From Wenyingzhuangia gilva (lineage in GTDB: Bacteria; Bacteroidota; Bacteroidia; Flavobacteriales; Flavobacteriaceae), in the NCBI RefSeq assembly GCF_030519655.1, contig NZ_JAUMIT010000001.1, forward strand, positions 930,001 to 994,000: DNA of 64,000 nucleotides, read 5' to 3'. How positions within the stretch are numbered: the first letter of the stretch is position 1; every line of letters starts with the position of its first letter. The position numbers and the translations under genes were made by a program. Below the pieces are notes generated by a model, which worked only from the letters and a program-made list of their open reading frames with translations, was not told where the DNA came from and made no database searches. Positions 1 to 64,000 of this stretch are shown here, one piece after another.

Positions 1-30
1 TATAATCTTTCTATCAAAATTAATGAAAAT

Positions 31-1071
31 TTATTTGGTTTTGTACTCTTCTAAGAAATTGTGTATCAGTTTAGGAACCGCAAAATCATCAATGTTTTTC
101 CATGCTGTTAATTCAAAATTTTCAATATGTTTTGTATTGATGATCCAAAAATGAGTGTGTAAATGCTGATGTGTTAATTTATGAATCCATGGTTCTGGGT
201 TGTATAGAGCGATGTCCATATTTTTAAACTCATGGTTTTTAAAAAAATCGTGCTTTAGCAGGGTTTCTTCATCAACAGGTTTGTTGGTTTCTATTAATGG
301 AAATTGATATAAATTTTTCCAAATTCCGTTTCCAGTTCTTTTTTCTATGACTGTTAAATCTCCATTGTCTATTACTATAAAATTAAAAAACTTGTTTTTA
401 ACTTTCAGCTTTTTTTCTTTTACGGGTAATGAACTGATTAAATTTTTAGCTTTTGCTATGCATCCATCAGCCAAAACGCATGTTTCACAAGTTGGGTTTT
501 GTGGTTTACAAACCATAGCACCAAAATCCATAATGGCTTGGTTGTATTCTTTTGGGTGGGCATTTTGAATTAGTTCTTGAGCTAGTTCTTTAAAATATTT
601 AATTCCTTTTGGGGAGTTGATAGGCATATCTATATTAAAGTATCTAGATAATACTCTGTAAACATTCCCATCTACCACCGCTGTTTTTTCGTTAAAACAA
701 ATAGAAGCAATGGCAGAAGCGGTGTAATCACCCACGCCTTTTAATTTTAATAACTCTTTATAAGTAGTTGGGAATTTTCCGTTGAGCTCATTACATATAT
801 ATTGAGCAGAAAAATGTAAGTTTCTAGCTCTAGAGTAATATCCTAATCCTTGCCAGTCTTTTAATACTTCATCTTCACTCGCATTTGCCAAGTCTTGAAC
901 TGTTGGATAATGCTCTGTAAAGACCTTGTAATAGTCCAAACCTTGCTGAATTCTGGTTTGTTGAAGGATAATTTCTGACAGCCAAATAAAATACGGATTA
1001 GAAGAATTTCGCCAAGGTAAATTTCTTTTATTATTTAAGTACCACATTTCCAGTATCTTATAAAATTCCAT
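31..1071 (-). CDS. mutY: A/G-specific adenine glycosylase MutY
   Basis: Base-excision repair enzyme that removes adenine mispaired with 8-oxoguanine. The 346-residue protein has the HhH-GPD fold: the EIILQQTR motif carries the catalytic Glu33, LKGVGDYTASA is the helix-hairpin-helix, and VDGNVYRV carries Asp134. The iron-sulfur cysteines C188, C195, C198 and C204 have the C-x6-C-x2-C-x5-C spacing of MutY. The C-terminal third is the NUDIX-like domain that reads 8-oxoG; its LTHQHLH stretch sits where the FSH loop is expected. Length is normal for the family. It is divergent from the HU-type gene, and a TAAGTTTG box lies 19 bp upstream of the ATG. Identification is firm. Confidence 0.96.
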   Translation of the reverse strand: MEFYKILEMWYLNNKRNLPWRNSSNPYFIWLSEIILQQTRIQQGLDYYKVFTEHYPTVQDLANASEDEVLKDWQGLGYYSRARNLHFSAQYICNELNGKFPTTYKELLKLKGVGDYTASAIASICFNEKTAVVDGNVYRVLSRYFNIDMPINSPKGIKYFKELAQELIQNAHPKEYNQAIMDFGAMVCKPQNPTCETCVLADGCIAKAKNLISSLPVKEKKLKVKNKFFNFIVIDNGDLTVIEKRTGNGIWKNLYQFPLIETNKPVDEETLLKHDFFKNHEFKNMDIALYNPEPWIHKLTHQHLHTHFWIINTKHIENFELTAWKNIDDFAVPKLIHNFLEEYKTK

Positions 1072-1090
1072 ATCTTTGTAGTTAGGATTG

Positions 1091-1098
1091 CAAACTTA
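1091..1098 (-). promoter_or_regulatory. -7 promoter box of mutY
   Basis: The minus strand reads TAAGTTTG, a full match to the Bacteroidota TAnnTTTG box, 19 bp before the mutY ATG. I found no clear TTTG -33 element. Confidence 0.55.
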
Positions 1099-1154
1099 CA
1101 TAAAACTTCTATTAAAAATTGATGGTTAATCTTTTTAGAATTAATTAATTATCA

Positions 1155-1162
1155 TATATTTG
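1155..1162 (+). promoter_or_regulatory. -7 promoter box of the HU-type gene
   Basis: TATATTTG matches TAnnTTTG exactly and lies 41 bp before the ATG at 1204, giving a leader of roughly 35 nt. It is placed in the divergent mutY/HU spacer. Confidence 0.7.
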
Positions 1163-1203
1163 CGTCCTCAATTTTTTTCTAGAAACAATAAATTTAATAA
1201 GAA

Positions 1204-1494
1204 ATGACGAAAGCAGATTTAGTTACGACAATTGCAGATAAATCAGGAATTGAAAAAGCTGATGTTTTGGCAACTGTTGAAGCGTTTATGGATGAAGTAA
1301 AGAATGCTTTAGAAAACGGAGACAATGTTTACTTAAGAGGTTTCGGAAGTTTTGTAATCAAAACCAGAGCTGAAAAAACAGGAAGAAACATTTCTAAAAA
1401 CACAACAATTAAAATTCCAGCACATAATATCCCAGCATTTAAACCTGCGAAGACATTTACTGAAGGAGTTAAAGCAAAAGTAGAAGTAAAGTAG
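1204..1494 (+). CDS. HU/IHF-family DNA-binding protein
   Basis: Nucleoid-associated protein that bends DNA as a dimer. The 96-residue sequence has the HU N-terminal helices (MTKADLVTTIADKSGIEKAD), the GFGSF core signature, and the GRNISKN...IPAHNIPAFKPAK stretch that forms the DNA-embracing beta arm and the last helix. Length matches HU and IHF subunits. It has its own promoter and is followed by the 29-residue basic gene and the terminator at 1636. HU and IHF-beta cannot be told apart by eye, so no gene symbol is given. Confidence 0.93.
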   Translation: MTKADLVTTIADKSGIEKADVLATVEAFMDEVKNALENGDNVYLRGFGSFVIKTRAEKTGRNISKNTTIKIPAHNIPAFKPAKTFTEGVKAKVEVK

Positions 1495-1557
1495 TAGCTT
1501 TACCAAAAAATAGATTATTAACAATCTCTAAATAAGGAGACTTTAAATTATAACATT

Positions 1558-1647
1558 ATGCCAAGCGGTAAAAAGAGAAAAAGAGCTAAGATCTCTACTC
1601 ACAAACGTAAGAAAAGATCAAGAGCTAACAGACATAAGAAAAAGTAA
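1558..1647 (+). CDS. 29-residue highly basic protein, ribosomal-protein-like
   Basis: A short frame starts MPSGKKRKRAKISTH and ends RHKKK before TAA. Lys, Arg and His make up well over half of its 29 residues. I recall near-identical short frames between the HU-type gene and RNase G in other Flavobacteriia, which supports a real gene. Its size and charge suggest an rRNA-binding protein of the bL36 or THX kind. Whether it is the bL38 protein reported from the Flavobacterium johnsoniae ribosome cannot be decided here. An AAGGAG at 1534-1539 is 18 nt upstream, too far for a normal Shine-Dalgarno role. The last codons lie inside the left arm of the terminator. Confidence 0.78.
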   Translation: MPSGKKRKRAKISTHKRKKRSRANRHKKK

Positions 1648-1676
1648 GTTTTTAAACTTACTTTTTCTTGTTTTTT
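1636..1676 (+). terminator. Rho-independent terminator after the HU/basic-protein unit
   Basis: Perfect 16-bp arms at 1636-1651 (AAGAAAAAGTAAGTTT) and 1654-1669 are followed by a T-run. The left arm begins inside the coding sequence of the 29-residue protein and contains its stop codon. Confidence 0.85.
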
Positions 1677-1788
1677 ATGGTTTCGTAAAAACCATTACAC
1701 GTTCATTGACATTAAGACAAACGTCTTAATTATCAATACACTTATTTTTAATCGTGTTGCGCAAGTAGCATACTAATACAAAATCAGG

Positions 1789-3318
1789 ATGAAATTAGAA
1801 TTAATAATTCGTTCGAATTCTTCTGATATAGATTTTGCATTACTTAGAGATGGTAGATTAATTGAGTTAAATAATGAATCTAACGATAATAAAATATCGG
1901 TAGGTGATATTTTTTTAGCCAAGGCAGGAAAAGTTTTAAAAGGTTTAAACGCCTCTTTTGTTGATGTTGGTTATTCTAAAGATGGTTTTTTACACTATCA
2001 TGATTTAGGAGCTCAGGTAAATTCTCTAAATAGTTTTTTAAAGAAAATAAGTACAGGTAATTACAAAGATTTTACGTTAAGCAAATTTCAATTTGAAAAA
2101 GATATTGACAAAGGAGGTAGTATTGACAAGGTTTTAAAGCCAAAGCAAAACATTCTTGTTCAAATTGTAAAAGAACCCATATCTACCAAAGGACCACGAA
2201 TTAGTTCTGAGTTGTCCATTGCAGGTAGATATTTAGTTTTAGTCCCGTTTTCTAACAGAGTTTCTGTTTCCCAAAAGATTGAAGATCCAAAGGAAAAAGA
2301 AAGATTAAAAAAATTGGCAAAAAGTATCAAACCCAAAGGGTTTGGACTAATTCTGCGCACAGTAGCACAAGGAAAAAAGGTTGCAGAATTAGACAAAGAT
2401 TTACAAAATTCACTTCAACGATGGGTTGATATGTGTAAGCGTATTCCAAATACAAATACACCAACCAAAGTTTTAAGTGAGTTAAACAGAGCATCTTCTA
2501 TTTTAAGAGATGTTTTGAATGATTCTTTTACAAGTATTGTTGTTGATGACCCAGAGTTAGCAACAGAAATACGAGATTACATTCAAGAAATAGATCCTAA
2601 AAAAGTCGGAATAGTTAAAGATTATGATGGCAATACTCCAATATTTGAAAAATACGGAATTGAAAGGCAAATAAAAGCTGCCTTTGGTGAAACTGTATCA
2701 ATGAGCAAAGGTGCTTACTTGGTTATTGAACATACCGAAGCATTACATGTTATTGATGTAAATAGTGGAAATAGATCTAACAAAGCCAATTCACAACAAG
2801 ACACAGCGCTTGAAGTCAACTTAATTGCAGCAACAGAAATTGCACGTCAGCTAAGATTAAGAGACATGGGTGGAATTATAGTTATCGATTTTATTGATAT
2901 GAATAGCAATGAAAACAGACAGCAACTATTTGAACATCTTAAAAATGAAATGGCAACAGACAGAACCAAACACAAAATTTTACCTCCAAGTAAGTTTGGT
3001 TTAGTGCAAATTACTCGTCAACGTGTTCGTCCAGAAACGAATATTAAAACACGAGAACCCAATCCGAATCAGAACGGAGAGGTAGAGGCACCTATAGTGC
3101 TGGTTAGTAAGATTGATGTAGAACTAAGAAAAATCTTATCAACTAATAAACGTAACGAAAAAATCTTTTTACATGTACATCCTTTTGTAGCTGCATACTT
3201 AAAAAGAAGATTAAACTCTCAACAGAGAGTTTGGTTTGCAGAGCACAAAAAATGGATTCGTATTATTCCAAGAGATGCTTATATGTATTTACAATATAAG
3301 TTTTCTTTTAAAAAGTAA
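1789..3318 (+). CDS. rng: Ribonuclease E/G family endoribonuclease (RNase G type)
   Basis: Single-strand endoribonuclease of rRNA maturation and mRNA decay. The 509-residue protein starts with an S1-like domain (about residues 35-130). The catalytic DNase I-like part holds the two magnesium-binding aspartates, D323 in HVIDVNSGNR and D367 in VIDFIDM; the 44-residue gap fits D303 and D346 of E. coli RNase E. FGLVQITRQRVRPE follows as in the family, but the CPxCxG zinc-link does not: that position reads TNIKTREPNPNQNGE, with no cysteine. There is no RNase E-like scaffold tail. The gene has its own 140-bp leader region and ends at a shared convergent terminator. Confidence 0.93.
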   Translation: MKLELIIRSNSSDIDFALLRDGRLIELNNESNDNKISVGDIFLAKAGKVLKGLNASFVDVGYSKDGFLHYHDLGAQVNSLNSFLKKISTGNYKDFTLSKFQFEKDIDKGGSIDKVLKPKQNILVQIVKEPISTKGPRISSELSIAGRYLVLVPFSNRVSVSQKIEDPKEKERLKKLAKSIKPKGFGLILRTVAQGKKVAELDKDLQNSLQRWVDMCKRIPNTNTPTKVLSELNRASSILRDVLNDSFTSIVVDDPELATEIRDYIQEIDPKKVGIVKDYDGNTPIFEKYGIERQIKAAFGETVSMSKGAYLVIEHTEALHVIDVNSGNRSNKANSQQDTALEVNLIAATEIARQLRLRDMGGIIVIDFIDMNSNENRQQLFEHLKNEMATDRTKHKILPPSKFGLVQITRQRVRPETNIKTREPNPNQNGEVEAPIVLVSKIDVELRKILSTNKRNEKIFLHVHPFVAAYLKRRLNSQQRVWFAEHKKWIRIIPRDAYMYLQYKFSFKK

Positions 3319-3330
3319 AATCATATCACA

Positions 3331-3364
3331 AAACCCCATCAAATTAATTTGATGGGGTTTTTTT
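3331..3364. terminator. Bidirectional terminator between RNase G and patatin genes
   Basis: A 30-bp perfect palindrome, arms AAACCCCATCAAATT and its complement, is followed by TTTT on the plus strand and has A/T-rich ends on both sides. It lies between convergent genes and can serve both. Confidence 0.9.
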
Positions 3365-3389
3365 GTTTTATATAAGTGTTGAATTTGTG

Positions 3390-5612
3390 TTAAAACCAAA
3401 ATCCAACACTTATATAAATAGCATCATTTCTGTTTTCTGGAGACCATGCATATCTAATATCAATAGGTCCTAAAATACTATCGGCACTATAGCCAATAGA
3501 ATATCCTGTTTTGGCATTTTTAAAGAAAGGTTCGTGCTTTAAAAAATCGATGACATCGTCTGTAACAATTGCGTAATTAGCATAAAAATCAACATAATTT
3601 TTTTTGTAAAAACGATAACGAATAGAGGCTGCTCCTTTTATGTATGAGTTTCCAATAAGTTCAGAAAATGTATATCCGTGGAAAGGAACATAATTGTTGA
3701 TGAAATTGTTTCCATAACCACCAATTCCGTAGTTTAAATTCTCTTGATTGTCATTTGTAATAGAAATTCCACTATCTGCTTGAAGAAATAATGAAACGGT
3801 GTTAGAAATGGTTTTAATTCCTTCTAGTAAAATTCTTGCCTGAGAAATGGGAGCAAAATTTTCATTATAATCACTAGAAGATAGATAAGTCCTAAAGGTT
3901 GATTTTATTAAATATCCATTGTTAGGAAAGCTTTTTTTATCATAAGTATCAAGCTCTGCTTTTGCTAAAAAATTAAAGTAATGAGACTTGTCAAAATAGG
4001 TTCTATCATCGTTAGGATCTCTTATAAAAGTACGAGTATAGGTGCGTATAAATTGATGTTCTAACCCTAAAGAAATGGCGAATCTATTCCTAAAATTAAT
4101 TTGAGAGTATAGATAGTTAAATACATTACTAAATTCATAATCGATGCTAGTGCTATTGTCACCTTCAAAGTTCATGTTGGTTTCTAACTGATTAAAGATA
4201 GAATTAAAACCATAGCTTAAAAATTGTCCGTTATCAACAAAATAATTCAACTCAGCTCTAATATTATCACCAAAAGCAAGATCTAAAGACAAAAGATCGT
4301 TTCTTAAAAAAAGGTGTTTGTCAGTCACATTTATAAGACCAGAAAGTTTATAAGTGGTGTCATAATGTGCACCAACTCTTAAATATAAAGACTGAGGGTT
4401 TTCATCAATTTTAAAATTTAAATCAACAATGCTGTCTTGTTTATCAAAAGAATAACGGATGCTATTAAAGTTTTTTGTTTGGGTTAAATAATTAATCCTA
4501 TTGCTTAATTCTACATTTGATATTTTTTCGTTTGGTTTAATGTTTAATTTTCCTCTAAGATATCTTCGGGTATAATTATCAGCACCGCTTATATTTATTT
4601 GGTTAATAGTGTATTTTCTTCTATCTGTTTTTAATGCTATTTTTGTTTCAGTAGGTAAGTTTTGTCGTTTGGCTAATTTTTTAAAGACGTCAATAAACTT
4701 ATTTCCTGCTTTCTCTCCTTCTATAATAATTTGTTTCGTTTTATCAAAATCTACCATTCCATAACTAAATACGTCTGGATGGATGTATATATCAATATCA
4801 TCTGTTTTGTTATGCTCCTCTCCGTATAATTGATAGTTAATAATTTGGTCAATTACTTTCAGGGCAGAATCAATGTTTTCTGGTTTTTGTAATACTCCTT
4901 GTACATCAACTCCAATAATAATATCTACACCTTTTTTTTTCATGACATCAATAGGAAAATTATCAGCAATTCCACCATCAATAACTGTTGTTATAGAGTC
5001 TAATTTGTTGGGTGATAATAGAGTGGGCAATGAAGCACTAGATCTAATAGCTTCAGGCAATGATCCGCTATTGATTTCAATTCCTTTTCCATTTTCTATA
5101 TTGGTTGTCATACAAAAGAATGGAATAGGTAGTTTAGAAAAATCGTTAATGTGAGCTACAGGATAGTATAGCTCGCTTAATTTATTATAAGTACTTTGTC
5201 CCTTAGATAAGGCTAAAGGTAGTCCTACTTTTCCATTTTTTATAGGAAGGTTAAGTAGGTATTTTTCACCGTGTTTTTTATCAAAAAATGAAGCATATTT
5301 TCTGTCAATTTTATCGCTTAGCATTTCCATAAAATCAATAGAAGTAATAATAGAGTCTATTTGGTTTGCGGTATAGCCAGTTGCATATAAGGCACCAACG
5401 GCAGCTCCCATACTAGTCCCTCCAATATAGTCTATTTTTAAGCCAGCTTTTTCAATCGCTTTTAGCACACCAATATGAGCAAACCCTTTAGCACCACCAC
5501 CACTTAACACCAAACCAATTTTAGGTCTGGTATAAATAGAGTCAATTTTTAGTTCTTGACTATGGGAGAACTGACAAATAAGGATAAAAAGAAGCAGTAA
5601 TTTTACTTTCAT
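3390..5612 (-). CDS. Patatin-like phospholipase fused to POTRA and outer-membrane barrel
   Basis: The 740-residue protein has a signal peptide (1-19, ending SHSQ). The patatin domain has the oxyanion loop SGGGAKG (38-43), the nucleophile Ser67 in GTSMG, and the dyad Asp212 in DGGIADNFP, so lipid acyl hydrolase activity is expected. A POTRA-like segment follows (about 330-400, RKYTINQINISGADNYTRRYL), then a beta-barrel of the surface-antigen/Omp85 kind ending in ...YISVGFWF with a terminal Phe. This order matches PlpD-type (type Vd) proteins, in which the barrel exports or displays the lipase. The gene follows uvrC by 12 bp and probably shares its transcript. The lipid substrate is unknown. 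Confidence 0.9.
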   Translation of the reverse strand: MKVKLLLLFILICQFSHSQELKIDSIYTRPKIGLVLSGGGAKGFAHIGVLKAIEKAGLKIDYIGGTSMGAAVGALYATGYTANQIDSIITSIDFMEMLSDKIDRKYASFFDKKHGEKYLLNLPIKNGKVGLPLALSKGQSTYNKLSELYYPVAHINDFSKLPIPFFCMTTNIENGKGIEINSGSLPEAIRSSASLPTLLSPNKLDSITTVIDGGIADNFPIDVMKKKGVDIIIGVDVQGVLQKPENIDSALKVIDQIINYQLYGEEHNKTDDIDIYIHPDVFSYGMVDFDKTKQIIIEGEKAGNKFIDVFKKLAKRQNLPTETKIALKTDRRKYTINQINISGADNYTRRYLRGKLNIKPNEKISNVELSNRINYLTQTKNFNSIRYSFDKQDSIVDLNFKIDENPQSLYLRVGAHYDTTYKLSGLINVTDKHLFLRNDLLSLDLAFGDNIRAELNYFVDNGQFLSYGFNSIFNQLETNMNFEGDNSTSIDYEFSNVFNYLYSQINFRNRFAISLGLEHQFIRTYTRTFIRDPNDDRTYFDKSHYFNFLAKAELDTYDKKSFPNNGYLIKSTFRTYLSSSDYNENFAPISQARILLEGIKTISNTVSLFLQADSGISITNDNQENLNYGIGGYGNNFINNYVPFHGYTFSELIGNSYIKGAASIRYRFYKKNYVDFYANYAIVTDDVIDFLKHEPFFKNAKTGYSIGYSADSILGPIDIRYAWSPENRNDAIYISVGFWF

Positions 5613-5624
5613 AATAGGATAAAG

Positions 5625-7418
5625 TTACTCTTTTTTATGATAGAAATTATATAATTTTTTGGCCCTAGAATTGCCTAAAACACTACTTAATTGCTCTATT
5701 GTTGCTGATTTTATTCTTTTTACAGATTTGAAGTATTGTAATAAACTTTCTACACTTTGTTTTCCAATTCCTGGAATGGTTTCTAGTTCCGAATTTAAAG
5801 CAGTATTGCTACGTCTGTTTCGGTGATGTGTAATTCCAAACCTATGCGCTTCGTTTCTTAGCTGTTGTAAAATTTTAAGCGTTTCCGATTTTTTATCTAA
5901 ATACAAGGGAATAGGATCTTCAGGAAAAAACAATTCTTCTAATCTTTTGGCAATACCAATAATGGCAATTTTATGTCTTAGTCCTAAAAGATCTAAACTT
6001 TTTAAAGCAGAGGACAATTGCCCTTTTCCACCATCAATTAAAATTAATTGAGGCAATGGCTGATCTTCGTCTAACAATCTTTTATAACGTCTGTAAACAG
6101 CTTCTTCCATCGAGGCAAAATCATCAGGACCTACAACGGTTTGAATGTTAAAATGTCTGTAATCTTTTTTACTTGGTTTTCCATCTTTAAAAACCACACA
6201 AGCCGCTACAGGATTGGTTCCTTGTATGTTGGAGTTGTCAAAACATTCAATATGTCTTGGCTCTGCACTTAAACGTAAATCCGTTTTCATTTGAGCCATA
6301 ATTCTTTTGGTATGGCGTTCCGGATCTACAATTTGGACTTGTTTAAATTGTTCTTGTCTGTAATATTTTGCATTTCGTAAAGAAAGCTCTACCACACGTA
6401 ATTTATCTCCTTGTTTAGGAACTGTTACTTTTATGTGTTCTCCAACATTTACGCTAAAGGGAACTAAAATTTCAGGACTGATAGAATTAAATCTTTCTCT
6501 TAATTCTACAATTGATAGTTCTAATAATTCTTTATCGCTTTCGTTTAATTTTTTCTTAATTTCTATGGTGTGTGATTGAATAATAGACCCATTAGAAATT
6601 TTAAAGAAATTTACATAACCTGCCGTTTCATCAGATAAAATAGAAAAAACATCTACATTGTTAATGGTTGGACTGATAATGGTTGATTTTGATTGGTAGT
6701 TAGCCAATAAATCCATTTTTTCTTTAATTTTTTGTGCTTCCTCAAACTCCATTTTATTAGCAAATTCATGCATCATGTTTTCAAAAGCGATGATAGAATC
6801 TTTAAAGTTTCCTTTAATGATGTTTCTAATAGCGGTAATTTGTGTGTTGTATGCCGTTTCAGTTTGTAAACCTTCGCAAGGACCTTTGCATTTTTTTATG
6901 TGGTAATCTAAACAAACTTTAAACTTTCCTGTACTGATGTTTTCAGCACTTAAATCAAACATACAACTACGGATTTGATAGAGTTCCTTAATCAAATCCA
7001 ACAAAGCATAAGCGGTTTTTACATTGGTGTATGGACCAAAATATTCCGATCCATCTTTGATCATTTTTCTAGTGACAAAAATTCTAGGAAAACGTTCTTT
7101 TTTTATGCAAATCCAAGGATATGTTTTGTCGTCTTTTAACAAAACATTGTATTTGGGTTTGTATTTTTTGATGAGGTTGTTTTCCAGTAAAAGTGCATCA
7201 GTTTCCGTAGCCACCACAATGTGTTTGATGTCTACAATTTTAGAAACTAAAATTCTGGTTTTGGCATCATCGTGGGTTTTGGTAAAATAACTACTAACTC
7301 GTTTTTTTAAGTTGATGGCTTTTCCTACATAAATAATAGTTCCCTCCTGGTTAAAGTATTGATATACTCCAGGAGTAGAGGGTAAAACGGCTATTTTAAG
7401 TTTTAAATCGTCAATCAC
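5625..7418 (-). CDS. uvrC: Excinuclease ABC subunit C
   Basis: Makes both incisions in nucleotide excision repair with UvrA and UvrB. The 597-residue protein has the GIY-YIG nuclease at the N-terminus (LPSTPGVYQYF...IIYVGKAINLKKRV), the UVR motif that binds UvrB (about 205-238, FEEAQKIKEKM), the RNase H-like C-terminal nuclease (IECFDNSNIQG and LILIDGGKGQL), and a final tandem helix-hairpin-helix (LETIPGIGKQSV). The start codon is GTG, since the plus strand reads CAC at 7416-7418. A TAATTTTG promoter box ends only 4 nt upstream, so the mRNA may be leaderless. The patatin gene follows in the same direction. Confidence 0.96.
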   Translation of the reverse strand: MIDDLKLKIAVLPSTPGVYQYFNQEGTIIYVGKAINLKKRVSSYFTKTHDDAKTRILVSKIVDIKHIVVATETDALLLENNLIKKYKPKYNVLLKDDKTYPWICIKKERFPRIFVTRKMIKDGSEYFGPYTNVKTAYALLDLIKELYQIRSCMFDLSAENISTGKFKVCLDYHIKKCKGPCEGLQTETAYNTQITAIRNIIKGNFKDSIIAFENMMHEFANKMEFEEAQKIKEKMDLLANYQSKSTIISPTINNVDVFSILSDETAGYVNFFKISNGSIIQSHTIEIKKKLNESDKELLELSIVELRERFNSISPEILVPFSVNVGEHIKVTVPKQGDKLRVVELSLRNAKYYRQEQFKQVQIVDPERHTKRIMAQMKTDLRLSAEPRHIECFDNSNIQGTNPVAACVVFKDGKPSKKDYRHFNIQTVVGPDDFASMEEAVYRRYKRLLDEDQPLPQLILIDGGKGQLSSALKSLDLLGLRHKIAIIGIAKRLEELFFPEDPIPLYLDKKSETLKILQQLRNEAHRFGITHHRNRRSNTALNSELETIPGIGKQSVESLLQYFKSVKRIKSATIEQLSSVLGNSRAKKLYNFYHKKE

Positions 7419-7422
7419 AATA

Positions 7423-7430
7423 CAAAATTA
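7423..7430 (-). promoter_or_regulatory. -7 promoter box of uvrC
   Basis: The minus strand reads TAATTTTG, a full match to TAnnTTTG. Only 4 nt separate it from the GTG start, which predicts transcription starting at or next to the start codon. Confidence 0.6.
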
Positions 7431-7573
7431 CTGAATAATGTTGAGTAGTAGAGGTGTTTTTAAGAGTTTAGAAATTCGAAATTTTTCAGTCGTTTAATGT
7501 CTATTCGTGATTTTTGAACTAGTTTACTATTTTAAATTCTTTACTGCACATTGTAAATTGTGAATTGAAAAAG

Positions 7574-7581
7574 TATCTTTG
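7574..7581 (+). promoter_or_regulatory. -7 promoter box of tyrS
   Basis: TATCTTTG matches TAnnTTTG. It lies inside the longest open frame but 16 bp upstream of the ATG at 7598, and so decides in favour of that later start. Confidence 0.7.
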
Positions 7582-7597
7582 CTCAAAATTTTTAAAA

Positions 7598-8896
7598 ATG
7601 GCTTACAACTTTGTAGAAGAATTGAAATGGAGAGGAATGATGCACGACATCATGCCAGGAACTGAAGAACAATTAGCAGAAGAAGTTACTGCAGGATATA
7701 TTGGTTTTGATCCAACGGCAGATTCTTTACACATAGGAAGTTTAATTCCGATTATTGTATTGATGCATTTTCAAAAAGCAGGGCATAAACCAATTGCTTT
7801 AATTGGAGGTGCTACAGGAATGATTGGAGATCCATCTGGAAAATCTGCAGAACGTAATTTGTTAGACGAAGAAACGTTGGCAAAAAATGTAGCAGGAGTA
7901 AAAGGTCAGTTAGAAAGATTTTTAGATTTTAATTCTGATGCAGAAAATGCAGCAGAATTGGTGAACAATTACGATTGGATGAAAGAATTTTCTTTGATTG
8001 ATTTTGTTCGTGATATTGGAAAGCACTTAACGGTGAACTACATGATGGCCAAAGAATCTGTAAAAAAACGTATTACAGGTGAAGAGGGTGCGGATGGAAT
8101 GAGTTTTACAGAGTTTACGTATCAATTATTTCAAGGATACGACTTTTTGCATTTATACCAAAACAAAAATTGTAAATTGCAAATGGGAGGTTCTGACCAA
8201 TGGGGAAATATTACCACAGGTACAGAATTGGTAAGACGTAAAGCACAAGGAAAAGCCTATGGAATGACTTGTCCGTTAATTACCAAAGCAGATGGGACTA
8301 AGTTTGGAAAATCTGAAGGAGGAAATATTTGGTTAGATAAAAACAGAACATCGGCGTATAAATTTTACCAATATTGGTTAAACTCTTCTGATGAAGATTC
8401 TGAGAATTTTATTAAAAAGTTTACCTTCTTAACCAAAGAAGAGATTGAAACATTGATTGCTGAGCATAACGAAGCTCCACATTTACGTTTGTTACAAAAA
8501 AGATTGGCTGAGGAAGTAACTGTAATGGTACATTCTCAAGAAGATTTAGACAATGCAGTAAAAGCATCTTCTATATTGTTTGGAAATTCTACAGCAAGTG
8601 ATTTAAAATCTTTAGATGAACAAACCTTTTTAGATGTGTTCGATGGAGTACCACAAGCGGAATTAAGTAAAGACGAGTTAACAGAAGGGTTGGATATGAT
8701 TGGAGCTTTGGCTGCAAAAACCAACTTTTTAGGGTCTAATTCTGATGCAAGACGTGCTTTAAAAGAAAATGCAATTTCTGTAAACAAAGAAAAAGTTAAA
8801 GAAGATTATAAAATTACAGAGGCAGATTTAATTGCCAATAAATATGTATTGTTACAAAGAGGTAAAAAGAATTACTACTTGGTAAACTTTGTATAA
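7598..8896 (+). CDS. tyrS: Tyrosyl-tRNA synthetase
   Basis: Class I aminoacyl-tRNA synthetase that charges tRNA-Tyr. From the ATG at 7598 it has 432 residues, close to the family norm. The ATP-binding HIGH-type motif is HIG at 45-47, the KMSKS-type loop is KFGKS at 235-239, and the C-terminal S4-like RNA-binding domain ([20 protein letters not shown]) is present. A longer frame begins at 7565, but its extra 11 residues would be read through the promoter box at 7574-7581 and resemble no TyrRS N-terminus, so the internal ATG is chosen. A strong terminator follows. Confidence 0.96.
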
Positions 8897-8914
8897 ATAA
8901 CGATAAAGAAGATT

Positions 8915-8954
8915 AAAAAAGCCCTTTCACAAATTTGTGAAAGGGCTTTTTTGT
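8915..8954 (+). terminator. Terminator of tyrS
   Basis: Perfect 19-bp arms at 8915-8933 and 8934-8952 with core GCCCTTTCACAAA end in a run of six T. The hairpin lies 19 bp after the stop codon. Confidence 0.92.
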
Positions 8955-9071
8955 TATGATAAATTTGGCTTTTATAGATGTAAACACTTCCTTGGTCGAA
9001 TAAAACATGAGCCATAGGTCTTGTTTGTTAAATTTGAGTAGATACTTTAATCATTTAAAAGTTACAATCAC

Positions 9072-10025
9072 ATGAAAAACATATTGTTAATATTCATCGC
9101 CATTTTTAGTGCTCAAGTTTTTGCTCAAGAAGAAATTACTACTCAGGAAATTAAAAATCACATTCAGTTTTTAACTTCCGATAAAAATGCAGGTAGAATT
9201 CCTGGTGGGAAAGAAAACAAAAGAGTGGTAAAATATCTAATTAAAGAGTTTAAAAAAATGGGACTTGTTGCTTTTGATAAAAGTTACAAGCAAAAGTTTG
9301 AAGCAACTTTAAGAGTAGATAAAAATGTAAAAGAAAAGCCTGTTGTAAAAACATGTAATGTTATTGGTTTTTTAGAAGGAAACAATCCTGAATTAAAAAA
9401 CGAATACATTGTTTTGGGTGCTCATTACGATCATTTAGGTTTAGGAGGACCTACGGCAAAATCTGACAAAAGAAATGTGGTGTATCATGGAGCAGATGAC
9501 AATGCTAGTGGAACTTCGGCATTGTTAGAAATTGCAGAAAAATTATCGTTTCATAAAAAAGAATTAAAGCGCAGTGTTATTTTTATTGCTTTTGGAGCAG
9601 AAGAACAAGGTTTGTTTGGAAGTAAATATTTTGTAGAACATCCATTGGTGCCGTTAAGTCAAATAAAGTTGATGATTAATATGGATATGGTAGGTAGACT
9701 AAATGCTGAAAAACAAGTTTATATGGGTGGAGCTGGAACTTTTTCAGGAGGAGAGGAGTTTATGGCTACTTTAGGAAAATCATTAGGTCTAAATCCTGTA
9801 GTGCATGCTGGTTCTGTAGCCGGATCAGACCATGTGTCTTTTTATAAAAAAGGAATTTCAGTCATGGGAATGCATACAGGCGGACACGCACAATATCATA
9901 CGCCAGAAGATACTTTGGAGTTGATAAACTTAGAAGGAGAAAAAATGGTAGGAGAATATATTTATCAAACTATTTTGGCAAAGGCAACTTCTACAGAAAA
10001 ACTTTATTTTATCAATCAAGATTAA
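9072..10025 (+). CDS. Secreted M28-family zinc aminopeptidase
   Basis: Predicted exported di-zinc exopeptidase. The signal peptide is MKNILLIFIAIFSAQVFAQ. The M28 zinc ligands and catalytic residues are all visible: H118 in GAHYDHLG, D142 in GADDNASG, E177-E178 in FGAEEQG, D205 in MINMDMVG and H276 in YHTPEDT. At 317 residues it is a minimal M28 catalytic domain with no PA insert and no type IX sorting tail, so a periplasmic location is likely. It is monocistronic and bounded by terminators on both sides. The peptide substrate cannot be read from the sequence. Confidence 0.92.
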   Translation: MKNILLIFIAIFSAQVFAQEEITTQEIKNHIQFLTSDKNAGRIPGGKENKRVVKYLIKEFKKMGLVAFDKSYKQKFEATLRVDKNVKEKPVVKTCNVIGFLEGNNPELKNEYIVLGAHYDHLGLGGPTAKSDKRNVVYHGADDNASGTSALLEIAEKLSFHKKELKRSVIFIAFGAEEQGLFGSKYFVEHPLVPLSQIKLMINMDMVGRLNAEKQVYMGGAGTFSGGEEFMATLGKSLGLNPVVHAGSVAGSDHVSFYKKGISVMGMHTGGHAQYHTPEDTLELINLEGEKMVGEYIYQTILAKATSTEKLYFINQD

Positions 10026-10030
10026 TCATA

Positions 10031-10073
10031 AAAAAACCTCTCTTATCTTTTAAAAAGATTTGAGAGGTTTTAA
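10031..10073. terminator. Terminator between the M28 and YHS genes
   Basis: AAAACCTCTC pairs with GAGAGGTTTT, and ATCTTTT pairs with AAAAGAT, with a two-base internal mismatch between the two helices. It is placed between convergent genes with A/T runs at both ends. Confidence 0.75.
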
Positions 10074-10092
10074 ATATTCAACTAAAACTAAA

Positions 10093-10533
10093 CTACTTAT
10101 ATTTTGACCAATTTAGGTCTGCCTGCTTTCTTAATTTTTCAGGATTTTCATCCTTCCATTTAGATAACGTATTTGTTCCCCAAGAATTGTAGAACAAGTA
10201 TAATTTTCCGTCTCTAATTTCAAAAGTTTTTGGATTGATGTCGTATTTTGTGTTGTTAGCTCCAATAGCATAGGCACACCAGCCTCCATATTGAGGAGTA
10301 TATTTTTCAGGATTTTTTTTAAAAGTTTCTAAATGTTGCTTGCTTACAAACTTAAATTTTACACCATCATAAGTGGTGGTAAACTCTTTTTTTCCTTCTT
10401 CGGCTTTGTTATCAAAATAAGAAACCACATCATAACCTTCGGCTACATATCCTTTTTTAACATTGTAATCTTTTTCTTGTCCGTAAAAAACAGTACTTAT
10501 TAATAAAGTAAGTAAAATGGCAATTTGTTTCAT
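10093..10533 (-). CDS. Secreted YHS-domain protein
   Basis: 146 residues with a signal peptide (MKQIAILLTLLISTVFYGQ) and one YHS domain (about 28-95: GYVAEGYDVVSYFDNKAEEG... through KFKFVSKQHLETFKKNPEKYTPQYGGWCAYAIG). YHS domains occur in metal-related and redox proteins; no enzymatic residue can be assigned. The C-terminal 50 residues carry a Trp-rich tail (FYNSWGTNTLSKWKDENPEK) seen in other Bacteroidota YHS proteins as I recall them. It is convergent with the M28 gene and has no obvious operon partner. Confidence 0.88.
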   Translation of the reverse strand: MKQIAILLTLLISTVFYGQEKDYNVKKGYVAEGYDVVSYFDNKAEEGKKEFTTTYDGVKFKFVSKQHLETFKKNPEKYTPQYGGWCAYAIGANNTKYDINPKTFEIRDGKLYLFYNSWGTNTLSKWKDENPEKLRKQADLNWSKYK

Positions 10534-10603
10534 AATAGTGTCATCCTTTTATTATGAAAATGTAGTCGAAAGAAAATTTAACCGATTACAAATTTATCTG
10601 AAG

Positions 10604-11584
10604 TTATTGAATAAGAAGATTACAACCTCTAATATCTGAGTTGTCAAATCTACCTAAAACATCAAATTGTCCGTTGTTGTAAACTTTTCCTAAATCTTGT
10701 GTGGCTATAAAAGAACATGAATTGATGTTGGCCAAATCGATGACATTGATTCCACCACTTTTTCCAATAGGTAATAAAGACAAAGCATCTTCGGTATCGC
10801 GAATGAGAATTTTCATCCATGGAGGACAATTGAATTTTTGAGAATCATCAAAATAAGCTTGACTTAACAATTCTGTCATTCCGTATTCTGAGTGAATGTT
10901 TTCTAGCCCAAAACCTTTTTTAAGTTCTTCGTGTAATTCTTCACGAATCATTTCTTTACGCTTTCCTTTCATACCACCCGTTTCCATCACAATGGTGTGT
11001 TTTAGGTTACAAGGATATTTTTCAATAAAATCTAACAAGGCAAAAGAAACTCCAATTAAAATAGTTTTGGCTTGTTTGTTTTCTTGCTCTTGCAGTTTAT
11101 CAAATAACTCTTGATGGTTGTGTAAATAAAATCCGCTATTTGGGTTTTGCGATTTATGAATCAAATCTTCTACCATATAGATTAGTGAAGACCCATTGCG
11201 TTCTAAATAAGAAGGAAGTAATGCCAAAACGGTATATTCCCGAATATCACCATAAAATTGCTCAAAAGCGCTTAGGTAGCTTTTCTCGTAAAGAGAAATG
11301 TCTGTAACCATATGTTGACTTTGACTCATTCCGGTAGTTCCGCTACTTAAAAAAGTTTCTTGAATAGGATGGTCATTACTTATAATACGATGACTCTTAA
11401 AAAACTGAATAGGAAGGAATGGAATTTCTTGTGTTGAGGTAATTTTTTTTGGTACTACATTTAGGTAGCCTAAAAAATCTTTATAAACCTTACAGTGCTC
11501 GGCTTGATGTTGAAAAACAGCCAATGCTTGTTCTTCAAAGTTTTGTGGGGTGACTGATAAAAAATCAAACTGTTGCATGCTCAT
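10604..11584 (-). CDS. LuxE/PaaK-like acyl-protein synthetase-family protein
   Basis: 326 residues of the ANL adenylating superfamily, nearest to the LuxE acyl-protein synthetase domain. The phosphate-binding loop is SSGTTGMS (80-87), and HSEYGMTELLSQAY is the E-x-G-M-TE adenylation motif. The usual C-terminal ANL subdomain is very short (GRFDNSDIRGCN). No LuxC or LuxD partner is beside it, so bioluminescence is not implied; these stand-alone genes are common in Flavobacteriia but their acyl substrate is unknown. The start MSMQQF is taken; an alternative ATG lies two codons later. Confidence 0.85.
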   Translation of the reverse strand: MSMQQFDFLSVTPQNFEEQALAVFQHQAEHCKVYKDFLGYLNVVPKKITSTQEIPFLPIQFFKSHRIISNDHPIQETFLSSGTTGMSQSQHMVTDISLYEKSYLSAFEQFYGDIREYTVLALLPSYLERNGSSLIYMVEDLIHKSQNPNSGFYLHNHQELFDKLQEQENKQAKTILIGVSFALLDFIEKYPCNLKHTIVMETGGMKGKRKEMIREELHEELKKGFGLENIHSEYGMTELLSQAYFDDSQKFNCPPWMKILIRDTEDALSLLPIGKSGGINVIDLANINSCSFIATQDLGKVYNNGQFDVLGRFDNSDIRGCNLLIQ

Positions 11585-11660
11585 AAATATGCTACAAAAA
11601 TAAGTAAATTAGTGGTGTAAGCCTTGTGATTTCTATTAGACTCAATTTAAAATCCATTTT

Positions 11661-12542
11661 ATGAAAAATATATCTTATTTATTTCTTTTAGTTTTTACTA
11701 CCGCCTGTGGACAAACAACTCCAAAAACCAACATTACAAAAGAGTTTAAAGCATATTGGTATAGTGGTAAAGCAGAAATTACGAGTTATGATTTAGAGCA
11801 AGCTAGGTATGGGGAAATCAGAAAAGGACATGCGGTAAATATTTTTGTTACAGAACCATTTTCAAAAGAGCACAATACCAAAGCTGATGAACATCATGCA
11901 GATAATATAAGTGTGTTAAAATTGAATGCTACTAAAAAATTTAATACAGGAATTTATCCTTACTCTATAATGACTAGTAGTTTTTTGCCAATTAATGAGC
12001 CTAAAGCATCTTTAAAAATTAGTTCCTCAACACAAGAATGGTGTGGACATGAGTATATTGAATTGGTAAATGAGGATGATGAATTTGAGATGAGTAATTT
12101 CTCTTATTTCCAAGGAGAATCTTTTCAAGAAAAAGAAATAGATAAAGAAGTGGTTTTAGAAGATGATATTTGGTCAAAAATAAGATTGACCCCAGAAAAC
12201 TTGCCACAAGGAAATTTTAAAGCATTGCCAAGTTTTGTGTATTTAAGGTTTTCTCATAACGATGTAAAAGCATATCAAGCAGAAGGAAAAACAATCAAAG
12301 GAAAAATGAGTTCTGTGTATGAATTAAAGTACCCAACATTTAATAGAACCTTAAAAATTACTTTTGAAAATAAGTTCCCATATCAAATTTTAGGTTGGAC
12401 AGATACATACAAAAGTGGCTGGGGAGCTAAAGCAAAAACGTTAACAACAAAAGCTACTTTAAAAAAGAGTTTGAATATTGCTTATTGGCAAAAGAACAGT
12501 AATGTAGATTTATATTTAAGAAAAGAGTTGGGGTTGGAATAA
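11661..12542 (+). CDS. Conserved lipoprotein of unknown function
   Basis: 293 residues beginning MKNISYLFLLVFTTACGQ, a lipoprotein signal with the lipidated Cys16. The rest is a soluble, probably beta-rich periplasmic domain with WYSGKAEITSYDLEQARYGE near the start and YPTFNRTLKITFENKFPYQILGW-type strands near the end; the span WCGHEY is also notable. I recall related Bacteroidota proteins being labelled as septum formation inhibitor Maf, but no Maf nucleotide-pyrophosphatase motif is present, so I do not use that name. It stands alone between the LuxE-like gene (divergent) and rnhA (convergent). Confidence 0.8.
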   Translation: MKNISYLFLLVFTTACGQTTPKTNITKEFKAYWYSGKAEITSYDLEQARYGEIRKGHAVNIFVTEPFSKEHNTKADEHHADNISVLKLNATKKFNTGIYPYSIMTSSFLPINEPKASLKISSSTQEWCGHEYIELVNEDDEFEMSNFSYFQGESFQEKEIDKEVVLEDDIWSKIRLTPENLPQGNFKALPSFVYLRFSHNDVKAYQAEGKTIKGKMSSVYELKYPTFNRTLKITFENKFPYQILGWTDTYKSGWGAKAKTLTTKATLKKSLNIAYWQKNSNVDLYLRKELGLE

Positions 12543-12555
12543 ATGACGTTATATC

Positions 12556-12582
12556 CATGCATCTCGACTTCGCTCGATGACC
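12556..12582. repeat. Dispersed Bacteroidota repeat fragment
   Basis: The segment carrying CTCGACTTCGCTCGATGAC resembles the short GAGCGAAGTCGAG repeat that I recall from intergenic regions of many Flavobacteriaceae. It sits between convergent genes, and its GC content is visibly higher than the surroundings. Only one copy is present in the window. Confidence 0.5.
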
Positions 12583-12654
12583 TTTTTAGATGTTCCAGTT
12601 TCTATAGGTGTTCGATTTCTATGACGTAACCAAGTGATATAGGAATGTCCTAAT

Positions 12655-13293
12655 TTACTTTCTTCCAAAATCTGCAGGAATTTCTCCCCAAACTTTGGTT
12701 TCCCATTTTAGAATAGGGTTTTTAAAAGTATTTTCTTGCAACCACTTTTCACCACGTTTAATCAAATCAAACAAAGTTTTGTTTTCAGCGTTCGGCATTA
12801 TTTTGGTTCGGCATTGTTTTGCTTTTATCCAAGCAATGGCAGTTCTAGAATCAGAATAAATAGGTAGAGTAGGTTGATTTATTTTTTGCAAATAAGCCAA
12901 TCCGTGAACCAACGCTAAAAACTCTCCTATATTATTAGTCCCTTCTTTAAAAGGACCTTGAATAAAAAGTTGTTGTTTGGTTTTGGTATTCACGCCACGG
13001 TATTCCATCAAACCAGGATTACCACTACAAGCAGCATCTACACTAATAGAAGTTAAGTTGGGTTGGCCAATTTGGGTCAATAGCTCTTTATCTATAATTG
13101 GTTTTTTAGTATCCTTTCCTTTGTATTCTTCATAGGTTTTGGTAAAAGCAAGTTCAGCCTCTTCTTTAGAAGTGAAAGATTTGTATTGTGCTCCTTGAAA
13201 ACCCTCAATGTTTTTTTTACAATCATTCCAATTGTTATAAACACCTTTGGTTTTTCCGTTCCACACTACATAGTATTTCTTGCTTTTGGCCAT
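12655..13293 (-). CDS. rnhA: Ribonuclease HI with N-terminal viroplasmin-like domain
   Basis: Degrades RNA in RNA-DNA hybrids. Residues 1-50 form the small viroplasmin/RHBD hybrid-binding domain (KKYYVVWNGKTKGVYNNWND...KSFTSKEEAE). A linker leads to the RNase H fold with the four acidic catalytic residues D86 (SVDAACSGNPG), E124 (NIGEFLALVHG), D148 (YSDSRTA) and D208 (ADFGRK). The 212-residue layout is that of the eukaryote-like type common in Bacteroidota. It starts 3 bp after purN and is probably cotranscribed with it. Confidence 0.93.
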   Translation of the reverse strand: MAKSKKYYVVWNGKTKGVYNNWNDCKKNIEGFQGAQYKSFTSKEEAELAFTKTYEEYKGKDTKKPIIDKELLTQIGQPNLTSISVDAACSGNPGLMEYRGVNTKTKQQLFIQGPFKEGTNNIGEFLALVHGLAYLQKINQPTLPIYSDSRTAIAWIKAKQCRTKIMPNAENKTLFDLIKRGEKWLQENTFKNPILKWETKVWGEIPADFGRK

Positions 13294-13296
13294 TTT

Positions 13297-13860
13297 TTAA
13301 CTATTAATTACTTCATCAATTACTCTAGGAAAATGTTTTTGTTCTAATAAATGAATTTTATCAGCAATGCTTTCAGGTGTGTCTTCATTAGTTAATACTG
13401 TTTTGGCTTGAAAAATAACAGCACCTTCATCGTAGTTTTCATTTACATAATGAATGGTAATTCCAGTTTCAGGCTCGTTATTTTCTTTAACAGCCCTGTG
13501 TACATGCATACCGTACATTCCTTTTCCACCGTATTTCGGCAATAGTGCAGGGTGGATGTTAATAATTCTATTAGGAAACGCTTCAATAATATTTTCAGGC
13601 ACTTTTAATAAAAATCCTGCAAGAATGATAAAATCAGCTTCAACTTTTAGTAAGTTTAAGAGGTCAACTTGCTCTTTCATCTCTTTATTTGAGAAAACTT
13701 TGCTCTTAATTCCTAATTTTTTTGCTCTTTCTAGCACAAAAGCATCCTTTTTGTTGCTTAAAATGTAGGTGATTTTAACATTTTTGTGGGTCGAAAAGTA
13801 CTGTACAATGTTCTCTGCATTTGATCCAGATCCAGAGGCAAGAATGGCAATTTTAATCAT
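13297..13860 (-). CDS. purN: Phosphoribosylglycinamide formyltransferase
   Basis: Transfers formyl from 10-formyl-THF to GAR in purine synthesis. The 187-residue protein has the GAR-binding N-terminus IAILASGSGSNAENI, the INIHPALLPKYGG signature with catalytic Asn and His, and TGITIHYVNENYDEGAVIFQ containing the catalytic Asp. It is divergent from acpP, as is usual in this family, and leads into rnhA with a 3-bp gap. Confidence 0.95.
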   Translation of the reverse strand: MIKIAILASGSGSNAENIVQYFSTHKNVKITYILSNKKDAFVLERAKKLGIKSKVFSNKEMKEQVDLLNLLKVEADFIILAGFLLKVPENIIEAFPNRIINIHPALLPKYGGKGMYGMHVHRAVKENNEPETGITIHYVNENYDEGAVIFQAKTVLTNEDTPESIADKIHLLEQKHFPRVIDEVINS

Positions 13861-13999
13861 GTTTTATTGACTTTAGAGCGATTTTTTAATTTCTTGATGT
13901 GTGTTAAGTGTCGAAAAACTTAGTACAAAGATGTGATAATTTTTTATATCTTAGTGAATATATTTTGTCCAAACATTGTTCGCAGAAACAAAAGTTTTT

Positions 14000-14007
14000 T
14001 ATTTTTG
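14000..14007 (+). promoter_or_regulatory. -7 promoter box of acpP-fabF-rnc
   Basis: TATTTTTG matches TAnnTTTG. An ATTG about 21 bp upstream (near 13975-13978) may serve as the -33 element. The ATG of acpP follows 33 bp downstream. Confidence 0.65.
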
Positions 14008-14040
14008 TCCCGGTTTTAAACTTAATTAAATAATAATATT

Positions 14041-14274
14041 ATGTCAGACATTGCATCAAGAGTAAAAGCAATTATCGTTGATAAGTTAGGAGTTGACGAA
14101 AACGAAGTAACTGCTGAGGCAAGCTTCACTAACGATTTAGGAGCAGATTCTTTAGACACTGTGGAATTAATCATGGAGTTTGAAAAAGAATTTGATATCC
14201 AAATTCCAGATGATCAAGCTGAGAACATTGGAACAGTAGGTCAAGCTGTAAGCTTTATTGAAGCAGCAAAGTAA
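14041..14274 (+). CDS. acpP: Acyl carrier protein
   Basis: Carries growing acyl chains of fatty-acid synthesis on a 4'-phosphopantetheine arm. The 77-residue acidic protein has the attachment site [10 protein letters not shown] with Ser37. It has its own promoter and is followed after 18 bp by fabF and then by rnc, a conserved operon order. Confidence 0.97.
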
Positions 14275-14292
14275 TTAGAAAATTATCTATTT

Positions 14293-15546
14293 ATGAAATT
14301 GAAACGAGTTGTAGTTACTGGACTTGGTGCATTGACACCAATCGGAAACAATATAGAAGAGTATTGGGATGGTTTAGTGAATGGGAAAAGCGGTGCTGCT
14401 CCTATAACACACTTTGATGCTGCCAAGTTCAAAACTCGTTTTGCTTGCGAGGTTAAAAACTTTAATGTGGAAGATTTTATCCACAGAAAAGAAGCTCGTA
14501 AAATGGACAAATTTACACAATTTGCCATGGTAGTTGCTGATGAAGCAATTATCAACTCAAAGTTAGATGTAGAAAATGTAGATCCAGATAGAGTAGGAGT
14601 TATTTGGGGATGTGGAATTGGAGGAATTGATACTTTTGAACAAGAAGTGGTTGCCTATGCTCTTGGAGATGGAACACCAAAATTTAACCCATTCTTTATT
14701 CCAAAAATGATTGCTGATATCGCTCCGGGTCATATCTCTATGAAATATGGTTTTAGAGGGCCTAACTTTACAACAGTATCTGCATGTGCATCTTCTGCAA
14801 ATGCAATTATTGATGCTTTAAACTACATTCGTTTAGGTCATGCTGATGTAATTGTTACCGGTGGTTCTGAAGCTTCAGTAACAGGGGCTGCAATGGGAGG
14901 ATTTAATGCCTTACATGCATTGTCTCAAAATAATGAAAATCCTAGTATGGCTTCTCGTCCATTTGACAAAGACCGTGATGGTTTTGTGATGGGTGAAGGA
15001 GGTGGAGCACTTATTCTAGAAGAGTATGAGCACGCTGTAGCTAGAGGAGCAAAAATTTATTGTGAAGTAGCTGGAGGTGGTTTATCTGCTGATGCTTATC
15101 ACCTTACTGCACCACATCCAGAAGGATTAGGAGCAACCAAAGTAATGCAGAATTGTTTACAGAATGCAGGTTTAGTACCTGAAGATGTAGATGCAATTAA
15201 TATGCACGGAACATCAACTCCATTAGGAGATGTTGCTGAGTTAAAAGCGGTTCAAAAAGTATTTGGAGAACATGCTTATAACTTAAATATCAACTCAACA
15301 AAATCTATGACAGGTCACTTGTTAGGAGCGGCTGGAGCTATTGAGGCTATTGCTTCTGTATTAGCAATGGAGCATGGTATGGTACCGCCAACCATTAATC
15401 ATACGGTTTTAGATGAAAACATAGATCCTAAGTTAAACTTAACTATTAATAAAGCTCAAAAGAGAGATATTAAGGTAGCTATGAGTAATACTTTTGGATT
15501 TGGAGGACACAATGCTTGTGTGTTGTTTAAAAAATTAGAAGCTTAA
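14293..15546 (+). CDS. fabF: Beta-ketoacyl-ACP synthase II
   Basis: Condenses malonyl-ACP with acyl-ACP in fatty-acid elongation. The 417-residue thiolase-fold protein shows the Cys-His-His triad: C165 in TVSACASSAN, H305 in NMHGTSTPLGD and H342 in SMTGHLLGAAGA. Length and the GFGGHNA C-terminal loop match FabF. It lies between acpP and rnc in one transcript. Confidence 0.97.
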   Translation: MKLKRVVVTGLGALTPIGNNIEEYWDGLVNGKSGAAPITHFDAAKFKTRFACEVKNFNVEDFIHRKEARKMDKFTQFAMVVADEAIINSKLDVENVDPDRVGVIWGCGIGGIDTFEQEVVAYALGDGTPKFNPFFIPKMIADIAPGHISMKYGFRGPNFTTVSACASSANAIIDALNYIRLGHADVIVTGGSEASVTGAAMGGFNALHALSQNNENPSMASRPFDKDRDGFVMGEGGGALILEEYEHAVARGAKIYCEVAGGGLSADAYHLTAPHPEGLGATKVMQNCLQNAGLVPEDVDAINMHGTSTPLGDVAELKAVQKVFGEHAYNLNINSTKSMTGHLLGAAGAIEAIASVLAMEHGMVPPTINHTVLDENIDPKLNLTINKAQKRDIKVAMSNTFGFGGHNACVLFKKLEA

Positions 15547-15551
15547 GACTT

Positions 15552-16292
15552 TTGAAGTTCTTTAAAAATATAAAAAAATCTCGTTCGGCATCGGACGAGA
15601 TTTTTTATACCCAAATAAAAAAGATGATAGGTTTTACGCCCAAAGATCTATCAATATACAAGCAGGCCTTTACTCACACGTCTTTACAGCTAAAGGATGA
15701 CAAAGGACATCCTTTAAATTTTGAAAGATTAGAGTATTTAGGAGATGCCATGTTGGGTTCAATTGTGGCTTCTTATTTATATAATGAAGTGCCAGATGCT
15801 AATGAAGGATATTTAACTCAAATGCGTTCTAAAATTGTTAGTAGAGAACATTTAAATGAGTTAGGTAAAGATTTAGATTTGTTACAATACTTAATATCAA
15901 GAACTTCTAAATCTAAAATAGGAAATAACATTCATGGTAATTTATTTGAAGCTTTGGTAGGTGCCATCTATTTAGATAGAGGTTTTAATTATTGTTCAAA
16001 ATTTATCAATAAAAAGGTGTTGTCTATTTATGTTGATATTGAAAAATTAGAAGGAAAAATTACCAGTTATAAAGGGTTGTTAATTGAATGGTCTCAAAAA
16101 AACAAAAGAAATGTAAATTTTGAGGTTTATGAAGACACAGGTAACCAAAATGTAAAGCATTTTAGTGTAAAGTTGTTTGTAGATAAAAAAGTGATCTCTA
16201 AAGGAAGGGCAACTTCTAAAAAGAGAGCCGAAGAGATGGCAGCCAAAAGAGCTTATTATGTATTTCAATCAGAGATAGAAATGTTACTATAA
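15552..16292 (+). CDS. rnc: Ribonuclease III
   Basis: Double-strand-specific endoribonuclease for rRNA and mRNA processing. The signature ERLEYLGDA (58-66) carries the metal-binding Glu and Asp, the second acidic cluster is in GNLFEALVGAIYLDRG, and a double-stranded RNA-binding domain fills the C-terminus (KGLLIEWSQKN...SKKRAEEMAAKRAY). The start is TTG at 15552, 5 bp after the fabF stop; the next in-frame ATG (15624) would remove the first helix region, so TTG is preferred. 246 residues. Confidence 0.94.
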   Translation: MKFFKNIKKSRSASDEIFYTQIKKMIGFTPKDLSIYKQAFTHTSLQLKDDKGHPLNFERLEYLGDAMLGSIVASYLYNEVPDANEGYLTQMRSKIVSREHLNELGKDLDLLQYLISRTSKSKIGNNIHGNLFEALVGAIYLDRGFNYCSKFINKKVLSIYVDIEKLEGKITSYKGLLIEWSQKNKRNVNFEVYEDTGNQNVKHFSVKLFVDKKVISKGRATSKKRAEEMAAKRAYYVFQSEIEMLL

Positions 16293-16384
16293 CGTTTGCG
16301 TTTTATTCCAAGAATTTTAAATTTGATGTTAATTAGTATTATTAACTTCGTTCCTGAGTTTTTACGTATAAATACGTAGGTTTT

Positions 16385-16870
16385 ATGGCGGCTAATTATT
16401 TAACTTTTTGTGAGCTAGATGAGCAAGATTATCAAATAATCGCTGTACATACCGTATTGCAAGATTATAAGTTGGCTTATTTATTAAATAATGAATTAGG
16501 CTTTAAGTTCAAAAGAGTTGTACCAGATTTAGATTATGTTATAGAAGGAAAAAAAGCTTTTTTTTCATCATTTCAATATGAAGATTCTAAAAACTTAATT
16601 AATTGGTATTTAGTTAAAAACAAATATAAAGTCAAAAGTTTTGCAAAGGAATCTCTAGGTTTGTTTCAAACAGAAGATGCTTTTACAAGTTCTTATGTAT
16701 ATTTACAACCAGAAGTAAAAGAAGCAGATTTTATAGTAAAAGTTCAGGGTGATTTTTTAGCCTCAAAGCTAAAAATATTATTACAGCAGATAAATAAAAT
16801 AGAAGGTGTTGTAACTGCTTATGCAGTAGATACCGTTAAATTAAATCATAAAGAATACTTAATTTTTTAA
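16385..16870 (+). CDS. IPExxxVDY-family protein
   Basis: 161-residue small protein of a Bacteroidota family normally found between rnc and pyk, as here. Central residues read VVPDLDYVIEGKKAFFSSFQYED; the family-naming motif itself is not well conserved in this copy. It is rich in aromatic and acidic residues and has no signal peptide or membrane span. Function is unknown. It ends 2 bp before pyk, so the two are cotranscribed. Confidence 0.82.
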   Translation: MAANYLTFCELDEQDYQIIAVHTVLQDYKLAYLLNNELGFKFKRVVPDLDYVIEGKKAFFSSFQYEDSKNLINWYLVKNKYKVKSFAKESLGLFQTEDAFTSSYVYLQPEVKEADFIVKVQGDFLASKLKILLQQINKIEGVVTAYAVDTVKLNHKEYLIF

Positions 16871-16872
16871 AT

Positions 16873-18336
16873 ATGTCACAAACTAAAAAGACAAAAATCG
16901 TTGCTACATTAGGTCCTGCTTTAACAGGTAATAAGGCTCTACTTAAAGAGTTAATGGTCTCTGGAGTAAACGTATTCAGAATTAATTTCTCACATGCAGA
17001 TTACAAAGACGTAGCTAATAATGTTAGAATTATTAGAGAGTTAAACGAAGAATTAGATTTTAACGTAGCAATTTTAGCTGATTTACAAGGTCCAAAATTA
17101 CGTGTTGGAGTTATGGCTGAAGGTGTTGAATTAGCTCCAGGTGATGTTTTCAATTTTACAACGGTAAAGTGTGAAGGTACTCAAGAAAAAGCTTTCATGA
17201 CTTACAAGCAGTTTCCTAAAGATGTAAAAGTAGGAGAGAAAATTTTAGTTGATGATGGAAAATTAATGTTTGAAGTAACTGCTACAAATAATGAAGATTT
17301 AGTTACTACTAAGGTTTTAAGAGGAGGCCCTTTAAAATCTAAAAAAGGAGTAAACTTACCAAATACAAATGTTTCTTTGCCTGCCTTAACAGAAAAGGAT
17401 GTTGAAGATGCAATTTTTGCTTTAGGCTTAGAAGTAGATTGGATGGCTTTATCTTTTGTACGTAATCCTAAAGATTTAGATGATATTCATAAATTAATTA
17501 GAGAAAATTCTGATACTTCTGTTTACAGAACAAGAGTAATTTCTAAAATTGAAAAGCCAGAAGCTTTAGAAAATATTGATGCAATTATTGCTAACACAGA
17601 TGCAATTATGGTAGCTCGTGGAGATTTAGGTGTTGAAATTCCTATGTCTGAAGTACCATTGGCTCAAAAAATGTTAGTAACTAAATGTAAAGAAGCTAAG
17701 ATTCCTGTTGTGATTGCTACACAAATGATGGAAACAATGATTGAGAACTCTGTACCAACTCGTGCTGAGGTAAATGACGTTGCAAATTCTATTATGGACG
17801 GTGCTGATGCTGTAATGTTATCTGGAGAAACTTCTGTTGGAGCATTTCCAAATGAAGTAATTAGAGTAATGAGACAAATTATTTTAGATGTTGAAAACTC
17901 TAGTTTAATTGAAGTGCCAAGACAATCTCCTAAAATGGATCCAGATGCAGATAAAGCAATTTCTAATGCTATTTGTCATCAAGCAGCTTTGGTTGCAGAG
18001 GACATCAATGCAAAGGTAATTTCAACCATTACAGATACAGGTTATACTGCACAACAAATTTCTGCATTAAGACCTAAATCACAAATTTTGGCATTCTGTT
18101 CTGATAGAAGAACTTTAGGAATGATGAACATTATGTGGGGAGTAAAAGGTAGATTTTATGAGCCTAAAACTCACTTTTCTACAGATGTAATAAGAGAGGT
18201 AAATAATATTGCTTTAGAAAGTGGATACTTAAAAGAAGGAGATATTGTAATTAACATCAATTCTACTCCAATTATGGAAAAAGGAGATGTAAATACATTG
18301 CGTATTTCTAAAGTTGATTTAAGTAAGATGAAATAA
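16873..18336 (+). CDS. pyk: Pyruvate kinase
   Basis: Last step of glycolysis, PEP plus ADP to pyruvate plus ATP. The 487-residue protein has KTKIVATLGPA at the start, FRINFSHAD, ADLQGPKLRVG, the active-site stretch VISKIEKPEAL with the catalytic Lys, and MVARGDLGVEIP. The C-terminal allosteric-type domain is complete. A strong shared terminator follows. Confidence 0.97.
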   Translation: MSQTKKTKIVATLGPALTGNKALLKELMVSGVNVFRINFSHADYKDVANNVRIIRELNEELDFNVAILADLQGPKLRVGVMAEGVELAPGDVFNFTTVKCEGTQEKAFMTYKQFPKDVKVGEKILVDDGKLMFEVTATNNEDLVTTKVLRGGPLKSKKGVNLPNTNVSLPALTEKDVEDAIFALGLEVDWMALSFVRNPKDLDDIHKLIRENSDTSVYRTRVISKIEKPEALENIDAIIANTDAIMVARGDLGVEIPMSEVPLAQKMLVTKCKEAKIPVVIATQMMETMIENSVPTRAEVNDVANSIMDGADAVMLSGETSVGAFPNEVIRVMRQIILDVENSSLIEVPRQSPKMDPDADKAISNAICHQAALVAEDINAKVISTITDTGYTAQQISALRPKSQILAFCSDRRTLGMMNIMWGVKGRFYEPKTHFSTDVIREVNNIALESGYLKEGDIVININSTPIMEKGDVNTLRISKVDLSKMK

Positions 18337-18352
18337 GATTTCAAAAATATAT

Positions 18353-18392
18353 AAAAAAAGCCCTGTTCAATAATTTGAACAGGGCTTTTTTT
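18353..18392. terminator. Bidirectional terminator between pyk and the TonB-like gene
   Basis: Arms of 18 bp at 18353-18370 (core GCCCTGTTCAA) and 18375-18392, a TAAT loop, and A/T runs at both ends. The right arm overlaps the stop codon of the minus-strand gene. Confidence 0.92.
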
Positions 18393-19176
18393 ATTCAACA
18401 TAAAACTTAACAGGTAGCATGTAAATTAAATTAACAGGTTTTCCGTTTTGTTTTGCAGGAATCATTTTGGGTAATTTTTTAATCACATCTTTGATTTCTT
18501 TTGCCAACTCAGGATGCGTTTTTGTGGTTTGAATATCAGGGCTGATATTACCATGTGAATCGATAATGAATTGACAATTTATTTTTTGCATTCCAGATAG
18601 GTTTAAATCTTCTGCTATTCCTAAATCAAAGTTTTTACCAAAGAACTTAGACATATTTTTGTTAAAACACTTTTTAGATTTTTCATGATCACGAATGTAT
18701 TTTTCACAACCAGGGAATACGGGAATGTTATCTACACTTAAAAAAGGAACAGTTTCTACTCCAATTTCTTCACTTACCTCAACATATTCAATATCACCAA
18801 AGTCTGTTGGAGTATTGCTAGGGTCTTCTGTTGAATTTATTGGTTTTTCAATGATATTTGCATCATTCTCCTCTTTTTTAAACTTTGTAGGATCTATGGC
18901 ATCTACAGGTTTTGTTTGGAGTTCTTTGGGCTCTAAAATATCTTTAGGCTTTTCAATTTTGGGTTGTTTTTTTTCTTCTTTAATAACACTCACCATACTA
19001 GGGATTTTATCCATGGTAATAGTGTTAGGATAGTAAGTAACACTAGGCTTTTCAGAAGCATAGGTTTTTTGTTCCATAAAAATTAGAGTGATAAAAAGAG
19101 AGAGTACCAATCCTAAAAGAGTAAAAACACTGCTGTAATTTTCTAGATTTTGCTTGGGATTTTTTTTGATTTTCAT
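18391..19176 (-). CDS. TonB-like energy transducer (paralogue 1)
   Basis: 261 residues: a short cytoplasmic start (MKIKKNPKQNLENYS), one membrane anchor (about 17-35), a Lys/Glu/Pro-rich periplasmic spacer (about 65-125) and a C-terminal TonB-type domain ending ...VNLIYMLPVKFYVE. TonB proteins pass ExbB/ExbD energy to outer-membrane receptors. The N-terminal NP-K-NLEN-S-VFTLLGLVL pattern and the FPGCEK motif recur in the protein at 53952, so the two are paralogues. This copy has no polyproline tract. No exbB or exbD is beside it. Confidence 0.85.
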   Translation of the reverse strand: MKIKKNPKQNLENYSSVFTLLGLVLSLFITLIFMEQKTYASEKPSVTYYPNTITMDKIPSMVSVIKEEKKQPKIEKPKDILEPKELQTKPVDAIDPTKFKKEENDANIIEKPINSTEDPSNTPTDFGDIEYVEVSEEIGVETVPFLSVDNIPVFPGCEKYIRDHEKSKKCFNKNMSKFFGKNFDLGIAEDLNLSGMQKINCQFIIDSHGNISPDIQTTKTHPELAKEIKDVIKKLPKMIPAKQNGKPVNLIYMLPVKFYVE

Positions 19177-19226
19177 GACGCATAAGATTTAAGTTATAAA
19201 TCTTAGCCATCAATATAAGTGCCAAA

Positions 19227-19258
19227 AAAAGCCTAACATTTGATTGTTAAGCTTTTAT
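19227..19258 (-). terminator. Terminator of pgi
   Basis: On the minus strand AAAAGCTTAACA pairs with TGTTAGGCTTTT (one mismatch), followed by a run of T. It is 20 bp after the pgi stop. Confidence 0.75.
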
Positions 19259-19276
19259 AAAATAAGGTATTCTTTT

Positions 19277-20821
19277 TTATTTTAAAAGTTTATTGGCCAT
19301 TTCTTTTCCAAGTTCAACACCAAATTGGTCAAAACTAAAAATGTTCCAAATAATTCCTTGTACAAAAATCTTATGTTCATACATCGCAATAATTTTTCCT
19401 AAGCTGTTAGGGCTTAATTTATCTGCTGTAATACAGTTACTAGGTCTGTTACCTGTAAAGATCTTAAATGGCAGTTCTATTGCGTTTGGAGCAACAGTTT
19501 CTAATACTTGCTCTTTGGTTTTACCAAAACATAAGGCGTCTTGTTGACCGTAAAAGTTTGCCATTAATTTTTTGTGATGATCAGTTTTACCGTAAAGAGA
19601 TTCGTTAAATCCAATAAAATCACATGGAATTAATTTAGTTCCTTGGTGCACCAATTGCATAAAAGCATGTTGCATATTGGTTCCGGCAGCTCCCCAAATA
19701 ATAGTTCCTGTTTGATAATCTACAGGATTTCCATCTCTATCTACAGATTTACCATTACTTTCCATAAAAGCTTGTTGTAAGTATGATGGTAAAGTATTTA
19801 AGTATTGGGTGTAAGGTAATACAGCTTCACTTTCTGCACCATAAAAGTTGTTATACCAAATACTTAACAAAGCTAAAATTACTGGAATGTTTTCTTCAAA
19901 TTTAGCCGTTTTAAAATGGTTATCCATTTCATAAGCTCCGTTTAATAATTCCGCATAATTTTCATATCCTACAGACAATGCAATTGACAAACCAACAGCA
20001 GACCATAAAGAGAAACGACCTCCAACCCAGTTCCACATTGGAAATACATTTTCTGCAGCAATACCAAAATTAGCAACTGCTTCTAAGTTGGTAGATACCG
20101 CCACAAAATGTTTAGCAACATCAGATGCTTTGGCAGATTGTAAAAACCATTCTTTAATAGTAATAGCATTACCTATAGTTTCTTGAGTGGTAAAAGTTTT
20201 TGAAACAATTACGAATAAAGTAGTTTCTGGGTTTAATTTTTTAATCACTTCAGAAACATGATCTCCATCAATGTTAGAAACAAAGTGAGTAGTTAAATGA
20301 TTTTTGTAATATTGTAAGCCATCAACTACCATGTTTGGACCTAAATCAGATCCACCAATACCAATATTTACAATATCTGTAATTGCTTTACCAGTATAAC
20401 CTTTCCAGTTTCCAGAAATTACTTTTTCAGTAAATGCTTTGATGTTTTCTTTGGCAGTATTTACTTCTGGCATTACATCTTCTCCCTCAGAATATACAGC
20501 ATTTCCACTGTTGTTTCTTAATGCGGTATGCAACACAGCTCTTCCTTCTGTAGCATTGATGATTTCCCCACCAAAGTATTGTTGAATAGCATCTTCTAAT
20601 TCAGCTTCTTTTGCTAAATCAACTAATAAGCCAAGTGTTTCTTTGTTAATTCTGTTTTTAGCATAATTTAGTTTTAAATCTCCTAATGATACTTCATAGT
20701 TTGAGCTACGATTTTGATCATCAGCAAATAATTGTTGTAATTCTAAATTTTTAGCTTCTTGAAAATGTTCGGTTAACTTTTTCCAAGCATTGGTTTTGGT
20801 TGGGTTGATGTTTTTTAACAT
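19277..20821 (-). CDS. pgi: Glucose-6-phosphate isomerase
   Basis: Interconverts glucose-6-phosphate and fructose-6-phosphate. The 514-residue protein carries the family stretches [25 protein letters not shown] and [15 protein letters not shown], with catalytic Glu and His regions intact. It follows the M23 peptidase gene after 24 bp in the same direction and may be read through from it. Confidence 0.96.
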
Positions 20822-20845
20822 GATTCAGTTGATTTTAGTCTAGTT

Positions 20846-22081
20846 TTAGTAAGGAATAGCATCTAATTTTTCTTTAATTGGAGCTATAAAACTTAAGTAT
20901 TTTTGTTGAATTTCTTTTTTCATAGGTTTGGCTGCTGGTAGTTCTTCTTTTAAAGGATCAACTTGTCTACCGTGTTTCCAAAAACGATAACAAACATGTG
21001 GTCCTGAAGTGTTTCCTGTCATACCTACCCAACCAATAACATCTCCTTGCTTTACAAATTGTCCTACTTTAACATTACGCTTTTTCATGTGTAAATACTG
21101 GGTGGTGTAAGTTGCATTGTGTCTAATTTTAACATAATTACCATTTCCTCCTCTATATTCTGAGGCAATCACTTGTCCGTTAGCAGTACTTAAAATTGGG
21201 GTTCCAACAGGGGCTGCAAAATCAGTTCCTAAATGTGGTTTTACTCTACCATAAAAAGCAATGTATCTTTTTAAATTATATCTAGATGAGATTCTACTAA
21301 ACTTTAAAGGAGCTTTTAAAAAAGCACGTCTTAAATTATTGGTTTTTTCATCAAAATATTCTTGAATTCCAGTGATAGAATCTGGAACGTAATTAAAGGC
21401 ATAAAAAGGTTTTCCTACGTGTTCAAAATAAGCAGCTTTAATCTTTCCAATTCCAGCAGGAACGGTATCGTTAATGTATTTTTGTTCGTATAAAACTTTA
21501 AATCTATCGTTTTTTTGAAGTCTAAAAAAGTCAATAGTCCAAGCATAAATATCAGATAAATCATTGGCAACAACAGGACTTACATGTTGTTTGTCTAAAG
21601 ATTCTGATAAAGAACTGGTAATAATTCCAGATGCTTCTTCAATTTTAACCGTTACTTTCTTTTTAACATTTTTTGTGTAAATAGAATCTCTAAAATCGAC
21701 AATAGAATAGTTGATTAAATCGTGTTGATAGATAAATATTTGTGCTTGTTCGGAAGAATCTTTAGCGGCTAAAATAGTGTAATTTTTACCTGCTCTTAAT
21801 CTGCGAACATCAAAATCTGGTTTTACGGTGTTGGCTATTTCATAAATTTTTGGAGTCCAAACATGATGTTGGTCTAGAATGGTTCCAAAGGTTTCTCCCT
21901 TTTTTATTTTCTTTTTTACAACTTTGAAAGTGTCTAAATTATAACCAAATAATTTTTTTGGAATCTTAACGGTTTCTTTTTCAGGGGTACTTTCTTTGTC
22001 GTCGTCTGTTTTAGAGTTATTGCTGTTACAAGAAATTAATGTAAAAAGTAATATGACAAATAGGGTGATTTTTTTCAACAT
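20846..22081 (-). CDS. M23-family peptidoglycan hydrolase lipoprotein
   Basis: Predicted LytM-type endopeptidase that cuts peptide cross-links in murein. From ATG 22081 it has 411 residues, with lipobox LISC (Cys about 18). A LysM-like region follows (IKKGETFGTILDQHHVWTPKIYEIANTV is the pattern, read in parts), then a helical mid-part and the M23 domain with the zinc site HLGTDFAAPVGTP and the active-site segment HMKKRNV...GNTSGPHVCYRFW. A frame open from 22099 exists, but the promoter box at 22104-22111 would put the mRNA start at that codon, so the later ATG is chosen. Confidence 0.9.
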   Translation of the reverse strand: MLKKITLFVILLFTLISCNSNNSKTDDDKESTPEKETVKIPKKLFGYNLDTFKVVKKKIKKGETFGTILDQHHVWTPKIYEIANTVKPDFDVRRLRAGKNYTILAAKDSSEQAQIFIYQHDLINYSIVDFRDSIYTKNVKKKVTVKIEEASGIITSSLSESLDKQHVSPVVANDLSDIYAWTIDFFRLQKNDRFKVLYEQKYINDTVPAGIGKIKAAYFEHVGKPFYAFNYVPDSITGIQEYFDEKTNNLRRAFLKAPLKFSRISSRYNLKRYIAFYGRVKPHLGTDFAAPVGTPILSTANGQVIASEYRGGNGNYVKIRHNATYTTQYLHMKKRNVKVGQFVKQGDVIGWVGMTGNTSGPHVCYRFWKHGRQVDPLKEELPAAKPMKKEIQQKYLSFIAPIKEKLDAIPY

Positions 22082-22103
22082 CCTCAGATTTAAATTCAAG
22101 GTT

Positions 22104-22111
22104 CAAAAGTA
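22104..22111 (-). promoter_or_regulatory. -7 promoter box of the M23 peptidase gene
   Basis: The minus strand reads TACTTTTG, a full match to TAnnTTTG, 22 bp before the chosen ATG. It lies in the spacer after the DUF3108 gene. Confidence 0.6.
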
Positions 22112-22122
22112 CAATTAATTTG

Positions 22123-22893
22123 TTAATCCATAATAATATTAAGTGGATGAGAAAGTCCCTTGTATTCTTCTATATCTGCCTTTAAAGCACCTACGGCTAA
22201 GTCGGCCTGAATTCTAACAGGTATTTTATTTTTATCGGCAGTAATCCAAAGGGTTAAACTCTCTTTTGCTTTAAAAACTCTTCCAGATTGTACCAAGGGT
22301 CTAAACTTAATACATTTTATTTTACCGAATTTAGTTTTAATGGTTTCCTCTCCTAATTTTACAAGTTTAAAAGGGAATTTTTTACCATCAAAAAACATAT
22401 CAATTCCTACAGATTCGGCTGTTTTTAAGGAGTCAGAAACATTGTTTCGTAAGTAGTAAAATGCTGCAATCATGTCTTGAACATCTTTTGCTGCGACCCT
22501 TTCTTTTTCTTTGTTTTTATGATCAACAGTTAAAACACTATCCTTTTCAAAAAAAAGTTCAACGTTTTTAGTATGTTTTCCTTCTTTAACTTTTCTAATG
22601 GCTCTAATAGGATATCCTGTTTTAGGATCTATAAAAGATTCATATCTATCTTCTACAGGGAAAACCCAATTCAACATACCAGTACTCCAGCCTTTACCTA
22701 TAACGTGTTGTATTTTTTTATCATTTGTTTTTTCTTCTTTCACTTCCATGCTTGCATAACCAGCATTAATGATTCCGTAATGAACTCTAAATTGAATCCA
22801 TTCTCCACTTTTGTATGCATTTTTGGTTTGAGCACTGACGTTATTAGTTAGTAAACCAAGTAAAAATATAAATGAGTAAAGTAATTTTTTCAT
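22123..22893 (-). CDS. DUF3108-domain periplasmic protein
   Basis: 256 residues with a signal peptide (MKKLLYSFIFLLGLLTNNVSAQ). The body fits DUF3108: GEWIQFRVHYGIINAGYASM at the start, YESFIDPKTGYPIRAIRKVKEG in the middle, and ESLTLWITADKNKIPVRIQA near the end, a beta-barrel-like lipid- or polymer-handling fold by family prediction. Function is unknown. It lies upstream of the murein hydrolase gene in the same direction and is divergent from waaA, which hints at an envelope role. Confidence 0.87.
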   Translation of the reverse strand: MKKLLYSFIFLLGLLTNNVSAQTKNAYKSGEWIQFRVHYGIINAGYASMEVKEEKTNDKKIQHVIGKGWSTGMLNWVFPVEDRYESFIDPKTGYPIRAIRKVKEGKHTKNVELFFEKDSVLTVDHKNKEKERVAAKDVQDMIAAFYYLRNNVSDSLKTAESVGIDMFFDGKKFPFKLVKLGEETIKTKFGKIKCIKFRPLVQSGRVFKAKESLTLWITADKNKIPVRIQADLAVGALKADIEEYKGLSHPLNIIMD

Positions 22894-22984
22894 GTTGATT
22901 GGTGATTTCTTTTAAAGGTAAATCAAACCTTGTTCCAAAATAAAAAAATAAAACAGAACACAGGCATTCACCATTGTATTTTTT

Positions 22985-22992
22985 TAGCTTTG
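22985..22992 (+). promoter_or_regulatory. -7 promoter box of waaA
   Basis: TAGCTTTG matches TAnnTTTG and ends 4 nt before the waaA ATG, the same spacing as at uvrC. Transcription should begin at or beside the start codon. Confidence 0.6.
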
Positions 22993-22996
22993 CGCT

Positions 22997-24253
22997 ATGC
23001 GATTTTTATATAACATATTTGTTTATTTGGCGGTGATAGTACTAAAATTGATAGCTCTTTTTAGTACTAAAATCAAGTTGTTTGTCGAAGGGAGACAAGA
23101 AGTATTTCAGAAATTAAAAAATAAAATAAATCTCACACATAAAACAGTATGGATTCATGCTGCTTCTTTAGGAGAATTTGAGCAGGGTAGACCTGTAATT
23201 GAAGAAATTAAAAAGGAATATCCTGAATATCAAATTGTGGTTACTTTTTTTTCTCCATCAGGATATGAGGTGAGAAAAAATTACGAATTGGCCAATGTGG
23301 TTTGTTACCTTCCTTTAGATACGATTGACAATGCAAAGAAATTCATCAAACTTGTTCAGCCATCAGTCGCTATTTTTATTAAATATGAAATTTGGCCAAA
23401 CTATTTAATTGAATTAAAAAAGCAGAATATTCCAACTTTATTAGTGTCCGGAATTTTTAGAGAAAATCAAATATTTTTTAAATCCTATGGCGGTTGGATG
23501 CGAAAATCACTCAACACATTTACTTCGTTTTTTGTGCAAGATGAAACGTCAAAAGAATTGTTAAATTCAATAGCAATTAATGAGGTAAGTATTGTTGGAG
23601 ATACAAGGTTTGATAGGGTTCAAAAATTGGTTGAAACAAATGAAAAATTACCGTTTGTAAACGACTTTAAAAATGAATCTTATTTATTGGTTGCAGGAAG
23701 TACTTGGTTAGAAGATGAAGAAAAGTTGTTAGCCTACATCAATAACATTGCTAAAAAAGATGAAAAATTTATTATTGCTCCACACAATATTAAGGCTGAA
23801 GAAATTTTAAGATTAAAAAATAGTTTACAGAAAAAAACAGTTCTATTTACAGAAAAAGCAGGGAAAAATTTAAGTGATTATCAAGTGATGATTGTAGATA
23901 CCGTTGGGATTTTATCTAAAATTTATGCCTATGCAAATGTTGCATATATTGGGGGTGGATATACCAAAAGCGGTGTACACAATACTTTGGAAGCGGCTAC
24001 TTATGGATTGCCAATTGTAATAGGTCCTAATTTTAAAAAGTTTAAAGAAGTTAAAGATTTGGTTTCTTTAAAAGGTTGTGTAAGTGTTAATAATAGTAAT
24101 GACTTGTCTGAGTTTTTAAAGTCAATGTATCAAGATTCTGAAGTTAGAGCAGAAAAATCTAGAATTACTAAAAATTATGTGACTCAAAACTTAGGAGCTA
24201 CACAAAAAATAATGAAAACTGTAAAAGCCATTCTATCAAATGAAAAAGAATAA
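22997..24253 (+). CDS. waaA: 3-deoxy-D-manno-octulosonic acid transferase
   Basis: GT30 enzyme that adds Kdo to lipid A precursor at the inner membrane. The 418-residue protein has an N-terminal membrane anchor (MRFLYNIFVYLAVIVLKLIA), the catalytic base Glu60 in ASLGEFEQGRP, and the CMP-Kdo-binding domain with VAYIGGGYTKSGVHNTLEAA and GPNFKKFKE. The N-terminus resembles other flavobacterial homologues, so the start is trusted despite the promoter box being only 4 nt upstream. The next gene overlaps it by 14 bp. Confidence 0.95.
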   Translation: MRFLYNIFVYLAVIVLKLIALFSTKIKLFVEGRQEVFQKLKNKINLTHKTVWIHAASLGEFEQGRPVIEEIKKEYPEYQIVVTFFSPSGYEVRKNYELANVVCYLPLDTIDNAKKFIKLVQPSVAIFIKYEIWPNYLIELKKQNIPTLLVSGIFRENQIFFKSYGGWMRKSLNTFTSFFVQDETSKELLNSIAINEVSIVGDTRFDRVQKLVETNEKLPFVNDFKNESYLLVAGSTWLEDEEKLLAYINNIAKKDEKFIIAPHNIKAEEILRLKNSLQKKTVLFTEKAGKNLSDYQVMIVDTVGILSKIYAYANVAYIGGGYTKSGVHNTLEAATYGLPIVIGPNFKKFKEVKDLVSLKGCVSVNNSNDLSEFLKSMYQDSEVRAEKSRITKNYVTQNLGATQKIMKTVKAILSNEKE

Positions 24254-24647
24254 CATCATTGCTGTTTTATTGGCCTTATTTACGGTTTTGTCTTTATCGG
24301 AATTTAAGGTTTTAGAAACTATTTATTTAATGCCAAGTATTGTTTGGATTCTTCCATTGTTTGGGTTTTATTATTTAAGTGTTTTTTATTTTTCAAAAGC
24401 CTTTGAAACCAAATTAAAAATTTCTCAAAAAATATTCATCATTCTTTTTGGAGGAGTGGGAATATTATCACTTTTATATTTAGGTTTTTCTGTTTGGAAA
24501 GTCAATGTTGGGAATATCTTTTCAGAGCCACAAGAGTCTTTTCAAATCATTTTAAAAAATGTCTTTTTTTGGGTGGTTTATCAATCATACTTATTCTTGT
24601 TTTTCTTCTCGTCATTTAAACAATTGGTGACGATTGATCAAAAATAG
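24240..24647 (+). CDS. Small membrane protein of unknown function
   Basis: 135 residues with about four hydrophobic spans (near 8-22, 30-50, 63-82 and 110-128) and very few charges outside the loops. I do not recognise a family. It overlaps the 3' end of waaA by 14 bp in another frame, so translation is probably coupled and the two are cotranscribed. It is the last gene before the accessory island. Confidence 0.72.
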   Translation: MKKNNIIAVLLALFTVLSLSEFKVLETIYLMPSIVWILPLFGFYYLSVFYFSKAFETKLKISQKIFIILFGGVGILSLLYLGFSVWKVNVGNIFSEPQESFQIILKNVFFWVVYQSYLFLFFFSSFKQLVTIDQK

Positions 24648-24694
24648 TAATGCATGCATAATACAAAATTCACATTAAAGTAATAATACAGTTG

Positions 24695-24702
24695 TAAACT
24701 TG
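24695..24702 (+). promoter_or_regulatory. Possible promoter of the HTCS-type regulator
   Basis: TAAACTTG differs from TAnnTTTG at one position and lies 22 bp before the ATG at 24725. No -33 element is visible, so the call is weak. Confidence 0.35.
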
Positions 24703-24724
24703 CAAGTTACTAATAGAGGTGATT

Positions 24725-27700
24725 ATGCGGTTTAGTTTTTTTTTCTTTTGCTATTTATTTTCATTCTTTACTTGGTCTCAAAACATCAAGTTTAAAAATT
24801 ACACCACCAATCAAGGGCTTTCCAATAATTCTGTTATTGATATAGAAAATGATCTCAATGGAGGTTTGTGGATTGCTACTTGGGATGGTCTAAATTATTT
24901 TGATGGAGAAGAGTTTACCGTTTTTAAACATGACATAGAGAATAAAAATTCTATAGCAGGAGATTATGTTATAAATGTTGAGAAAGATAAATTAGGAAAT
25001 ATATGGACTCTTACTAAAAATGGAAAAATTAGTAAATATATAGGGAATAATAGTTTTAAAAATTTTTCTTTTGATGAGGCTGCCATTGAGCTTCATATTT
25101 CTAAAGCAGGAAATATTGTTGTAAAAACCGAATCAACTTTTTGGGAGTACATTAACTCTAATTTTGTAAAAAAGAAAACTTCTTTAATTAAGCATGAAGA
25201 TGTAGTAGTTTTTCAAAATATTTTACTTCAAAAATATCCAAAATTAATCATCAATGATGTTTTAAAAGATAAGCAAGGAAATGTTTGGTTTGCCACCCGA
25301 AGAAACGGTTTGTACATTATTCCTAATCATTCTAATAATATCCAAAACACACAAATTGACCATTATACGGTTGATGTTTATTCTCCTTATACTTTTGGTA
25401 GTAACGAAATTGAGAAGCTGCATTTAGATTGTTTTAATAATGTTTGGTTGGGACAAAAAGATGGAGGATTAAGTATGGCTTACCAAGGGTCTGAATTGAT
25501 TTCTTATGTAGGGCCACATCCCATTAAATATCCACATTTACCCACAGAAACAATTAGAGCCATTACTAAAGATTTTAACGGCTGTTTATGGTTGGGCTAC
25601 TATAATAATGGTGTTTATTATTATGATAATAATTCAAAATGTTATCAAAAATATATCATTAAAGAATCTCTTCAAGATTTAAACTGGGAAAGAGTAAGAT
25701 CTTTATTTACAGCATCTGATGGAACTATTTGGATAGGTACTTATGCAGGATTAATTAGGGTTTATAATCATCAATACATCCTCTATGAATCTAAAAATAT
25801 CAAAGAATTACCTAACAATAGAAGCTATTCAATTTTTGAAGATGACAGTAAAAATTTATGGATTGCATGTTGGGGAGGTGTTGCCAAATTTAATTTAGAC
25901 AAAAATAAATTTGAAACTTTTGAAGGGCAAAAAAAATTGACAGAATACCATGTTAGAAATGTAAAAAAATCTGATTCAAAATTAATTCTAAGCACAGAAA
26001 ACAATGGTCTTGTAATTTTTGATTTGAATAAAAAAAGCATAGATAATATTAATTTAAACAAAGGAATTTTAGGGAATAGTATTTATGCTTCTTTTTACGA
26101 TGATGAGACTCAAAATTATTGGATAGCATCACTCGGTGGAGTTAGTATTTATAATATAACAAAAGGGCTTGTTAAGAATATTACAGAAGAAAACGGATTG
26201 TTAAGTCATATGGTTTATGGTTTAATCAATCAAGATCATAACGTGTGGTTAAGTACAACAAAAGGTTTAGCAGTAATCAACAAAAATACTTTTGATGTAA
26301 AGGCAATTAACCCTACAGAAGGATGGCAAGCTCCAGAGTTTTCAGAAGGATCTTATTATAAAGATCCCAAAGATGTTCTGTATTTTGGAGGTGTAAACGG
26401 CTTAAATTATTTTAACCCAAGTACTTTAAACTTAACAGATTTATCTCCAAAAATAAAATTAAAAGTAAATGGTGATGAAAATTATGCGGATAGTTTAAGT
26501 TTTGGTCATGCAAACAATAATTTAGAAATTAATGTAAAGACTATTGTTTTTCCTGAAAGTCAAAAAATCGATTTTGATATTTTTTACAAGTTAAAAGGAA
26601 TTGATGATGAGTGGCGATTATTAGATAAAAACAATAAAATATTTTACAATCATTTATATTCTGGAAAATATGATTTTTTTATAAAAACATCAGAAGATCA
26701 ATTAGCCAAAAAATACTTTTCAATTAAAATAAATAAAGCTTTTTACGAAACAACTTGGTTTAATATTACCAGTATTGTTTTGTTTGCATTTGTACTGATT
26801 TTTGTTTTTTATGTAAAAGATAAAAATGCTAAAATTCAAAAAGAGAAATTAGAAAATAAAATTTTAGATAGAACTAAGGTAATTGAAAGTCAAAAACAAG
26901 ATTTATTGTTGGTTAATCAAAAATTAGATGAAAAAAACAAAGAAATTGTTTTGCAGCAAGAAAAACTGCTTGAACTGCACAGTAATTTAAAAAATGAAGA
27001 CTTTGAACTTGAAAAATTTAAGACTTTTATTTTGTCAGAATTCCAAGAGCCAGTAACCAAAATTATTCAGCAAACAAACAAAATTAAGGAAGATACAGAG
27101 GTTCAAGGAAAACTTTTAAAAAATGCTGTTAAGCTAATTAACCTAATAACAGAATGGAGTTTTTTAGATCATGTAAAAGACATCGGAAACCAAAAAAATA
27201 GTATTATTAACTTATTTCCGGTTTTAATAGATATTGTTGAAAAAGTAAAGACTACCCTTCAAAAAAATAAAGTGAATTTTATGACGGAAATTGATGCTAA
27301 TATTAATTGGGTAGAGATAGATTTGCTAAGATTTAAGTTAGTGTTGCAATATTTTTTTAATGATATTATTAAATACTCAAGCAAACAAAGTAGTTTAAAA
27401 ACAAGCATTACTCACACAAATAATATTTTTAAAATCACCTTAACATCTAACAGTGATTTGTTAATTAGTAGTTGGGAAAACATCTATCATTATAGCCCAT
27501 ATTTTAAGTCAGTAAAAGTTTTATTAAAAGATTTGAATGGAAAATTAGAGTTGATAAATGAGCCTGAATTTAGACTAGAAATGATCTTGCCTGTAAAGAG
27601 TGTAAAGGTTGACGAAAACCATCAAATACAAACAATTTCTTGGAAGCATTTAGATAAAAGTAAAGGGTTGAACAACAATAAGTACAATGTTTTAATTTTT

Positions 27701-28447
27701 TCGGAAAAAGAAAATACAGAAATCACAAAACAACTATTATCCGATGATCAAAGTAATTTGCTTTTTGAAGACAACGTTTCCGACTTATCTTCAGCATTAC
27801 AACAAATAAATATTGATGTAGTGGTGTTTTACCAAGCTACATTTACCAAAGAATTAGTTTCATTTTTTAATCAACAAAAAAAAGGAGGTAAACAAAATAA
27901 TGTTCCTTTTGTTTATATATCAGAAGAAATAAACTACACGTTAAATGAACAATCGGTAGAGTTTGGAATAGATGTGGTAATTCAATTACCAGCTAGTGAT
28001 TCTTTTGTTAAAAAGAAAATTTATACCCTTCTAAAACCTAAAAAAGAGGTAGAAGAAAATAAGCTTCAAAAAGAAATTTATGAAATTCTTAGTGAAGAAA
28101 ATACACAACAAACTTCTAATGACAAGCTCTTAAAAAAATCATTAGAAGTTATTAAGAAAGAATTGTCTAACCCCAACTTTAATGTAGAAATGTTAATTGA
28201 CGAATTAGGGGTTTCTAGAGTTAAATGTTACAGGCTTTTTAAAGAAGCACTAAAGCAATCACCTTCGGATGTCATTACATCACTTAGGTTTCAAAAAGCA
28301 GAATATTTGTTAAAACATAAAAACTTAAACATATCAGAAATAAGTTTTGAGTGTGGTTTTAACGACCCTAAATACTTTGGAAAATCATTTAAAAAACAAT
28401 TTGGGGTAAGTCCAAAAGTATACAAAGAGCAAAATTCAACATTGTAA
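24725..28447 (+). CDS. HTCS-type regulator with degenerate kinase and receiver domains
   Basis: 1240 residues from ATG 24725 (a GTG two codons earlier is possible). Order: signal peptide; about 11 beta-propeller repeats (GGLWIATWDGLNYFDG, GTIWIGTYAGLIRVYN); a Y_Y_Y domain; one membrane span (about 678-699); coiled coil; a histidine-kinase-like region; a receiver-like region; and a C-terminal AraC domain (about 1143-1240, IDELGVSRVKCYRLFKEAL, GFNDPKYFGKSFKKQFG). The H-box reads ILSEFQEPV with Ser771 for His; the N-box reads YFFNDIIKYS with Asp880 for Asn; no DxGxG box is found; the receiver has Tyr1036 for the phospho-Asp and Leu1088 for the Lys. Phosphorelay seems impossible, while sensing and DNA binding look intact. 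It precedes two SusCD modules and probably controls them. Confidence 0.9.
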   Translation: MRFSFFFFCYLFSFFTWSQNIKFKNYTTNQGLSNNSVIDIENDLNGGLWIATWDGLNYFDGEEFTVFKHDIENKNSIAGDYVINVEKDKLGNIWTLTKNGKISKYIGNNSFKNFSFDEAAIELHISKAGNIVVKTESTFWEYINSNFVKKKTSLIKHEDVVVFQNILLQKYPKLIINDVLKDKQGNVWFATRRNGLYIIPNHSNNIQNTQIDHYTVDVYSPYTFGSNEIEKLHLDCFNNVWLGQKDGGLSMAYQGSELISYVGPHPIKYPHLPTETIRAITKDFNGCLWLGYYNNGVYYYDNNSKCYQKYIIKESLQDLNWERVRSLFTASDGTIWIGTYAGLIRVYNHQYILYESKNIKELPNNRSYSIFEDDSKNLWIACWGGVAKFNLDKNKFETFEGQKKLTEYHVRNVKKSDSKLILSTENNGLVIFDLNKKSIDNINLNKGILGNSIYASFYDDETQNYWIASLGGVSIYNITKGLVKNITEENGLLSHMVYGLINQDHNVWLSTTKGLAVINKNTFDVKAINPTEGWQAPEFSEGSYYKDPKDVLYFGGVNGLNYFNPSTLNLTDLSPKIKLKVNGDENYADSLSFGHANNNLEINVKTIVFPESQKIDFDIFYKLKGIDDEWRLLDKNNKIFYNHLYSGKYDFFIKTSEDQLAKKYFSIKINKAFYETTWFNITSIVLFAFVLIFVFYVKDKNAKIQKEKLENKILDRTKVIESQKQDLLLVNQKLDEKNKEIVLQQEKLLELHSNLKNEDFELEKFKTFILSEFQEPVTKIIQQTNKIKEDTEVQGKLLKNAVKLINLITEWSFLDHVKDIGNQKNSIINLFPVLIDIVEKVKTTLQKNKVNFMTEIDANINWVEIDLLRFKLVLQYFFNDIIKYSSKQSSLKTSITHTNNIFKITLTSNSDLLISSWENIYHYSPYFKSVKVLLKDLNGKLELINEPEFRLEMILPVKSVKVDENHQIQTISWKHLDKSKGLNNNKYNVLIFSEKENTEITKQLLSDDQSNLLFEDNVSDLSSALQQINIDVVVFYQATFTKELVSFFNQQKKGGKQNNVPFVYISEEINYTLNEQSVEFGIDVVIQLPASDSFVKKKIYTLLKPKKEVEENKLQKEIYEILSEENTQQTSNDKLLKKSLEVIKKELSNPNFNVEMLIDELGVSRVKCYRLFKEALKQSPSDVITSLRFQKAEYLLKHKNLNISEISFECGFNDPKYFGKSFKKQFGVSPKVYKEQNSTL

Positions 28448-28461
28448 GTATTACTGTACGA

Positions 28462-28494
28462 TTAACCCTGTGTTAACCTAATGTTAGTGCAACC
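28462..28494 (+). promoter_or_regulatory. Three 11-bp direct repeats upstream of susC1, likely operator
   Basis: TTAACCCTGTG, TTAACCTAATG and TTAGTGCAACC follow each other with a one-helical-turn period. They end 131 bp before the SusC start and about 94 bp before the -7 box. The same array occurs at the same distance before the second SusC gene. Position and period suit an AraC-type activator; binding is inferred. Confidence 0.55.
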
Positions 28495-28588
28495 AAAACA
28501 CTCCTTTTTTGATCTTTTTTCAATTCAATTTGAAGCAATATTACCCCACCAGAATATAAAATCACCACCTCTTTTTGGGATTTGCATC

Positions 28589-28596
28589 TACATTTG
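28589..28596 (+). promoter_or_regulatory. -7 promoter box of the first SusCD module
   Basis: TACATTTG matches TAnnTTTG and lies in a 28-bp block (28586-28613) that is identical before the second SusC gene. No TTTG lies at -33, as expected for an activator-dependent promoter. Confidence 0.65.
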
Positions 28597-28625
28597 AGCA
28601 CCGAATTATTAAAATGATTTTTTAA

Positions 28626-31600
28626 ATGAAAAAAGTGTATCTATTTTTGTTGATGACCATAGGACTTGTATCCCTTTCTATGGCTCAAGTATCTGTAAGC
28701 GGAACAGTCGTTTCTGAAACAGATAAAACTCCTATACCAGGAGCATATGTTGTTCTTAAAGGACAGTCAGTAATATCAACCATCACCGATTTTGATGGAA
28801 ATTTTGTTCTTGAGTTAAAACAGAACAAAGGAACTTTAGAAATTACCTATTTAGGGTATCAAACCCAAAGTATTGATTTTTCTGGAAATCAAAAATTAAC
28901 GATTGCTCTTAAAGAACAATCTAATAGTTTAGAAGAAGTTGTGTTAATTGGTTATGGTTCTTCTAGTAAAAAGAATATTACAACTTCCATAACAAAAATT
29001 GAAGATGTAAAGTCTATTGCTACAAGACCGGTAAACAATGTTTCTGATTTTTTACAAGGTAGAGCACCAGGTGTTACTGTTTTATCAGATGGTGGAGATC
29101 CAACAGCATCTCCTAAAATTGTGATTAGAGGAACTGGTTCTCTTTCTAACGAAACACCTTTAACTGTTGTTGATGGAGTTCCATATTACGGTCCTGCAAT
29201 TAACCCTAATGATATTGCTTCTATTTCTATATTAAAAGATGCAGCTTCAGCTTCTATTTATGGAGCACAAGCGGCTTCAGGAGTTATTGTTATTGAAACT
29301 AAAAAAGGTAAAACAGGAAAACCTCAAATTAGTTTTGATGCTTACACTGCTTATCAAAGTGCAACAAATTTACCTACCCCTTTAAATGCCAAAGAACAAG
29401 CAGATGTTTACAATTTAGCGGCTGATAATGCTGGAGTTCCTAGACAAGCTTCTCATGATGCTTCTAAGAACCCTTGGGGACAAACAACTAGAACCAATTG
29501 GATTGATGAGGTTTTTAGAACCGCTCCAACGTATAATGCAAATTTAAGTATTAGTGGTGCGACTGATAAAATTAACTATTTAACTTCTTTTGGATATAAC
29601 AAAAAAGAAGGGGTGTTAATTGGAAATGATTTTGAGAGATATTCTTTTAGAGTAAAGACCGATGTAGACTTGTCTGATAAAATTAAGGTAGGAGAAAATG
29701 TTTATTTTTCTAAATCTAACGCTAATGGTTTTGCAGAAACAGCAGGAAATACACAAGGTGTAATTACCAATGCTATGTGGATGCCTTCAGCTGCTCCTGT
29801 TTACGATTCTAATGGAAACTATAGCGGTACAGTACCTAGTGATAGACCAGACTTACTCCCTTTTGCTGGAGCTTATGGAGATGTGTATAATCCTGTTGCT
29901 TTATTAAAAAGACCAACAACAACACAACCAAATTCTTTTGTAAACGCAAATGCTTACTTTGATTATGAGGTTATTAAAGGATTAAACTTTAAGTCAACAT
30001 ATTCTTATAGCTTAAAAAATGATAATTATAAACGCTTTTCACCTAGAATACCAGAAATAGGTAGAACTAATACTAAAAATTCTTTAGAGCAATCTAATGC
30101 AATTACTAATAAGTGGATTTGGAGCAATCAATTATCTTACAAAAAATCTTTTGGAGAGCACAGTCTAGATGCAACAGCTATTTATGCTGCACAAAAAACA
30201 GATTATGAGTATTTTGGAACTATTGGATATGATTTTGACGATGAAAACGGATATAATCAATATATAGGAAATGCTAAAAACTCTCCAAATAGAGCAGTAC
30301 TTAAATCAGATGTTTACGAAGATGCATTAAGTTCTGCCATAGGTAGAGTAATGTATAATTACAAAAATAAATATTTTGTTACAGGAAGTATTCGTAGAGA
30401 CCAAACATCAAGATTGGCTAAAGACAATCAAGTAGGATATTTCCCTTCAGGATCTGCTGGTTGGGCCATTTCAGAAGAAGATTTTTTTAATGTTGAATCT
30501 ATAGATAATTTAAAGCTTAGAGCTTCTTGGGGACAAATTGGAAACATTAATTCTGTAGGATATTATTCATACAATGTTCCATTATCGTCATACAATGTTA
30601 TTGTTAACGGAAATGGTGATTTAAATGCTCAAGGTATTTCTTTAAATCAATTGTCAAATCCTGATTTAACTTGGGAGACTTCAGAATCTTATGATCTAGG
30701 TTTAGATGCTACTTTGTTTAATAGAAAGTTGTCTTTAACGGTAGATTATTTTAAGAAAACTACCAAAGGAATGATTTTGCCAGGTTTATCAGACAGTCAT
30801 CAAGGAGCAGATGCTGCTTATGTAAATGCTGGTAAAGTTGAGAACTCTGGTTTTGAATTTACAGTAACTTATAAAGATGCTATTGGTGATTTAGATTATT
30901 CTATTGGAGCAAATGCATCAACTCTTAGTAACAAGTTATTAAATCTAGATGGTTATAATAACAATGGTATTGATTACGTGGTGCATGGCGATAATTATAA
31001 AAATATTTTAACACCATTTAGGTCTTCTGTTGGAGAACAATTATTTTCTAATTTTTTAGTGCCTTATATGGGTATTTTCCAATCTCAGTCTGAGATAGAT
31101 GCTTACAAAAAAGATGGAAACTTAATTCAGCCAAATGCTGTTCCTGGAGATTTTAAATTTAAAGACAGCAATAATGATGGAAAAATAGATGCGAATGATA
31201 AGGTGTTTATGGGGAGTTATTTACCAAAGGTAACCTATAATTTTAATCTTAATTTAAATTATAAAGGTTTTGATTTAGGTCTAATACTTCAAGGTGTTGG
31301 AAAGGTAAACATTTTTAATGCTCAAAAATATACAGCATATAACGCATCTTTAAATGGCTTTAATTTAGATAATCGTGTATTAAATGCATGGAGTCCTACA
31401 AATAAAAATACGAACATTCCTAGAGTTTCTACAAAAGATGAAAATCTTAATTATCAAACCAACTCTAGTTGGTATTTAGAAAATGGAGCTTATTTAAGAT
31501 TAAAAAATATCAACTTAGGGTATACGCTTCCTAAAGATATTCTTTATGGTTCTAGCCTTCGTTTGTTTATATCGGCTGAAAATGTGTTTACTTCTACAAA

Positions 31601-31700
31601 ATATTCTGGAATAAATCCAGAAGTAGGTGGTAAAGGAATGGATTTAGGTAAGTATCCAGTTCCTAGAGTTATTTCAGCAGGATTATCTCTAAAACTTTAA
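28626..31700 (+). CDS. SusC/RagA-family TonB-dependent receptor (module 1)
   Basis: Outer-membrane transporter that works with its SusD lipoprotein. The 1024 residues comprise a signal peptide (1-20), a carboxypeptidase-regulatory-like domain (22-105, SGTVVSETDKTPIPGAYV...DFDGNF), a TonB-box-like stretch (EEVVLIGYG), the plug (ISILKDAASASIYGAQAASG) and a 22-strand barrel ending SAGLSLKL. There is no STN domain, so sigma/anti-sigma signalling is not expected. Its first 62 residues match module 2 at 55 positions, and the rest diverges strongly. The pair with the next gene and the downstream phosphatases suggest a phosphorylated ligand; this is inference. Confidence 0.94.
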   Translation: MKKVYLFLLMTIGLVSLSMAQVSVSGTVVSETDKTPIPGAYVVLKGQSVISTITDFDGNFVLELKQNKGTLEITYLGYQTQSIDFSGNQKLTIALKEQSNSLEEVVLIGYGSSSKKNITTSITKIEDVKSIATRPVNNVSDFLQGRAPGVTVLSDGGDPTASPKIVIRGTGSLSNETPLTVVDGVPYYGPAINPNDIASISILKDAASASIYGAQAASGVIVIETKKGKTGKPQISFDAYTAYQSATNLPTPLNAKEQADVYNLAADNAGVPRQASHDASKNPWGQTTRTNWIDEVFRTAPTYNANLSISGATDKINYLTSFGYNKKEGVLIGNDFERYSFRVKTDVDLSDKIKVGENVYFSKSNANGFAETAGNTQGVITNAMWMPSAAPVYDSNGNYSGTVPSDRPDLLPFAGAYGDVYNPVALLKRPTTTQPNSFVNANAYFDYEVIKGLNFKSTYSYSLKNDNYKRFSPRIPEIGRTNTKNSLEQSNAITNKWIWSNQLSYKKSFGEHSLDATAIYAAQKTDYEYFGTIGYDFDDENGYNQYIGNAKNSPNRAVLKSDVYEDALSSAIGRVMYNYKNKYFVTGSIRRDQTSRLAKDNQVGYFPSGSAGWAISEEDFFNVESIDNLKLRASWGQIGNINSVGYYSYNVPLSSYNVIVNGNGDLNAQGISLNQLSNPDLTWETSESYDLGLDATLFNRKLSLTVDYFKKTTKGMILPGLSDSHQGADAAYVNAGKVENSGFEFTVTYKDAIGDLDYSIGANASTLSNKLLNLDGYNNNGIDYVVHGDNYKNILTPFRSSVGEQLFSNFLVPYMGIFQSQSEIDAYKKDGNLIQPNAVPGDFKFKDSNNDGKIDANDKVFMGSYLPKVTYNFNLNLNYKGFDLGLILQGVGKVNIFNAQKYTAYNASLNGFNLDNRVLNAWSPTNKNTNIPRVSTKDENLNYQTNSSWYLENGAYLRLKNINLGYTLPKDILYGSSLRLFISAENVFTSTKYSGINPEVGGKGMDLGKYPVPRVISAGLSLKL

Positions 31701-31734
31701 AATACAATCAATAATTATTGAAATCGATAAAAAA

Positions 31735-33330
31735 ATGAATAGAAATATTTTTAAAATAACAAGTGTATTATTAATAATGCTTGTTGGGCTTTCGGTAGCC
31801 TCTTGTAGTGAGGAATTTACTGATTTTCAACCCCAAGGAAATACCTCTTCTGGTAACTTTTGGAAAACACAAGAAGATGCAGAAAAAGCTGCAAATGGCT
31901 TATATTTTTACATGAAAGATGAAGATATGTTTTCTAGAGGATTTATGTGGTACATAAATGCATCAGACGATATTATCACAGGACGTATCAAAGGTTTTGC
32001 AGATAATACAAAGAATTTTATTTTAGACGGTAATGAAGATGGATTAAAATGGATGTATCCTCAAAGTTTTAAAATCATAAGAAGAGCAAATGACATTTTG
32101 GCAAATGTTCCTAATATGAATTTTGATGAGGCTACTAAAAACAGAATCATAGGTGAAGCTTATTTTATGAGAGCTTTTCATTATCATCTTTTAGCATATC
32201 ACTATGGTGATGATAAAAGTGGAGGTATTCCAATCATTACCGAGGAAAATATGAATGCAACTGCCGGTAGTTTTAAAAGACCAGCAAGTGTTGTTGATAA
32301 TTACAAACAAATTGTAGAAGATTTACAAAAAGCTGCTGATTTATTGCCTTTAATTACTAAGTACAACGATGCTGATAAAGGAAGAGCAAATAAGGATGCC
32401 GCTTTAGCTTACATGGCAAAAACCTATTTATACTGGGCACAATTTGATGCCACTAAATATGCAGATGCAGTTAAAGCTTGTGATGCGGTTACAAATTCAG
32501 GATCAGGAAGAGCCTTGTTTACCGTTGGAAATAACAATCCTAAAGAAGATTATAGAAAATTACATAGTCATTTAAGTAACTGGAGTTCAGAATACATATG
32601 GAGTGTAAACTCAGGGGTGCAATCTGGAAGTAAATTGCCAGGTGTTATGTTAGAAAATAAAGGTTGGGGAGCTTATAATGGTTGGGGATATTACCAACCA
32701 ACAGAAGAGTTATATCAAGAATTTGAAGATGGAGATCCTAGAAGAGAAGTAACAATTCTTAAGTTTGGAGATGAGTTTCCATACTTTGGGGAAACAAAAA
32801 AATATCAATCATCAAATTCACTATCAGGTTTTCAGTTTAATAAATATATGTACGAATATGGTGAAAAAGATGCAATAGGAGTTGATTTAAACTCAAATGG
32901 TGATGATCCGTCAACAACCTACAATGTACCTTTATTACGCTATGCAGAAATTTTACTAATAAAAGCTGAAGCTTTGATCATGCAAGGTAAAAACGGAGAT
33001 GTTCCTTTAAATTTAGTAAGAGCAAGAGTAGGTTTGGCTCCTAAGACAAATGCTACTATGGAAGATTTAAAGCACGAGCGAAGAGTAGAATTGGCTGCTG
33101 AATTTGCTGATAGACATTTTGATTTGGTTCGTTGGGGGGATGCAAAGGAGGTATATAGTAAGCCACTTCACGGTAGAATTCATGAAGATGCTTCTAATCC
33201 TGATTCACCATATAAAGTAGAAGAGGTTTGGCCAGCAAGAAATTTTGATCCTTCATATATGAATGTTTGGATAATTCCTCAAGGTGTAATTAACTCTTCA
33301 GGAATTCCGCAAAATAAAGGTTGGGATTAA
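31735..33330 (+). CDS. SusD/RagB-family nutrient-binding lipoprotein (module 1)
   Basis: 531-residue surface lipoprotein that forms the lid of the SusC barrel. The lipobox is VASC with Cys24. SusD-family stretches include NFWKTQEDAEKAANGLYFYM near the start, GEAYFMRAFHYHLLAYHYGD (TPR-like helices), and near the end LLRYAEILLIKAEALIMQGK and ERRVELAAEFADRHFDLVRW. It follows its SusC by 34 bp and ends at a GAAA-loop terminator. The ligand is not predictable from the sequence. Confidence 0.93.
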   Translation: MNRNIFKITSVLLIMLVGLSVASCSEEFTDFQPQGNTSSGNFWKTQEDAEKAANGLYFYMKDEDMFSRGFMWYINASDDIITGRIKGFADNTKNFILDGNEDGLKWMYPQSFKIIRRANDILANVPNMNFDEATKNRIIGEAYFMRAFHYHLLAYHYGDDKSGGIPIITEENMNATAGSFKRPASVVDNYKQIVEDLQKAADLLPLITKYNDADKGRANKDAALAYMAKTYLYWAQFDATKYADAVKACDAVTNSGSGRALFTVGNNNPKEDYRKLHSHLSNWSSEYIWSVNSGVQSGSKLPGVMLENKGWGAYNGWGYYQPTEELYQEFEDGDPRREVTILKFGDEFPYFGETKKYQSSNSLSGFQFNKYMYEYGEKDAIGVDLNSNGDDPSTTYNVPLLRYAEILLIKAEALIMQGKNGDVPLNLVRARVGLAPKTNATMEDLKHERRVELAAEFADRHFDLVRWGDAKEVYSKPLHGRIHEDASNPDSPYKVEEVWPARNFDPSYMNVWIIPQGVINSSGIPQNKGWD

Positions 33331-33346
33331 TTTTGTTTTATTTCAT

Positions 33347-33377
33347 AAAAAGGTGCTATGAAAATAGCACCTTTTTT
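33347..33377 (+). terminator. Terminator of SusCD module 1
   Basis: AAAAAGGTGCTAT (33347-33359) pairs with its complement at 33364-33376 around a GAAA tetraloop, then T-rich sequence. It separates the two modules into different transcripts. Confidence 0.9.
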
Positions 33378-33465
33378 ATTGTTTAAATTTTTATTTAAAG
33401 ATTTAGCAGTAAAATCTAAAACTGATGTTTAAATCTGTTCTTATTTAATAGGACAGAGTTTATAG

Positions 33466-33577
33466 AGATAATCGAAATCATTTAAAGGTGTTTTAACAAC
33501 CTATGTATTATCAAAACGCTTTTAAATGCATGTTTAAGAAAACACCAAAGTATATAAAGAGCAAAATTTAATGATGT
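33466..33577 (+). pseudogene. Decayed 3' end of an AraC-domain regulator gene
   Basis: This stretch aligns with the last 110 bp of the regulator gene at 28331-28447. Both contain GAAAT, a TTTTAAC/CC core and a near-identical end (GTATACAAAGAGCAAAATT there, GTATATAAAGAGCAAAATT here, first 19 bases). Net five bases are lost and frame changes are needed to follow it; one frame reads QNAFKCMFKKTPKY, typical of the last AraC helix, and another reads VYKEQN as in the intact gene. Weaker similarity may reach back to about 33419. It directly precedes the copied operator of SusCD module 2 and is best read as the remnant of a duplicated regulator. Confidence 0.7.
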
Positions 33578-33593
33578 GAGTATTATTGTAGGA

Positions 33594-33626
33594 TTAACCT
33601 AGTGTTAACGCAATGTTAGTGTAACA
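33594..33626 (+). promoter_or_regulatory. Three 11-bp direct repeats upstream of susC2, likely operator
   Basis: TTAACCTAGTG, TTAACGCAATG and TTAGTGTAACA match the array before module 1 at most positions. The distance from first repeat to SusC ATG is 164 bp in both. The 426-bp spacer 33331-33757 thus holds terminator, regulator remnant, this array and the promoter. Confidence 0.55.
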
Positions 33627-33720
33627 AAATCCCACCTTTTTAACGTTTTATTACCGCTTTTTAGATCAAATTTTACTCCTTTGGAGTATAAAATTACCCC
33701 TTTTCACAAGGGCTTAAATC

Positions 33721-33728
33721 TACATTTG
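33721..33728 (+). promoter_or_regulatory. -7 promoter box of the second SusCD module
   Basis: TACATTTG in the 28-bp block (33718-33745) identical to the one before module 1. The ATG is 29 bp downstream. No -33 TTTG is seen. Confidence 0.65.
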
Positions 33729-33757
33729 AGCACCGAATTATTAAATTAAATTTTTAA

Positions 33758-36712
33758 ATGAAAAAAGCGTATTTATTTTTATTGATGACCATAGGATGCA
33801 TATCCCTTTCTATGGCTCAAGTATCTGTAAGCGGAACGGTAATTTCCGAAACAGATAAAACTCCTATACCGGGAGCATATGTGGTTTTAAAAGGACAAAC
33901 AGGAACATCAACCATTACAGATTTTGATGGAAATTTTGTTTTACCAGTAAATGAAAATAAAGGAGTTTTAGAGATTTCTTATTTAGGATATGCAAGTCAA
34001 AGCGTAAGTTTTGAAGGAAATCAAAACTTAAAAATATTTCTAAAAGAAGAGGCTAGCGGTTTAGATGAAGTAGTAATTGTTGGATATGGTTCTCAAAAAA
34101 AATCGGATGTTACGGGTTCTATTGCTTCTGTAAAGAGTGAAGACTTTAACAAAGGAGTTGTAGCCAATGCAGGTCAATTATTACAAGGTAAGGTTGCAGG
34201 AGTAAATGTGTCAAGTGCAAGTGGTGAACCAGGATCTGGTCAAGATATTGTGGTTCGTGGAGTTGGTAGTTTACGCTCTGGAACAACACCTCTTTATGTG
34301 GTAGATGGTTTTGCGATTGACAACTCAGGAAACGGTGTTCCAACCAATCCATTAAACTTTATCAATCCACAAGATATAGAAAGTATTGATGTGTTAAAAG
34401 ATGCATCGGCAGCGGCAATTTATGGAGCAAGAGCAGCAAATGGAGTAATTGTAATTACTACCAAAAAAGGAAAATCTGGAGTGTCTCAAATTAATTTAAC
34501 CCTATCTACAGCATTGTCTTCAATAGCCAACAAAGTTGATGTTTTTGGGGCGGATGAATTCCGTAAACAAGTGGTTGCGGTTGGTGGTGATCTTTCCGAC
34601 GGTGGTTCTAATACAGATTGGCAAGATGAATTAACAAGAGCAGCAGTTTCTAACAAAACAAATTTATCTATGAGTGGAGGTTCTGATCAATCTTCATATT
34701 TTGGATCTGTAGGAGTAGAAGACATTCAAGGAATTTTAAACAATAACAATTTAAAAAGATATTCTGCAAAAGTAAACTTATCACAAAAAGCCATTGATGA
34801 TCGTTTAAAAATAGATTTTAATTTAACAACTTCTAGAACAGAAAATCAAAGATCAGATGCAAGGTCAATGGTGGGAAGTATGTTAGAGCTAAACCCTACA
34901 GTACCTGTTTATACTAATGGTGTTCCAACAGATTTAGGAGATAGAACAAATCCTAAAGTAACGGAAGCTATTTACGGAGATTATTCATACAACAACCGTA
35001 TATTGGCCAACATTGCTCCTTCTTTTGAGATTGTAAAAGGCTTAACATATAAATTAAATTTAGGAGTTGATTATTCTACAACTAATAGAGATGTACAAAC
35101 GTTGCCGTATAAAGAAGCTGGAGTTACTCAAGGTTTTTTAGATACTTATGTAAATACAAACAGAAATACACAGGTAGAAAATACTTTAACATATACACTT
35201 AAGCAAAATGAACATGACTTTACGTTATTGGTTGGTCAATCATTTCAAGAGAACTTTAATACATCAAAAGGTTGGTCTTATGATGGATATCCAGAAAACG
35301 GGGTAGAGCCAAGATATCAAATGAGTTTGGGTAATTTAACAGGAGATTCTTCTTCTGCGGATACCAATCAACTACAATCTTTTTTTGGAAGATTAAACTA
35401 TGGATATGATAATAAGTATTTATTTACAGCAACCATGCGTGCTGATGGTTCTTCAAAGTTTGGAGAAAACAATAAATACGGATACTTTCCTTCTGTAGCT
35501 GTTGGATGGAATATTGCTAAGGAAGATTTTATGAAAGATAGTTCTATCAATAATTTAAAATTAAGATTTAGTTGGGGACAAACAGGAAATCAAGAGATTC
35601 CATCAAAAATTACCAAAGCAAGTTATGGTGAAAGTGGTGAGGATAATGACATTTATCCTTTGGATGGAAGTGTTGTTAACAAAAGTGATTATCCTTTAGG
35701 ATTGGTATATAGCCGTACTGCAAATCCAAATCTTCAATGGGAGGTTTCTACACAAACCAACTTAGGATTAGATTTTGGATTGATGAATAATAAGTTTTCT
35801 GGTACGTTAGATGTTTTTAATAAAATATCGGATAACATTATTTTAAATGCAGTGACTACTGATCCAATTAATCCAACACCAACTTATTGGATTAACATTC
35901 CAAACATGGAAATCAAAAATACGGGGGTAGAATTATCATTAGATTATCAAAGCGATAGAAGAAAAGACTTCTCTTATAATGTTGGAGGAAACTTTTCATA
36001 CACAAAAAATGAAGTGAGCAATTCTCCTTATCAAGTATTTGCAACTGGTGCTGCACAAGGATCTGGACAAAGTGGAGCAACTATTAATGGGTATATCAAC
36101 GGAGAATCTATAGGAACATTTTATATGCGTGAATTTACTGGAATTGATGACCAAGGATTTAGCGTGTACAAAGATGTGAATAAAGATGGGACTATTGATG
36201 ATAGAGATAGAGCGGCTGCAGGAAGTGCGTTACCAGATTATATGTATGCATTTTACTTAAACTTTGTATATAAAAACTTTGATTTAGGGTTAAACTTTAA
36301 TGGAGCAGGTGGTCATAAAATATATAACCACACAAGAATGTCTTCTTTTAATATTGGGAATATTCAAGGGTCTTCTAATACTACTAGTCAGGCAGTTGAG
36401 TTTTTAAATGAATCTCCTCAAAATGCAAATTCAGTATCAACCCGTTATTTAGAAAAAGGTGATTTCTTAAGATTAAACAATGCAACGTTGGGATACAATT
36501 TAAGTCCTAAAACTATTGGAATTGGTCAATGGGTTAAAAACATTAGGCTTTCGTTAACTGGGCAAAATTTATTTGTTATTACAGATTATCAAGGTTTTGA
36601 TCCAGAAGTAAACACTGGAAGTCAATCTGGAGGGATTAAAACTTTTGGAATTGATTATTACTCATACCCAAAAGCCAGAACTTTCTTATTTGGATTAAAC
36701 GTATCATTCTAA
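33758..36712 (+). CDS. SusC/RagA-family TonB-dependent receptor (module 2)
   Basis: 984 residues with a signal peptide (1-20), carboxypeptidase-regulatory-like domain (22-105), TonB-box-like EVVIVGYG, plug (IDVLKDASAAAIYGARAANG) and barrel ending FLFGLNVSF. The leader, start and first 62 codons are close copies of module 1, including most synonymous sites, but the plug and barrel are clearly divergent, so the ligand may differ. This mosaic pattern suggests duplication followed by divergence, or conversion of the 5' end. It has its own promoter and operator and is 21 bp from its SusD. Confidence 0.94.
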   Translation: MKKAYLFLLMTIGCISLSMAQVSVSGTVISETDKTPIPGAYVVLKGQTGTSTITDFDGNFVLPVNENKGVLEISYLGYASQSVSFEGNQNLKIFLKEEASGLDEVVIVGYGSQKKSDVTGSIASVKSEDFNKGVVANAGQLLQGKVAGVNVSSASGEPGSGQDIVVRGVGSLRSGTTPLYVVDGFAIDNSGNGVPTNPLNFINPQDIESIDVLKDASAAAIYGARAANGVIVITTKKGKSGVSQINLTLSTALSSIANKVDVFGADEFRKQVVAVGGDLSDGGSNTDWQDELTRAAVSNKTNLSMSGGSDQSSYFGSVGVEDIQGILNNNNLKRYSAKVNLSQKAIDDRLKIDFNLTTSRTENQRSDARSMVGSMLELNPTVPVYTNGVPTDLGDRTNPKVTEAIYGDYSYNNRILANIAPSFEIVKGLTYKLNLGVDYSTTNRDVQTLPYKEAGVTQGFLDTYVNTNRNTQVENTLTYTLKQNEHDFTLLVGQSFQENFNTSKGWSYDGYPENGVEPRYQMSLGNLTGDSSSADTNQLQSFFGRLNYGYDNKYLFTATMRADGSSKFGENNKYGYFPSVAVGWNIAKEDFMKDSSINNLKLRFSWGQTGNQEIPSKITKASYGESGEDNDIYPLDGSVVNKSDYPLGLVYSRTANPNLQWEVSTQTNLGLDFGLMNNKFSGTLDVFNKISDNIILNAVTTDPINPTPTYWINIPNMEIKNTGVELSLDYQSDRRKDFSYNVGGNFSYTKNEVSNSPYQVFATGAAQGSGQSGATINGYINGESIGTFYMREFTGIDDQGFSVYKDVNKDGTIDDRDRAAAGSALPDYMYAFYLNFVYKNFDLGLNFNGAGGHKIYNHTRMSSFNIGNIQGSSNTTSQAVEFLNESPQNANSVSTRYLEKGDFLRLNNATLGYNLSPKTIGIGQWVKNIRLSLTGQNLFVITDYQGFDPEVNTGSQSGGIKTFGIDYYSYPKARTFLFGLNVSF

Positions 36713-36732
36713 TCAAAAAAAACATTTTAAAA

Positions 36733-38523
36733 ATGAAAAATAAAATTATAGCAGCAATTTTCAGTGTCGGTTTGTTGATGAACTGGAGTTGTACAGATTT
36801 AGAAGAACAAGTATTAGATGAGTCTTTAAAGGGAACTACAGGAGCAACACAACCTGTTAGTGGAGCATTGTCTGCTGCATACGGTAATATGTCACAAACT
36901 TTTAGACATACAAGGTATTTTGGTTTGGTTGAATTGGCTACCGATGAAGCTATTTTACCTCCTCGTAATGGTAAAAACGGGGCTGGAACACAATGGCAAG
37001 ATGGTGATAGATATGTAGGATTGCACACACATAACTTTCCAACTGCTAATAGTCTAATAACAGAATCTTGGGATTACTTAACAACAGATATTTCTAGAAC
37101 AGTTACAGCAATTGAATCATTATCTGCACTTGCAAAAGCAGGAGATAGTGAAGCTCAAAAAGCAGTGTATGAAATGAAAGCTTTAAGAGCTTATTTTAAT
37201 ATGATTGTTTTAGATACTTGGGGAATTGTTTTTAAAAAAGAATCTTCAAGCGAAACTTCTCAGATTCTTCGTGGTCAAGAGGCTGTAGATTACATAGAAA
37301 GTGAATTTTCTTCGGTAGTTACTTTAATGAGTGATAATATTGGACCAGGAAGAATTACTCAGTCAGCAGTTTATGGTTTTTTAGCAAAGTTACACTTAAA
37401 CGCAGCGGTGTATCGTGATCCTTATGGAACTCCAGATTTTAAAAAGGAGGATATGGATAAAGTTATAGAGTACACAGATAATGTTATCAATTCTGGAAAA
37501 TTTTCTATATCACCAGAGTATTTTGATTTGTTTAATGATGAAAATCACGATAATCCTGAAATTATTTTTGCTGTAGACCAAAGAGGAGTCTTAAAAAATG
37601 ATCAAAACCGTTGGGCCTATTGGTCTATGTCTGGTTCGTTATTTCCAAGACCAGATGATTTTTATATTGATATGGATGGTACAGATGGTCCTGCAATTAC
37701 TTCAGATTACTATCAAACATGGGTAGAGGCTTATGGAAATGAAGATCCTGCTAGAGATGCAAGATTTTATCAAAAGAATGCAAAAGTTCCTGCTAATTTA
37801 GAAGATTTAACAGGTTTAAATCCAACAAACGATGCTGATCACTATTACTGTGTAGGTGATGAAGATGGAGATGGTGTAAATGATTTTGAAATGGATAGAG
37901 GTATTTTACGTGGTACCATTTGGGCACCAAGAAAAATAGACTTTAACAAATCTAATGGTGTTATGACTTGTGATGATGGATATAGAATTTATCCTTTGGC
38001 TGAAATGAGAGAAAATGGTTCAGGGGGTGTTAAATATTATGTAAATCATACAGAAGAAATTAATTTTTCACCTACCATTGGGTATGCAAGTGGATACCGC
38101 GTGGCTAAATGGCAGTTTAGTAAAACATCTCAGAATGGAAATAATTATAGCAGTGTAGATCTTGTTTTGTTACGTTATGCAGATATTTATTTAATGCGAG
38201 CAGAAGCAAAACTTAGAAATGGTGATGCAGCAGGTGCGCTTTCGGATGTAAATTACGTAAGAAGTCAAAGAACTGCTCGTCCTGACCAAACTCCACCAGC
38301 TTTAGCTTCATTAAATTTAGATATTCTTTATCGTGAACGTGGTTTTGAATTTTATTGGGAAATGTCTAGAAGAACAGACATGATTCGTTTTGGACATTAT
38401 GAAGATACATGGACTGAAAAAACAAATGCTGACCCTAAAAAGAGGTTATTTCCAATCCCTCAAAATGCAGTAGATGGAGCTACAAACGTTCCTGGGTACT
38501 TAGAACAAAACCCAGGTTATTAG
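36733..38523 (+). CDS. SusD/RagB-family nutrient-binding lipoprotein (module 2)
   Basis: 596-residue lipoprotein with Cys20 in MNWSC. SusD features are KALRAYFNMIVLDTWG-like helices (EMKALRAYFNMIVLDTWG), LVLLRYADIYLMRAEAKLRN and the C-terminal ERGFEFYWEMSRRTDMIRFG. It shows little resemblance to the module 1 SusD beyond the family pattern and carries an acidic insert (DEDGDGVNDFEMDRG) that could bind calcium. It ends at a terminator before the first phosphatase gene. Confidence 0.93.
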   Translation: MKNKIIAAIFSVGLLMNWSCTDLEEQVLDESLKGTTGATQPVSGALSAAYGNMSQTFRHTRYFGLVELATDEAILPPRNGKNGAGTQWQDGDRYVGLHTHNFPTANSLITESWDYLTTDISRTVTAIESLSALAKAGDSEAQKAVYEMKALRAYFNMIVLDTWGIVFKKESSSETSQILRGQEAVDYIESEFSSVVTLMSDNIGPGRITQSAVYGFLAKLHLNAAVYRDPYGTPDFKKEDMDKVIEYTDNVINSGKFSISPEYFDLFNDENHDNPEIIFAVDQRGVLKNDQNRWAYWSMSGSLFPRPDDFYIDMDGTDGPAITSDYYQTWVEAYGNEDPARDARFYQKNAKVPANLEDLTGLNPTNDADHYYCVGDEDGDGVNDFEMDRGILRGTIWAPRKIDFNKSNGVMTCDDGYRIYPLAEMRENGSGGVKYYVNHTEEINFSPTIGYASGYRVAKWQFSKTSQNGNNYSSVDLVLLRYADIYLMRAEAKLRNGDAAGALSDVNYVRSQRTARPDQTPPALASLNLDILYRERGFEFYWEMSRRTDMIRFGHYEDTWTEKTNADPKKRLFPIPQNAVDGATNVPGYLEQNPGY

Positions 38524-38545
38524 TTAAAAACCCAAAGCTTATAAA

Positions 38546-38576
38546 AAAGCCAAAGAGGTTTCCTTTTTGGCTTTAT
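38546..38576 (+). terminator. Hairpin terminator of SusCD module 2
   Basis: AAAGCCAAAGAGG pairs with CCTTTTTGGCTTT (one G-T pair) around a TTT loop. The T-run after it is short, so some read-through into the phosphatase gene is likely. Confidence 0.75.
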
Positions 38577-38598
38577 TAATTTAAAACAGTTATATAGA

Positions 38599-39708
38599 AT
38601 GAATAAAATTATAAAATCAGCATCTGTATTTTTAGGAATATTGGTATTGGCATCATGTTCTAAAAATCAAGAAGCAAAAAAAATATCAGAAGAACCATTA
38701 AACATCATTTTTATGGTGGGAGATGGAATGGGAATTCCACAAGTGTCTAGTGCTTTTTATTTTGGAGAAGGAACCCCCAACTTTAAACAATTTGAATCTA
38801 TAGGTTTAAGCAGAACGTCAAGCGCTAGTCATTTAATTACCGATTCTGCTGCAGGAGCAACAGCTTTTTCTACAGGTGAAAAAACATACAAAAGAGCTAT
38901 TGGCGTTTCTAAAGACACCATTTCTTTACCTACTATTTTAGAGCAATTACAGGCAAAAGGATATCAAACAGGTTTGGCATGTTTAACTTCTTTAACACAT
39001 GCAACACCAGCAGCTTTTTATGCACATGTAAAAGATAGAGATATGCATGAAGAAATTGCAGATTATTTGGTGAATGCTCATGTTGATTTTTTAGCAGGTG
39101 GCGGAAAAAAGTTTTTATCTAAAAGAAAAGATGGACGTAACCTTTTTGATACGTTAATCAAACAAAATTACAAGTTAGATACTTTGTCTTTGTCTGAAAT
39201 TGACCCTACAAGACCCAATGCTTTTTTTCTAACTGAGAATGAATTACCAAATAAAATTCAAGGAAGAAAAGATTTTTTGTCAGAAGCAACTAAAAAAGGA
39301 TTGGATTATTTTTCTGCCAACAAAAAGCCATTCTTCTTTATGGTAGAAGGTTCTTTTATAGATTGGGGAGGTCATGCAAAAGATGACAAAATGATGATAG
39401 AAGAAGTATTAGATTTTGATAAAACCATTGGGGTGGTGTTAGATTTTGTAAAAACACATCCTAATACGTTAGTAGTCGTTACTGCCGATCATGAAACAGG
39501 TGGCGTAAGCATTGGAAAGTTTTATGAAGAAGATACTAAAGGAAATAAAAAAGAAGTTCCTAATAAGGTACAAGTATATTTTAATACCGATCAGCATAGT
39601 ACAGAATTAGTGCCTGTATTTGCTAAAGGTAAAGGTGAAGAGTTGTTTAGAGGAATTTACGAAAACAATGAAATTTACCACAAACTGATAAAGGCTATTG
39701 GTAACTAA
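38599..39708 (+). CDS. PhoA-type alkaline phosphatase lipoprotein
   Basis: Releases phosphate from phosphomonoesters. The 369-residue protein has a lipobox (VLASC, Cys20), so it is anchored to a membrane. All metal and active-site residues of the PhoA family are visible: D42 (VGDGMG), nucleophile S83 (TDSAAGAT), T136 (HATPAAF), R147, E250 (VEGSFID), D255 and H259 (DWGGH), D297 and H298 (TADHETGG), and H333 (DQHSTELVP). It lies 75 bp after the SusD gene and is a partner of the following fused phosphatase. No exact physiological substrate can be named. Confidence 0.94.
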   Translation: MNKIIKSASVFLGILVLASCSKNQEAKKISEEPLNIIFMVGDGMGIPQVSSAFYFGEGTPNFKQFESIGLSRTSSASHLITDSAAGATAFSTGEKTYKRAIGVSKDTISLPTILEQLQAKGYQTGLACLTSLTHATPAAFYAHVKDRDMHEEIADYLVNAHVDFLAGGGKKFLSKRKDGRNLFDTLIKQNYKLDTLSLSEIDPTRPNAFFLTENELPNKIQGRKDFLSEATKKGLDYFSANKKPFFFMVEGSFIDWGGHAKDDKMMIEEVLDFDKTIGVVLDFVKTHPNTLVVVTADHETGGVSIGKFYEEDTKGNKKEVPNKVQVYFNTDQHSTELVPVFAKGKGEELFRGIYENNEIYHKLIKAIGN

Positions 39709-39733
39709 GTAGTCTTTTGTTTTTGTTAAAAGC

Positions 39734-39767
39734 AGATGCCACCTAATTTTCTCAGGGTGGCATCTTT
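39734..39767 (+). terminator. Hairpin between the two alkaline phosphatase genes
   Basis: AGATGCCACC and its perfect complement flank a 12-nt loop and are followed by only three T. It may be a weak terminator or an mRNA-stability element. Confidence 0.6.
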
Positions 39768-39784
39768 ACAAATTACTTAATAAT

Positions 39785-41587
39785 ATGTTTTATATGTTAC
39801 GCAAATTATTTATATGTGTATTGTTATGCAGTGTCTCTGCGTTATATGCACAAACTCCAAAATTACATTCTCACAACGATTACATGCAAAAAGTTCCTTT
39901 TTGGAACGCTTTTTCTGCTGGATTAAATTCTATAGAAGTGGATGTTTTTCTAAAAAAAGGAAAATTATATGTAACCCATTCAGTAAACGAAATTGATAAA
40001 AACAAAACTTTAGAGAAGTTGTATTTAGACCCTATGATGGAGGTTCTAAATAACAACATAGCGTTTCAAGATCTACAATTGCTTGTTGATGTAAAATCTG
40101 ATGCTATAAAAACCTTGGATAAAATTCAACAAACTTTAAAGAAGTATCCAAAAATCATTCAGCATTCACAAATTAAAATTGTGATTTCTGGAAACAGACC
40201 TAATGCCGAGGACTATTTTAAATATCCAGAATATATTTCTTTCGATTATCAAGAATTAGACAATGCTTTGGCTCCTAAAAATCTAGCAAAAGTAGCCATG
40301 GTAAGTACTAGTTTTAAAGATTATTCTGTATGGAATGGAAAAGGTAGGTTGACACATGATGATTTTGATAAAGTTTCGAATATCATTAAAAAATTAAAGA
40401 GTTTTAATAAGCCTATTCGTTTTTGGGCAACTCCAGATTCTAAATCTGCATGGAATACATTTGTAAAACTAGGGTTAGACTTTGTTAATACTGATCAACC
40501 ATCAAAATGTGCAGAGTATGTAAATACTTTGAATCACAGAACGGCAAAAGCATTGATAAAATCAGAAGTTTATCAACCTACTTTTGAGTATGAAAAACAA
40601 GTCAATCAAAAAGTGAAAAATGTTATTTTTTTTATTGGAGATGGTAATGGTTTGTCACAAATTTCATCAGCAACATTGGCAAATAATAAACAGTTAACAG
40701 TTACTCAACTAAAAAATATTGGATTTATAAAAACACAATCTACAGATGATTTTACAACAGATTCTGCTGCAGGAGGTACTGCTTTTGCTACTGGACAAAA
40801 ATCATACAACAGAGCTATTGGTGTAAATACAAACGGAAATAGTATTCCAAATATTACCGAGGCCTTACATCGTTTAAACTACAAAACAGGTTGCATTACT
40901 ACCGATGAAATTATAGGTGCAACTCCGGCGGCTTTTTATGCACATCAAAAAGATAGAGGTTTTGAAAAACAAATAGCAAAAGACTTATTAACTAGTAAGT
41001 TAGATTTTTTTGCAGGTGGTGGTTCTCGTTTCTTTGAGGATTTAAAGATTGATCAAGTCTTTAACATTGTAGCGAATACAAGTCAATTAAATAATTTGGA
41101 TAAAAGTGCAAGAGCTGGGATTTTCTTTTCAAAAGGAGGAGTACTTTCTATAGCAGAGGGAAGAGGAAACTTATTGGCAAAAACAACAAAAGATGCGTTG
41201 ACTTTTTTGAGTAAAAAAGAACAACCTTTTTTCATCATGATAGAAGGAGCGCAAATAGATACTTTTGGACATCATAATGACACAGAGGGAATTGTAAATG
41301 AGGGGATTGATTTTGATAGAGCCATTACAGAAGCTATTAAATTTGCCGATGCTGATGGTGAGACTTTGGTAATTATTACTGCTGACCACGAAACATCTGG
41401 GTTTAGTGTTTCTAGCGGAAACGTGGAAACTCATCAAATAGAAGGAGGATTTATTACCCACGATCATACCGCTACCATGGTGCCTATTTTTGCATATGGT
41501 CCTCAGTCAGATAAATTTAGAGGAGTTTACGAAAATAATGAAGTGTTTCATAAAATTATGGAAGTGATCAACGCATCAAAAAAATAA
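39785..41587 (+). CDS. Phosphodiesterase-like domain fused to PhoA-type alkaline phosphatase
   Basis: 600 residues. After a signal peptide (about 1-22, ALYAQ) comes a GDPD/PLC-like barrel domain (25-250) with KLHSHNDY (H28, H30), IEVDVFLKKGKLYVTHS (E51, D53, H65), QLLVDVKS and a closing FVNTDQP. The second half is a complete PhoA domain: D286, S327, T380, E487, D492, H496, D534, H535 and H561. The fusion could cut a phosphodiester and then remove phosphate from the product. The first domain lacks the HRG signature of classical GDPD, so its exact chemistry is open. A later ATG three codons in is an alternative start. It abuts the next phosphoesterase gene by 5 bp. Confidence 0.88.
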   Translation: MFYMLRKLFICVLLCSVSALYAQTPKLHSHNDYMQKVPFWNAFSAGLNSIEVDVFLKKGKLYVTHSVNEIDKNKTLEKLYLDPMMEVLNNNIAFQDLQLLVDVKSDAIKTLDKIQQTLKKYPKIIQHSQIKIVISGNRPNAEDYFKYPEYISFDYQELDNALAPKNLAKVAMVSTSFKDYSVWNGKGRLTHDDFDKVSNIIKKLKSFNKPIRFWATPDSKSAWNTFVKLGLDFVNTDQPSKCAEYVNTLNHRTAKALIKSEVYQPTFEYEKQVNQKVKNVIFFIGDGNGLSQISSATLANNKQLTVTQLKNIGFIKTQSTDDFTTDSAAGGTAFATGQKSYNRAIGVNTNGNSIPNITEALHRLNYKTGCITTDEIIGATPAAFYAHQKDRGFEKQIAKDLLTSKLDFFAGGGSRFFEDLKIDQVFNIVANTSQLNNLDKSARAGIFFSKGGVLSIAEGRGNLLAKTTKDALTFLSKKEQPFFIMIEGAQIDTFGHHNDTEGIVNEGIDFDRAITEAIKFADADGETLVIITADHETSGFSVSSGNVETHQIEGGFITHDHTATMVPIFAYGPQSDKFRGVYENNEVFHKIMEVINASKK

Positions 41588-41592
41588 AACAG

Positions 41593-43083
41593 ATGAAATA
41601 CTTTTTCCTATTCTTTTTAACATTCATTCATTCCTTTATTGTTCAGTCACAAACTATTGTTTCTGGAAAAGTCTTTTTTGATAAAAATAATAATGCCCTA
41701 TTAGATAAGGGAGAAAGAGGATTAAAGGAAGTGTTGGTGTCTAATGGAAAAGATATTGTAAAAACGGATATATATGGGAATTATAAAATTGCCACTATTC
41801 AAGGAAATCAAGTGTTTGTTATCAAACCTTCTCAATATATTTCTCCGCTGTTAGAAAATAGACCTCAGTTTTTCTTATCTCAAAACGAGATCAAAAAACA
41901 AGCTTATCATTTTCCTTTGCAAAAACATAAAGAGCCTAAGAGTATAAACATTAATCTTTTGGGAGATCCTCAAGTAGATGTGATTGATGATGTTCATCAT
42001 GTAGACAAATTGGTTGCACAAGAGTTAAATAAAGAAGCTGTTGATTTTGTGATTCCTTTGGGAGATTTAACTTTTGATAATCATGATATGTTTGCTCCTT
42101 TATCAGCCAGTTTAGGATTGATTGGGGCTCCCGTTTTTAATGTGATGGGAAATCATGATCAAAATTATAATGCCAAACATTTTAACGATAGAGATGCAGA
42201 TTTTGAAAAGTTTTTCGGTCCATCTTATTATGCATATGAATATGGTTCTGAATTGTGTTTGGTGTTGAATAATATTTACCCAAAAGGAGACAAAGGGTAT
42301 GTGGGAAAATTAGATGAAGATCAATATGTTTTTGTTGATGAGGTTTTAAATCAAATGAAACAAAAACATCAATCGGTTTATGTGTTTATGCATATTCCAT
42401 TAGAAGAAATGGAAGATCATCAAAGAGTATTAAATCTTTTTAAAGACTTTCCAGAGGTGATGATTGCAGCGGGACATACACATACTCAGTATCAAAAAAG
42501 TTTTGCACGAGAAAATTTACCAGCAGTAAAAGAGTTAGTTGCTGGAGCTGTTTGTGGTTCTTGGTGGCAAGGGCCTCATGATAGTAATCACATTCCATTT
42601 GCTTTTATGTACGATGGAACCCCTAAAGGATATTGGTTTTTAAATACAAACAAAAATCATCTTACCTATAAAGTTTCAGGAAGGGATAAGGATTTTCAGA
42701 TGGAAATAACAGTTCCTGAGAAGAATGAATGGGATACGGCTTTAAATGATTTAAACGATGATTATATTTATGCAAATGTTTTTGCTGGATCAGAAAACAC
42801 CACTGTGCAAATCAGTTATGATGGAGATAAATGGTTTGATATGGAAAAATATAACGGTGTTGCTCCAAAACTAAAACAGTTATATAAGTTACAGCAAGAA
42901 GGTAGGTTTAAAGGACAAAATATAAGTGCTATGCCAGCTCCTAAAACGATTAGCGATCATTTATGGCGAATTAAAATTCCTGAAAAATTGCAAAAAGGAA
43001 CTTATTTAGTATGGGTAAAAGCCAAAGATGATAAAACAGGTTTAGATTCTTTAGGGAAACGTGTCCTAAGAATTACTGAGTAA
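41593..43083 (+). CDS. Secreted calcineurin-like phosphoesterase
   Basis: 496 residues with a signal peptide (about 1-19), an N-terminal Ig-like SdrD-B type domain (SGKVFFDKNNNALLDKGERG, KTDIYGNYKI), a metallophosphatase core (NLLGDPQVD, LGDLTFDNH, MGNHDQNY, MHIPLEEM, AAGHTHTQ) and a C-terminal beta domain (about 385-496). The five metal-ligand motifs are complete. The three-part layout is that of Bacteroidota phosphoesterases related to phosphodiesterases and phosphatases. Its position after the fused PhoA protein with a 5-bp gap suggests one transcript and a joint role in phosphoester breakdown. Confidence 0.9.
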   Translation: MKYFFLFFLTFIHSFIVQSQTIVSGKVFFDKNNNALLDKGERGLKEVLVSNGKDIVKTDIYGNYKIATIQGNQVFVIKPSQYISPLLENRPQFFLSQNEIKKQAYHFPLQKHKEPKSININLLGDPQVDVIDDVHHVDKLVAQELNKEAVDFVIPLGDLTFDNHDMFAPLSASLGLIGAPVFNVMGNHDQNYNAKHFNDRDADFEKFFGPSYYAYEYGSELCLVLNNIYPKGDKGYVGKLDEDQYVFVDEVLNQMKQKHQSVYVFMHIPLEEMEDHQRVLNLFKDFPEVMIAAGHTHTQYQKSFARENLPAVKELVAGAVCGSWWQGPHDSNHIPFAFMYDGTPKGYWFLNTNKNHLTYKVSGRDKDFQMEITVPEKNEWDTALNDLNDDYIYANVFAGSENTTVQISYDGDKWFDMEKYNGVAPKLKQLYKLQQEGRFKGQNISAMPAPKTISDHLWRIKIPEKLQKGTYLVWVKAKDDKTGLDSLGKRVLRITE

Positions 43084-43241
43084 ACTTTAAAAGTGAATAG
43101 TTGATGTCTTTTTTTTATTAAAATATTTTCACTCATATGTCAAAAATGATTCATTTTTTGTATAAAATTCATTGGAAAGCCTAAATAATTTATGTTAAAG
43201 TCAAAAATGTTGCAATAGGAGGGGCTTCTGAAAACAAATAG

Positions 43242-43249
43242 TATATTTG
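43242..43249 (+). promoter_or_regulatory. -7 promoter box of maeB
   Basis: TATATTTG matches TAnnTTTG, 18 bp before the chosen ATG. The 158 bp between the island and this box hold no other feature I can support. Confidence 0.65.
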
Positions 43250-43267
43250 TCCATATAATTATTGATT

Positions 43268-45532
43268 ATGAGTTATACTAAAAAAGAACAAGAAGCTTTA
43301 GACTATCATGAGAAGCCCCAACCAGGTAAAATTAAAGTAGTACCTACTAAAAGATACGCAACACAAAGAGATTTGGCCTTGGCATATTCTCCTGGAGTAG
43401 CCACTCCGTGTTTGGCAATTGAAAAAAATCCAGAAGATGCATACAGATATACTTCTAAAGGAAATTTAGTTGCCGTAATTTCAAACGGTACTGCTGTTTT
43501 AGGATTGGGTAACATTGGTGCCTTGGCAGGGAAACCTGTCATGGAGGGAAAAGGACTTTTGTTTAAAATATTTGCTGATATTGATGTTTTTGATATTGAG
43601 GTAGATACAGAAGATGTTGATAAGTTTATTGAAACAGTAAAAGCCATTGCTCCAACTTTTGGAGGGATTAACTTAGAAGATATCAAAGCTCCAGAAGCTT
43701 TTGAAATTGAAAGAAGATTAAAAGAAGAATTAGATATTCCTGTAATGCACGATGACCAACATGGTACGGCAATTATTTCTGCAGCAGCTTTAAAAAATGC
43801 AATAGAAATTACAGAAAAAGACATCACAAAAGTAAGAGTAGTAGTAAATGGAGCAGGAGCTGCAGCTATTTCTTGTACTAAATTATACAAAGCTTTAGGG
43901 GTTTCTCCAGACAATATCTTAATGTGCGATAGTAAAGGAGTTATCAGCACAAAACGTGATGATTTAAATGAGCAAAAGAAAGAGTTTGCTGTAGATACCG
44001 AGTTTACAACTTTAGAAGATGCAGTAAATGGAGCAGATGTTTTCATCGGTTTGTCAGTAGCAGGTGCATTAACACCAGAAATGTTAAAAACAATGGCACC
44101 GGATCCTATTGTTTTTGCTATGGCCAACCCTACACCAGAGATTGATTACGATTTAGCAGTAGCTACTCGTGAGGATATTATCATGGCTACAGGTCGTTCA
44201 GATTATCCTAACCAAGTAAATAACGTATTAGGTTTTCCTTTTATTTTTAGAGGAGCTTTAGATGTTAGAGCAACCGCTATTAATGAAGAAATGAAAATGG
44301 CGGCCGTACATGCTTTGGCAGATTTAGCCAAGAAAAACGTGCCTGAGCAAGTAAATATTGTTTATGGAGAAAAGAATTTACAATACGGTAGAGAATATAT
44401 TATTCCTAAACCATTTGATCCAAGATTAATTTACGAATTACCACCAGCCATTGCAAAAGCTGCCATGGATAGTGGTATTGCAAAAAAACCAATTCAAGAT
44501 TGGGATGCATATGAGCAAGAGTTGATGGAGCGTTCAGGTTCAGGAAGTAAGTTTGAACGTATGTTGGTAAGCCGTTCTCAAAAAGATCCTAAACGTGTTG
44601 TGTTCCCAGAAGCAGAACATTTAAACGTGTTAAAAGCGGCTCAAATTGTTTCTGATGAAGGAATTGCAAGACCGATTTTATTAGGAAATGTAGAATTAAT
44701 TACAGCTTTAAAAGAAGAGATTGGTTTTGATACAGATGTTGAAATTATTGATCCTAAGAGCGAAGAATATAAAGATCAGGTATATGCTTATGCTGAAAAG
44801 TATTGGATAAAGCGTAGTCGTAAAGGAATTCGTTTGTTAGATGCTCAAAAGCACATGATTACTCGTAATTATTTTGCTGCCATGATGGTAAATGAAGGAC
44901 ACGCAGACGCTATGGTCTCTGGGTATTCTAGAAACTATCCTTCAACAGTAAAACCAATTTTTGAAACCATTGGTAAAAGACCAGAAGCTTCAAGAATTGC
45001 AGCTGCCAATATTATGATTACTTCTAAAGGGCCCTTAATATTTACAGATACTACTGTAAATATTGATCCTAGCTCAGAAGTTTTAGCAAACATTGCAGAA
45101 TTAGCAAGTGGAATGGCTAAAATATTTGCTATTGAGCCACATATTGCAATGCTATCTTACACAAACTTTGGTGGAGTAGAAAGTGCAGGAGTTGCAAAAG
45201 TCCAAAAAGCAGTAGAGATTTTAAAGGAAAAAAGACCAGATTTAAGTGTAGATGGACCTATTCAGGCGGATTTTGCTTTAAATCATGATTTATTAGAAAA
45301 ACAATTCTCTTTTTCTGATTTAGTAGGGAAAGAAACAAATACATTTGTTTTTCCTAGTTTAGATGCAGCAAACATTTCTTATAAAATGATTAAGGAGTTA
45401 ACAGATGCTACATCTATTGGGCCAGTGTTAATGGGGTTAAATAAACCAGCACACGTAGTTCAGTTAGGAGCAAGCGTAGAAGAAATTGTAAATATTACTG
45501 CTGTTGCGGTAATTGATGCACAAAATCAATAG
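43268..45532 (+). CDS. maeB: NADP-dependent malic enzyme with phosphotransacetylase domain
   Basis: Oxidative decarboxylation of malate to pyruvate, giving NADPH. The 754-residue protein has an N-terminal malic-enzyme part (YSPGVATPCLAIE, GTAVLGLGNIGALAGKPVMEGK, VMHDDQHGTAI, VVNGAGAAAI) and a C-terminal PTA-like part (about 430-750, RVVFPEAEHLNVLKAA, MVSGYSRNYPSTVKPI), the usual MaeB layout; the PTA part is often regulatory only. A TTG two codons upstream keeps the frame open, but ATG 43268 is chosen. Three bases separate it from ruvA. Confidence 0.95.
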   Translation: MSYTKKEQEALDYHEKPQPGKIKVVPTKRYATQRDLALAYSPGVATPCLAIEKNPEDAYRYTSKGNLVAVISNGTAVLGLGNIGALAGKPVMEGKGLLFKIFADIDVFDIEVDTEDVDKFIETVKAIAPTFGGINLEDIKAPEAFEIERRLKEELDIPVMHDDQHGTAIISAAALKNAIEITEKDITKVRVVVNGAGAAAISCTKLYKALGVSPDNILMCDSKGVISTKRDDLNEQKKEFAVDTEFTTLEDAVNGADVFIGLSVAGALTPEMLKTMAPDPIVFAMANPTPEIDYDLAVATREDIIMATGRSDYPNQVNNVLGFPFIFRGALDVRATAINEEMKMAAVHALADLAKKNVPEQVNIVYGEKNLQYGREYIIPKPFDPRLIYELPPAIAKAAMDSGIAKKPIQDWDAYEQELMERSGSGSKFERMLVSRSQKDPKRVVFPEAEHLNVLKAAQIVSDEGIARPILLGNVELITALKEEIGFDTDVEIIDPKSEEYKDQVYAYAEKYWIKRSRKGIRLLDAQKHMITRNYFAAMMVNEGHADAMVSGYSRNYPSTVKPIFETIGKRPEASRIAAANIMITSKGPLIFTDTTVNIDPSSEVLANIAELASGMAKIFAIEPHIAMLSYTNFGGVESAGVAKVQKAVEILKEKRPDLSVDGPIQADFALNHDLLEKQFSFSDLVGKETNTFVFPSLDAANISYKMIKELTDATSIGPVLMGLNKPAHVVQLGASVEEIVNITAVAVIDAQNQ

Positions 45533-45535
45533 TAA

Positions 45536-46117
45536 ATGATTACCCATTTAAAAGGTAAACTTGTAGAAAAAAATCCAACCTACGCCATTGTGGAATGCAA
45601 CGGCGTAGGTTATTTTTTAAACATATCTTTAAACACATTTTCTCAAATACCAGACAGTGAATTGGTCATGTTATATACACAATTAATTGTTAGAGAAGAT
45701 GCTCATACTTTGTATGGATTTATTTCTATATTAGAGCGAGAAATTTTTAAATTGCTGATATCAGTTTCGGGAATTGGACCTAGCATTGCTAGAACCATGT
45801 TGTCATCATTAACAACCGAAGAAATTCAAAAAGCATTGGCAACAGATAATGTTGCTGTAATTCAATCGGTTAAGGGGATCGGAGCAAAAACAGCTCAGAA
45901 AGTAATTATTGAATTAAAAGATAAAATTGTCAAAACCTATGATATGGAAAATACTATTGCGTTGACGGACAATAGTATTAAAGAAGAAGCGTTATCTGCT
46001 TTAGAAGTATTAGGTTTTGTGAAACGTCAAGCAGAAAAAGCAGTCACAGCTATTTTAAAAGAGACGCCAGATGCAGATGTAGAAAAATTGATAAAACTAG
46101 CTTTGAAAAAACTATAA
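45536..46117 (+). CDS. ruvA: Holliday junction DNA helicase subunit RuvA
   Basis: Binds four-way junctions and loads RuvB for branch migration. The 193-residue protein has the OB-fold N-terminus (ITHLKGKLVEKNPTYAIVE), two helix-hairpin-helix motifs (VSGIGPSIARTML and VKGIGAKTAQKVI) and the C-terminal RuvB-contacting domain (EEALSALEVLGFVKRQAEKAV). It sits between maeB and sprA as in other Flavobacteriia. Confidence 0.96.
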   Translation: MITHLKGKLVEKNPTYAIVECNGVGYFLNISLNTFSQIPDSELVMLYTQLIVREDAHTLYGFISILEREIFKLLISVSGIGPSIARTMLSSLTTEEIQKALATDNVAVIQSVKGIGAKTAQKVIIELKDKIVKTYDMENTIALTDNSIKEEALSALEVLGFVKRQAEKAVTAILKETPDADVEKLIKLALKKL

Positions 46118-46140
46118 ACTGAACTAAACTAAACATAACA

Positions 46141-49100
46141 TTGAAAATTTTTTCCCGAATAATAATTCTATTATTAGGTCTTGTTGTAACATATAATGGT
46201 TACGGACAAGAAAAGGAAAACGATACAATAAACATAGAGGATAAAGCTCCTGCTTATTCTTTTGACAATCATTCTGATGGTGTTTTGTATTTAAAAAATC
46301 CAACAGAAAAAAAGGTTGAATACGATCCTAAAATTGGTCGATATATCGTTAGAGAAAAAATAGGAAACTCTAGTTTTACTACTCCAAAATATTTAACAGA
46401 AAAAGAATATCAAGATTATCGATTAAAAAAAGATATTCAAGATTATTTTAAAGCAAAATCTAGAGCTATTGATGGAATTAGAGAGGATTCTGAAGCAGAT
46501 CAAAAAGATTTATTACCTACTTTTTATGTGAATAATGATTTTTTTGAAACGGTTTTTGGAGGTTCAGAAATTAAATTAATTCCAAGAGGTTCTGTTACCC
46601 TTCGTTTTGGTCTTTTGTATCAAAATGTTGAAAATCCTTTGTTGTCAGAAGAAAATAGAAAAAGTTATACGCCAGAATTTGATCAACAAATTAGAGCAAG
46701 TTTAACAGCAAAAGTTGGTGAAAGATTAACGGCTGATATTAATTATGATACACAATCTACTTTCTCATTTCAAAATCAGGTTAAGTTAGCCTACGAACCT
46801 ACCGAAGATGATATTATTAGAAGTATTGAAGTGGGGAATGTATCCATGGATGTTAAGAATAATTTAATTAGCGGTGCACAAAGTTTGTTCGGGGTAAAAA
46901 CTAAATTACAATTTGGAGCCACTAGTGTAACAGGAGTTATTTCTCAGCAACAATCTCAAACCAAAAATGTAATTGCAGAAGGAGGTTCTGCCTTGTCTCA
47001 GTTTGAATTAAGAACGACTCAATACGATAATAACAGGCACTTTTTTATAGCACAATATTTTAGAAATAGATACAATGATGCTTTAAAGGAATTACCGTTA
47101 ATTAATTCAGCAGTTCAAATTACAAAAGTTGAGGTGTGGGTAACCAATAGAAATACCAATACCCAAGATGTTAGAAATATTGTTGGTTTGGTTGATTTGG
47201 CAGAATCGGGAACGGATAAGTATGATAATACAAAATCTAATATTACCAATGGTTCTGTAATGGAAACGCCCATAAATGCTCAATTTATTCCAGACAACAA
47301 AGCAAACAATTTAAGTCAATATGTAGGAACTCAAAACAATCAATTAAGAAATGTTCAAGATGTTCCAACAGAATTATCGGCTTTTCAGCAAGGGGCAGAA
47401 TATGCCATTGTAGAAAATGCTCGCAAATTAACTTCTAATGAATTTACTTTTCATCCTCAGTTGGGATATATTTCTATAAACTCTCGTTTAAACGATGGAG
47501 ATGTTATGGCCATTGCCTATGAATATACTTATAACGGACAAGCGTATAGGGTTGGAGAATTGTCTACTGATGGAATTGAAAGTGATAAAAATATTGTGGT
47601 AAAATTAATTAGGCCACAATTAATAGACACCCAAGCCATTGTATGGAATTTAATGATGAAGAATATATATTCTTTAGGAGCTTATGACATGCAAAGAGAT
47701 GGTTTCCGTTTGGATTTATTATATAGAAATGATGCTACAGGACAAGCATCAAACAATTTACTTGATGCAGAAGAGGAAATAAAAAACAGAACCCTTTTAA
47801 ATATTACCAATTTAGATAGATTAGATGCTAATAATAATTTAACCAGACCAAGTGGAAACAATTATAAAGGTGATGGTTTTTTTGATTATGTAGAAAATTT
47901 AACGGTAGATTCTAAAAATGGAAGTATTATTTTTCCAACCATTGAACCTTTTGGTAGAGATTTAGAGGAGATATTAACAAATCAGGCTGATAAAGATAAA
48001 TATGTATTTAATGAATTATATACTACTACGGCATCTGTAGCAGAAAATGATTATCAAAAGAAAGATAAGTTTTTAATTAAAGGACAATACAAGGCCAGTG
48101 CTTCAGATGGAATTTCTCTTGGAGCTTTTAATGTGCCAAGAGGGTCGGTTACGGTAACAGCAGGAGGAATTGTGTTGGTAGAAGGAATAGATTATACCGT
48201 TGATTATTTTGCAGGTAGGGTAAAAATCATCAATCCATCTATTGAAGCTTCTGGCCAAGCGGTGAATGTATCTTTAGAAAATAACACTTTCTTTAATCAA
48301 CAAAGAAAAACATTTGTAGGAGTTGATGTGGAACATAAGTTTAGTGATAAGTTTGTTTTAGGAGCTACTTATTTAAATATTAGCGAAAGACCAATGACTA
48401 ATAAAGTTCAATTTGGTCAAGATCCTATTAACAACTCTATGTACGGATTAAATTTTAATTATAGTACGGAGGCTCCTGTGTTAACAGATTTGGCGAATTA
48501 TTTGCCAAATGTTGATACGGATGCTCCTTCTAATATTTCGGTAAGAGGAGATATTGCTTATTTAAGACCCAACACTCCGTCTAGTATAGATATTGGTGGA
48601 GAAGCCACCACGTATATTGATGATTTTGAAGGAGCACAAATACCTATCAATATAGGAACTGCACAAAATTGGTCTTTGGCAAGTGTGCCTGTAAGTTTTG
48701 ATGGATTGGATTTTGGAGAAGCAAACAACAACAGTCTTGATTATGGTAAAAAACGTGCAAAATTAGCATGGTATAATATTGATCAATTGTTTTATAGTAA
48801 CACTTCTTTAAAGCCAAGTAATATTGATCCTAATGAAATCTCCAGAGCAGAGGTAAGACCGGTGCAAAGTCAAGAATTGTTTCCACAAAGAAATTTAGAC
48901 ATCACCCAAAGAACCAATCTTCAAACTTTTGACCTTACTTATTATCCTAATGAACGTGGACCATACAATTATGAGCCAATTTCTAATTCAAATCCACGAG
49001 AGCTAAGTAATCCGGAGAAACGTTGGGCAGGAATTTCTAGAGGATTGACAACTACAGATTTTCAAAGATCAAACGTTCAGTACATAGAATTTTGGGTGCA

Positions 49101-52100
49101 AGATCCTTATCAAAATTATAGTATTACCAATAGTGAGGGAATTGTAACAAATCCTAATCCTACCAATCAAAAAGGAACTTTATATATCAACTTAGGTAGT
49201 ATTTCTGAGGACATTTTAAAAGACAATAGAAAAGGATTTGAGAATGGTTTACCAGAGAATGGGGATACTTCAGTAGGAGTAGATCAAACTAATCTGGCTA
49301 ATATTCCTACTGAAAAGTCATTGTTATATGCTTTTGATCAAGGAGATGAGACTAGGAGAAATCAAGATGTTGGTTTGGATGGAATGAATAATCAGGAAGA
49401 AAAAAACAGATTTCCAGACTTGTCAGCTTTAGAGGATCCATCATCAGATGATTATCACTTTTTTAGAGGAACAGATTTAGATAATCAAAATGCATCTATT
49501 TTAACACGTTATAAAAATTATAACAATACCGAAGGGAACTCACCAACGGCAGCATTGTCTCAAGAAGCCTATCCAACAGCTGCAACCAACAACCCAGATG
49601 TAGAAGATATTGATAGAGATCAAACCATGAACACTTTAAATGCTTACTGGCAATACAAAGTTGATTTGTCTCAAAACAATTTAAGTAAAACTACCAATCC
49701 ATATATTTTTGACGAGAGAACTACAACCGTAACTTTAGAAAACGGAACCGATAAACAGTTTAAATGGTATTTGTTTAGAGTGCCTATTGCTAATGGTAGA
49801 TCTATTGGAGGAATTAATAGTTTTCAATCCATCCGTTTTATGCGTATGTTCTTAACCGATTTTGAAATTCCTGTGGCTTTGCGTTTTGCAGAATTACAAT
49901 TGGTAAGAGGAGATTGGCGAATTTATGATCAAATTATTGATCAAAATGATAATTTAACCGATAGAGCTTTAACGGATACAGAAAATATTGTAGAAACAGG
50001 AACGGTAAATATTGAAGAGAATGAAAACAGAATTCCTGTCAATTATATTTTACCTCCAACTATTGTTAGACAAAACTTACAAGGGACAGCCAATGTATTG
50101 CAACAAAATGAACAATCTTTAAGTGTAAAGATTGAGAATCTTGAACAAGACAATACCATTGGAGTTTATAAAAATGTGAATGTAGATATGCGTATGTTTA
50201 AGCGTTTAAAAATGTTTATTCATGCCGAAGAGTTAGCAGCCAATACTGTAAATGATGACGATTTAGTTGCAGTGATTCGTTTGGGAAGTGATACCAATGA
50301 TAACTATTACCAAATAGAAATTCCTTTAAAAATGACAGATGTTCCAAATTTTGGAACTAGTAATGCTTTAGGGGTTTATGATGTTTGGCCAGAGGCAAAT
50401 AATTTAGATATTTCTTTAACAGATTTAACAAAGTTAAAATTAGAAGGAAATACTTCTGTTGTGAATAGTAATGGTACTATTCTTAGTGTAAAAGGTAGTC
50501 CTAACTTATCAAATGTGAGAACCATTTTTATGGGGGTTAAAAACAAAGATGTTACTCAAAAATCTGCAGAGGTGTGGTTTAATGAATTAAGAATGTCCGG
50601 TTTTGACAACAAAGGAGGTTGGGCAACCAAAATATCTGCAGATGCTAATATTGCTGATTTTGCTAAAGTAGCGGTGAATGGAGGATATCAATCAATAGGT
50701 TTTGGAAGCATAGACCAAAGTGTGAATGAAAGAAGTCAAGAAGAGATAAAAAATTACAGTGTTAATACTAGTGTAAATGTAGGTCAGTTATTACCGAACG
50801 ATTGGAATGTAAAAATTCCTGTAAACTACACAGTTTCAGAAGAAATTAGAACTCCGAAATTTGATCCTAAATACGAAGATGTTCTATCAAAAGATACCAA
50901 AGACATCAATCCAAACAGTAAAAGTATAGATATTAAGAGTAAGAGAAGAAGCATTAGTTTAATTAATGTAAAAAAAGACAGAGCTGATGGAAGTACACGT
51001 AAACCACAAGTCTATGACATAGAAAATTTTAGTGTTTCTTATAGCTATAGCGATGCTGTAAATGAAAGTTATACCATTGAAAAAGACATCAAACAAAGTG
51101 TGAATGCTTCTGCTAATTATGCTTTTAAGTTTAAACAAATTGAGGTAGAACCATTTAAGAATGTTGCTCTTTTTGATAATAAAAATTTAAAGTTGATTAA
51201 AGATTTTAACTTCAATTTGTTGCCATCCTCTATTGGTGTTAATAGTAATATCAAAAGGAATTACAGTGAGTATAAAACGAGAGATTTATCAGAAATTACA
51301 TTAGCTCCTGGAAGTAATTCTATTCCAATACTAAAGCAACGTAATTTTATGTTCGATTGGAATTATAACATCGGTTACCAAGTATCTAGTGCTATTAATG
51401 TTGCGTTTAATGCAAGTAACAATTATATCTACGATACTTACGAAAGAGATGGAACATCAGAAGATGAAATTGAAAATTTAGATTTATATTCTAATTTCTT
51501 TAATATTGGTAGGCCAAGTAATTATGCACAAAGCATAACGGCTAGTTATAAAATCCCTATTGATAAAATTCCGTTGTTAAGTTTTGTAAATGCAGATTAT
51601 TCTTATTCGGGAAATTTTAACTGGCAGGCTGCTTCTCCATCATTTGTAGAAAAAGTAGGAAATACGATTCAGAATGGGCAAACGCATAACTTTACAAGTA
51701 ATTTAAACTTTTCTAAATTTTACAAAGAGATAGGACTCGAGAAATTGTTTTCATTACCTATCAAAAAAACAAAAATGCCTAACGTGGGTAGGGGGAAAAA
51801 GAAAAATGGAGCTTCTGTGGGAGATTTTATATATGGATTGTTAAGTTCCTTTAAAACGGCAAAATTAAGCTACAACAGAAATACAGGAAGTTCTTTAAAT
51901 GGATATGTTCCAGAAATAGGATTTTTGGGGAGAAATAAATACAATGGTGCTTATGCTCCAAGTTTAAGTTATGTTTTTGGACAACAAACCAATATACTTC
52001 AAAATGCGGTAACTAATGGTTGGTTACTAGGTAGGTCTGGAGCAATTGATGATATTATTTACAATAAAAATTACGCACAAAATTTGGTAACAAGTGCTAG

Positions 52101-53157
52101 TTATGATGTAACCATTAAGCCAATTAATGATTTAAATATTCAGTTAACTGGAAATAGAACTTATTCCAGTAGTTCTAGTCAGCAAATAGATTATGTTACG
52201 GGGAGTAATAATATAGAAGCTTCTAAGGTTAATACTTACGGAAACTTTAATATTTCATATTCATTGATAAAAACGGCTTTTAATGGTAATGCAGATGAAT
52301 TATTTAACACATTCATCAGTAATAGATCAAAAGTGGTGAGTCAGATACATCCTAATTATCAGGGAGAAATCAATGCAGGAAATGGTACCTTAACTCAGGC
52401 ATTAAATAGCCAAGAAGTTTTAATTCATTCTTTCTTATCGGCATACAGTGGTGGAGATGTTATCAGTAGTGATAAAACTATTTTTAGGAGTTTGCCAATA
52501 CCAAACTGGCAATTAACCTATAGAGGTTTAATGAATATTGGGTTTATCAAAAGTAACTTTAGCAATTTTACCCTTACACATGGTTATAATTCATCATATA
52601 CTATTAACAATTTTTCTAGTAATTTAAATTCAGATATTACCAACCCATTTCAATCAAACTTAATTTATTCAGGAGTTACCTTGGTTGATGCTTTTTCACC
52701 ATTGATTAAAGTTGATGTGAAATTAAAAAATTCATTATCGTTTAGAGGAACCATTAATACCAGTAGAACTTTATCGCTAAACTTAAATAACACCACCTTA
52801 TCTGAAGTTTTAGGAAATGAATATGTGTTCGGAATTGGTTATCGTATTAAAGACGTATCTCTTAAAACAAGATTCTTAAAACAAAGAAAAACGTTAAAAG
52901 GGGATGTAAATATAAAAGCAGATGTTTCATATAGAACTGATGTTACAAGCATTAGAAGTATTGATGCATCAGCGAGTCAGCCTGTTGGAGGACAAAATTT
53001 ATTAGGAATTAAAATTGCAGCAGATTATAATTTAAGTCGTAATTTTACGGCAAGTTTGTATTACGATCAGAACGTGTCTAGTTATGCAATTTCAACATTA
53101 TACCCAAGACAATCTATCAATACAGGACTAAGTATAGTATATAACCTAGGAAATTAA
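46141..53157 (+). CDS. sprA: Type IX secretion translocon protein SprA (Sov)
   Basis: Forms the very large outer-membrane channel through which type IX substrates leave the cell; also needed for gliding. At 2338 residues it has the length typical of SprA. Start is TTG, followed by a signal peptide (about 1-22, NGYGQ). The N-terminal part contains the SprA pattern [20 protein letters not shown] and [21 protein letters not shown], repeated later segments include [11 protein letters not shown], and the protein ends in barrel strands up to YNLGN. The gene is followed by gcvH after 11 bp. Identification is firm from length, patterns and the ruvA-sprA-gcvH order. Confidence 0.95.
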
Positions 53158-53168
53158 AAAATAAAGAA

Positions 53169-53549
53169 ATGAACTTTCCACAAGAATTAAAGTACACAAA
53201 AGACCACGAGTGGGTAAAAGTAGAAGGAGATGTAGTTGTAATTGGAATTACAGATTTTGCCCAAAGTGAATTAGGAGACATTGTTTATGTTGATGTTGAT
53301 ACTTTAGATGAAACGATTGACGCAAACGAAGTTTTTGGTTCTGTAGAAGCAGTTAAAACAGTATCGGACTTATTTATGCCTATTGCTGGAGAAGTGATAG
53401 AGTTTAATGAAGACTTAGAGGATGAACCAGAAGTAGTAAATGAAGATCCATACGGTAAAGGGTGGATGATTAAAGTAAAACCAAATAATATAGAAGACGT
53501 TCAAGACTTATTAGATGCTGAAGCGTATAAAGAACTTATTGGAGCGTAA
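53169..53549 (+). CDS. gcvH: Glycine cleavage system H protein
   Basis: Lipoyl shuttle of glycine cleavage. The 126-residue acidic protein has the lipoylation site Lys63 in [12 protein letters not shown] and the closing [15 protein letters not shown] motif. Other gcv genes are not nearby; gcvH next to sprA is the common flavobacterial arrangement. Its 3' end overlaps the next gene by 35 bp. Confidence 0.97.
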
Positions 53550-53901
53550 TAGCCTGTTTTTTGCCATCAGTTCTAGTGTATTGGTGTTGATTTTGAGTTT
53601 GATAAATATGGAAGGAGTTCCAAATTTTAATTACTCTTATACCGATAAATTTGAGCATGTTTTTGCCTATGCCGTGATTTCATTCTTTTGGATGTTATCT
53701 TGTAAATTAGGTAAGCTACCTGTGAGTTTTTTTAGTCTATTCTTAATAATTATAGCTTATGGTATAATTATTGAGTTATTACAATTAAGTTTAACGAGTC
53801 ACAGAACTGGTGATTTAATGGATGTTATGGCTAATTCCATAGGAGTAATTTTGGGATTTATTTTTTTGAAAATCCTTAGTCGTATATATTTGCAAGTCTA
53901 A
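53515..53901 (+). CDS. VanZ-family membrane protein
   Basis: 128 residues with about four membrane spans and the VanZ-like features [15 protein letters not shown] and IIELLQL...[19 protein letters not shown]. VanZ-like proteins have no settled function outside glycopeptide resistance. The ATG at 53515 lies within gcvH in another frame, giving a 35-bp overlap; no better start is present before the first membrane span. The promoter box of the next gene lies in its last codons. Confidence 0.85.
53885..53892 (+). promoter_or_regulatory. -7 promoter box of the second TonB-like gene
   Basis: TATATTTG matches TAnnTTTG and lies within the last codons of the VanZ-like gene. A TTTG at 53865-53868 is 16 bp upstream, slightly short for a -33 element. 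The ATG at 53952 follows by 59 bp. Confidence 0.55.
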
Positions 53902-53951
53902 TTCTAATTTCGTTATTTTAGCAAACTAAAATTCAATTCAACTGAATAACA

Positions 53952-54680
53952 ATGGAAGTTAAAAAGAATCCTAAATCTAATCTTGAAAATTTTAGCAAAG
54001 TTTTTACATTGCTAGGATTGGTTTTGGCTCTATATGTAGTCTATGTGGCTATTGAGAGCAAAACTTATGACAGAGTTGTAGAGGAACTACAATCAGTAAC
54101 CCTACAGTCGGATGAGGTAGAGACAATGGTGATGACACAAATCAAACCGCCATCTACACCACCGCCACCACCGCCACCGCCACCACCACCATCTCCAGAA
54201 CAATTTGAAAAGGTTGAAGATGACGTTGAAATAGAAGAAGTGGTTATTCAAACTACAGATGTTGATTTAGAAGATGTTGTAGATATTGAAGCTGTAGAGT
54301 ATAGTGATGAAAGTGAAGTCATTGCATATGAAGATGTGCCTTTTGCGGCAATTCAAAATCCAGCTATTTTTCCTGGTTGTGAAAAAGCCAAGGATAAGAA
54401 AGCCTGCTTTAGTGAAATGGTGAGTAAGTACATCAGTAAGAATTTTGATATTGGTTTAGCTGAAGAATTAGGGCTTAGTGGTGTTCAAAGAATGGCAGCA
54501 ATGTTTAAAATTGACATTAACGGAAAAGTTTCTGAAATTAAAGTAAGAGCCTCTAATCCAGAATTGCAAAAAGAGTTTGAGAGAACTCTTAAAGGTTTAC
54601 CTCAAATGGTACCAGCTAGTCAAAATGGTAGAAAAGTAAACTTATTGTTCTCTTTACCTTTAGTATTTAGAGTAGAGTAG
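53952..54680 (+). CDS. TonB-like energy transducer with polyproline tract (paralogue 2)
   Basis: 242 residues: cytoplasmic start MEVKKNPKSNLENFSKV, one membrane span (about 18-36), a spacer with an unbroken run of 11 prolines near residue 75, an acidic stretch (EDDVEIEEVV...DLEDVVDIEA), the FPGCEK motif and a C-terminal TonB-type domain ending LLFSLPLVFRVE. It shares both ends with the protein at 18391-19176. The proline run would make a rigid rod across the periplasm. A terminator follows. Confidence 0.88.
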   Translation: MEVKKNPKSNLENFSKVFTLLGLVLALYVVYVAIESKTYDRVVEELQSVTLQSDEVETMVMTQIKPPSTPPPPPPPPPPPSPEQFEKVEDDVEIEEVVIQTTDVDLEDVVDIEAVEYSDESEVIAYEDVPFAAIQNPAIFPGCEKAKDKKACFSEMVSKYISKNFDIGLAEELGLSGVQRMAAMFKIDINGKVSEIKVRASNPELQKEFERTLKGLPQMVPASQNGRKVNLLFSLPLVFRVE

Positions 54681-54701
54681 TAAAGTTATCACATAATAAA
54701 T

Positions 54702-54736
54702 AAAAAGCCTCTTGATTTTATCAAGGGGCTTTTTTG
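54702..54736 (+). terminator. Terminator of the second TonB-like gene
   Basis: AAAAAGCCTCTTGA and TCAAGGGGCTTTTT pair (one non-Watson-Crick position) around a short TTTTA loop; the right arm ends in T. Confidence 0.88.
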
Positions 54737-54855
54737 TTTATATACTTTTATATTTTTTTTGTAAAAGTCAACTGTGTTTTTTCGTAGTATGAAGATTATG
54801 AGTCTTTTATGTGTTTTTTTTATTTTTAAAATGAATTTAAAAGTAAAAAAACATT

Positions 54856-55725
54856 ATGAAAAAGATTACATTAAAATTGTTTACATTATTTACTGCATCA
54901 TTATTTGCACAAAACCAAGGAGATATCGCTTTTGTTGGCTATAATGCTGATGGAGATGATGATTTTGCTATTGTTGTATTGTCAGACATCCCAGCGGGTA
55001 CAACCATTTATTTTACAGATAGTGAGCCTAATTCAGATGGAACAGGAATGATTGATGATTCTGAAGGGGTTTTGACATGGGTTGTAGGAGAGTCTACGCT
55101 TGCAGCAGGAACAGTTGTGACTTTTACGGATACAGATAATGATACAAATCCAGCATTTGGAGCTTCAAATGGAATTATTTCTAGAAGTAATGCGGGTTTT
55201 CTTTTAACAGCTAGTGAAGGTGATAATATTTTTGCTACGTTAGGAAATCCTGCTACAAATGAGGTAACGGTTTGGCTTGCGGGGTTTGAATACAGGCAAA
55301 CTGGACAAGGAACTAATTTTTCGCAAACAGGATTAATCGTAGGAGATAATTATTTAGTTATTGATAAGACTCAGAGTAAAGATGGAGGTCAGTATACAGG
55401 AGCAAGAACAGGTAAAACAATTAGTCAGTATAAAACACTAATTAATAACGAAGAGAATTGGACAACTGATACAAATGATGGTGAGTTATTTATTCCGTTT
55501 AATTCAACAGTATTTGAACTAGCGACATTGTCTAAACCTACAAGTATTATTGAAGGATTAATATTGTCAGTACACAATCAACAAATTATTACCAATCATG
55601 GAGAAATTATAAGTATTCGTAATATGTTAGGACAACAGATTTTAAATCAAAATATAACTCAAGGTATTTATTTGGTTACTATAAAACACAATGGAAATGT
55701 TGTTAATTATAAATTGGCAATTTAA
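54856..55725 (+). CDS. Secreted protein with type IX C-terminal sorting domain
   Basis: 289 residues: signal peptide (about 1-18, ASLFAQ), a beta-rich acidic domain (GDIAFVGYNADGDDDFAIVVL, IPAGTTIYFTDSEPNSDG, GFLLTASEGDNIFATLG) and a C-terminal type A sorting domain (about 235-289, IISIRNMLGQQILNQNI and GIYLVTIKHNGNVVNYKLAI). The tail marks it for export by the SprA-based system encoded nearby. The Asp-rich loops could bind calcium. No catalytic residues are recognised; an adhesin- or surface-like role is possible but unproven. Confidence 0.82.
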   Translation: MKKITLKLFTLFTASLFAQNQGDIAFVGYNADGDDDFAIVVLSDIPAGTTIYFTDSEPNSDGTGMIDDSEGVLTWVVGESTLAAGTVVTFTDTDNDTNPAFGASNGIISRSNAGFLLTASEGDNIFATLGNPATNEVTVWLAGFEYRQTGQGTNFSQTGLIVGDNYLVIDKTQSKDGGQYTGARTGKTISQYKTLINNEENWTTDTNDGELFIPFNSTVFELATLSKPTSIIEGLILSVHNQQIITNHGEIISIRNMLGQQILNQNITQGIYLVTIKHNGNVVNYKLAI

Positions 55726-55813
55726 AGGAGCCAAATAATTTAAAAAGAATTTTATTTAGCAGTGCTTTTTTATTTTTCGGCACAAGTTTTGTAAAGTATT
55801 AATAAGTTTAGAA

Positions 55814-55880
55814 TATAGTTTTTCATAGTTTTAGTTTAAGAATTGCCTTTAGAAATATTTCTAAAGGCAATTCTTTTTAT
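55814..55880 (+). repeat. Hairpin unit 1 of an intergenic tandem pair
   Basis: A TATAGTTTTTCATAGTTTTA lead is followed by a perfect 19-bp inverted repeat (55838-55856 and 55857-55875, left arm AAGAATTGCCTTTAGAAAT) and T-rich sequence. The 349-bp spacer 55726-56074 contains this unit, unit 2 and the trhO promoter. It may be a terminator or the 3' part of a small RNA. Confidence 0.75.
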
Positions 55881-55918
55881 ACATATAATTATTGGCATGG
55901 CATTTGTCCATTATTATG

Positions 55919-55990
55919 TATAGTTTTTTATAGTTTTTAGTTTTAAGGATTCCCTTTAAGAATGTAATTTCTTAAAGGGAATCCTTTTAT
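55919..55990 (+). repeat. Hairpin unit 2 of an intergenic tandem pair
   Basis: A TATAGTTTTTTATAG lead matches unit 1 with a 105-bp offset. The stem has perfect 18-bp arms at 55945-55962 (AAGGATTCCCTTTAAGAA) and 55969-55986 around a 6-nt loop. It differs from unit 1 in four stem pairs, each with both partners changed. Confidence 0.75.
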
Positions 55991-56031
55991 ATGTTAATAA
56001 TCGAGATTCCTCTATGTTTAAATTGTTTCCC

Positions 56032-56039
56032 TATCTTTG
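56032..56039 (+). promoter_or_regulatory. -7 promoter box of trhO
   Basis: TATCTTTG matches TAnnTTTG and lies 35 bp before the ATG of trhO, after both hairpin units. Confidence 0.65.
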
Positions 56040-56074
56040 CAGCAAATTTTAATGTTTAACTAAATTCATATAGC

Positions 56075-57106
56075 ATGCAACTGTATAATAAGTTAAGCGC
56101 AGAAGAACGTGCGCAACTAATTGATAAAGCGGGTAAAGACCGTTTAACTATTTCTTTTTATCAATATCACCATATTGGAAATCCACAAGTTTTTAGAGAT
56201 CATTTATTTATTACCTGGGATCAATTGGAGGTTTTAGGTAGAATTTATGTAGCCAAAGAAGGGATTAACGCTCAGTTATCTTTGCCAGCAGATAGATTTC
56301 ATGAGTTTAAAGAACATTTAGATAGCATAACGTTTTTAAAAGATATTAGATTAAATATCGCCATAGAGCAAGACAATAAATCATTTTTAAAACTAAAAGT
56401 TAAGGTAAGAGACAAGATTGTAGCCGATGGATTGAATGATGATTTATTTGATGTGACAAATAAAGGAGTTCATTTAAATGCAGAAGAGTTTAACAAACTA
56501 TTAGCAGATCCAAATACGATTTGTGTAGATATGCGTAATCATTACGAAAGTGAAATTGGTCATTTTGATGGAGCTGTTACGCCAGATGTTGATACTTTTA
56601 GAGATTCTTTAGATATTATTGAAGCTGATTTAAAAGATCATAAAGAGGATAAAAATTTATTGATGTATTGTACTGGAGGTATTCGTTGTGAAAAAGCAAG
56701 TGCTTACTATAAATACAAAGGTTTTAAAAATGTATTTCAACTTGAAGGTGGAATTATAGAATACACCCGTCAAGTAAACGAGAAAGGTCTTGAGAATAAA
56801 TTTAAAGGGAAAAACTTTGTTTTTGATCATAGAAAATCAGAGAGAATCTCCGAAGATATCGTTTCTAATTGTCACCAATGTGGAGCACCATGTGATACCC
56901 ATGTAAATTGTGCCAATGAAGCTTGTCATTTACTATTTATACAGTGTGATTCTTGTAAAGAAAAAATGAATGAATGTTGTTCGGATAAGTGTAAGGAAAT
57001 TAATGCTTTGTCTTACGAAGAACAAAAAGAATTACGAAAAGGTAAATCTAACAGTAATAAGATTTTTAAAAAAGGACGTTCTGAAGTTTTAAAGTTTAAA
57101 AAATAA
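56075..57106 (+). CDS. trhO: tRNA uridine(34) hydroxylase, rhodanese type (TrhO)
   Basis: Oxygen-dependent formation of 5-hydroxyuridine at tRNA position 34. The 343-residue protein has the acylphosphatase-like N-terminal domain (ISFYQYHHIGNPQVFRDHL...GRIYVAKEGINAQLS), a rhodanese domain with catalytic Cys199 in MYCTGGIRCEKAS, and a C-terminal Cys-rich zinc region (CHQCGAPCDTHVNCANEAC...CDSCKEKMNECCSDKC). Length and order match YceA/TrhO. It precedes the TrhP-like gene by 3 bp. Confidence 0.93.
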   Translation: MQLYNKLSAEERAQLIDKAGKDRLTISFYQYHHIGNPQVFRDHLFITWDQLEVLGRIYVAKEGINAQLSLPADRFHEFKEHLDSITFLKDIRLNIAIEQDNKSFLKLKVKVRDKIVADGLNDDLFDVTNKGVHLNAEEFNKLLADPNTICVDMRNHYESEIGHFDGAVTPDVDTFRDSLDIIEADLKDHKEDKNLLMYCTGGIRCEKASAYYKYKGFKNVFQLEGGIIEYTRQVNEKGLENKFKGKNFVFDHRKSERISEDIVSNCHQCGAPCDTHVNCANEACHLLFIQCDSCKEKMNECCSDKCKEINALSYEEQKELRKGKSNSNKIFKKGRSEVLKFKK

Positions 57107-57109
57107 GTC

Positions 57110-58354
57110 ATGCAAAAAATAGAATTAATGGCTCCTGCCGGGAATTTTGAATCATTGCAGGCTGCCTTAGATAATGGTTGCGACTCTATTTATTTTGGAG
57201 TAGAACAATTAAATATGCGAGCAAGGGCTTCTGTAAATTTTACTTTGGATGATTTAGAAGAAATTTCTAAACGATGTGAAGAAAAAAAGGTTCGTTCTTA
57301 TTTAACCTTAAATACAATTATTTACGATCATGATTTGTCTATCGTAAAAACGTTAATCAAAAAAGCTAAACAAGCTAATATTACGGCAGTTATTTGTATG
57401 GATCAAGCTGTAATTGCTATGGCTAGAGCTGAGGGGATGGAAGTTCATATTTCTACTCAAATAAACATCACTAATATAGAAACGGTTAAGTTTTATGCGA
57501 TGTTTGCCGATACCATTGTGCTAAGTAGGGAATTAAGTTTACGTCAGGTTAAAAAGATTACTCAGCAAATTGAAAAGGAACAAATAAAAGGGCCTTCTGG
57601 TAGATTGGTTGAAATAGAAATATTTGGACACGGAGCTTTGTGTATGGCGGTTTCTGGAAAATGTTACATGAGTTTGCATTCGGCTAATTCCTCTGCAAAT
57701 AGAGGTGCTTGTAAACAAAATTGTAGAAAAAAATATACGGTTATAGATCAAGAGACAGGTTTTGAGATGGAGTTGGATAATGAATATATTATGTCTCCAA
57801 AAGATTTATGCACCATTGATTTTTTAGATGAAATTGCTGGAGCAGGAATCAAAGTTTTAAAAATTGAAGGTAGAGGTAGAGCTCCAGAATATGTAGCCAA
57901 AGTTATTAAGTGTTATCGTGAAGCTATTGATAGTTTAGAAGCTGGGACTTTTGACAAAGAAAAAGTGATTTCTTGGATGTTAGAACTTGAAAAAGTTTAT
58001 AACAGAGGTTTTTGGAGTGGATATTATTTAGGACAAAAGTTAGGGGAATGGAGTAAAGGATCGGGTTCTCATGCTACTCAAAAAAAAGTGTATTTAGGAA
58101 AGGGAATGCATTATTTTCCAAAAGCAAATGTGGGTGAGTTTAAAATAGAGGCATATGATATTAACGTGGGTGATACCATTTTAATTACAGGTCCAACTAC
58201 AGGGGCTAAAGAAATGGAAGTACAAGAATTGTTTGTTGATGAAAAACCTGCAGAAAAAGCTTCAAAGGGAGATTCTTGTACTTTAAAATTAGATTTTAGA
58301 ATTCGTCCATCAGACAAGTTGTATAAAATTGTAGAAAACATAGTCTTAGCATAA
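57110..58354 (+). CDS. trhP: U32-family protein, TrhP-type tRNA U34 hydroxylation enzyme
   Basis: Peptidase U32 family, nearest to YegQ/TrhP, which makes 5-hydroxyuridine at tRNA U34 by a prephenate-dependent route. The 414-residue protein has ELMAPAGNFESLQAALDNG at the start and the four-cysteine set C178, C185, C201 and C205 (GALCMAVSGKC and RGACKQNCRKKY) expected to hold an iron-sulfur cluster, with a C-terminal beta domain. Being beside trhO supports this over the rRNA enzyme RlhA. Its stop codon overlaps the ferredoxin start by one base (TAATG). Confidence 0.85.
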   Translation: MQKIELMAPAGNFESLQAALDNGCDSIYFGVEQLNMRARASVNFTLDDLEEISKRCEEKKVRSYLTLNTIIYDHDLSIVKTLIKKAKQANITAVICMDQAVIAMARAEGMEVHISTQINITNIETVKFYAMFADTIVLSRELSLRQVKKITQQIEKEQIKGPSGRLVEIEIFGHGALCMAVSGKCYMSLHSANSSANRGACKQNCRKKYTVIDQETGFEMELDNEYIMSPKDLCTIDFLDEIAGAGIKVLKIEGRGRAPEYVAKVIKCYREAIDSLEAGTFDKEKVISWMLELEKVYNRGFWSGYYLGQKLGEWSKGSGSHATQKKVYLGKGMHYFPKANVGEFKIEAYDINVGDTILITGPTTGAKEMEVQELFVDEKPAEKASKGDSCTLKLDFRIRPSDKLYKIVENIVLA

Positions 58355-58584
58355 TGGTAATCATTACTTTACAACGTAACAAATGCATTGGCTGTAATTA
58401 TTGTGTTGAATTAGCACCAGAACAATTTCAGATGTCTAAAAAAGATGGAAAATCAGTATTGTTACATGCCCAAGACAAAAAAGGTTTTTTTACCTTAAAA
58501 TCTCTAGATGAAACAGTTTTTGAATCTGCTATTGAAGCTAAAAATGCATGTCCTGTAAAGATTATACAGGTAAAACAAATGTAG
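58354..58584 (+). CDS. Small single-cluster ferredoxin
   Basis: 76 residues with one [4Fe-4S] site: C11, C14 and C17 (CIGCNYC) and C66 (NACPVKI). It resembles monocluster ferredoxins that pass single electrons. The TAATG overlap with the TrhP-like gene implies coupled translation, so it may donate electrons to that iron-sulfur protein. That link is inference; no partner oxidoreductase is encoded nearby. Confidence 0.9.
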   Translation: MVIITLQRNKCIGCNYCVELAPEQFQMSKKDGKSVLLHAQDKKGFFTLKSLDETVFESAIEAKNACPVKIIQVKQM

Positions 58585-58720
58585 ATTACGATAGTGGCAG
58601 ATTAGTTTTACTTTCTGTTAGAATAATTCTATCTTTAAAAATTGATTAAAAAATTAACATTGAAGTTAGTTTGTTTAAATTATGAATCTTGCACATAGTG
58701 TGAAATAATATATAAAATAT

Positions 58721-60319
58721 ATGAGCTGTACAAGTTGCTCAACGAAAGACGGTGGTGTGCCAAATGGCTGCAAAAGCAACGGAAGTTGTGGTACCGGCAG
58801 TTGTGATAAATTAACAGTTTTTGATTGGCTTTCTAACATGGAATTGCCTACAGGTCAAAAACCATTCGATATAGTCGAAGTTCGTTTTAAAAACGGACGT
58901 AAACATTTTTATAAAAATGAGAAAAATTTTCAATTAACTATTGGTGAAGTAGTGGCTGTGGAAGGAAATCCAGGTCACGATATAGGTACAATTTCTTTAA
59001 CAGGAGAATTGGTTAAAATTCAAATGAAGAAGAAAAAAGTAGCCGTAGATAGTGAAGAAGTAAAGAAAATTTACAGAAAAGCGACCATTAAAGATATTGA
59101 AACATGGGAAACAGCTAGAAATAGAGAGATTGAAACTCAGAAACGAGGAAGAGAAATTATAATTAGGCTGGGGCTTAAAATGAAACTTTCTGATGTTGAG
59201 TATCAAGGGGATGGGAACAAAGCTACTTTTTATTATACGGCCGATGATCGTGTAGATTTTCGTCAGTTAATTAGAGAATTGGCTTCGGCGTTTTCTATTA
59301 GAGTAGAAATGAAACAAGTTGGATTGCGTCAAGAAGCAGCCCGTTTAGGCGGTGTAGGTTCTTGCGGTAGAGAGCTTTGTTGTTCTACTTGGTTAACAGA
59401 TTTTAGAAAAGTAAATACTGCTGCTGCTCGATATCAACAACTTTCTTTAAACCCTCAAAAACTTGCTGGTCAGTGTGGTAAGTTAAAATGCTGTTTAAAT
59501 TATGAGTTAGATACTTATCTAGATGCTTTAAAAGGATTTCCATCACAAAGTGTGATGCTAAAAACTGTAAAAGGATTGGCTACGTTTGTAAAAATGGACA
59601 TTTTTAAAGAAACTTTATGGTATACTTATAAAGATGATAAATCTAAGTGGTTTAAACTTACTTTAGAACAAGTTCAGGAAATTTTAGAAGAGAATAAACA
59701 AGGGAATACTGTTGATGGTCTTGAAGAATATGATGCTGAAAATATTGAAGAAACTAAAGTAGATTTTGAAAATGTTGTTGGTCAAGATAGTTTAACTCGT
59801 TTTGATGAACCTAAGCAAAAATCTAAACGTAGAAAAAACAATCGTTCTAAAAATAAAGCATCAGGAAGCAATCAGCCGAGACCAAATGCTCCTAGAGCAA
59901 ACTCTACAGAGAGTAATAAGCCACCTGTAAGAAAACCAAATCATCCATCAAAATCTAACGTTGCGAATACTACAGTTTCATCAGAAGAAAAGGGTAATCA
60001 ACCAACGGGGAAAAGGCCAAATAATCGTAGACGTAACAATGCCAATAAATCTCAAGGAGATAAAGTAAATCCAAAGGCTAAATTAGAAGCGAATACAAAT
60101 ACGGATGTCAATCAGCCAAATAAACCTAGACCAAAGAGGAAACCTCAAAGAAAGAAATCACAAACTGATGGAGTGCCTCAAAAAGGAACAAACCCAAATC
60201 AACCAGTGGGGAATGCTGAAAAGACGAATGAAGGGACTCCAAATGCTAACAAACCAAAACGTAGAAACAACAGAAAAAGACCTAATAAACCAAACAATGG
60301 GCCTGCAAAGAGTGAATAA
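58721..60319 (+). CDS. ricT: PSP1-domain protein RicT (YaaT-like) with basic tail
   Basis: 532 residues. A Cys-rich start (MSCTSCSTKDGG, C and G rich to residue 28) is followed by the PSP1 domain (about 50-290) with GVGSCGRELCCSTWL and GQCGKLKCCLNYE, cysteines known to bind iron-sulfur clusters in the B. subtilis RicAFT complex, which affects RNase Y-dependent processing. The last 170 residues are disordered and rich in Lys, Arg, Asn and Pro, a likely RNA-binding tail. Neither RicA nor RicF is seen here. It overlaps gldH by 8 bp. Confidence 0.9.
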   Translation: MSCTSCSTKDGGVPNGCKSNGSCGTGSCDKLTVFDWLSNMELPTGQKPFDIVEVRFKNGRKHFYKNEKNFQLTIGEVVAVEGNPGHDIGTISLTGELVKIQMKKKKVAVDSEEVKKIYRKATIKDIETWETARNREIETQKRGREIIIRLGLKMKLSDVEYQGDGNKATFYYTADDRVDFRQLIRELASAFSIRVEMKQVGLRQEAARLGGVGSCGRELCCSTWLTDFRKVNTAAARYQQLSLNPQKLAGQCGKLKCCLNYELDTYLDALKGFPSQSVMLKTVKGLATFVKMDIFKETLWYTYKDDKSKWFKLTLEQVQEILEENKQGNTVDGLEEYDAENIEETKVDFENVVGQDSLTRFDEPKQKSKRRKNNRSKNKASGSNQPRPNAPRANSTESNKPPVRKPNHPSKSNVANTTVSSEEKGNQPTGKRPNNRRRNNANKSQGDKVNPKAKLEANTNTDVNQPNKPRPKRKPQRKKSQTDGVPQKGTNPNQPVGNAEKTNEGTPNANKPKRRNNRKRPNKPNNGPAKSE

Positions 60320-60794
60320 AATTATTTATTTCATGGTTATATTCCTTTCTATTTCTTGTGATTCTAAAAAGAAATACGATGTTTATCAAGCCATGGAAAA
60401 TAGTGTTTGGAAGTTAGATCAACCTGTAGTTTTTGAAGTTGACATTGATGATATCAATTCACAACAAAATGTGTTTTTAAACGTTCGTACTGATAGTGAC
60501 TATCCGTATAGAAATTTATATATCATCAGTAAAATGACATTGCCTAACGGAGCTATTTTAAAAGATACTTTAGAGTATGAGATGGCAGATGCTTTTGGAA
60601 ATTGGCTAGGAGATGGAATGACAGATGTAAAAGATAATAAGCTATATTATTTGGAAAAATATAAGTTTACTAAAAAAGGAACTTATACGTTTGAGTTCTA
60701 TCAAGCCATGAGAAAAAGAGGAGAGATAGAAGGACTTCAAGAATTAAAAGGGGTTACAGATGTTGGCCTTAGAATAGAAAAAATACAAGATTAA
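60312..60794 (+). CDS. gldH: Gliding motility lipoprotein GldH
   Basis: Lipoprotein required for gliding in Flavobacterium johnsoniae. From GTG 60312 it has 160 residues: MNKIIYFMVIFLSISC-type lipoprotein signal (lipidated Cys16) and a beta-rich body (NSVWKLDQPVVFEVDI, FGNWLGDGMTDVKDNKLYY, YTFEFYQAMRK). The GTG start gives a normal signal peptide and an 8-bp overlap with ricT; a frame open further upstream runs inside ricT and is not used. The ricT-gldH-penicillin-binding protein order matches other flavobacteria. Confidence 0.88.
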   Translation: MNKIIYFMVIFLSISCDSKKKYDVYQAMENSVWKLDQPVVFEVDIDDINSQQNVFLNVRTDSDYPYRNLYIISKMTLPNGAILKDTLEYEMADAFGNWLGDGMTDVKDNKLYYLEKYKFTKKGTYTFEFYQAMRKRGEIEGLQELKGVTDVGLRIEKIQD

Positions 60795-60805
60795 TATTTA
60801 TAGTA

Positions 60806-63097
60806 ATGGATAAGAAAAAAGCAACAAAACCGAATTACACTTTTTATTTAAAAGTATTTTGGGCCTTGTTTTCATTTTCTGTGCTAAGTGTATTTGCCAT
60901 ATTTTTATTGGTAAGTATGGGGGCTTTTGGAAAATTACCAACATTTAAGGAATTAGAAAGTCCTGAAAAAAACTTTGCTTCAGAAATTATATCATCTGAT
61001 GGAGTTACCCTAGGAAAGTATTTTAGAGAAAACAGAACTCCTGTAAGTTATGACGAGTTACCACAAGAGTTGGTAAACGCTTTGGTGGCCACAGAAGATG
61101 AACGTTTTTATGAACATTCAGGTATCGACTTTTTTAGTTTGGCCAGAGCCATTGCTAAATTGGGACAAGATGGAGGAGGAAGTACCATTACTCAGCAACT
61201 TGCTAAGCAGCTTTTTACCGAAAATTATGGAACCAGAAATATTGTAAAACGTATTGCTCAAAAGTTAAAAGAATGGGTGATTGCGGTAAAGTTAGAAAAA
61301 CAATATACCAAAAATGAAATCATTACGATGTACTTAAACAAGTATGATTTTTTGTACAACGCTATTGGAATTCGCTCTGCATCTAGAATATATTTTAACA
61401 AAGAACCTATTGAGTTAAACCTTGAAGAATCTGCTATTTTGGTGGGAATGGCAAAAAACCCATCACTATACAATCCTAGAAGATTCCCTGAAAATGCTTT
61501 AAGAAGAAGAGCAACCGTATTTGGTCAGTTAGAAAGAAATGGATTCATTACCGAAACGGAAAAAGATTCTTTAAACGCATTACCTATAAAAATAGACTAT
61601 AATCCAGAAGGACATAGTGATGGACATGCTACTTATTTTAGAGAATATTTAAGAGATTATTTAAAAACATGGATTAAAAATCATCCTAAGCCAGATGGAA
61701 CTCGTTATGATTTATATTCAGATGGTTTAAAGATTTTTGTGACTTTAGATTCAAGAATGCAAAAGTATGCAGAACAGGCTGTAAATGAACACATGTCTAA
61801 TTTGCAACGTATTTTCTTTAAAGAACAAAAGAACAATAAAACAGCTCCTTTTTATGATTTAGATGCTTCCGAAATAGACAGAACGATGTGGAATGCCATG
61901 CGTACAACAGATAGGTATAGAACTTTAAAAGCAAAAGGAGTAAGTAAAAAAGAGATTTTAGAGAATTTTAAGAAAAAGAGAAAAATGGAAGTTTTTGATT
62001 GGAAGAAAGGAACTAAAGACACTCTATTGTCTCCTTATGATTCTATCAAATATTACAAAACATTCTTGCATTCTGGATTGTTAGCTTTAGAACCACAAAC
62101 AGGACATATTAAAGCTTGGGTAGGAGGAATCAATCACAAGTATTTTAAATATGATCATGTAAAGCAAGGAAAGAGACAAGTAGGATCTACTTTTAAACCA
62201 TTTGTTTATGCATCTGCAATCAATCAGTTTAGAATTTCTCCATGTGAAAAATATACAAATACACCTTTTACCATTCCACAAGGAAAATATGGTTTGCTAG
62301 AAGATTGGACACCTAAAAATGCAGGTGATGAATATGGAGGGGAATTAACCTTAAAACAAGCTTTGGCAAAATCTATCAATGTAATTACAGCGCAGTTAAT
62401 TGATAGGGTTGGACCCTCTACGGTAGTACAATTGGCAAAAAAATCTGGAATTACTTCAAATATTGATCCTTATCCATCTATTGCTCTAGGGACTGTAGAT
62501 GCAAGTTTGTATGATATGGTAGGTGCTTATGCCATGTTTGCCAACAAAGGATTTAGAGTTCACCAAACCATGGTAATGCGAATTGAAGATAAAAATGGAA
62601 GTGTATTACAGCGTTTTGTGCCAGAATCTGAAGAAGTTATGAATGAAGAAGCCGCCTATGCGGTTTTAGATTTACTAAAAGGAGTAACCATGGAAGGATC
62701 TGGAGTTCGTTTAAGAGGAAAATGGGGTAAATATCCTGAAAATGTTGCTACAGGTTATCCTTATGAGTTTACAAATCCTATTGCAGGAAAAACAGGAACC
62801 ACACAAAATCAATCTGATGGTTGGTTTATGGGAGTTGTGCCTAATTTGGCTGTGGGAGTTTGGACAGGTGCCGATGAAAGAGCCACTCATTTTAAAGGAA
62901 TCACTTTTGGTCAAGGAGCGAGTATGGCTTTACCCACTTGGGCTTTGTTTATGAAAAAATGTTATGCCGATGAAACTTTGTCTATAAGTCAAGAAGATTT
63001 TGTACAACCTGATAATTTTGGTATAGCAATTGATTGTGGTTCTGATGACGATAAAGTTGATGAAACTTCTTTAATAGAAACCAATCCTGATTTTTAA
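60806..63097 (+). CDS. Class A penicillin-binding protein (PBP1A type)
   Basis: Bifunctional murein glycosyltransferase/transpeptidase. The 763-residue protein has an N-terminal membrane span (about 12-38), the GT51 domain with Glu97 in ATEDERFYEHSG and GGSTITQQLAKQLF, and the transpeptidase domain with catalytic Ser461 in GSTFKPF, the SIN motif in KSINVITAQ, and KTGTTQNQSDGWF. It starts 11 bp after gldH and ends 9 bp before the exonuclease gene. Confidence 0.95.
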   Translation: MDKKKATKPNYTFYLKVFWALFSFSVLSVFAIFLLVSMGAFGKLPTFKELESPEKNFASEIISSDGVTLGKYFRENRTPVSYDELPQELVNALVATEDERFYEHSGIDFFSLARAIAKLGQDGGGSTITQQLAKQLFTENYGTRNIVKRIAQKLKEWVIAVKLEKQYTKNEIITMYLNKYDFLYNAIGIRSASRIYFNKEPIELNLEESAILVGMAKNPSLYNPRRFPENALRRRATVFGQLERNGFITETEKDSLNALPIKIDYNPEGHSDGHATYFREYLRDYLKTWIKNHPKPDGTRYDLYSDGLKIFVTLDSRMQKYAEQAVNEHMSNLQRIFFKEQKNNKTAPFYDLDASEIDRTMWNAMRTTDRYRTLKAKGVSKKEILENFKKKRKMEVFDWKKGTKDTLLSPYDSIKYYKTFLHSGLLALEPQTGHIKAWVGGINHKYFKYDHVKQGKRQVGSTFKPFVYASAINQFRISPCEKYTNTPFTIPQGKYGLLEDWTPKNAGDEYGGELTLKQALAKSINVITAQLIDRVGPSTVVQLAKKSGITSNIDPYPSIALGTVDASLYDMVGAYAMFANKGFRVHQTMVMRIEDKNGSVLQRFVPESEEVMNEEAAYAVLDLLKGVTMEGSGVRLRGKWGKYPENVATGYPYEFTNPIAGKTGTTQNQSDGWFMGVVPNLAVGVWTGADERATHFKGITFGQGASMALPTWALFMKKCYADETLSISQEDFVQPDNFGIAIDCGSDDDKVDETSLIETNPDF

Positions 63098-63106
63098 AAT
63101 AAACAT

Positions 63107-63871
63107 ATGAAGATTATTTCTTACAATGTAAATGGTATTAGAGCAGCCATTAAAAAAGGTTTTTTAGAGTGGTTACAAGCTGCAAATCCAGATATTATTT
63201 GTTTGCAAGAAACCAAAGCTCACAAAGAACAATTAGATCTTTCTGAGTTTGAAAACATAGGATATAAATACAATTATTGGTTTTCTGCACAGAAAAAAGG
63301 ATATAGTAGTGTGGCGGTTTTATGTAAAGAAGAACCCAAACATGTTGAGTACGGAACTGGAATAGAAAGCATGGATTTTGAAGGTAGAAATTTACGTGTA
63401 GATTATGATACTTTTTCAGTAATGAGTTTGTACTTACCCTCTGGAACCAACGATGATCGTTTAGATTTTAAACTCAACTATATGGATGAGTTTTTAGAGT
63501 ATATAACTGAACTTCGTAAAGAAATTCCGAATTTAATTATTTGTGGAGATTATAATATTTGTCATGAAGAAATAGACATCCATAATCCTAAACAAAATAA
63601 AAACACTTCAGGGTTTTTACCCGTGGAACGTGATTGGCTATCGAAATTTATCAGTACTGGATTTATAGATAGTTTTAGACATCTGAACAAAGAACCACAT
63701 CATTATTCTTGGTGGAGTTATAGAGCCAATGCAAGGAACAATAACAAAGGTTGGAGAATAGATTATCATATGGTTACTGAAAATATGAAAGATCGAATTG
63801 AAAGAGCCTACATTTTACCAGAAGCCAAACATTCTGATCATTGTCCAATAGTATTAGAAATATCAAAATAA
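63107..63871 (+). CDS. xth: Exodeoxyribonuclease III
   Basis: AP endonuclease and 3'-5' exonuclease of base-excision repair. The 254-residue protein has SYNVNGIRAAIKKG, the metal-binding Glu in CLQETKAHKEQL, LIICGDYNICHEEID with the active-site Asp and Asn, and the final HSDHCPIVLEI. It closes the gldH-PBP-xth run of closely spaced genes. Confidence 0.96.
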   Translation: MKIISYNVNGIRAAIKKGFLEWLQAANPDIICLQETKAHKEQLDLSEFENIGYKYNYWFSAQKKGYSSVAVLCKEEPKHVEYGTGIESMDFEGRNLRVDYDTFSVMSLYLPSGTNDDRLDFKLNYMDEFLEYITELRKEIPNLIICGDYNICHEEIDIHNPKQNKNTSGFLPVERDWLSKFISTGFIDSFRHLNKEPHHYSWWSYRANARNNNKGWRIDYHMVTENMKDRIERAYILPEAKHSDHCPIVLEISK

Positions 63872-63884
63872 GAAATCAAGTCAC

Positions 63885-64000
63885 ATGAAAAAATTAGTTT
63901 ACTCAATTTTTATAGTAGCATTATTCACCAGTTGTGTTACCAAACAAAGATTTACAGAATTATCTGATAGGTATGATGAATTGGCAAATACAAATGCAGG
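63885..64000 (+). CDS. Lipoprotein, probable OmpA family, cut by the window end
   Basis: The first 38 codons are visible: MKKLVYSIFIVALFTSC is a lipoprotein signal (Cys17), followed by VTKQRFTELSDRYDELANTN, the start of a coiled coil. Flavobacteria often have an OmpA/MotB-type lipoprotein with such a coil after the exodeoxyribonuclease III gene. The diagnostic OmpA domain would lie beyond the window, so the family is inferred. Confidence 0.6.
   Translation, partial: MKKLVYSIFIVALFTSCVTKQRFTELSDRYDELANTNA

Follow-up and report, generated by a model that had tools for sequence, protein, structure and literature searches.

Introduction

Hybrid two-component systems (HTCSs) of Bacteroidota are well-known phosphorelays that sense sugars. 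The SusR/ToxR-like one-component activators combine a periplasmic sensor and a cytoplasmic DNA-binding domain in a single chain, which possesses neither histidine kinase (HK) nor receiver (REC) folds. DivL carries Tyr in place of His, and both RetS and DivL act on separate partner kinases, GacS and CckA, respectively. One study describes an S/CHIP-DK lock, which in normal HTCSs withholds DNA binding until phosphorylation, as well as BT4236, an HTCS without the phospho-His (Gln848) for which a phosphorylation-independent mechanism was suggested (PMC11253607). A 2025 review treats pseudo-histidine kinases and pseudo-receivers as general classes and calls the switching mechanisms of bacterial pseudo-receivers a mystery (PMC12632262); phosphate-free signalling by HK/REC folds is a live question. 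The PUSII locus of Flavobacterium johnsoniae comprises PusCD and an alkaline phosphatase with PF13653, together with a FecR-like regulator (PMC8115612).

Here we describe a regulator encoded in a 64,000-nucleotide stretch of the Wenyingzhuangia gilva genome (the window). Computation establishes the loss of its donor, ATP-site and acceptor residues and of the D-K half of the lock, the persistence of its folds in the structure model, evolutionary constraint, linkage to one type of locus, and a repeat element that tracks the regulator. We surmise, with a probability of roughly 0.77 and with nothing shown at the bench, that this dead HTCS is conserved, functional and independent of phosphorylation.

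Architecture of the regulator

The dead-HTCS gene (24725..28447, + strand) begins with ATG at 24725 and ends with a stop codon at 28445-28447; the coding part (24725-28444) specifies 1240 residues without an internal stop, in agreement with the intact frame that the sequence-only reading had described. An in-frame GTG at 24719 would lengthen the product by two residues. Full-length orthologues are found in 15 other genomes, which makes 16 of the 397 genomes of the family.

The protein has the HTCS architecture: a Reg_prop/Y_Y_Y sensor, an AraC output and, following one another as in other HTCSs, folds of the DHp, CA and receiver types. The periplasmic propeller and Y_Y_Y region (24782..26734, +; residues ~20-670) gives 74.5 bits with Reg_prop and 25.5 bits with Y_Y_Y, the latter below its cut-off of 26.6, and has 4a2l and 3v9f as PDB relatives. 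It is followed by a transmembrane stretch (26750..26824, +; residues ~676-700), a hydrophobic run judged by eye, and by a long coil to residue ~755, where alignment with the ordinary HTCSs of the same genome reveals an insertion of ~17 residues before the DHp. In the AlphaFold model, residues 691-784 form a single helix. The remainder consists of a pseudo-DHp (26990..27196, +; residues ~756-824), a pseudo-CA (27197..27604, +; residues ~825-960), a pseudo-receiver (27677..28039, +; residues ~985-1105) and an AraC-type DNA-binding domain (28115..28444, +; residues ~1131-1240; HTH_18, 71.8 bits). Apart from the subthreshold Y_Y_Y score, Pfam and sequence bear out the propeller, Y_Y_Y, membrane and AraC parts as first read.

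At E<=10 the only Pfam matches are Reg_prop (six stretches), HTH_18, HTH_AraC, Y_Y_Y and two irrelevant weak ones. HisKA, HATPase_c and Response_reg, the profile check proposed at the outset, gave no match in the protein at this threshold. The genome's nine further Reg_prop HTCSs served as positive control, and each of them matches all three models. Annotators should take warning: with its kinase and receiver parts invisible to Pfam, the protein would pass for a propeller fused to an AraC domain without explanation. The cytoplasmic parts of the 16 orthologues (E<=1) match HTH_18 in every case and Response_reg in two, where the best E is 0.0036. Of the 27 matched families 25 are listed, and neither HisKA nor HATPase_c is one of these, so that at most one member could match, with E above 0.5.

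Catalytic residues and folds

Alignment with the nine HTCSs of the same genome, and also with a wider set, places Ser771 at the phospho-His position, Asp880 at that of the N-box Asn, Tyr1036 at that of the receiver phospho-Asp and Leu1088 at that of the receiver Lys. The DxGxG motif is gone, and a deletion has removed the segment with the ATP lid and G-boxes. Of the residues that mark a phosphorelay, the protein has neither the phospho-His of HisKA, nor the Asn and DxGxG of HATPase_c, nor the Asp and Lys of the receiver. Among the 16 orthologues the phospho-His position is occupied by Ser (14) or Ala (2), and that of the N-box Asn by Asp (14) or Glu (2); the ATP lid is deleted in all, and the receiver phospho-Asp and Lys are invariably Tyr and Leu. 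The first residue of the receiver acidic pair, read off the alignment, is Ser, Cys or Gly in 16/16. The Ser at the receiver Thr/Ser position (Ser1066; 15/16) and the Pro that follows the Lys position (Pro1089; 16/16) are retained. The proposal that the whole phosphorelay had been lost therefore holds for the donor, ATP-site and acceptor residues and does not extend to these two receiver residues.

The lock has also changed. The Asp and Lys of S/CHIP-DK are Asn and Leu in the window protein; across the orthologues the Asp is replaced by Asn (14) or His (2) and the Lys by Leu, Val, Ile or Ala (16/16). Both residues are present in 9/9 HTCSs of the same genome, five of which have the exact S/CHIP half.

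A damaged copy was considered and ruled out, as the losses are common to all 16 orthologues, the very conservation that the sequence-only reading had asked to see. A column search for substitute phosphorylation sites returned only Asp866 and, at 14/16, His975. Neither of the two outcomes named beforehand as refuting the sequence-only reading, a conserved His and Asp at other places or damage confined to this copy, was borne out.

These two residues are what could be cited for a canonical chemistry hidden elsewhere in the protein, in which another His or Asp took over: His975 lies in the CA-REC linker, and Asp866, in the pseudo-CA, is present in 16/16. Tyr1036 is invariant and in principle open to modification. 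We regard such a takeover as scarcely credible. No His is conserved in at least 15/16 anywhere in residues 690-1130, Asp866 is the only residue of either kind at that level, the receiver offers no Asp, and the DxGxG and ATP lid have disappeared. The alternatives weighed in this paper overlap in part, and their odds need not sum to one.

The AlphaFold model of residues 690-1240 (pLDDT 80) keeps DHp-, CA- and REC-like folds. In it, Tyr1036 ends strand beta-3, Ser1066 ends beta-4 and Leu1088 lies just after beta-5; Ser771 is within DHp helix 1 and Asp880 within the N-box helix. Because of these placements the motif assignment, and with it the four substitutions originally claimed, is structurally sound. 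The pseudo-CA is recognised through its VIA match to the ETR1 CA (Z 15.9, rmsd 2.6, 139 aligned), the pseudo-receiver through the KdpE REC (4l85; Z 14.9, rmsd 2.3, 115 aligned) and the AraC domain through the AraT C-terminal domain (Z 15.6, rmsd 1.7, 111 aligned). Sequence comparison also led to 12aw, an HTCS response regulator, which is not among the 50 structure matches listed. The placement of the domains is uncertain (pTM 0.57 for the 690-1240 model, 0.48 for the fragment model), and no arrangement of REC relative to the DNA-binding domain is claimed.

Foldseek matches to the pseudo-kinase include DivL (4q20) and RetS (6dk7), amid many ordinary kinases. Taken with the nine active-looking HTCSs in the genome, they might suggest that the regulator still participates in a phosphorelay by way of an active HTCS or kinase partner, in the manner of RetS and DivL. 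The protein has, however, an AraC domain of its own and an element specific to the locus, and its receiver lacks an Asp to take the phosphate, and we consider such a partnership highly improbable.

Conservation and selection

In a quick tree the 16 orthologues form one clade with support 100 against 36 comparison HTCSs, nine from the same genome and 27 from 19 other genomes of the class; His, Asp and Lys are kept in 36/36. The comparison set consists of the best profile matches in a sample and is no census. The own-genome part started from ten Reg_prop stretches, of which L044 was dropped (795-residue open frame, no HTCS alignment). The outside part comprised 29 loci before the removal of L110, a 287-residue AraC protein, and L123, the same gene as L041. 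Even L105, without the N-box region, and L097, L098, L115 and L118, with a frayed DxGxG, retain His, Asp and Lys. Distant members were sought in two ways: P0001, compared with 395 genomes of the class at E<=1e-60, hit no genome besides its own, and a search of 247 genomes with family profile A2 yielded 40 matches, 30 of which came as loci; these contained, besides the window's own, ordinary HTCSs and one AraC protein.

By comparison with W. marina, dN/dS is 0.03 for the pseudo-DHp, 0.06 for the pseudo-REC, 0.016 for the AraC domain, 0.16 for the pseudo-CA and 0.20 for the propeller. In the more distant pairs (L022, L056) the pseudo-CA and pseudo-REC values are 0.21-0.25, not below the propeller's 0.16-0.19; dS is near saturation. 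With the folds kept, the key catalytic residues gone and the sequence conserved in evolution, the protein qualifies as both a pseudo-histidine kinase and a pseudo-receiver.

Such data bear on whether the sensor still matters. The AraC domain could always be bound and the membrane part a leftover, which would make the protein a sensor-independent (constitutive) factor or a relic. Substitutions in S/CHIP-DK did give phosphorylation-independent DNA binding in a response-regulator fragment of a normal HTCS (PMC11253607), so that the present protein may always be on, and among the folded cytoplasmic parts conservation is lowest in the pseudo-CA. Against this, propeller repeats and Y_Y_Y are both present in 13/13 orthologues scanned at full length, many residues of propeller and coil are invariant in the 13 sequences compared, the propeller dN/dS is 0.16-0.20 in three of five pairs (those with finite dS), and the pseudo-DHp value to W. 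marina is 0.03. A constitutive factor or relic is accordingly judged decidedly unlikely.

Genomic setting and upstream repeats

Downstream of the regulator, all on the + strand, lie its likely targets: SusC1, a TonB-dependent transporter (28626..31700), and the lipoprotein SusD1 (31735..33330), which adjoin the gene in 15/15 other orthologue loci, followed by SusC2 (33758..36712), of which W. marina also has one, and SusD2 (36733..38523). Next are an alkaline phosphatase (38599..39708, +; PF00245, E 5.9e-70), a fusion of GDPD_2 (PF13653) and alkaline phosphatase (39785..41587, +) and a calcineurin-like phosphoesterase with MetallophosN/C (41593..43083, +). In each of the other orthologue loci that extend beyond SusD1 to this point (14/14), a relative of the GDPD-alkaline phosphatase follows it; PF13653 itself was checked only in the window and in one orthologue (L048). 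SusCD beside an alkaline phosphatase with PF13653 satisfies the PUSII-type criterion, without a direct comparison with the F. johnsoniae sequence, and we refer to the locus as a PUSII-like phosphate-utilisation locus. In seven related loci FecR occupies the regulator's place.

An operator-like element of four 11-bp direct repeats (44 bp; 28449..28492, +), whose binding by the AraC domain is only inferred, precedes SusC1, and a near-identical copy (33581..33624, +) precedes SusC2. A TAnnTTTG box lies 97 nt downstream of the end of the first element, and the offset is equal for the second. The element stands before susC with the dead HTCS in 16/16 loci. When the window is left out of the matrix, its two susC promoters score 43.4 and 41.1, respectively, the next non-overlapping score being 5.8, and in leave-one-out runs the element ranks first in 14/15 loci; in W. 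marina it is second, behind that genome's own SusC2 copy. The best score in the nine canonical-HTCS stretches of the same genome (5.5-7 kb) is 3.0. The exact pattern, drawn from these loci, matches only twice in the genome, at the two elements.

Some features are weaker. Unrelated places in the orthologue stretches score up to 16.3 (L050, L092), only three of the four TTA units are present in 4/16 loci, and within the intergenic stretch alone, with each locus judged singly, the TTA-repeat score is unremarkable in several loci, shuffles scoring as high in 117, 96, 39 and 36 of 300 (L047, L046, L045 and L055, respectively).

PhoB/PhoP boxes are 11-bp direct repeats, and such repeats suit OmpR/PhoB-type regulators too. 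The element might therefore be a Pho box for PhoB, the dead HTCS acting elsewhere or little. The PUS loci of F. johnsoniae are induced by Pi depletion (PMC8115612), and two OmpR-like regulators in the W. gilva genome match the PhoB model under its cut-off. The distribution of the element speaks against a Pho box. Exact matches in the genome number only two, both here, and allowing up to two mismatches gives 46 genome matches versus 55 for the reversed control, with no sign of a wider regulon; scores reach no more than 1.3 and 0.3 near the two PhoB-like genes (stretches of ~3.7 kb), and the best in the seven FecR loci is 7.1. No locus with the dead HTCS lacks the element (16/16). PhoU has no match in the genome (control: 13/14 genomes), which has no bearing on PhoB. 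The Pho-box account is judged the weaker one and rather unlikely, but is not excluded.

Proposed mechanism and significance

The dead HTCS probably switches its phosphate-ester scavenging locus by a change of shape alone. The periplasmic propeller would sense a ligand linked to the locus, inferred to be a phosphodiester, a phosphomonoester or a phosphorylated glycan, and the transmembrane helix and long coil would relay the change to a stack of pseudo-DHp, pseudo-CA and pseudo-receiver, folds without chemistry. The stack may then position or free two AraC domains on the 44-bp four-unit repeat upstream of susC, as a result of which the SusCD-phosphatase operons would be transcribed. Dimerisation, the ligand, direct binding to the element, activation as opposed to repression, and the conformational step are all inferred. 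The initial idea of a working one-piece transmembrane activator has gained support from synteny, the operator-like element, constraint and the loss of the lock, with activation itself an inference.

In evolutionary terms, we lean towards the view that one HTCS lineage dropped phosphate at the donor, at the acceptor and at the phosphorylation-released lock, that selection kept its HK and receiver folds as a purely mechanical line, and that it runs phosphate-scavenging loci which relatives run with FecR. If true, HK-REC stacks can carry a transmembrane signal to DNA without phosphotransfer. Both domains are dead in this single chain, its locus is small, and a candidate operator can be named; the protein would also be a new regulator for the phosphate-utilisation (PUS-like) loci of marine Flavobacteriaceae.

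Relation to described systems

The sequence-only reading knew of no named class of this kind. A qualification is that BT4236 and the pseudo-histidine kinase and pseudo-receiver classes were already in print. No HTCS without both His and Asp appears in the titles or abstract beginnings among the matches listed, a search mostly outside the subscription journals, so absence in print is not demonstrated.

Like BT4236 and other HTCSs with a deviant S/CHIP-DK, the dead HTCS is without the phospho-His. BT4236 is, however, one protein, for which the available part of the paper mentions no loss of the ATP site or receiver Asp (PMC11253607). RetS and DivL share an HK fold with changed output, whereas the dead HTCS bears a receiver remnant and a DNA-binding domain of its own. 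The pseudo-receivers of the review keep the REC fold without Asp and Lys (PMC12632262); here a pseudo-kinase and a pseudo-receiver are joined in one membrane-spanning chain. The SusR/ToxR-like activators would be functional analogues, with direct promoter binding by the dead HTCS inferred from the conserved element only, but are without HK and REC folds. The PUSII locus has PusCD and a PF13653 phosphatase in common with ours, with a FecR-like regulator there and the dead HTCS here. In layout the protein resembles the HTCS regulators of Bacteroidota PULs, which share the order Reg_prop/Y_Y_Y, TM, DHp, CA, REC and AraC, the position beside susCD and a direct-repeat element upstream; the dead clade differs in lacking His, Asn, DxGxG, the ATP lid, the receiver Asp and Lys, and D-K, and in the phosphatases of its locus.

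Sequence analysis of the regulator

The dead HTCS of Wenyingzhuangia gilva, an HTCS-shaped regulator, is encoded on the forward strand at 24725–28447, in a reading frame that is unbroken over 1240 residues, as the sequence-only reading had held. Pfam recognizes Reg_prop in six stretches and an AraC domain, with Y_Y_Y scoring slightly below its cut-off; no match to HisKA, HATPase_c, or Response_reg was found at E≤10. As a positive control, all three match in each of the nine other Reg_prop HTCSs of the genome. At E≤1, two of the 16 full-length orthologues (own copy included) yield a faint Response_reg match, and neither HisKA nor HATPase_c is among the 25 of 27 matched families listed for the set.

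Alignment to these nine HTCSs, which retain His, Asn, Asp, and Lys throughout, places Ser771 at the phospho-His position, Asp880 at the N-box Asn, Tyr1036 at the receiver phospho-Asp, and Leu1088 at the receiver Lys; the earlier placement of all four is right. The protein lacks DxGxG, and a deletion has removed the ATP-lid/G-box segment. The phospho-His position is Ser (14) or Ala (2) in the orthologues and the N-box position Asp (14) or Glu (2), while the receiver Asp and Lys are Tyr and Leu in 16/16. The first of the two receiver acidic residues, read from the alignment, is Ser, Cys, or Gly in all 16; the receiver Thr/Ser position is still Ser in 15, and the Pro following the Lys position is always kept. 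Damage to this copy alone, which would have refuted the reading, is ruled out, since the losses are common to all 16. A substitute phospho-His or receiver Asp would likewise have refuted it and did not emerge: across residues 690–1130 no His is conserved in at least 15 of 16 orthologues, and the only Asp so conserved, Asp866, lies outside the receiver. His975, in the linker, is conserved in 14/16.

His, Asp, and Lys are retained in 36/36 canonical HTCSs (nine from this genome and 27 from 19 other genomes, the latter chosen as the best profile matches with loci), and their joint loss is therefore not common among the HTCSs examined. In a published survey, His is absent from 0.9% of HisKA domains and Asp from 2.0% of receivers (PMC12632262). 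Separately, one HTCS (L105, genome G591) has His, Asp, and Lys and a CA domain seemingly without the N-box part, and two HTCS-like frames of only 916 and 934 residues (L101 and L117, G317) possess His, Asn, Asp, and Lys; their sensor may differ.

In Bacteroides HTCSs, the AraC domain is held by the unphosphorylated receiver via the S/CHIP-DK motif, and altering this motif permitted phosphate-independent DNA binding (PMC11253607). The canonical HTCSs of this genome carry the D and K in 9/9 and the exact S/CHIP half in only 5/9; in the 27 from other genomes the D position is D (23) or E (4) and the K position K (25) or R (2). Across the 16 orthologues, as read from the alignment, Asn (14) or His (2) stands at the D position, and the K position holds Leu, Val, Ile, or Ala in every one. 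Given these changes at His, Asp, and D-K, phospho-donor, acceptor, and phosphate-released lock are all altered across the clade.

Structure and evolution

An AlphaFold model made with the 16 orthologues (mean pLDDT 80, pTM 0.57) contains a DHp hairpin, a CA-like sandwich, a complete beta-alpha receiver, and an AraC domain. Structure comparison matched the pseudo-CA to the ETR1 CA (Z 15.9, rmsd 2.6, 139 aligned), the pseudo-receiver to the KdpE REC (Z 14.9, rmsd 2.3, 115 aligned), and the DNA-binding part to the AraC domain of AraT (Z 15.6, rmsd 1.7, 111 aligned). ShkA heads the Foldseek matches listed, which include many ordinary kinases as well as DivL and RetS. In the model Tyr1036 terminates strand beta-3, Ser1066 terminates beta-4, and Leu1088 comes after beta-5; these residues occupy the places of Asp, Thr/Ser, and Lys.

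Full-length orthologues occur in 16 of 397 genomes of the family, own included, and in 13 of 237 genera, with 41–74% identity (74% for the same-genus W. marina, G228). A class sample of 395 genomes yielded no orthologue beyond the own genome at E≤1e-60, and G383, the third sampled genome of the genus, lacks both the dead HTCS and SusD1. The quick tree, built on 52 cytoplasmic regions, has a single branch (support 100, length 2.04) that parts the 16 orthologues from 36 ordinary HTCSs. The dN/dS values against W. marina are 0.03 (pseudo-DHp), 0.06 (pseudo-REC), 0.016 (AraC), 0.16 (pseudo-CA), and 0.20 (propeller). In comparisons with L022 and L056, which are more distant, pseudo-CA and pseudo-REC have 0.21–0.25 and the propeller 0.16–0.19. 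These values are rough, dS being close to saturation or undefined in many cells, and point to constraint on every domain, least on the pseudo-CA.

Genomic context

The dead HTCS is followed by SusC1, SusD1, SusC2, SusD2, an alkaline phosphatase, a GDPD_2-alkaline phosphatase fusion, and a calcineurin-like phosphoesterase. HTCS, SusC1, and SusD1 are contiguous in all 15 of the other orthologue loci. In 14/14 of those that are long enough, a relative of the fusion phosphatase lies downstream (the W. marina stretch stops before it). The fusion itself (39785–41587), one part of which is GDPD-like, is apparently of the PhoA1 type of F. johnsoniae PUSII.

SusD1 relatives (E≤1e-100) were found in 23/397 genomes, namely the 16 with a dead HTCS and seven others, at 45–60% identity in the latter. 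In 7/7 of these a FecR gene stands immediately 5′ of SusC. F. johnsoniae PUSII, which is induced by Pi depletion, comprises PusCD, a PhoA with PF13653, and a FecR-like regulator (PMC8115612). With the dead HTCS in 16 loci, FecR in all seven related loci, and a FecR-like regulator in PUSII, the regulators split by branch: one branch of PUSII-like loci has the dead HTCS and the other FecR, the ancestral order being unsettled. The SusC of the seven FecR loci (L084–L090) is about 100 residues longer (1119–1160 residues versus 1021–1057 in dead-HTCS loci). The exchange of FecR for the dead HTCS, or the reverse, is a regulator swap inside one transporter family.

No PhoU match was found in this genome (13/14 control genomes match), and phosphate control in this lineage may operate without PhoU. 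Elsewhere, a frame of 2338 residues after ruvA (46141–53157) is, presumably and by position only, perhaps SprA of type IX secretion.

The repeat element upstream of susC

Four 11-bp direct repeats, xxTTAxxxxAA, lie directly 3′ of the stop codon of the HTCS gene, and in some loci the two overlap; TTA is present in all four units in 12/16 loci and in three units in the remaining four. The summed TTA score has its maximum at period 11 (175, versus 122–131 at periods 7–10 and 12–15); per locus, in the intergenic stretch only, it is weak in several, with up to 117/300 shuffles equally high in L047. Searching the 3.35-Mb genome for the exact pattern, which was derived from these same loci, gives two matches, at 28451–28492 (before SusC1) and 33583–33624 (before SusC2); allowing ≤2 mismatches yields no genome-wide excess (46 matches versus 55 for the reversed control). 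The second element is near-identical to the first, and the ~40 nt immediately 5′ of each susC start codon are also almost the same in the two promoters.

Scored with a matrix built from the other 15 loci, these two sites reach 43.4 and 41.1, and no non-overlapping position in the window exceeds 5.8. With leave-one-out matrices the site ranks first in 14/15 loci (18.3–45.9) and second in W. marina (24.4), behind its own SusC2 copy (37.7); the highest score at any other place is 16.3. Across 145 kb of other own-genome stretches examined the best score is 9.0, and across nine canonical-HTCS stretches 3.0. A TAnnTTYR box, which we take to be the Bacteroidota −7 element, lies 95–98 nt downstream of the element in 13/15 loci, and TAnnTTTG lies 97 nt downstream at both window promoters.

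An AraC monomer carries two helix-turn-helix units, and two 22-bp pairs would suit an AraC dimer. HTCS sites have been predicted as direct repeats, with a period of 20 or 21 bp in three sized cases (PMC3878776). PhoB or a similar OmpR-type factor would also fit, the 11-bp period being compatible with one; the absence of further genomic sites and the low scores of the FecR loci (best 7.1) argue against this. Near two PhoB-like genes the best scores are 1.3 and 0.3.

Proposed mechanism and relationship to known systems

Computation establishes a clade-wide loss of the chemistry with folds, sensor, and DNA-binding domains kept, linkage to phosphatases and SusCD, and a conserved element that tracks the regulator. 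The dead HTCSs are a conserved and very probably phosphorylation-independent HTCS lineage. By inference, a phosphorus compound or a phosphorylated glycan would be the ligand of the propeller, a dimer rearrangement would pass through the long coil and pseudo-DHp, and the AraC pair would engage the repeat and activate, with an output that may be either switched or constitutive. Loss of the His alone is already known from BT4236, where Gln replaces the phospho-His and independence from phosphorylation has been suggested (PMC11253607); it is a partial precedent for the lineage described here.
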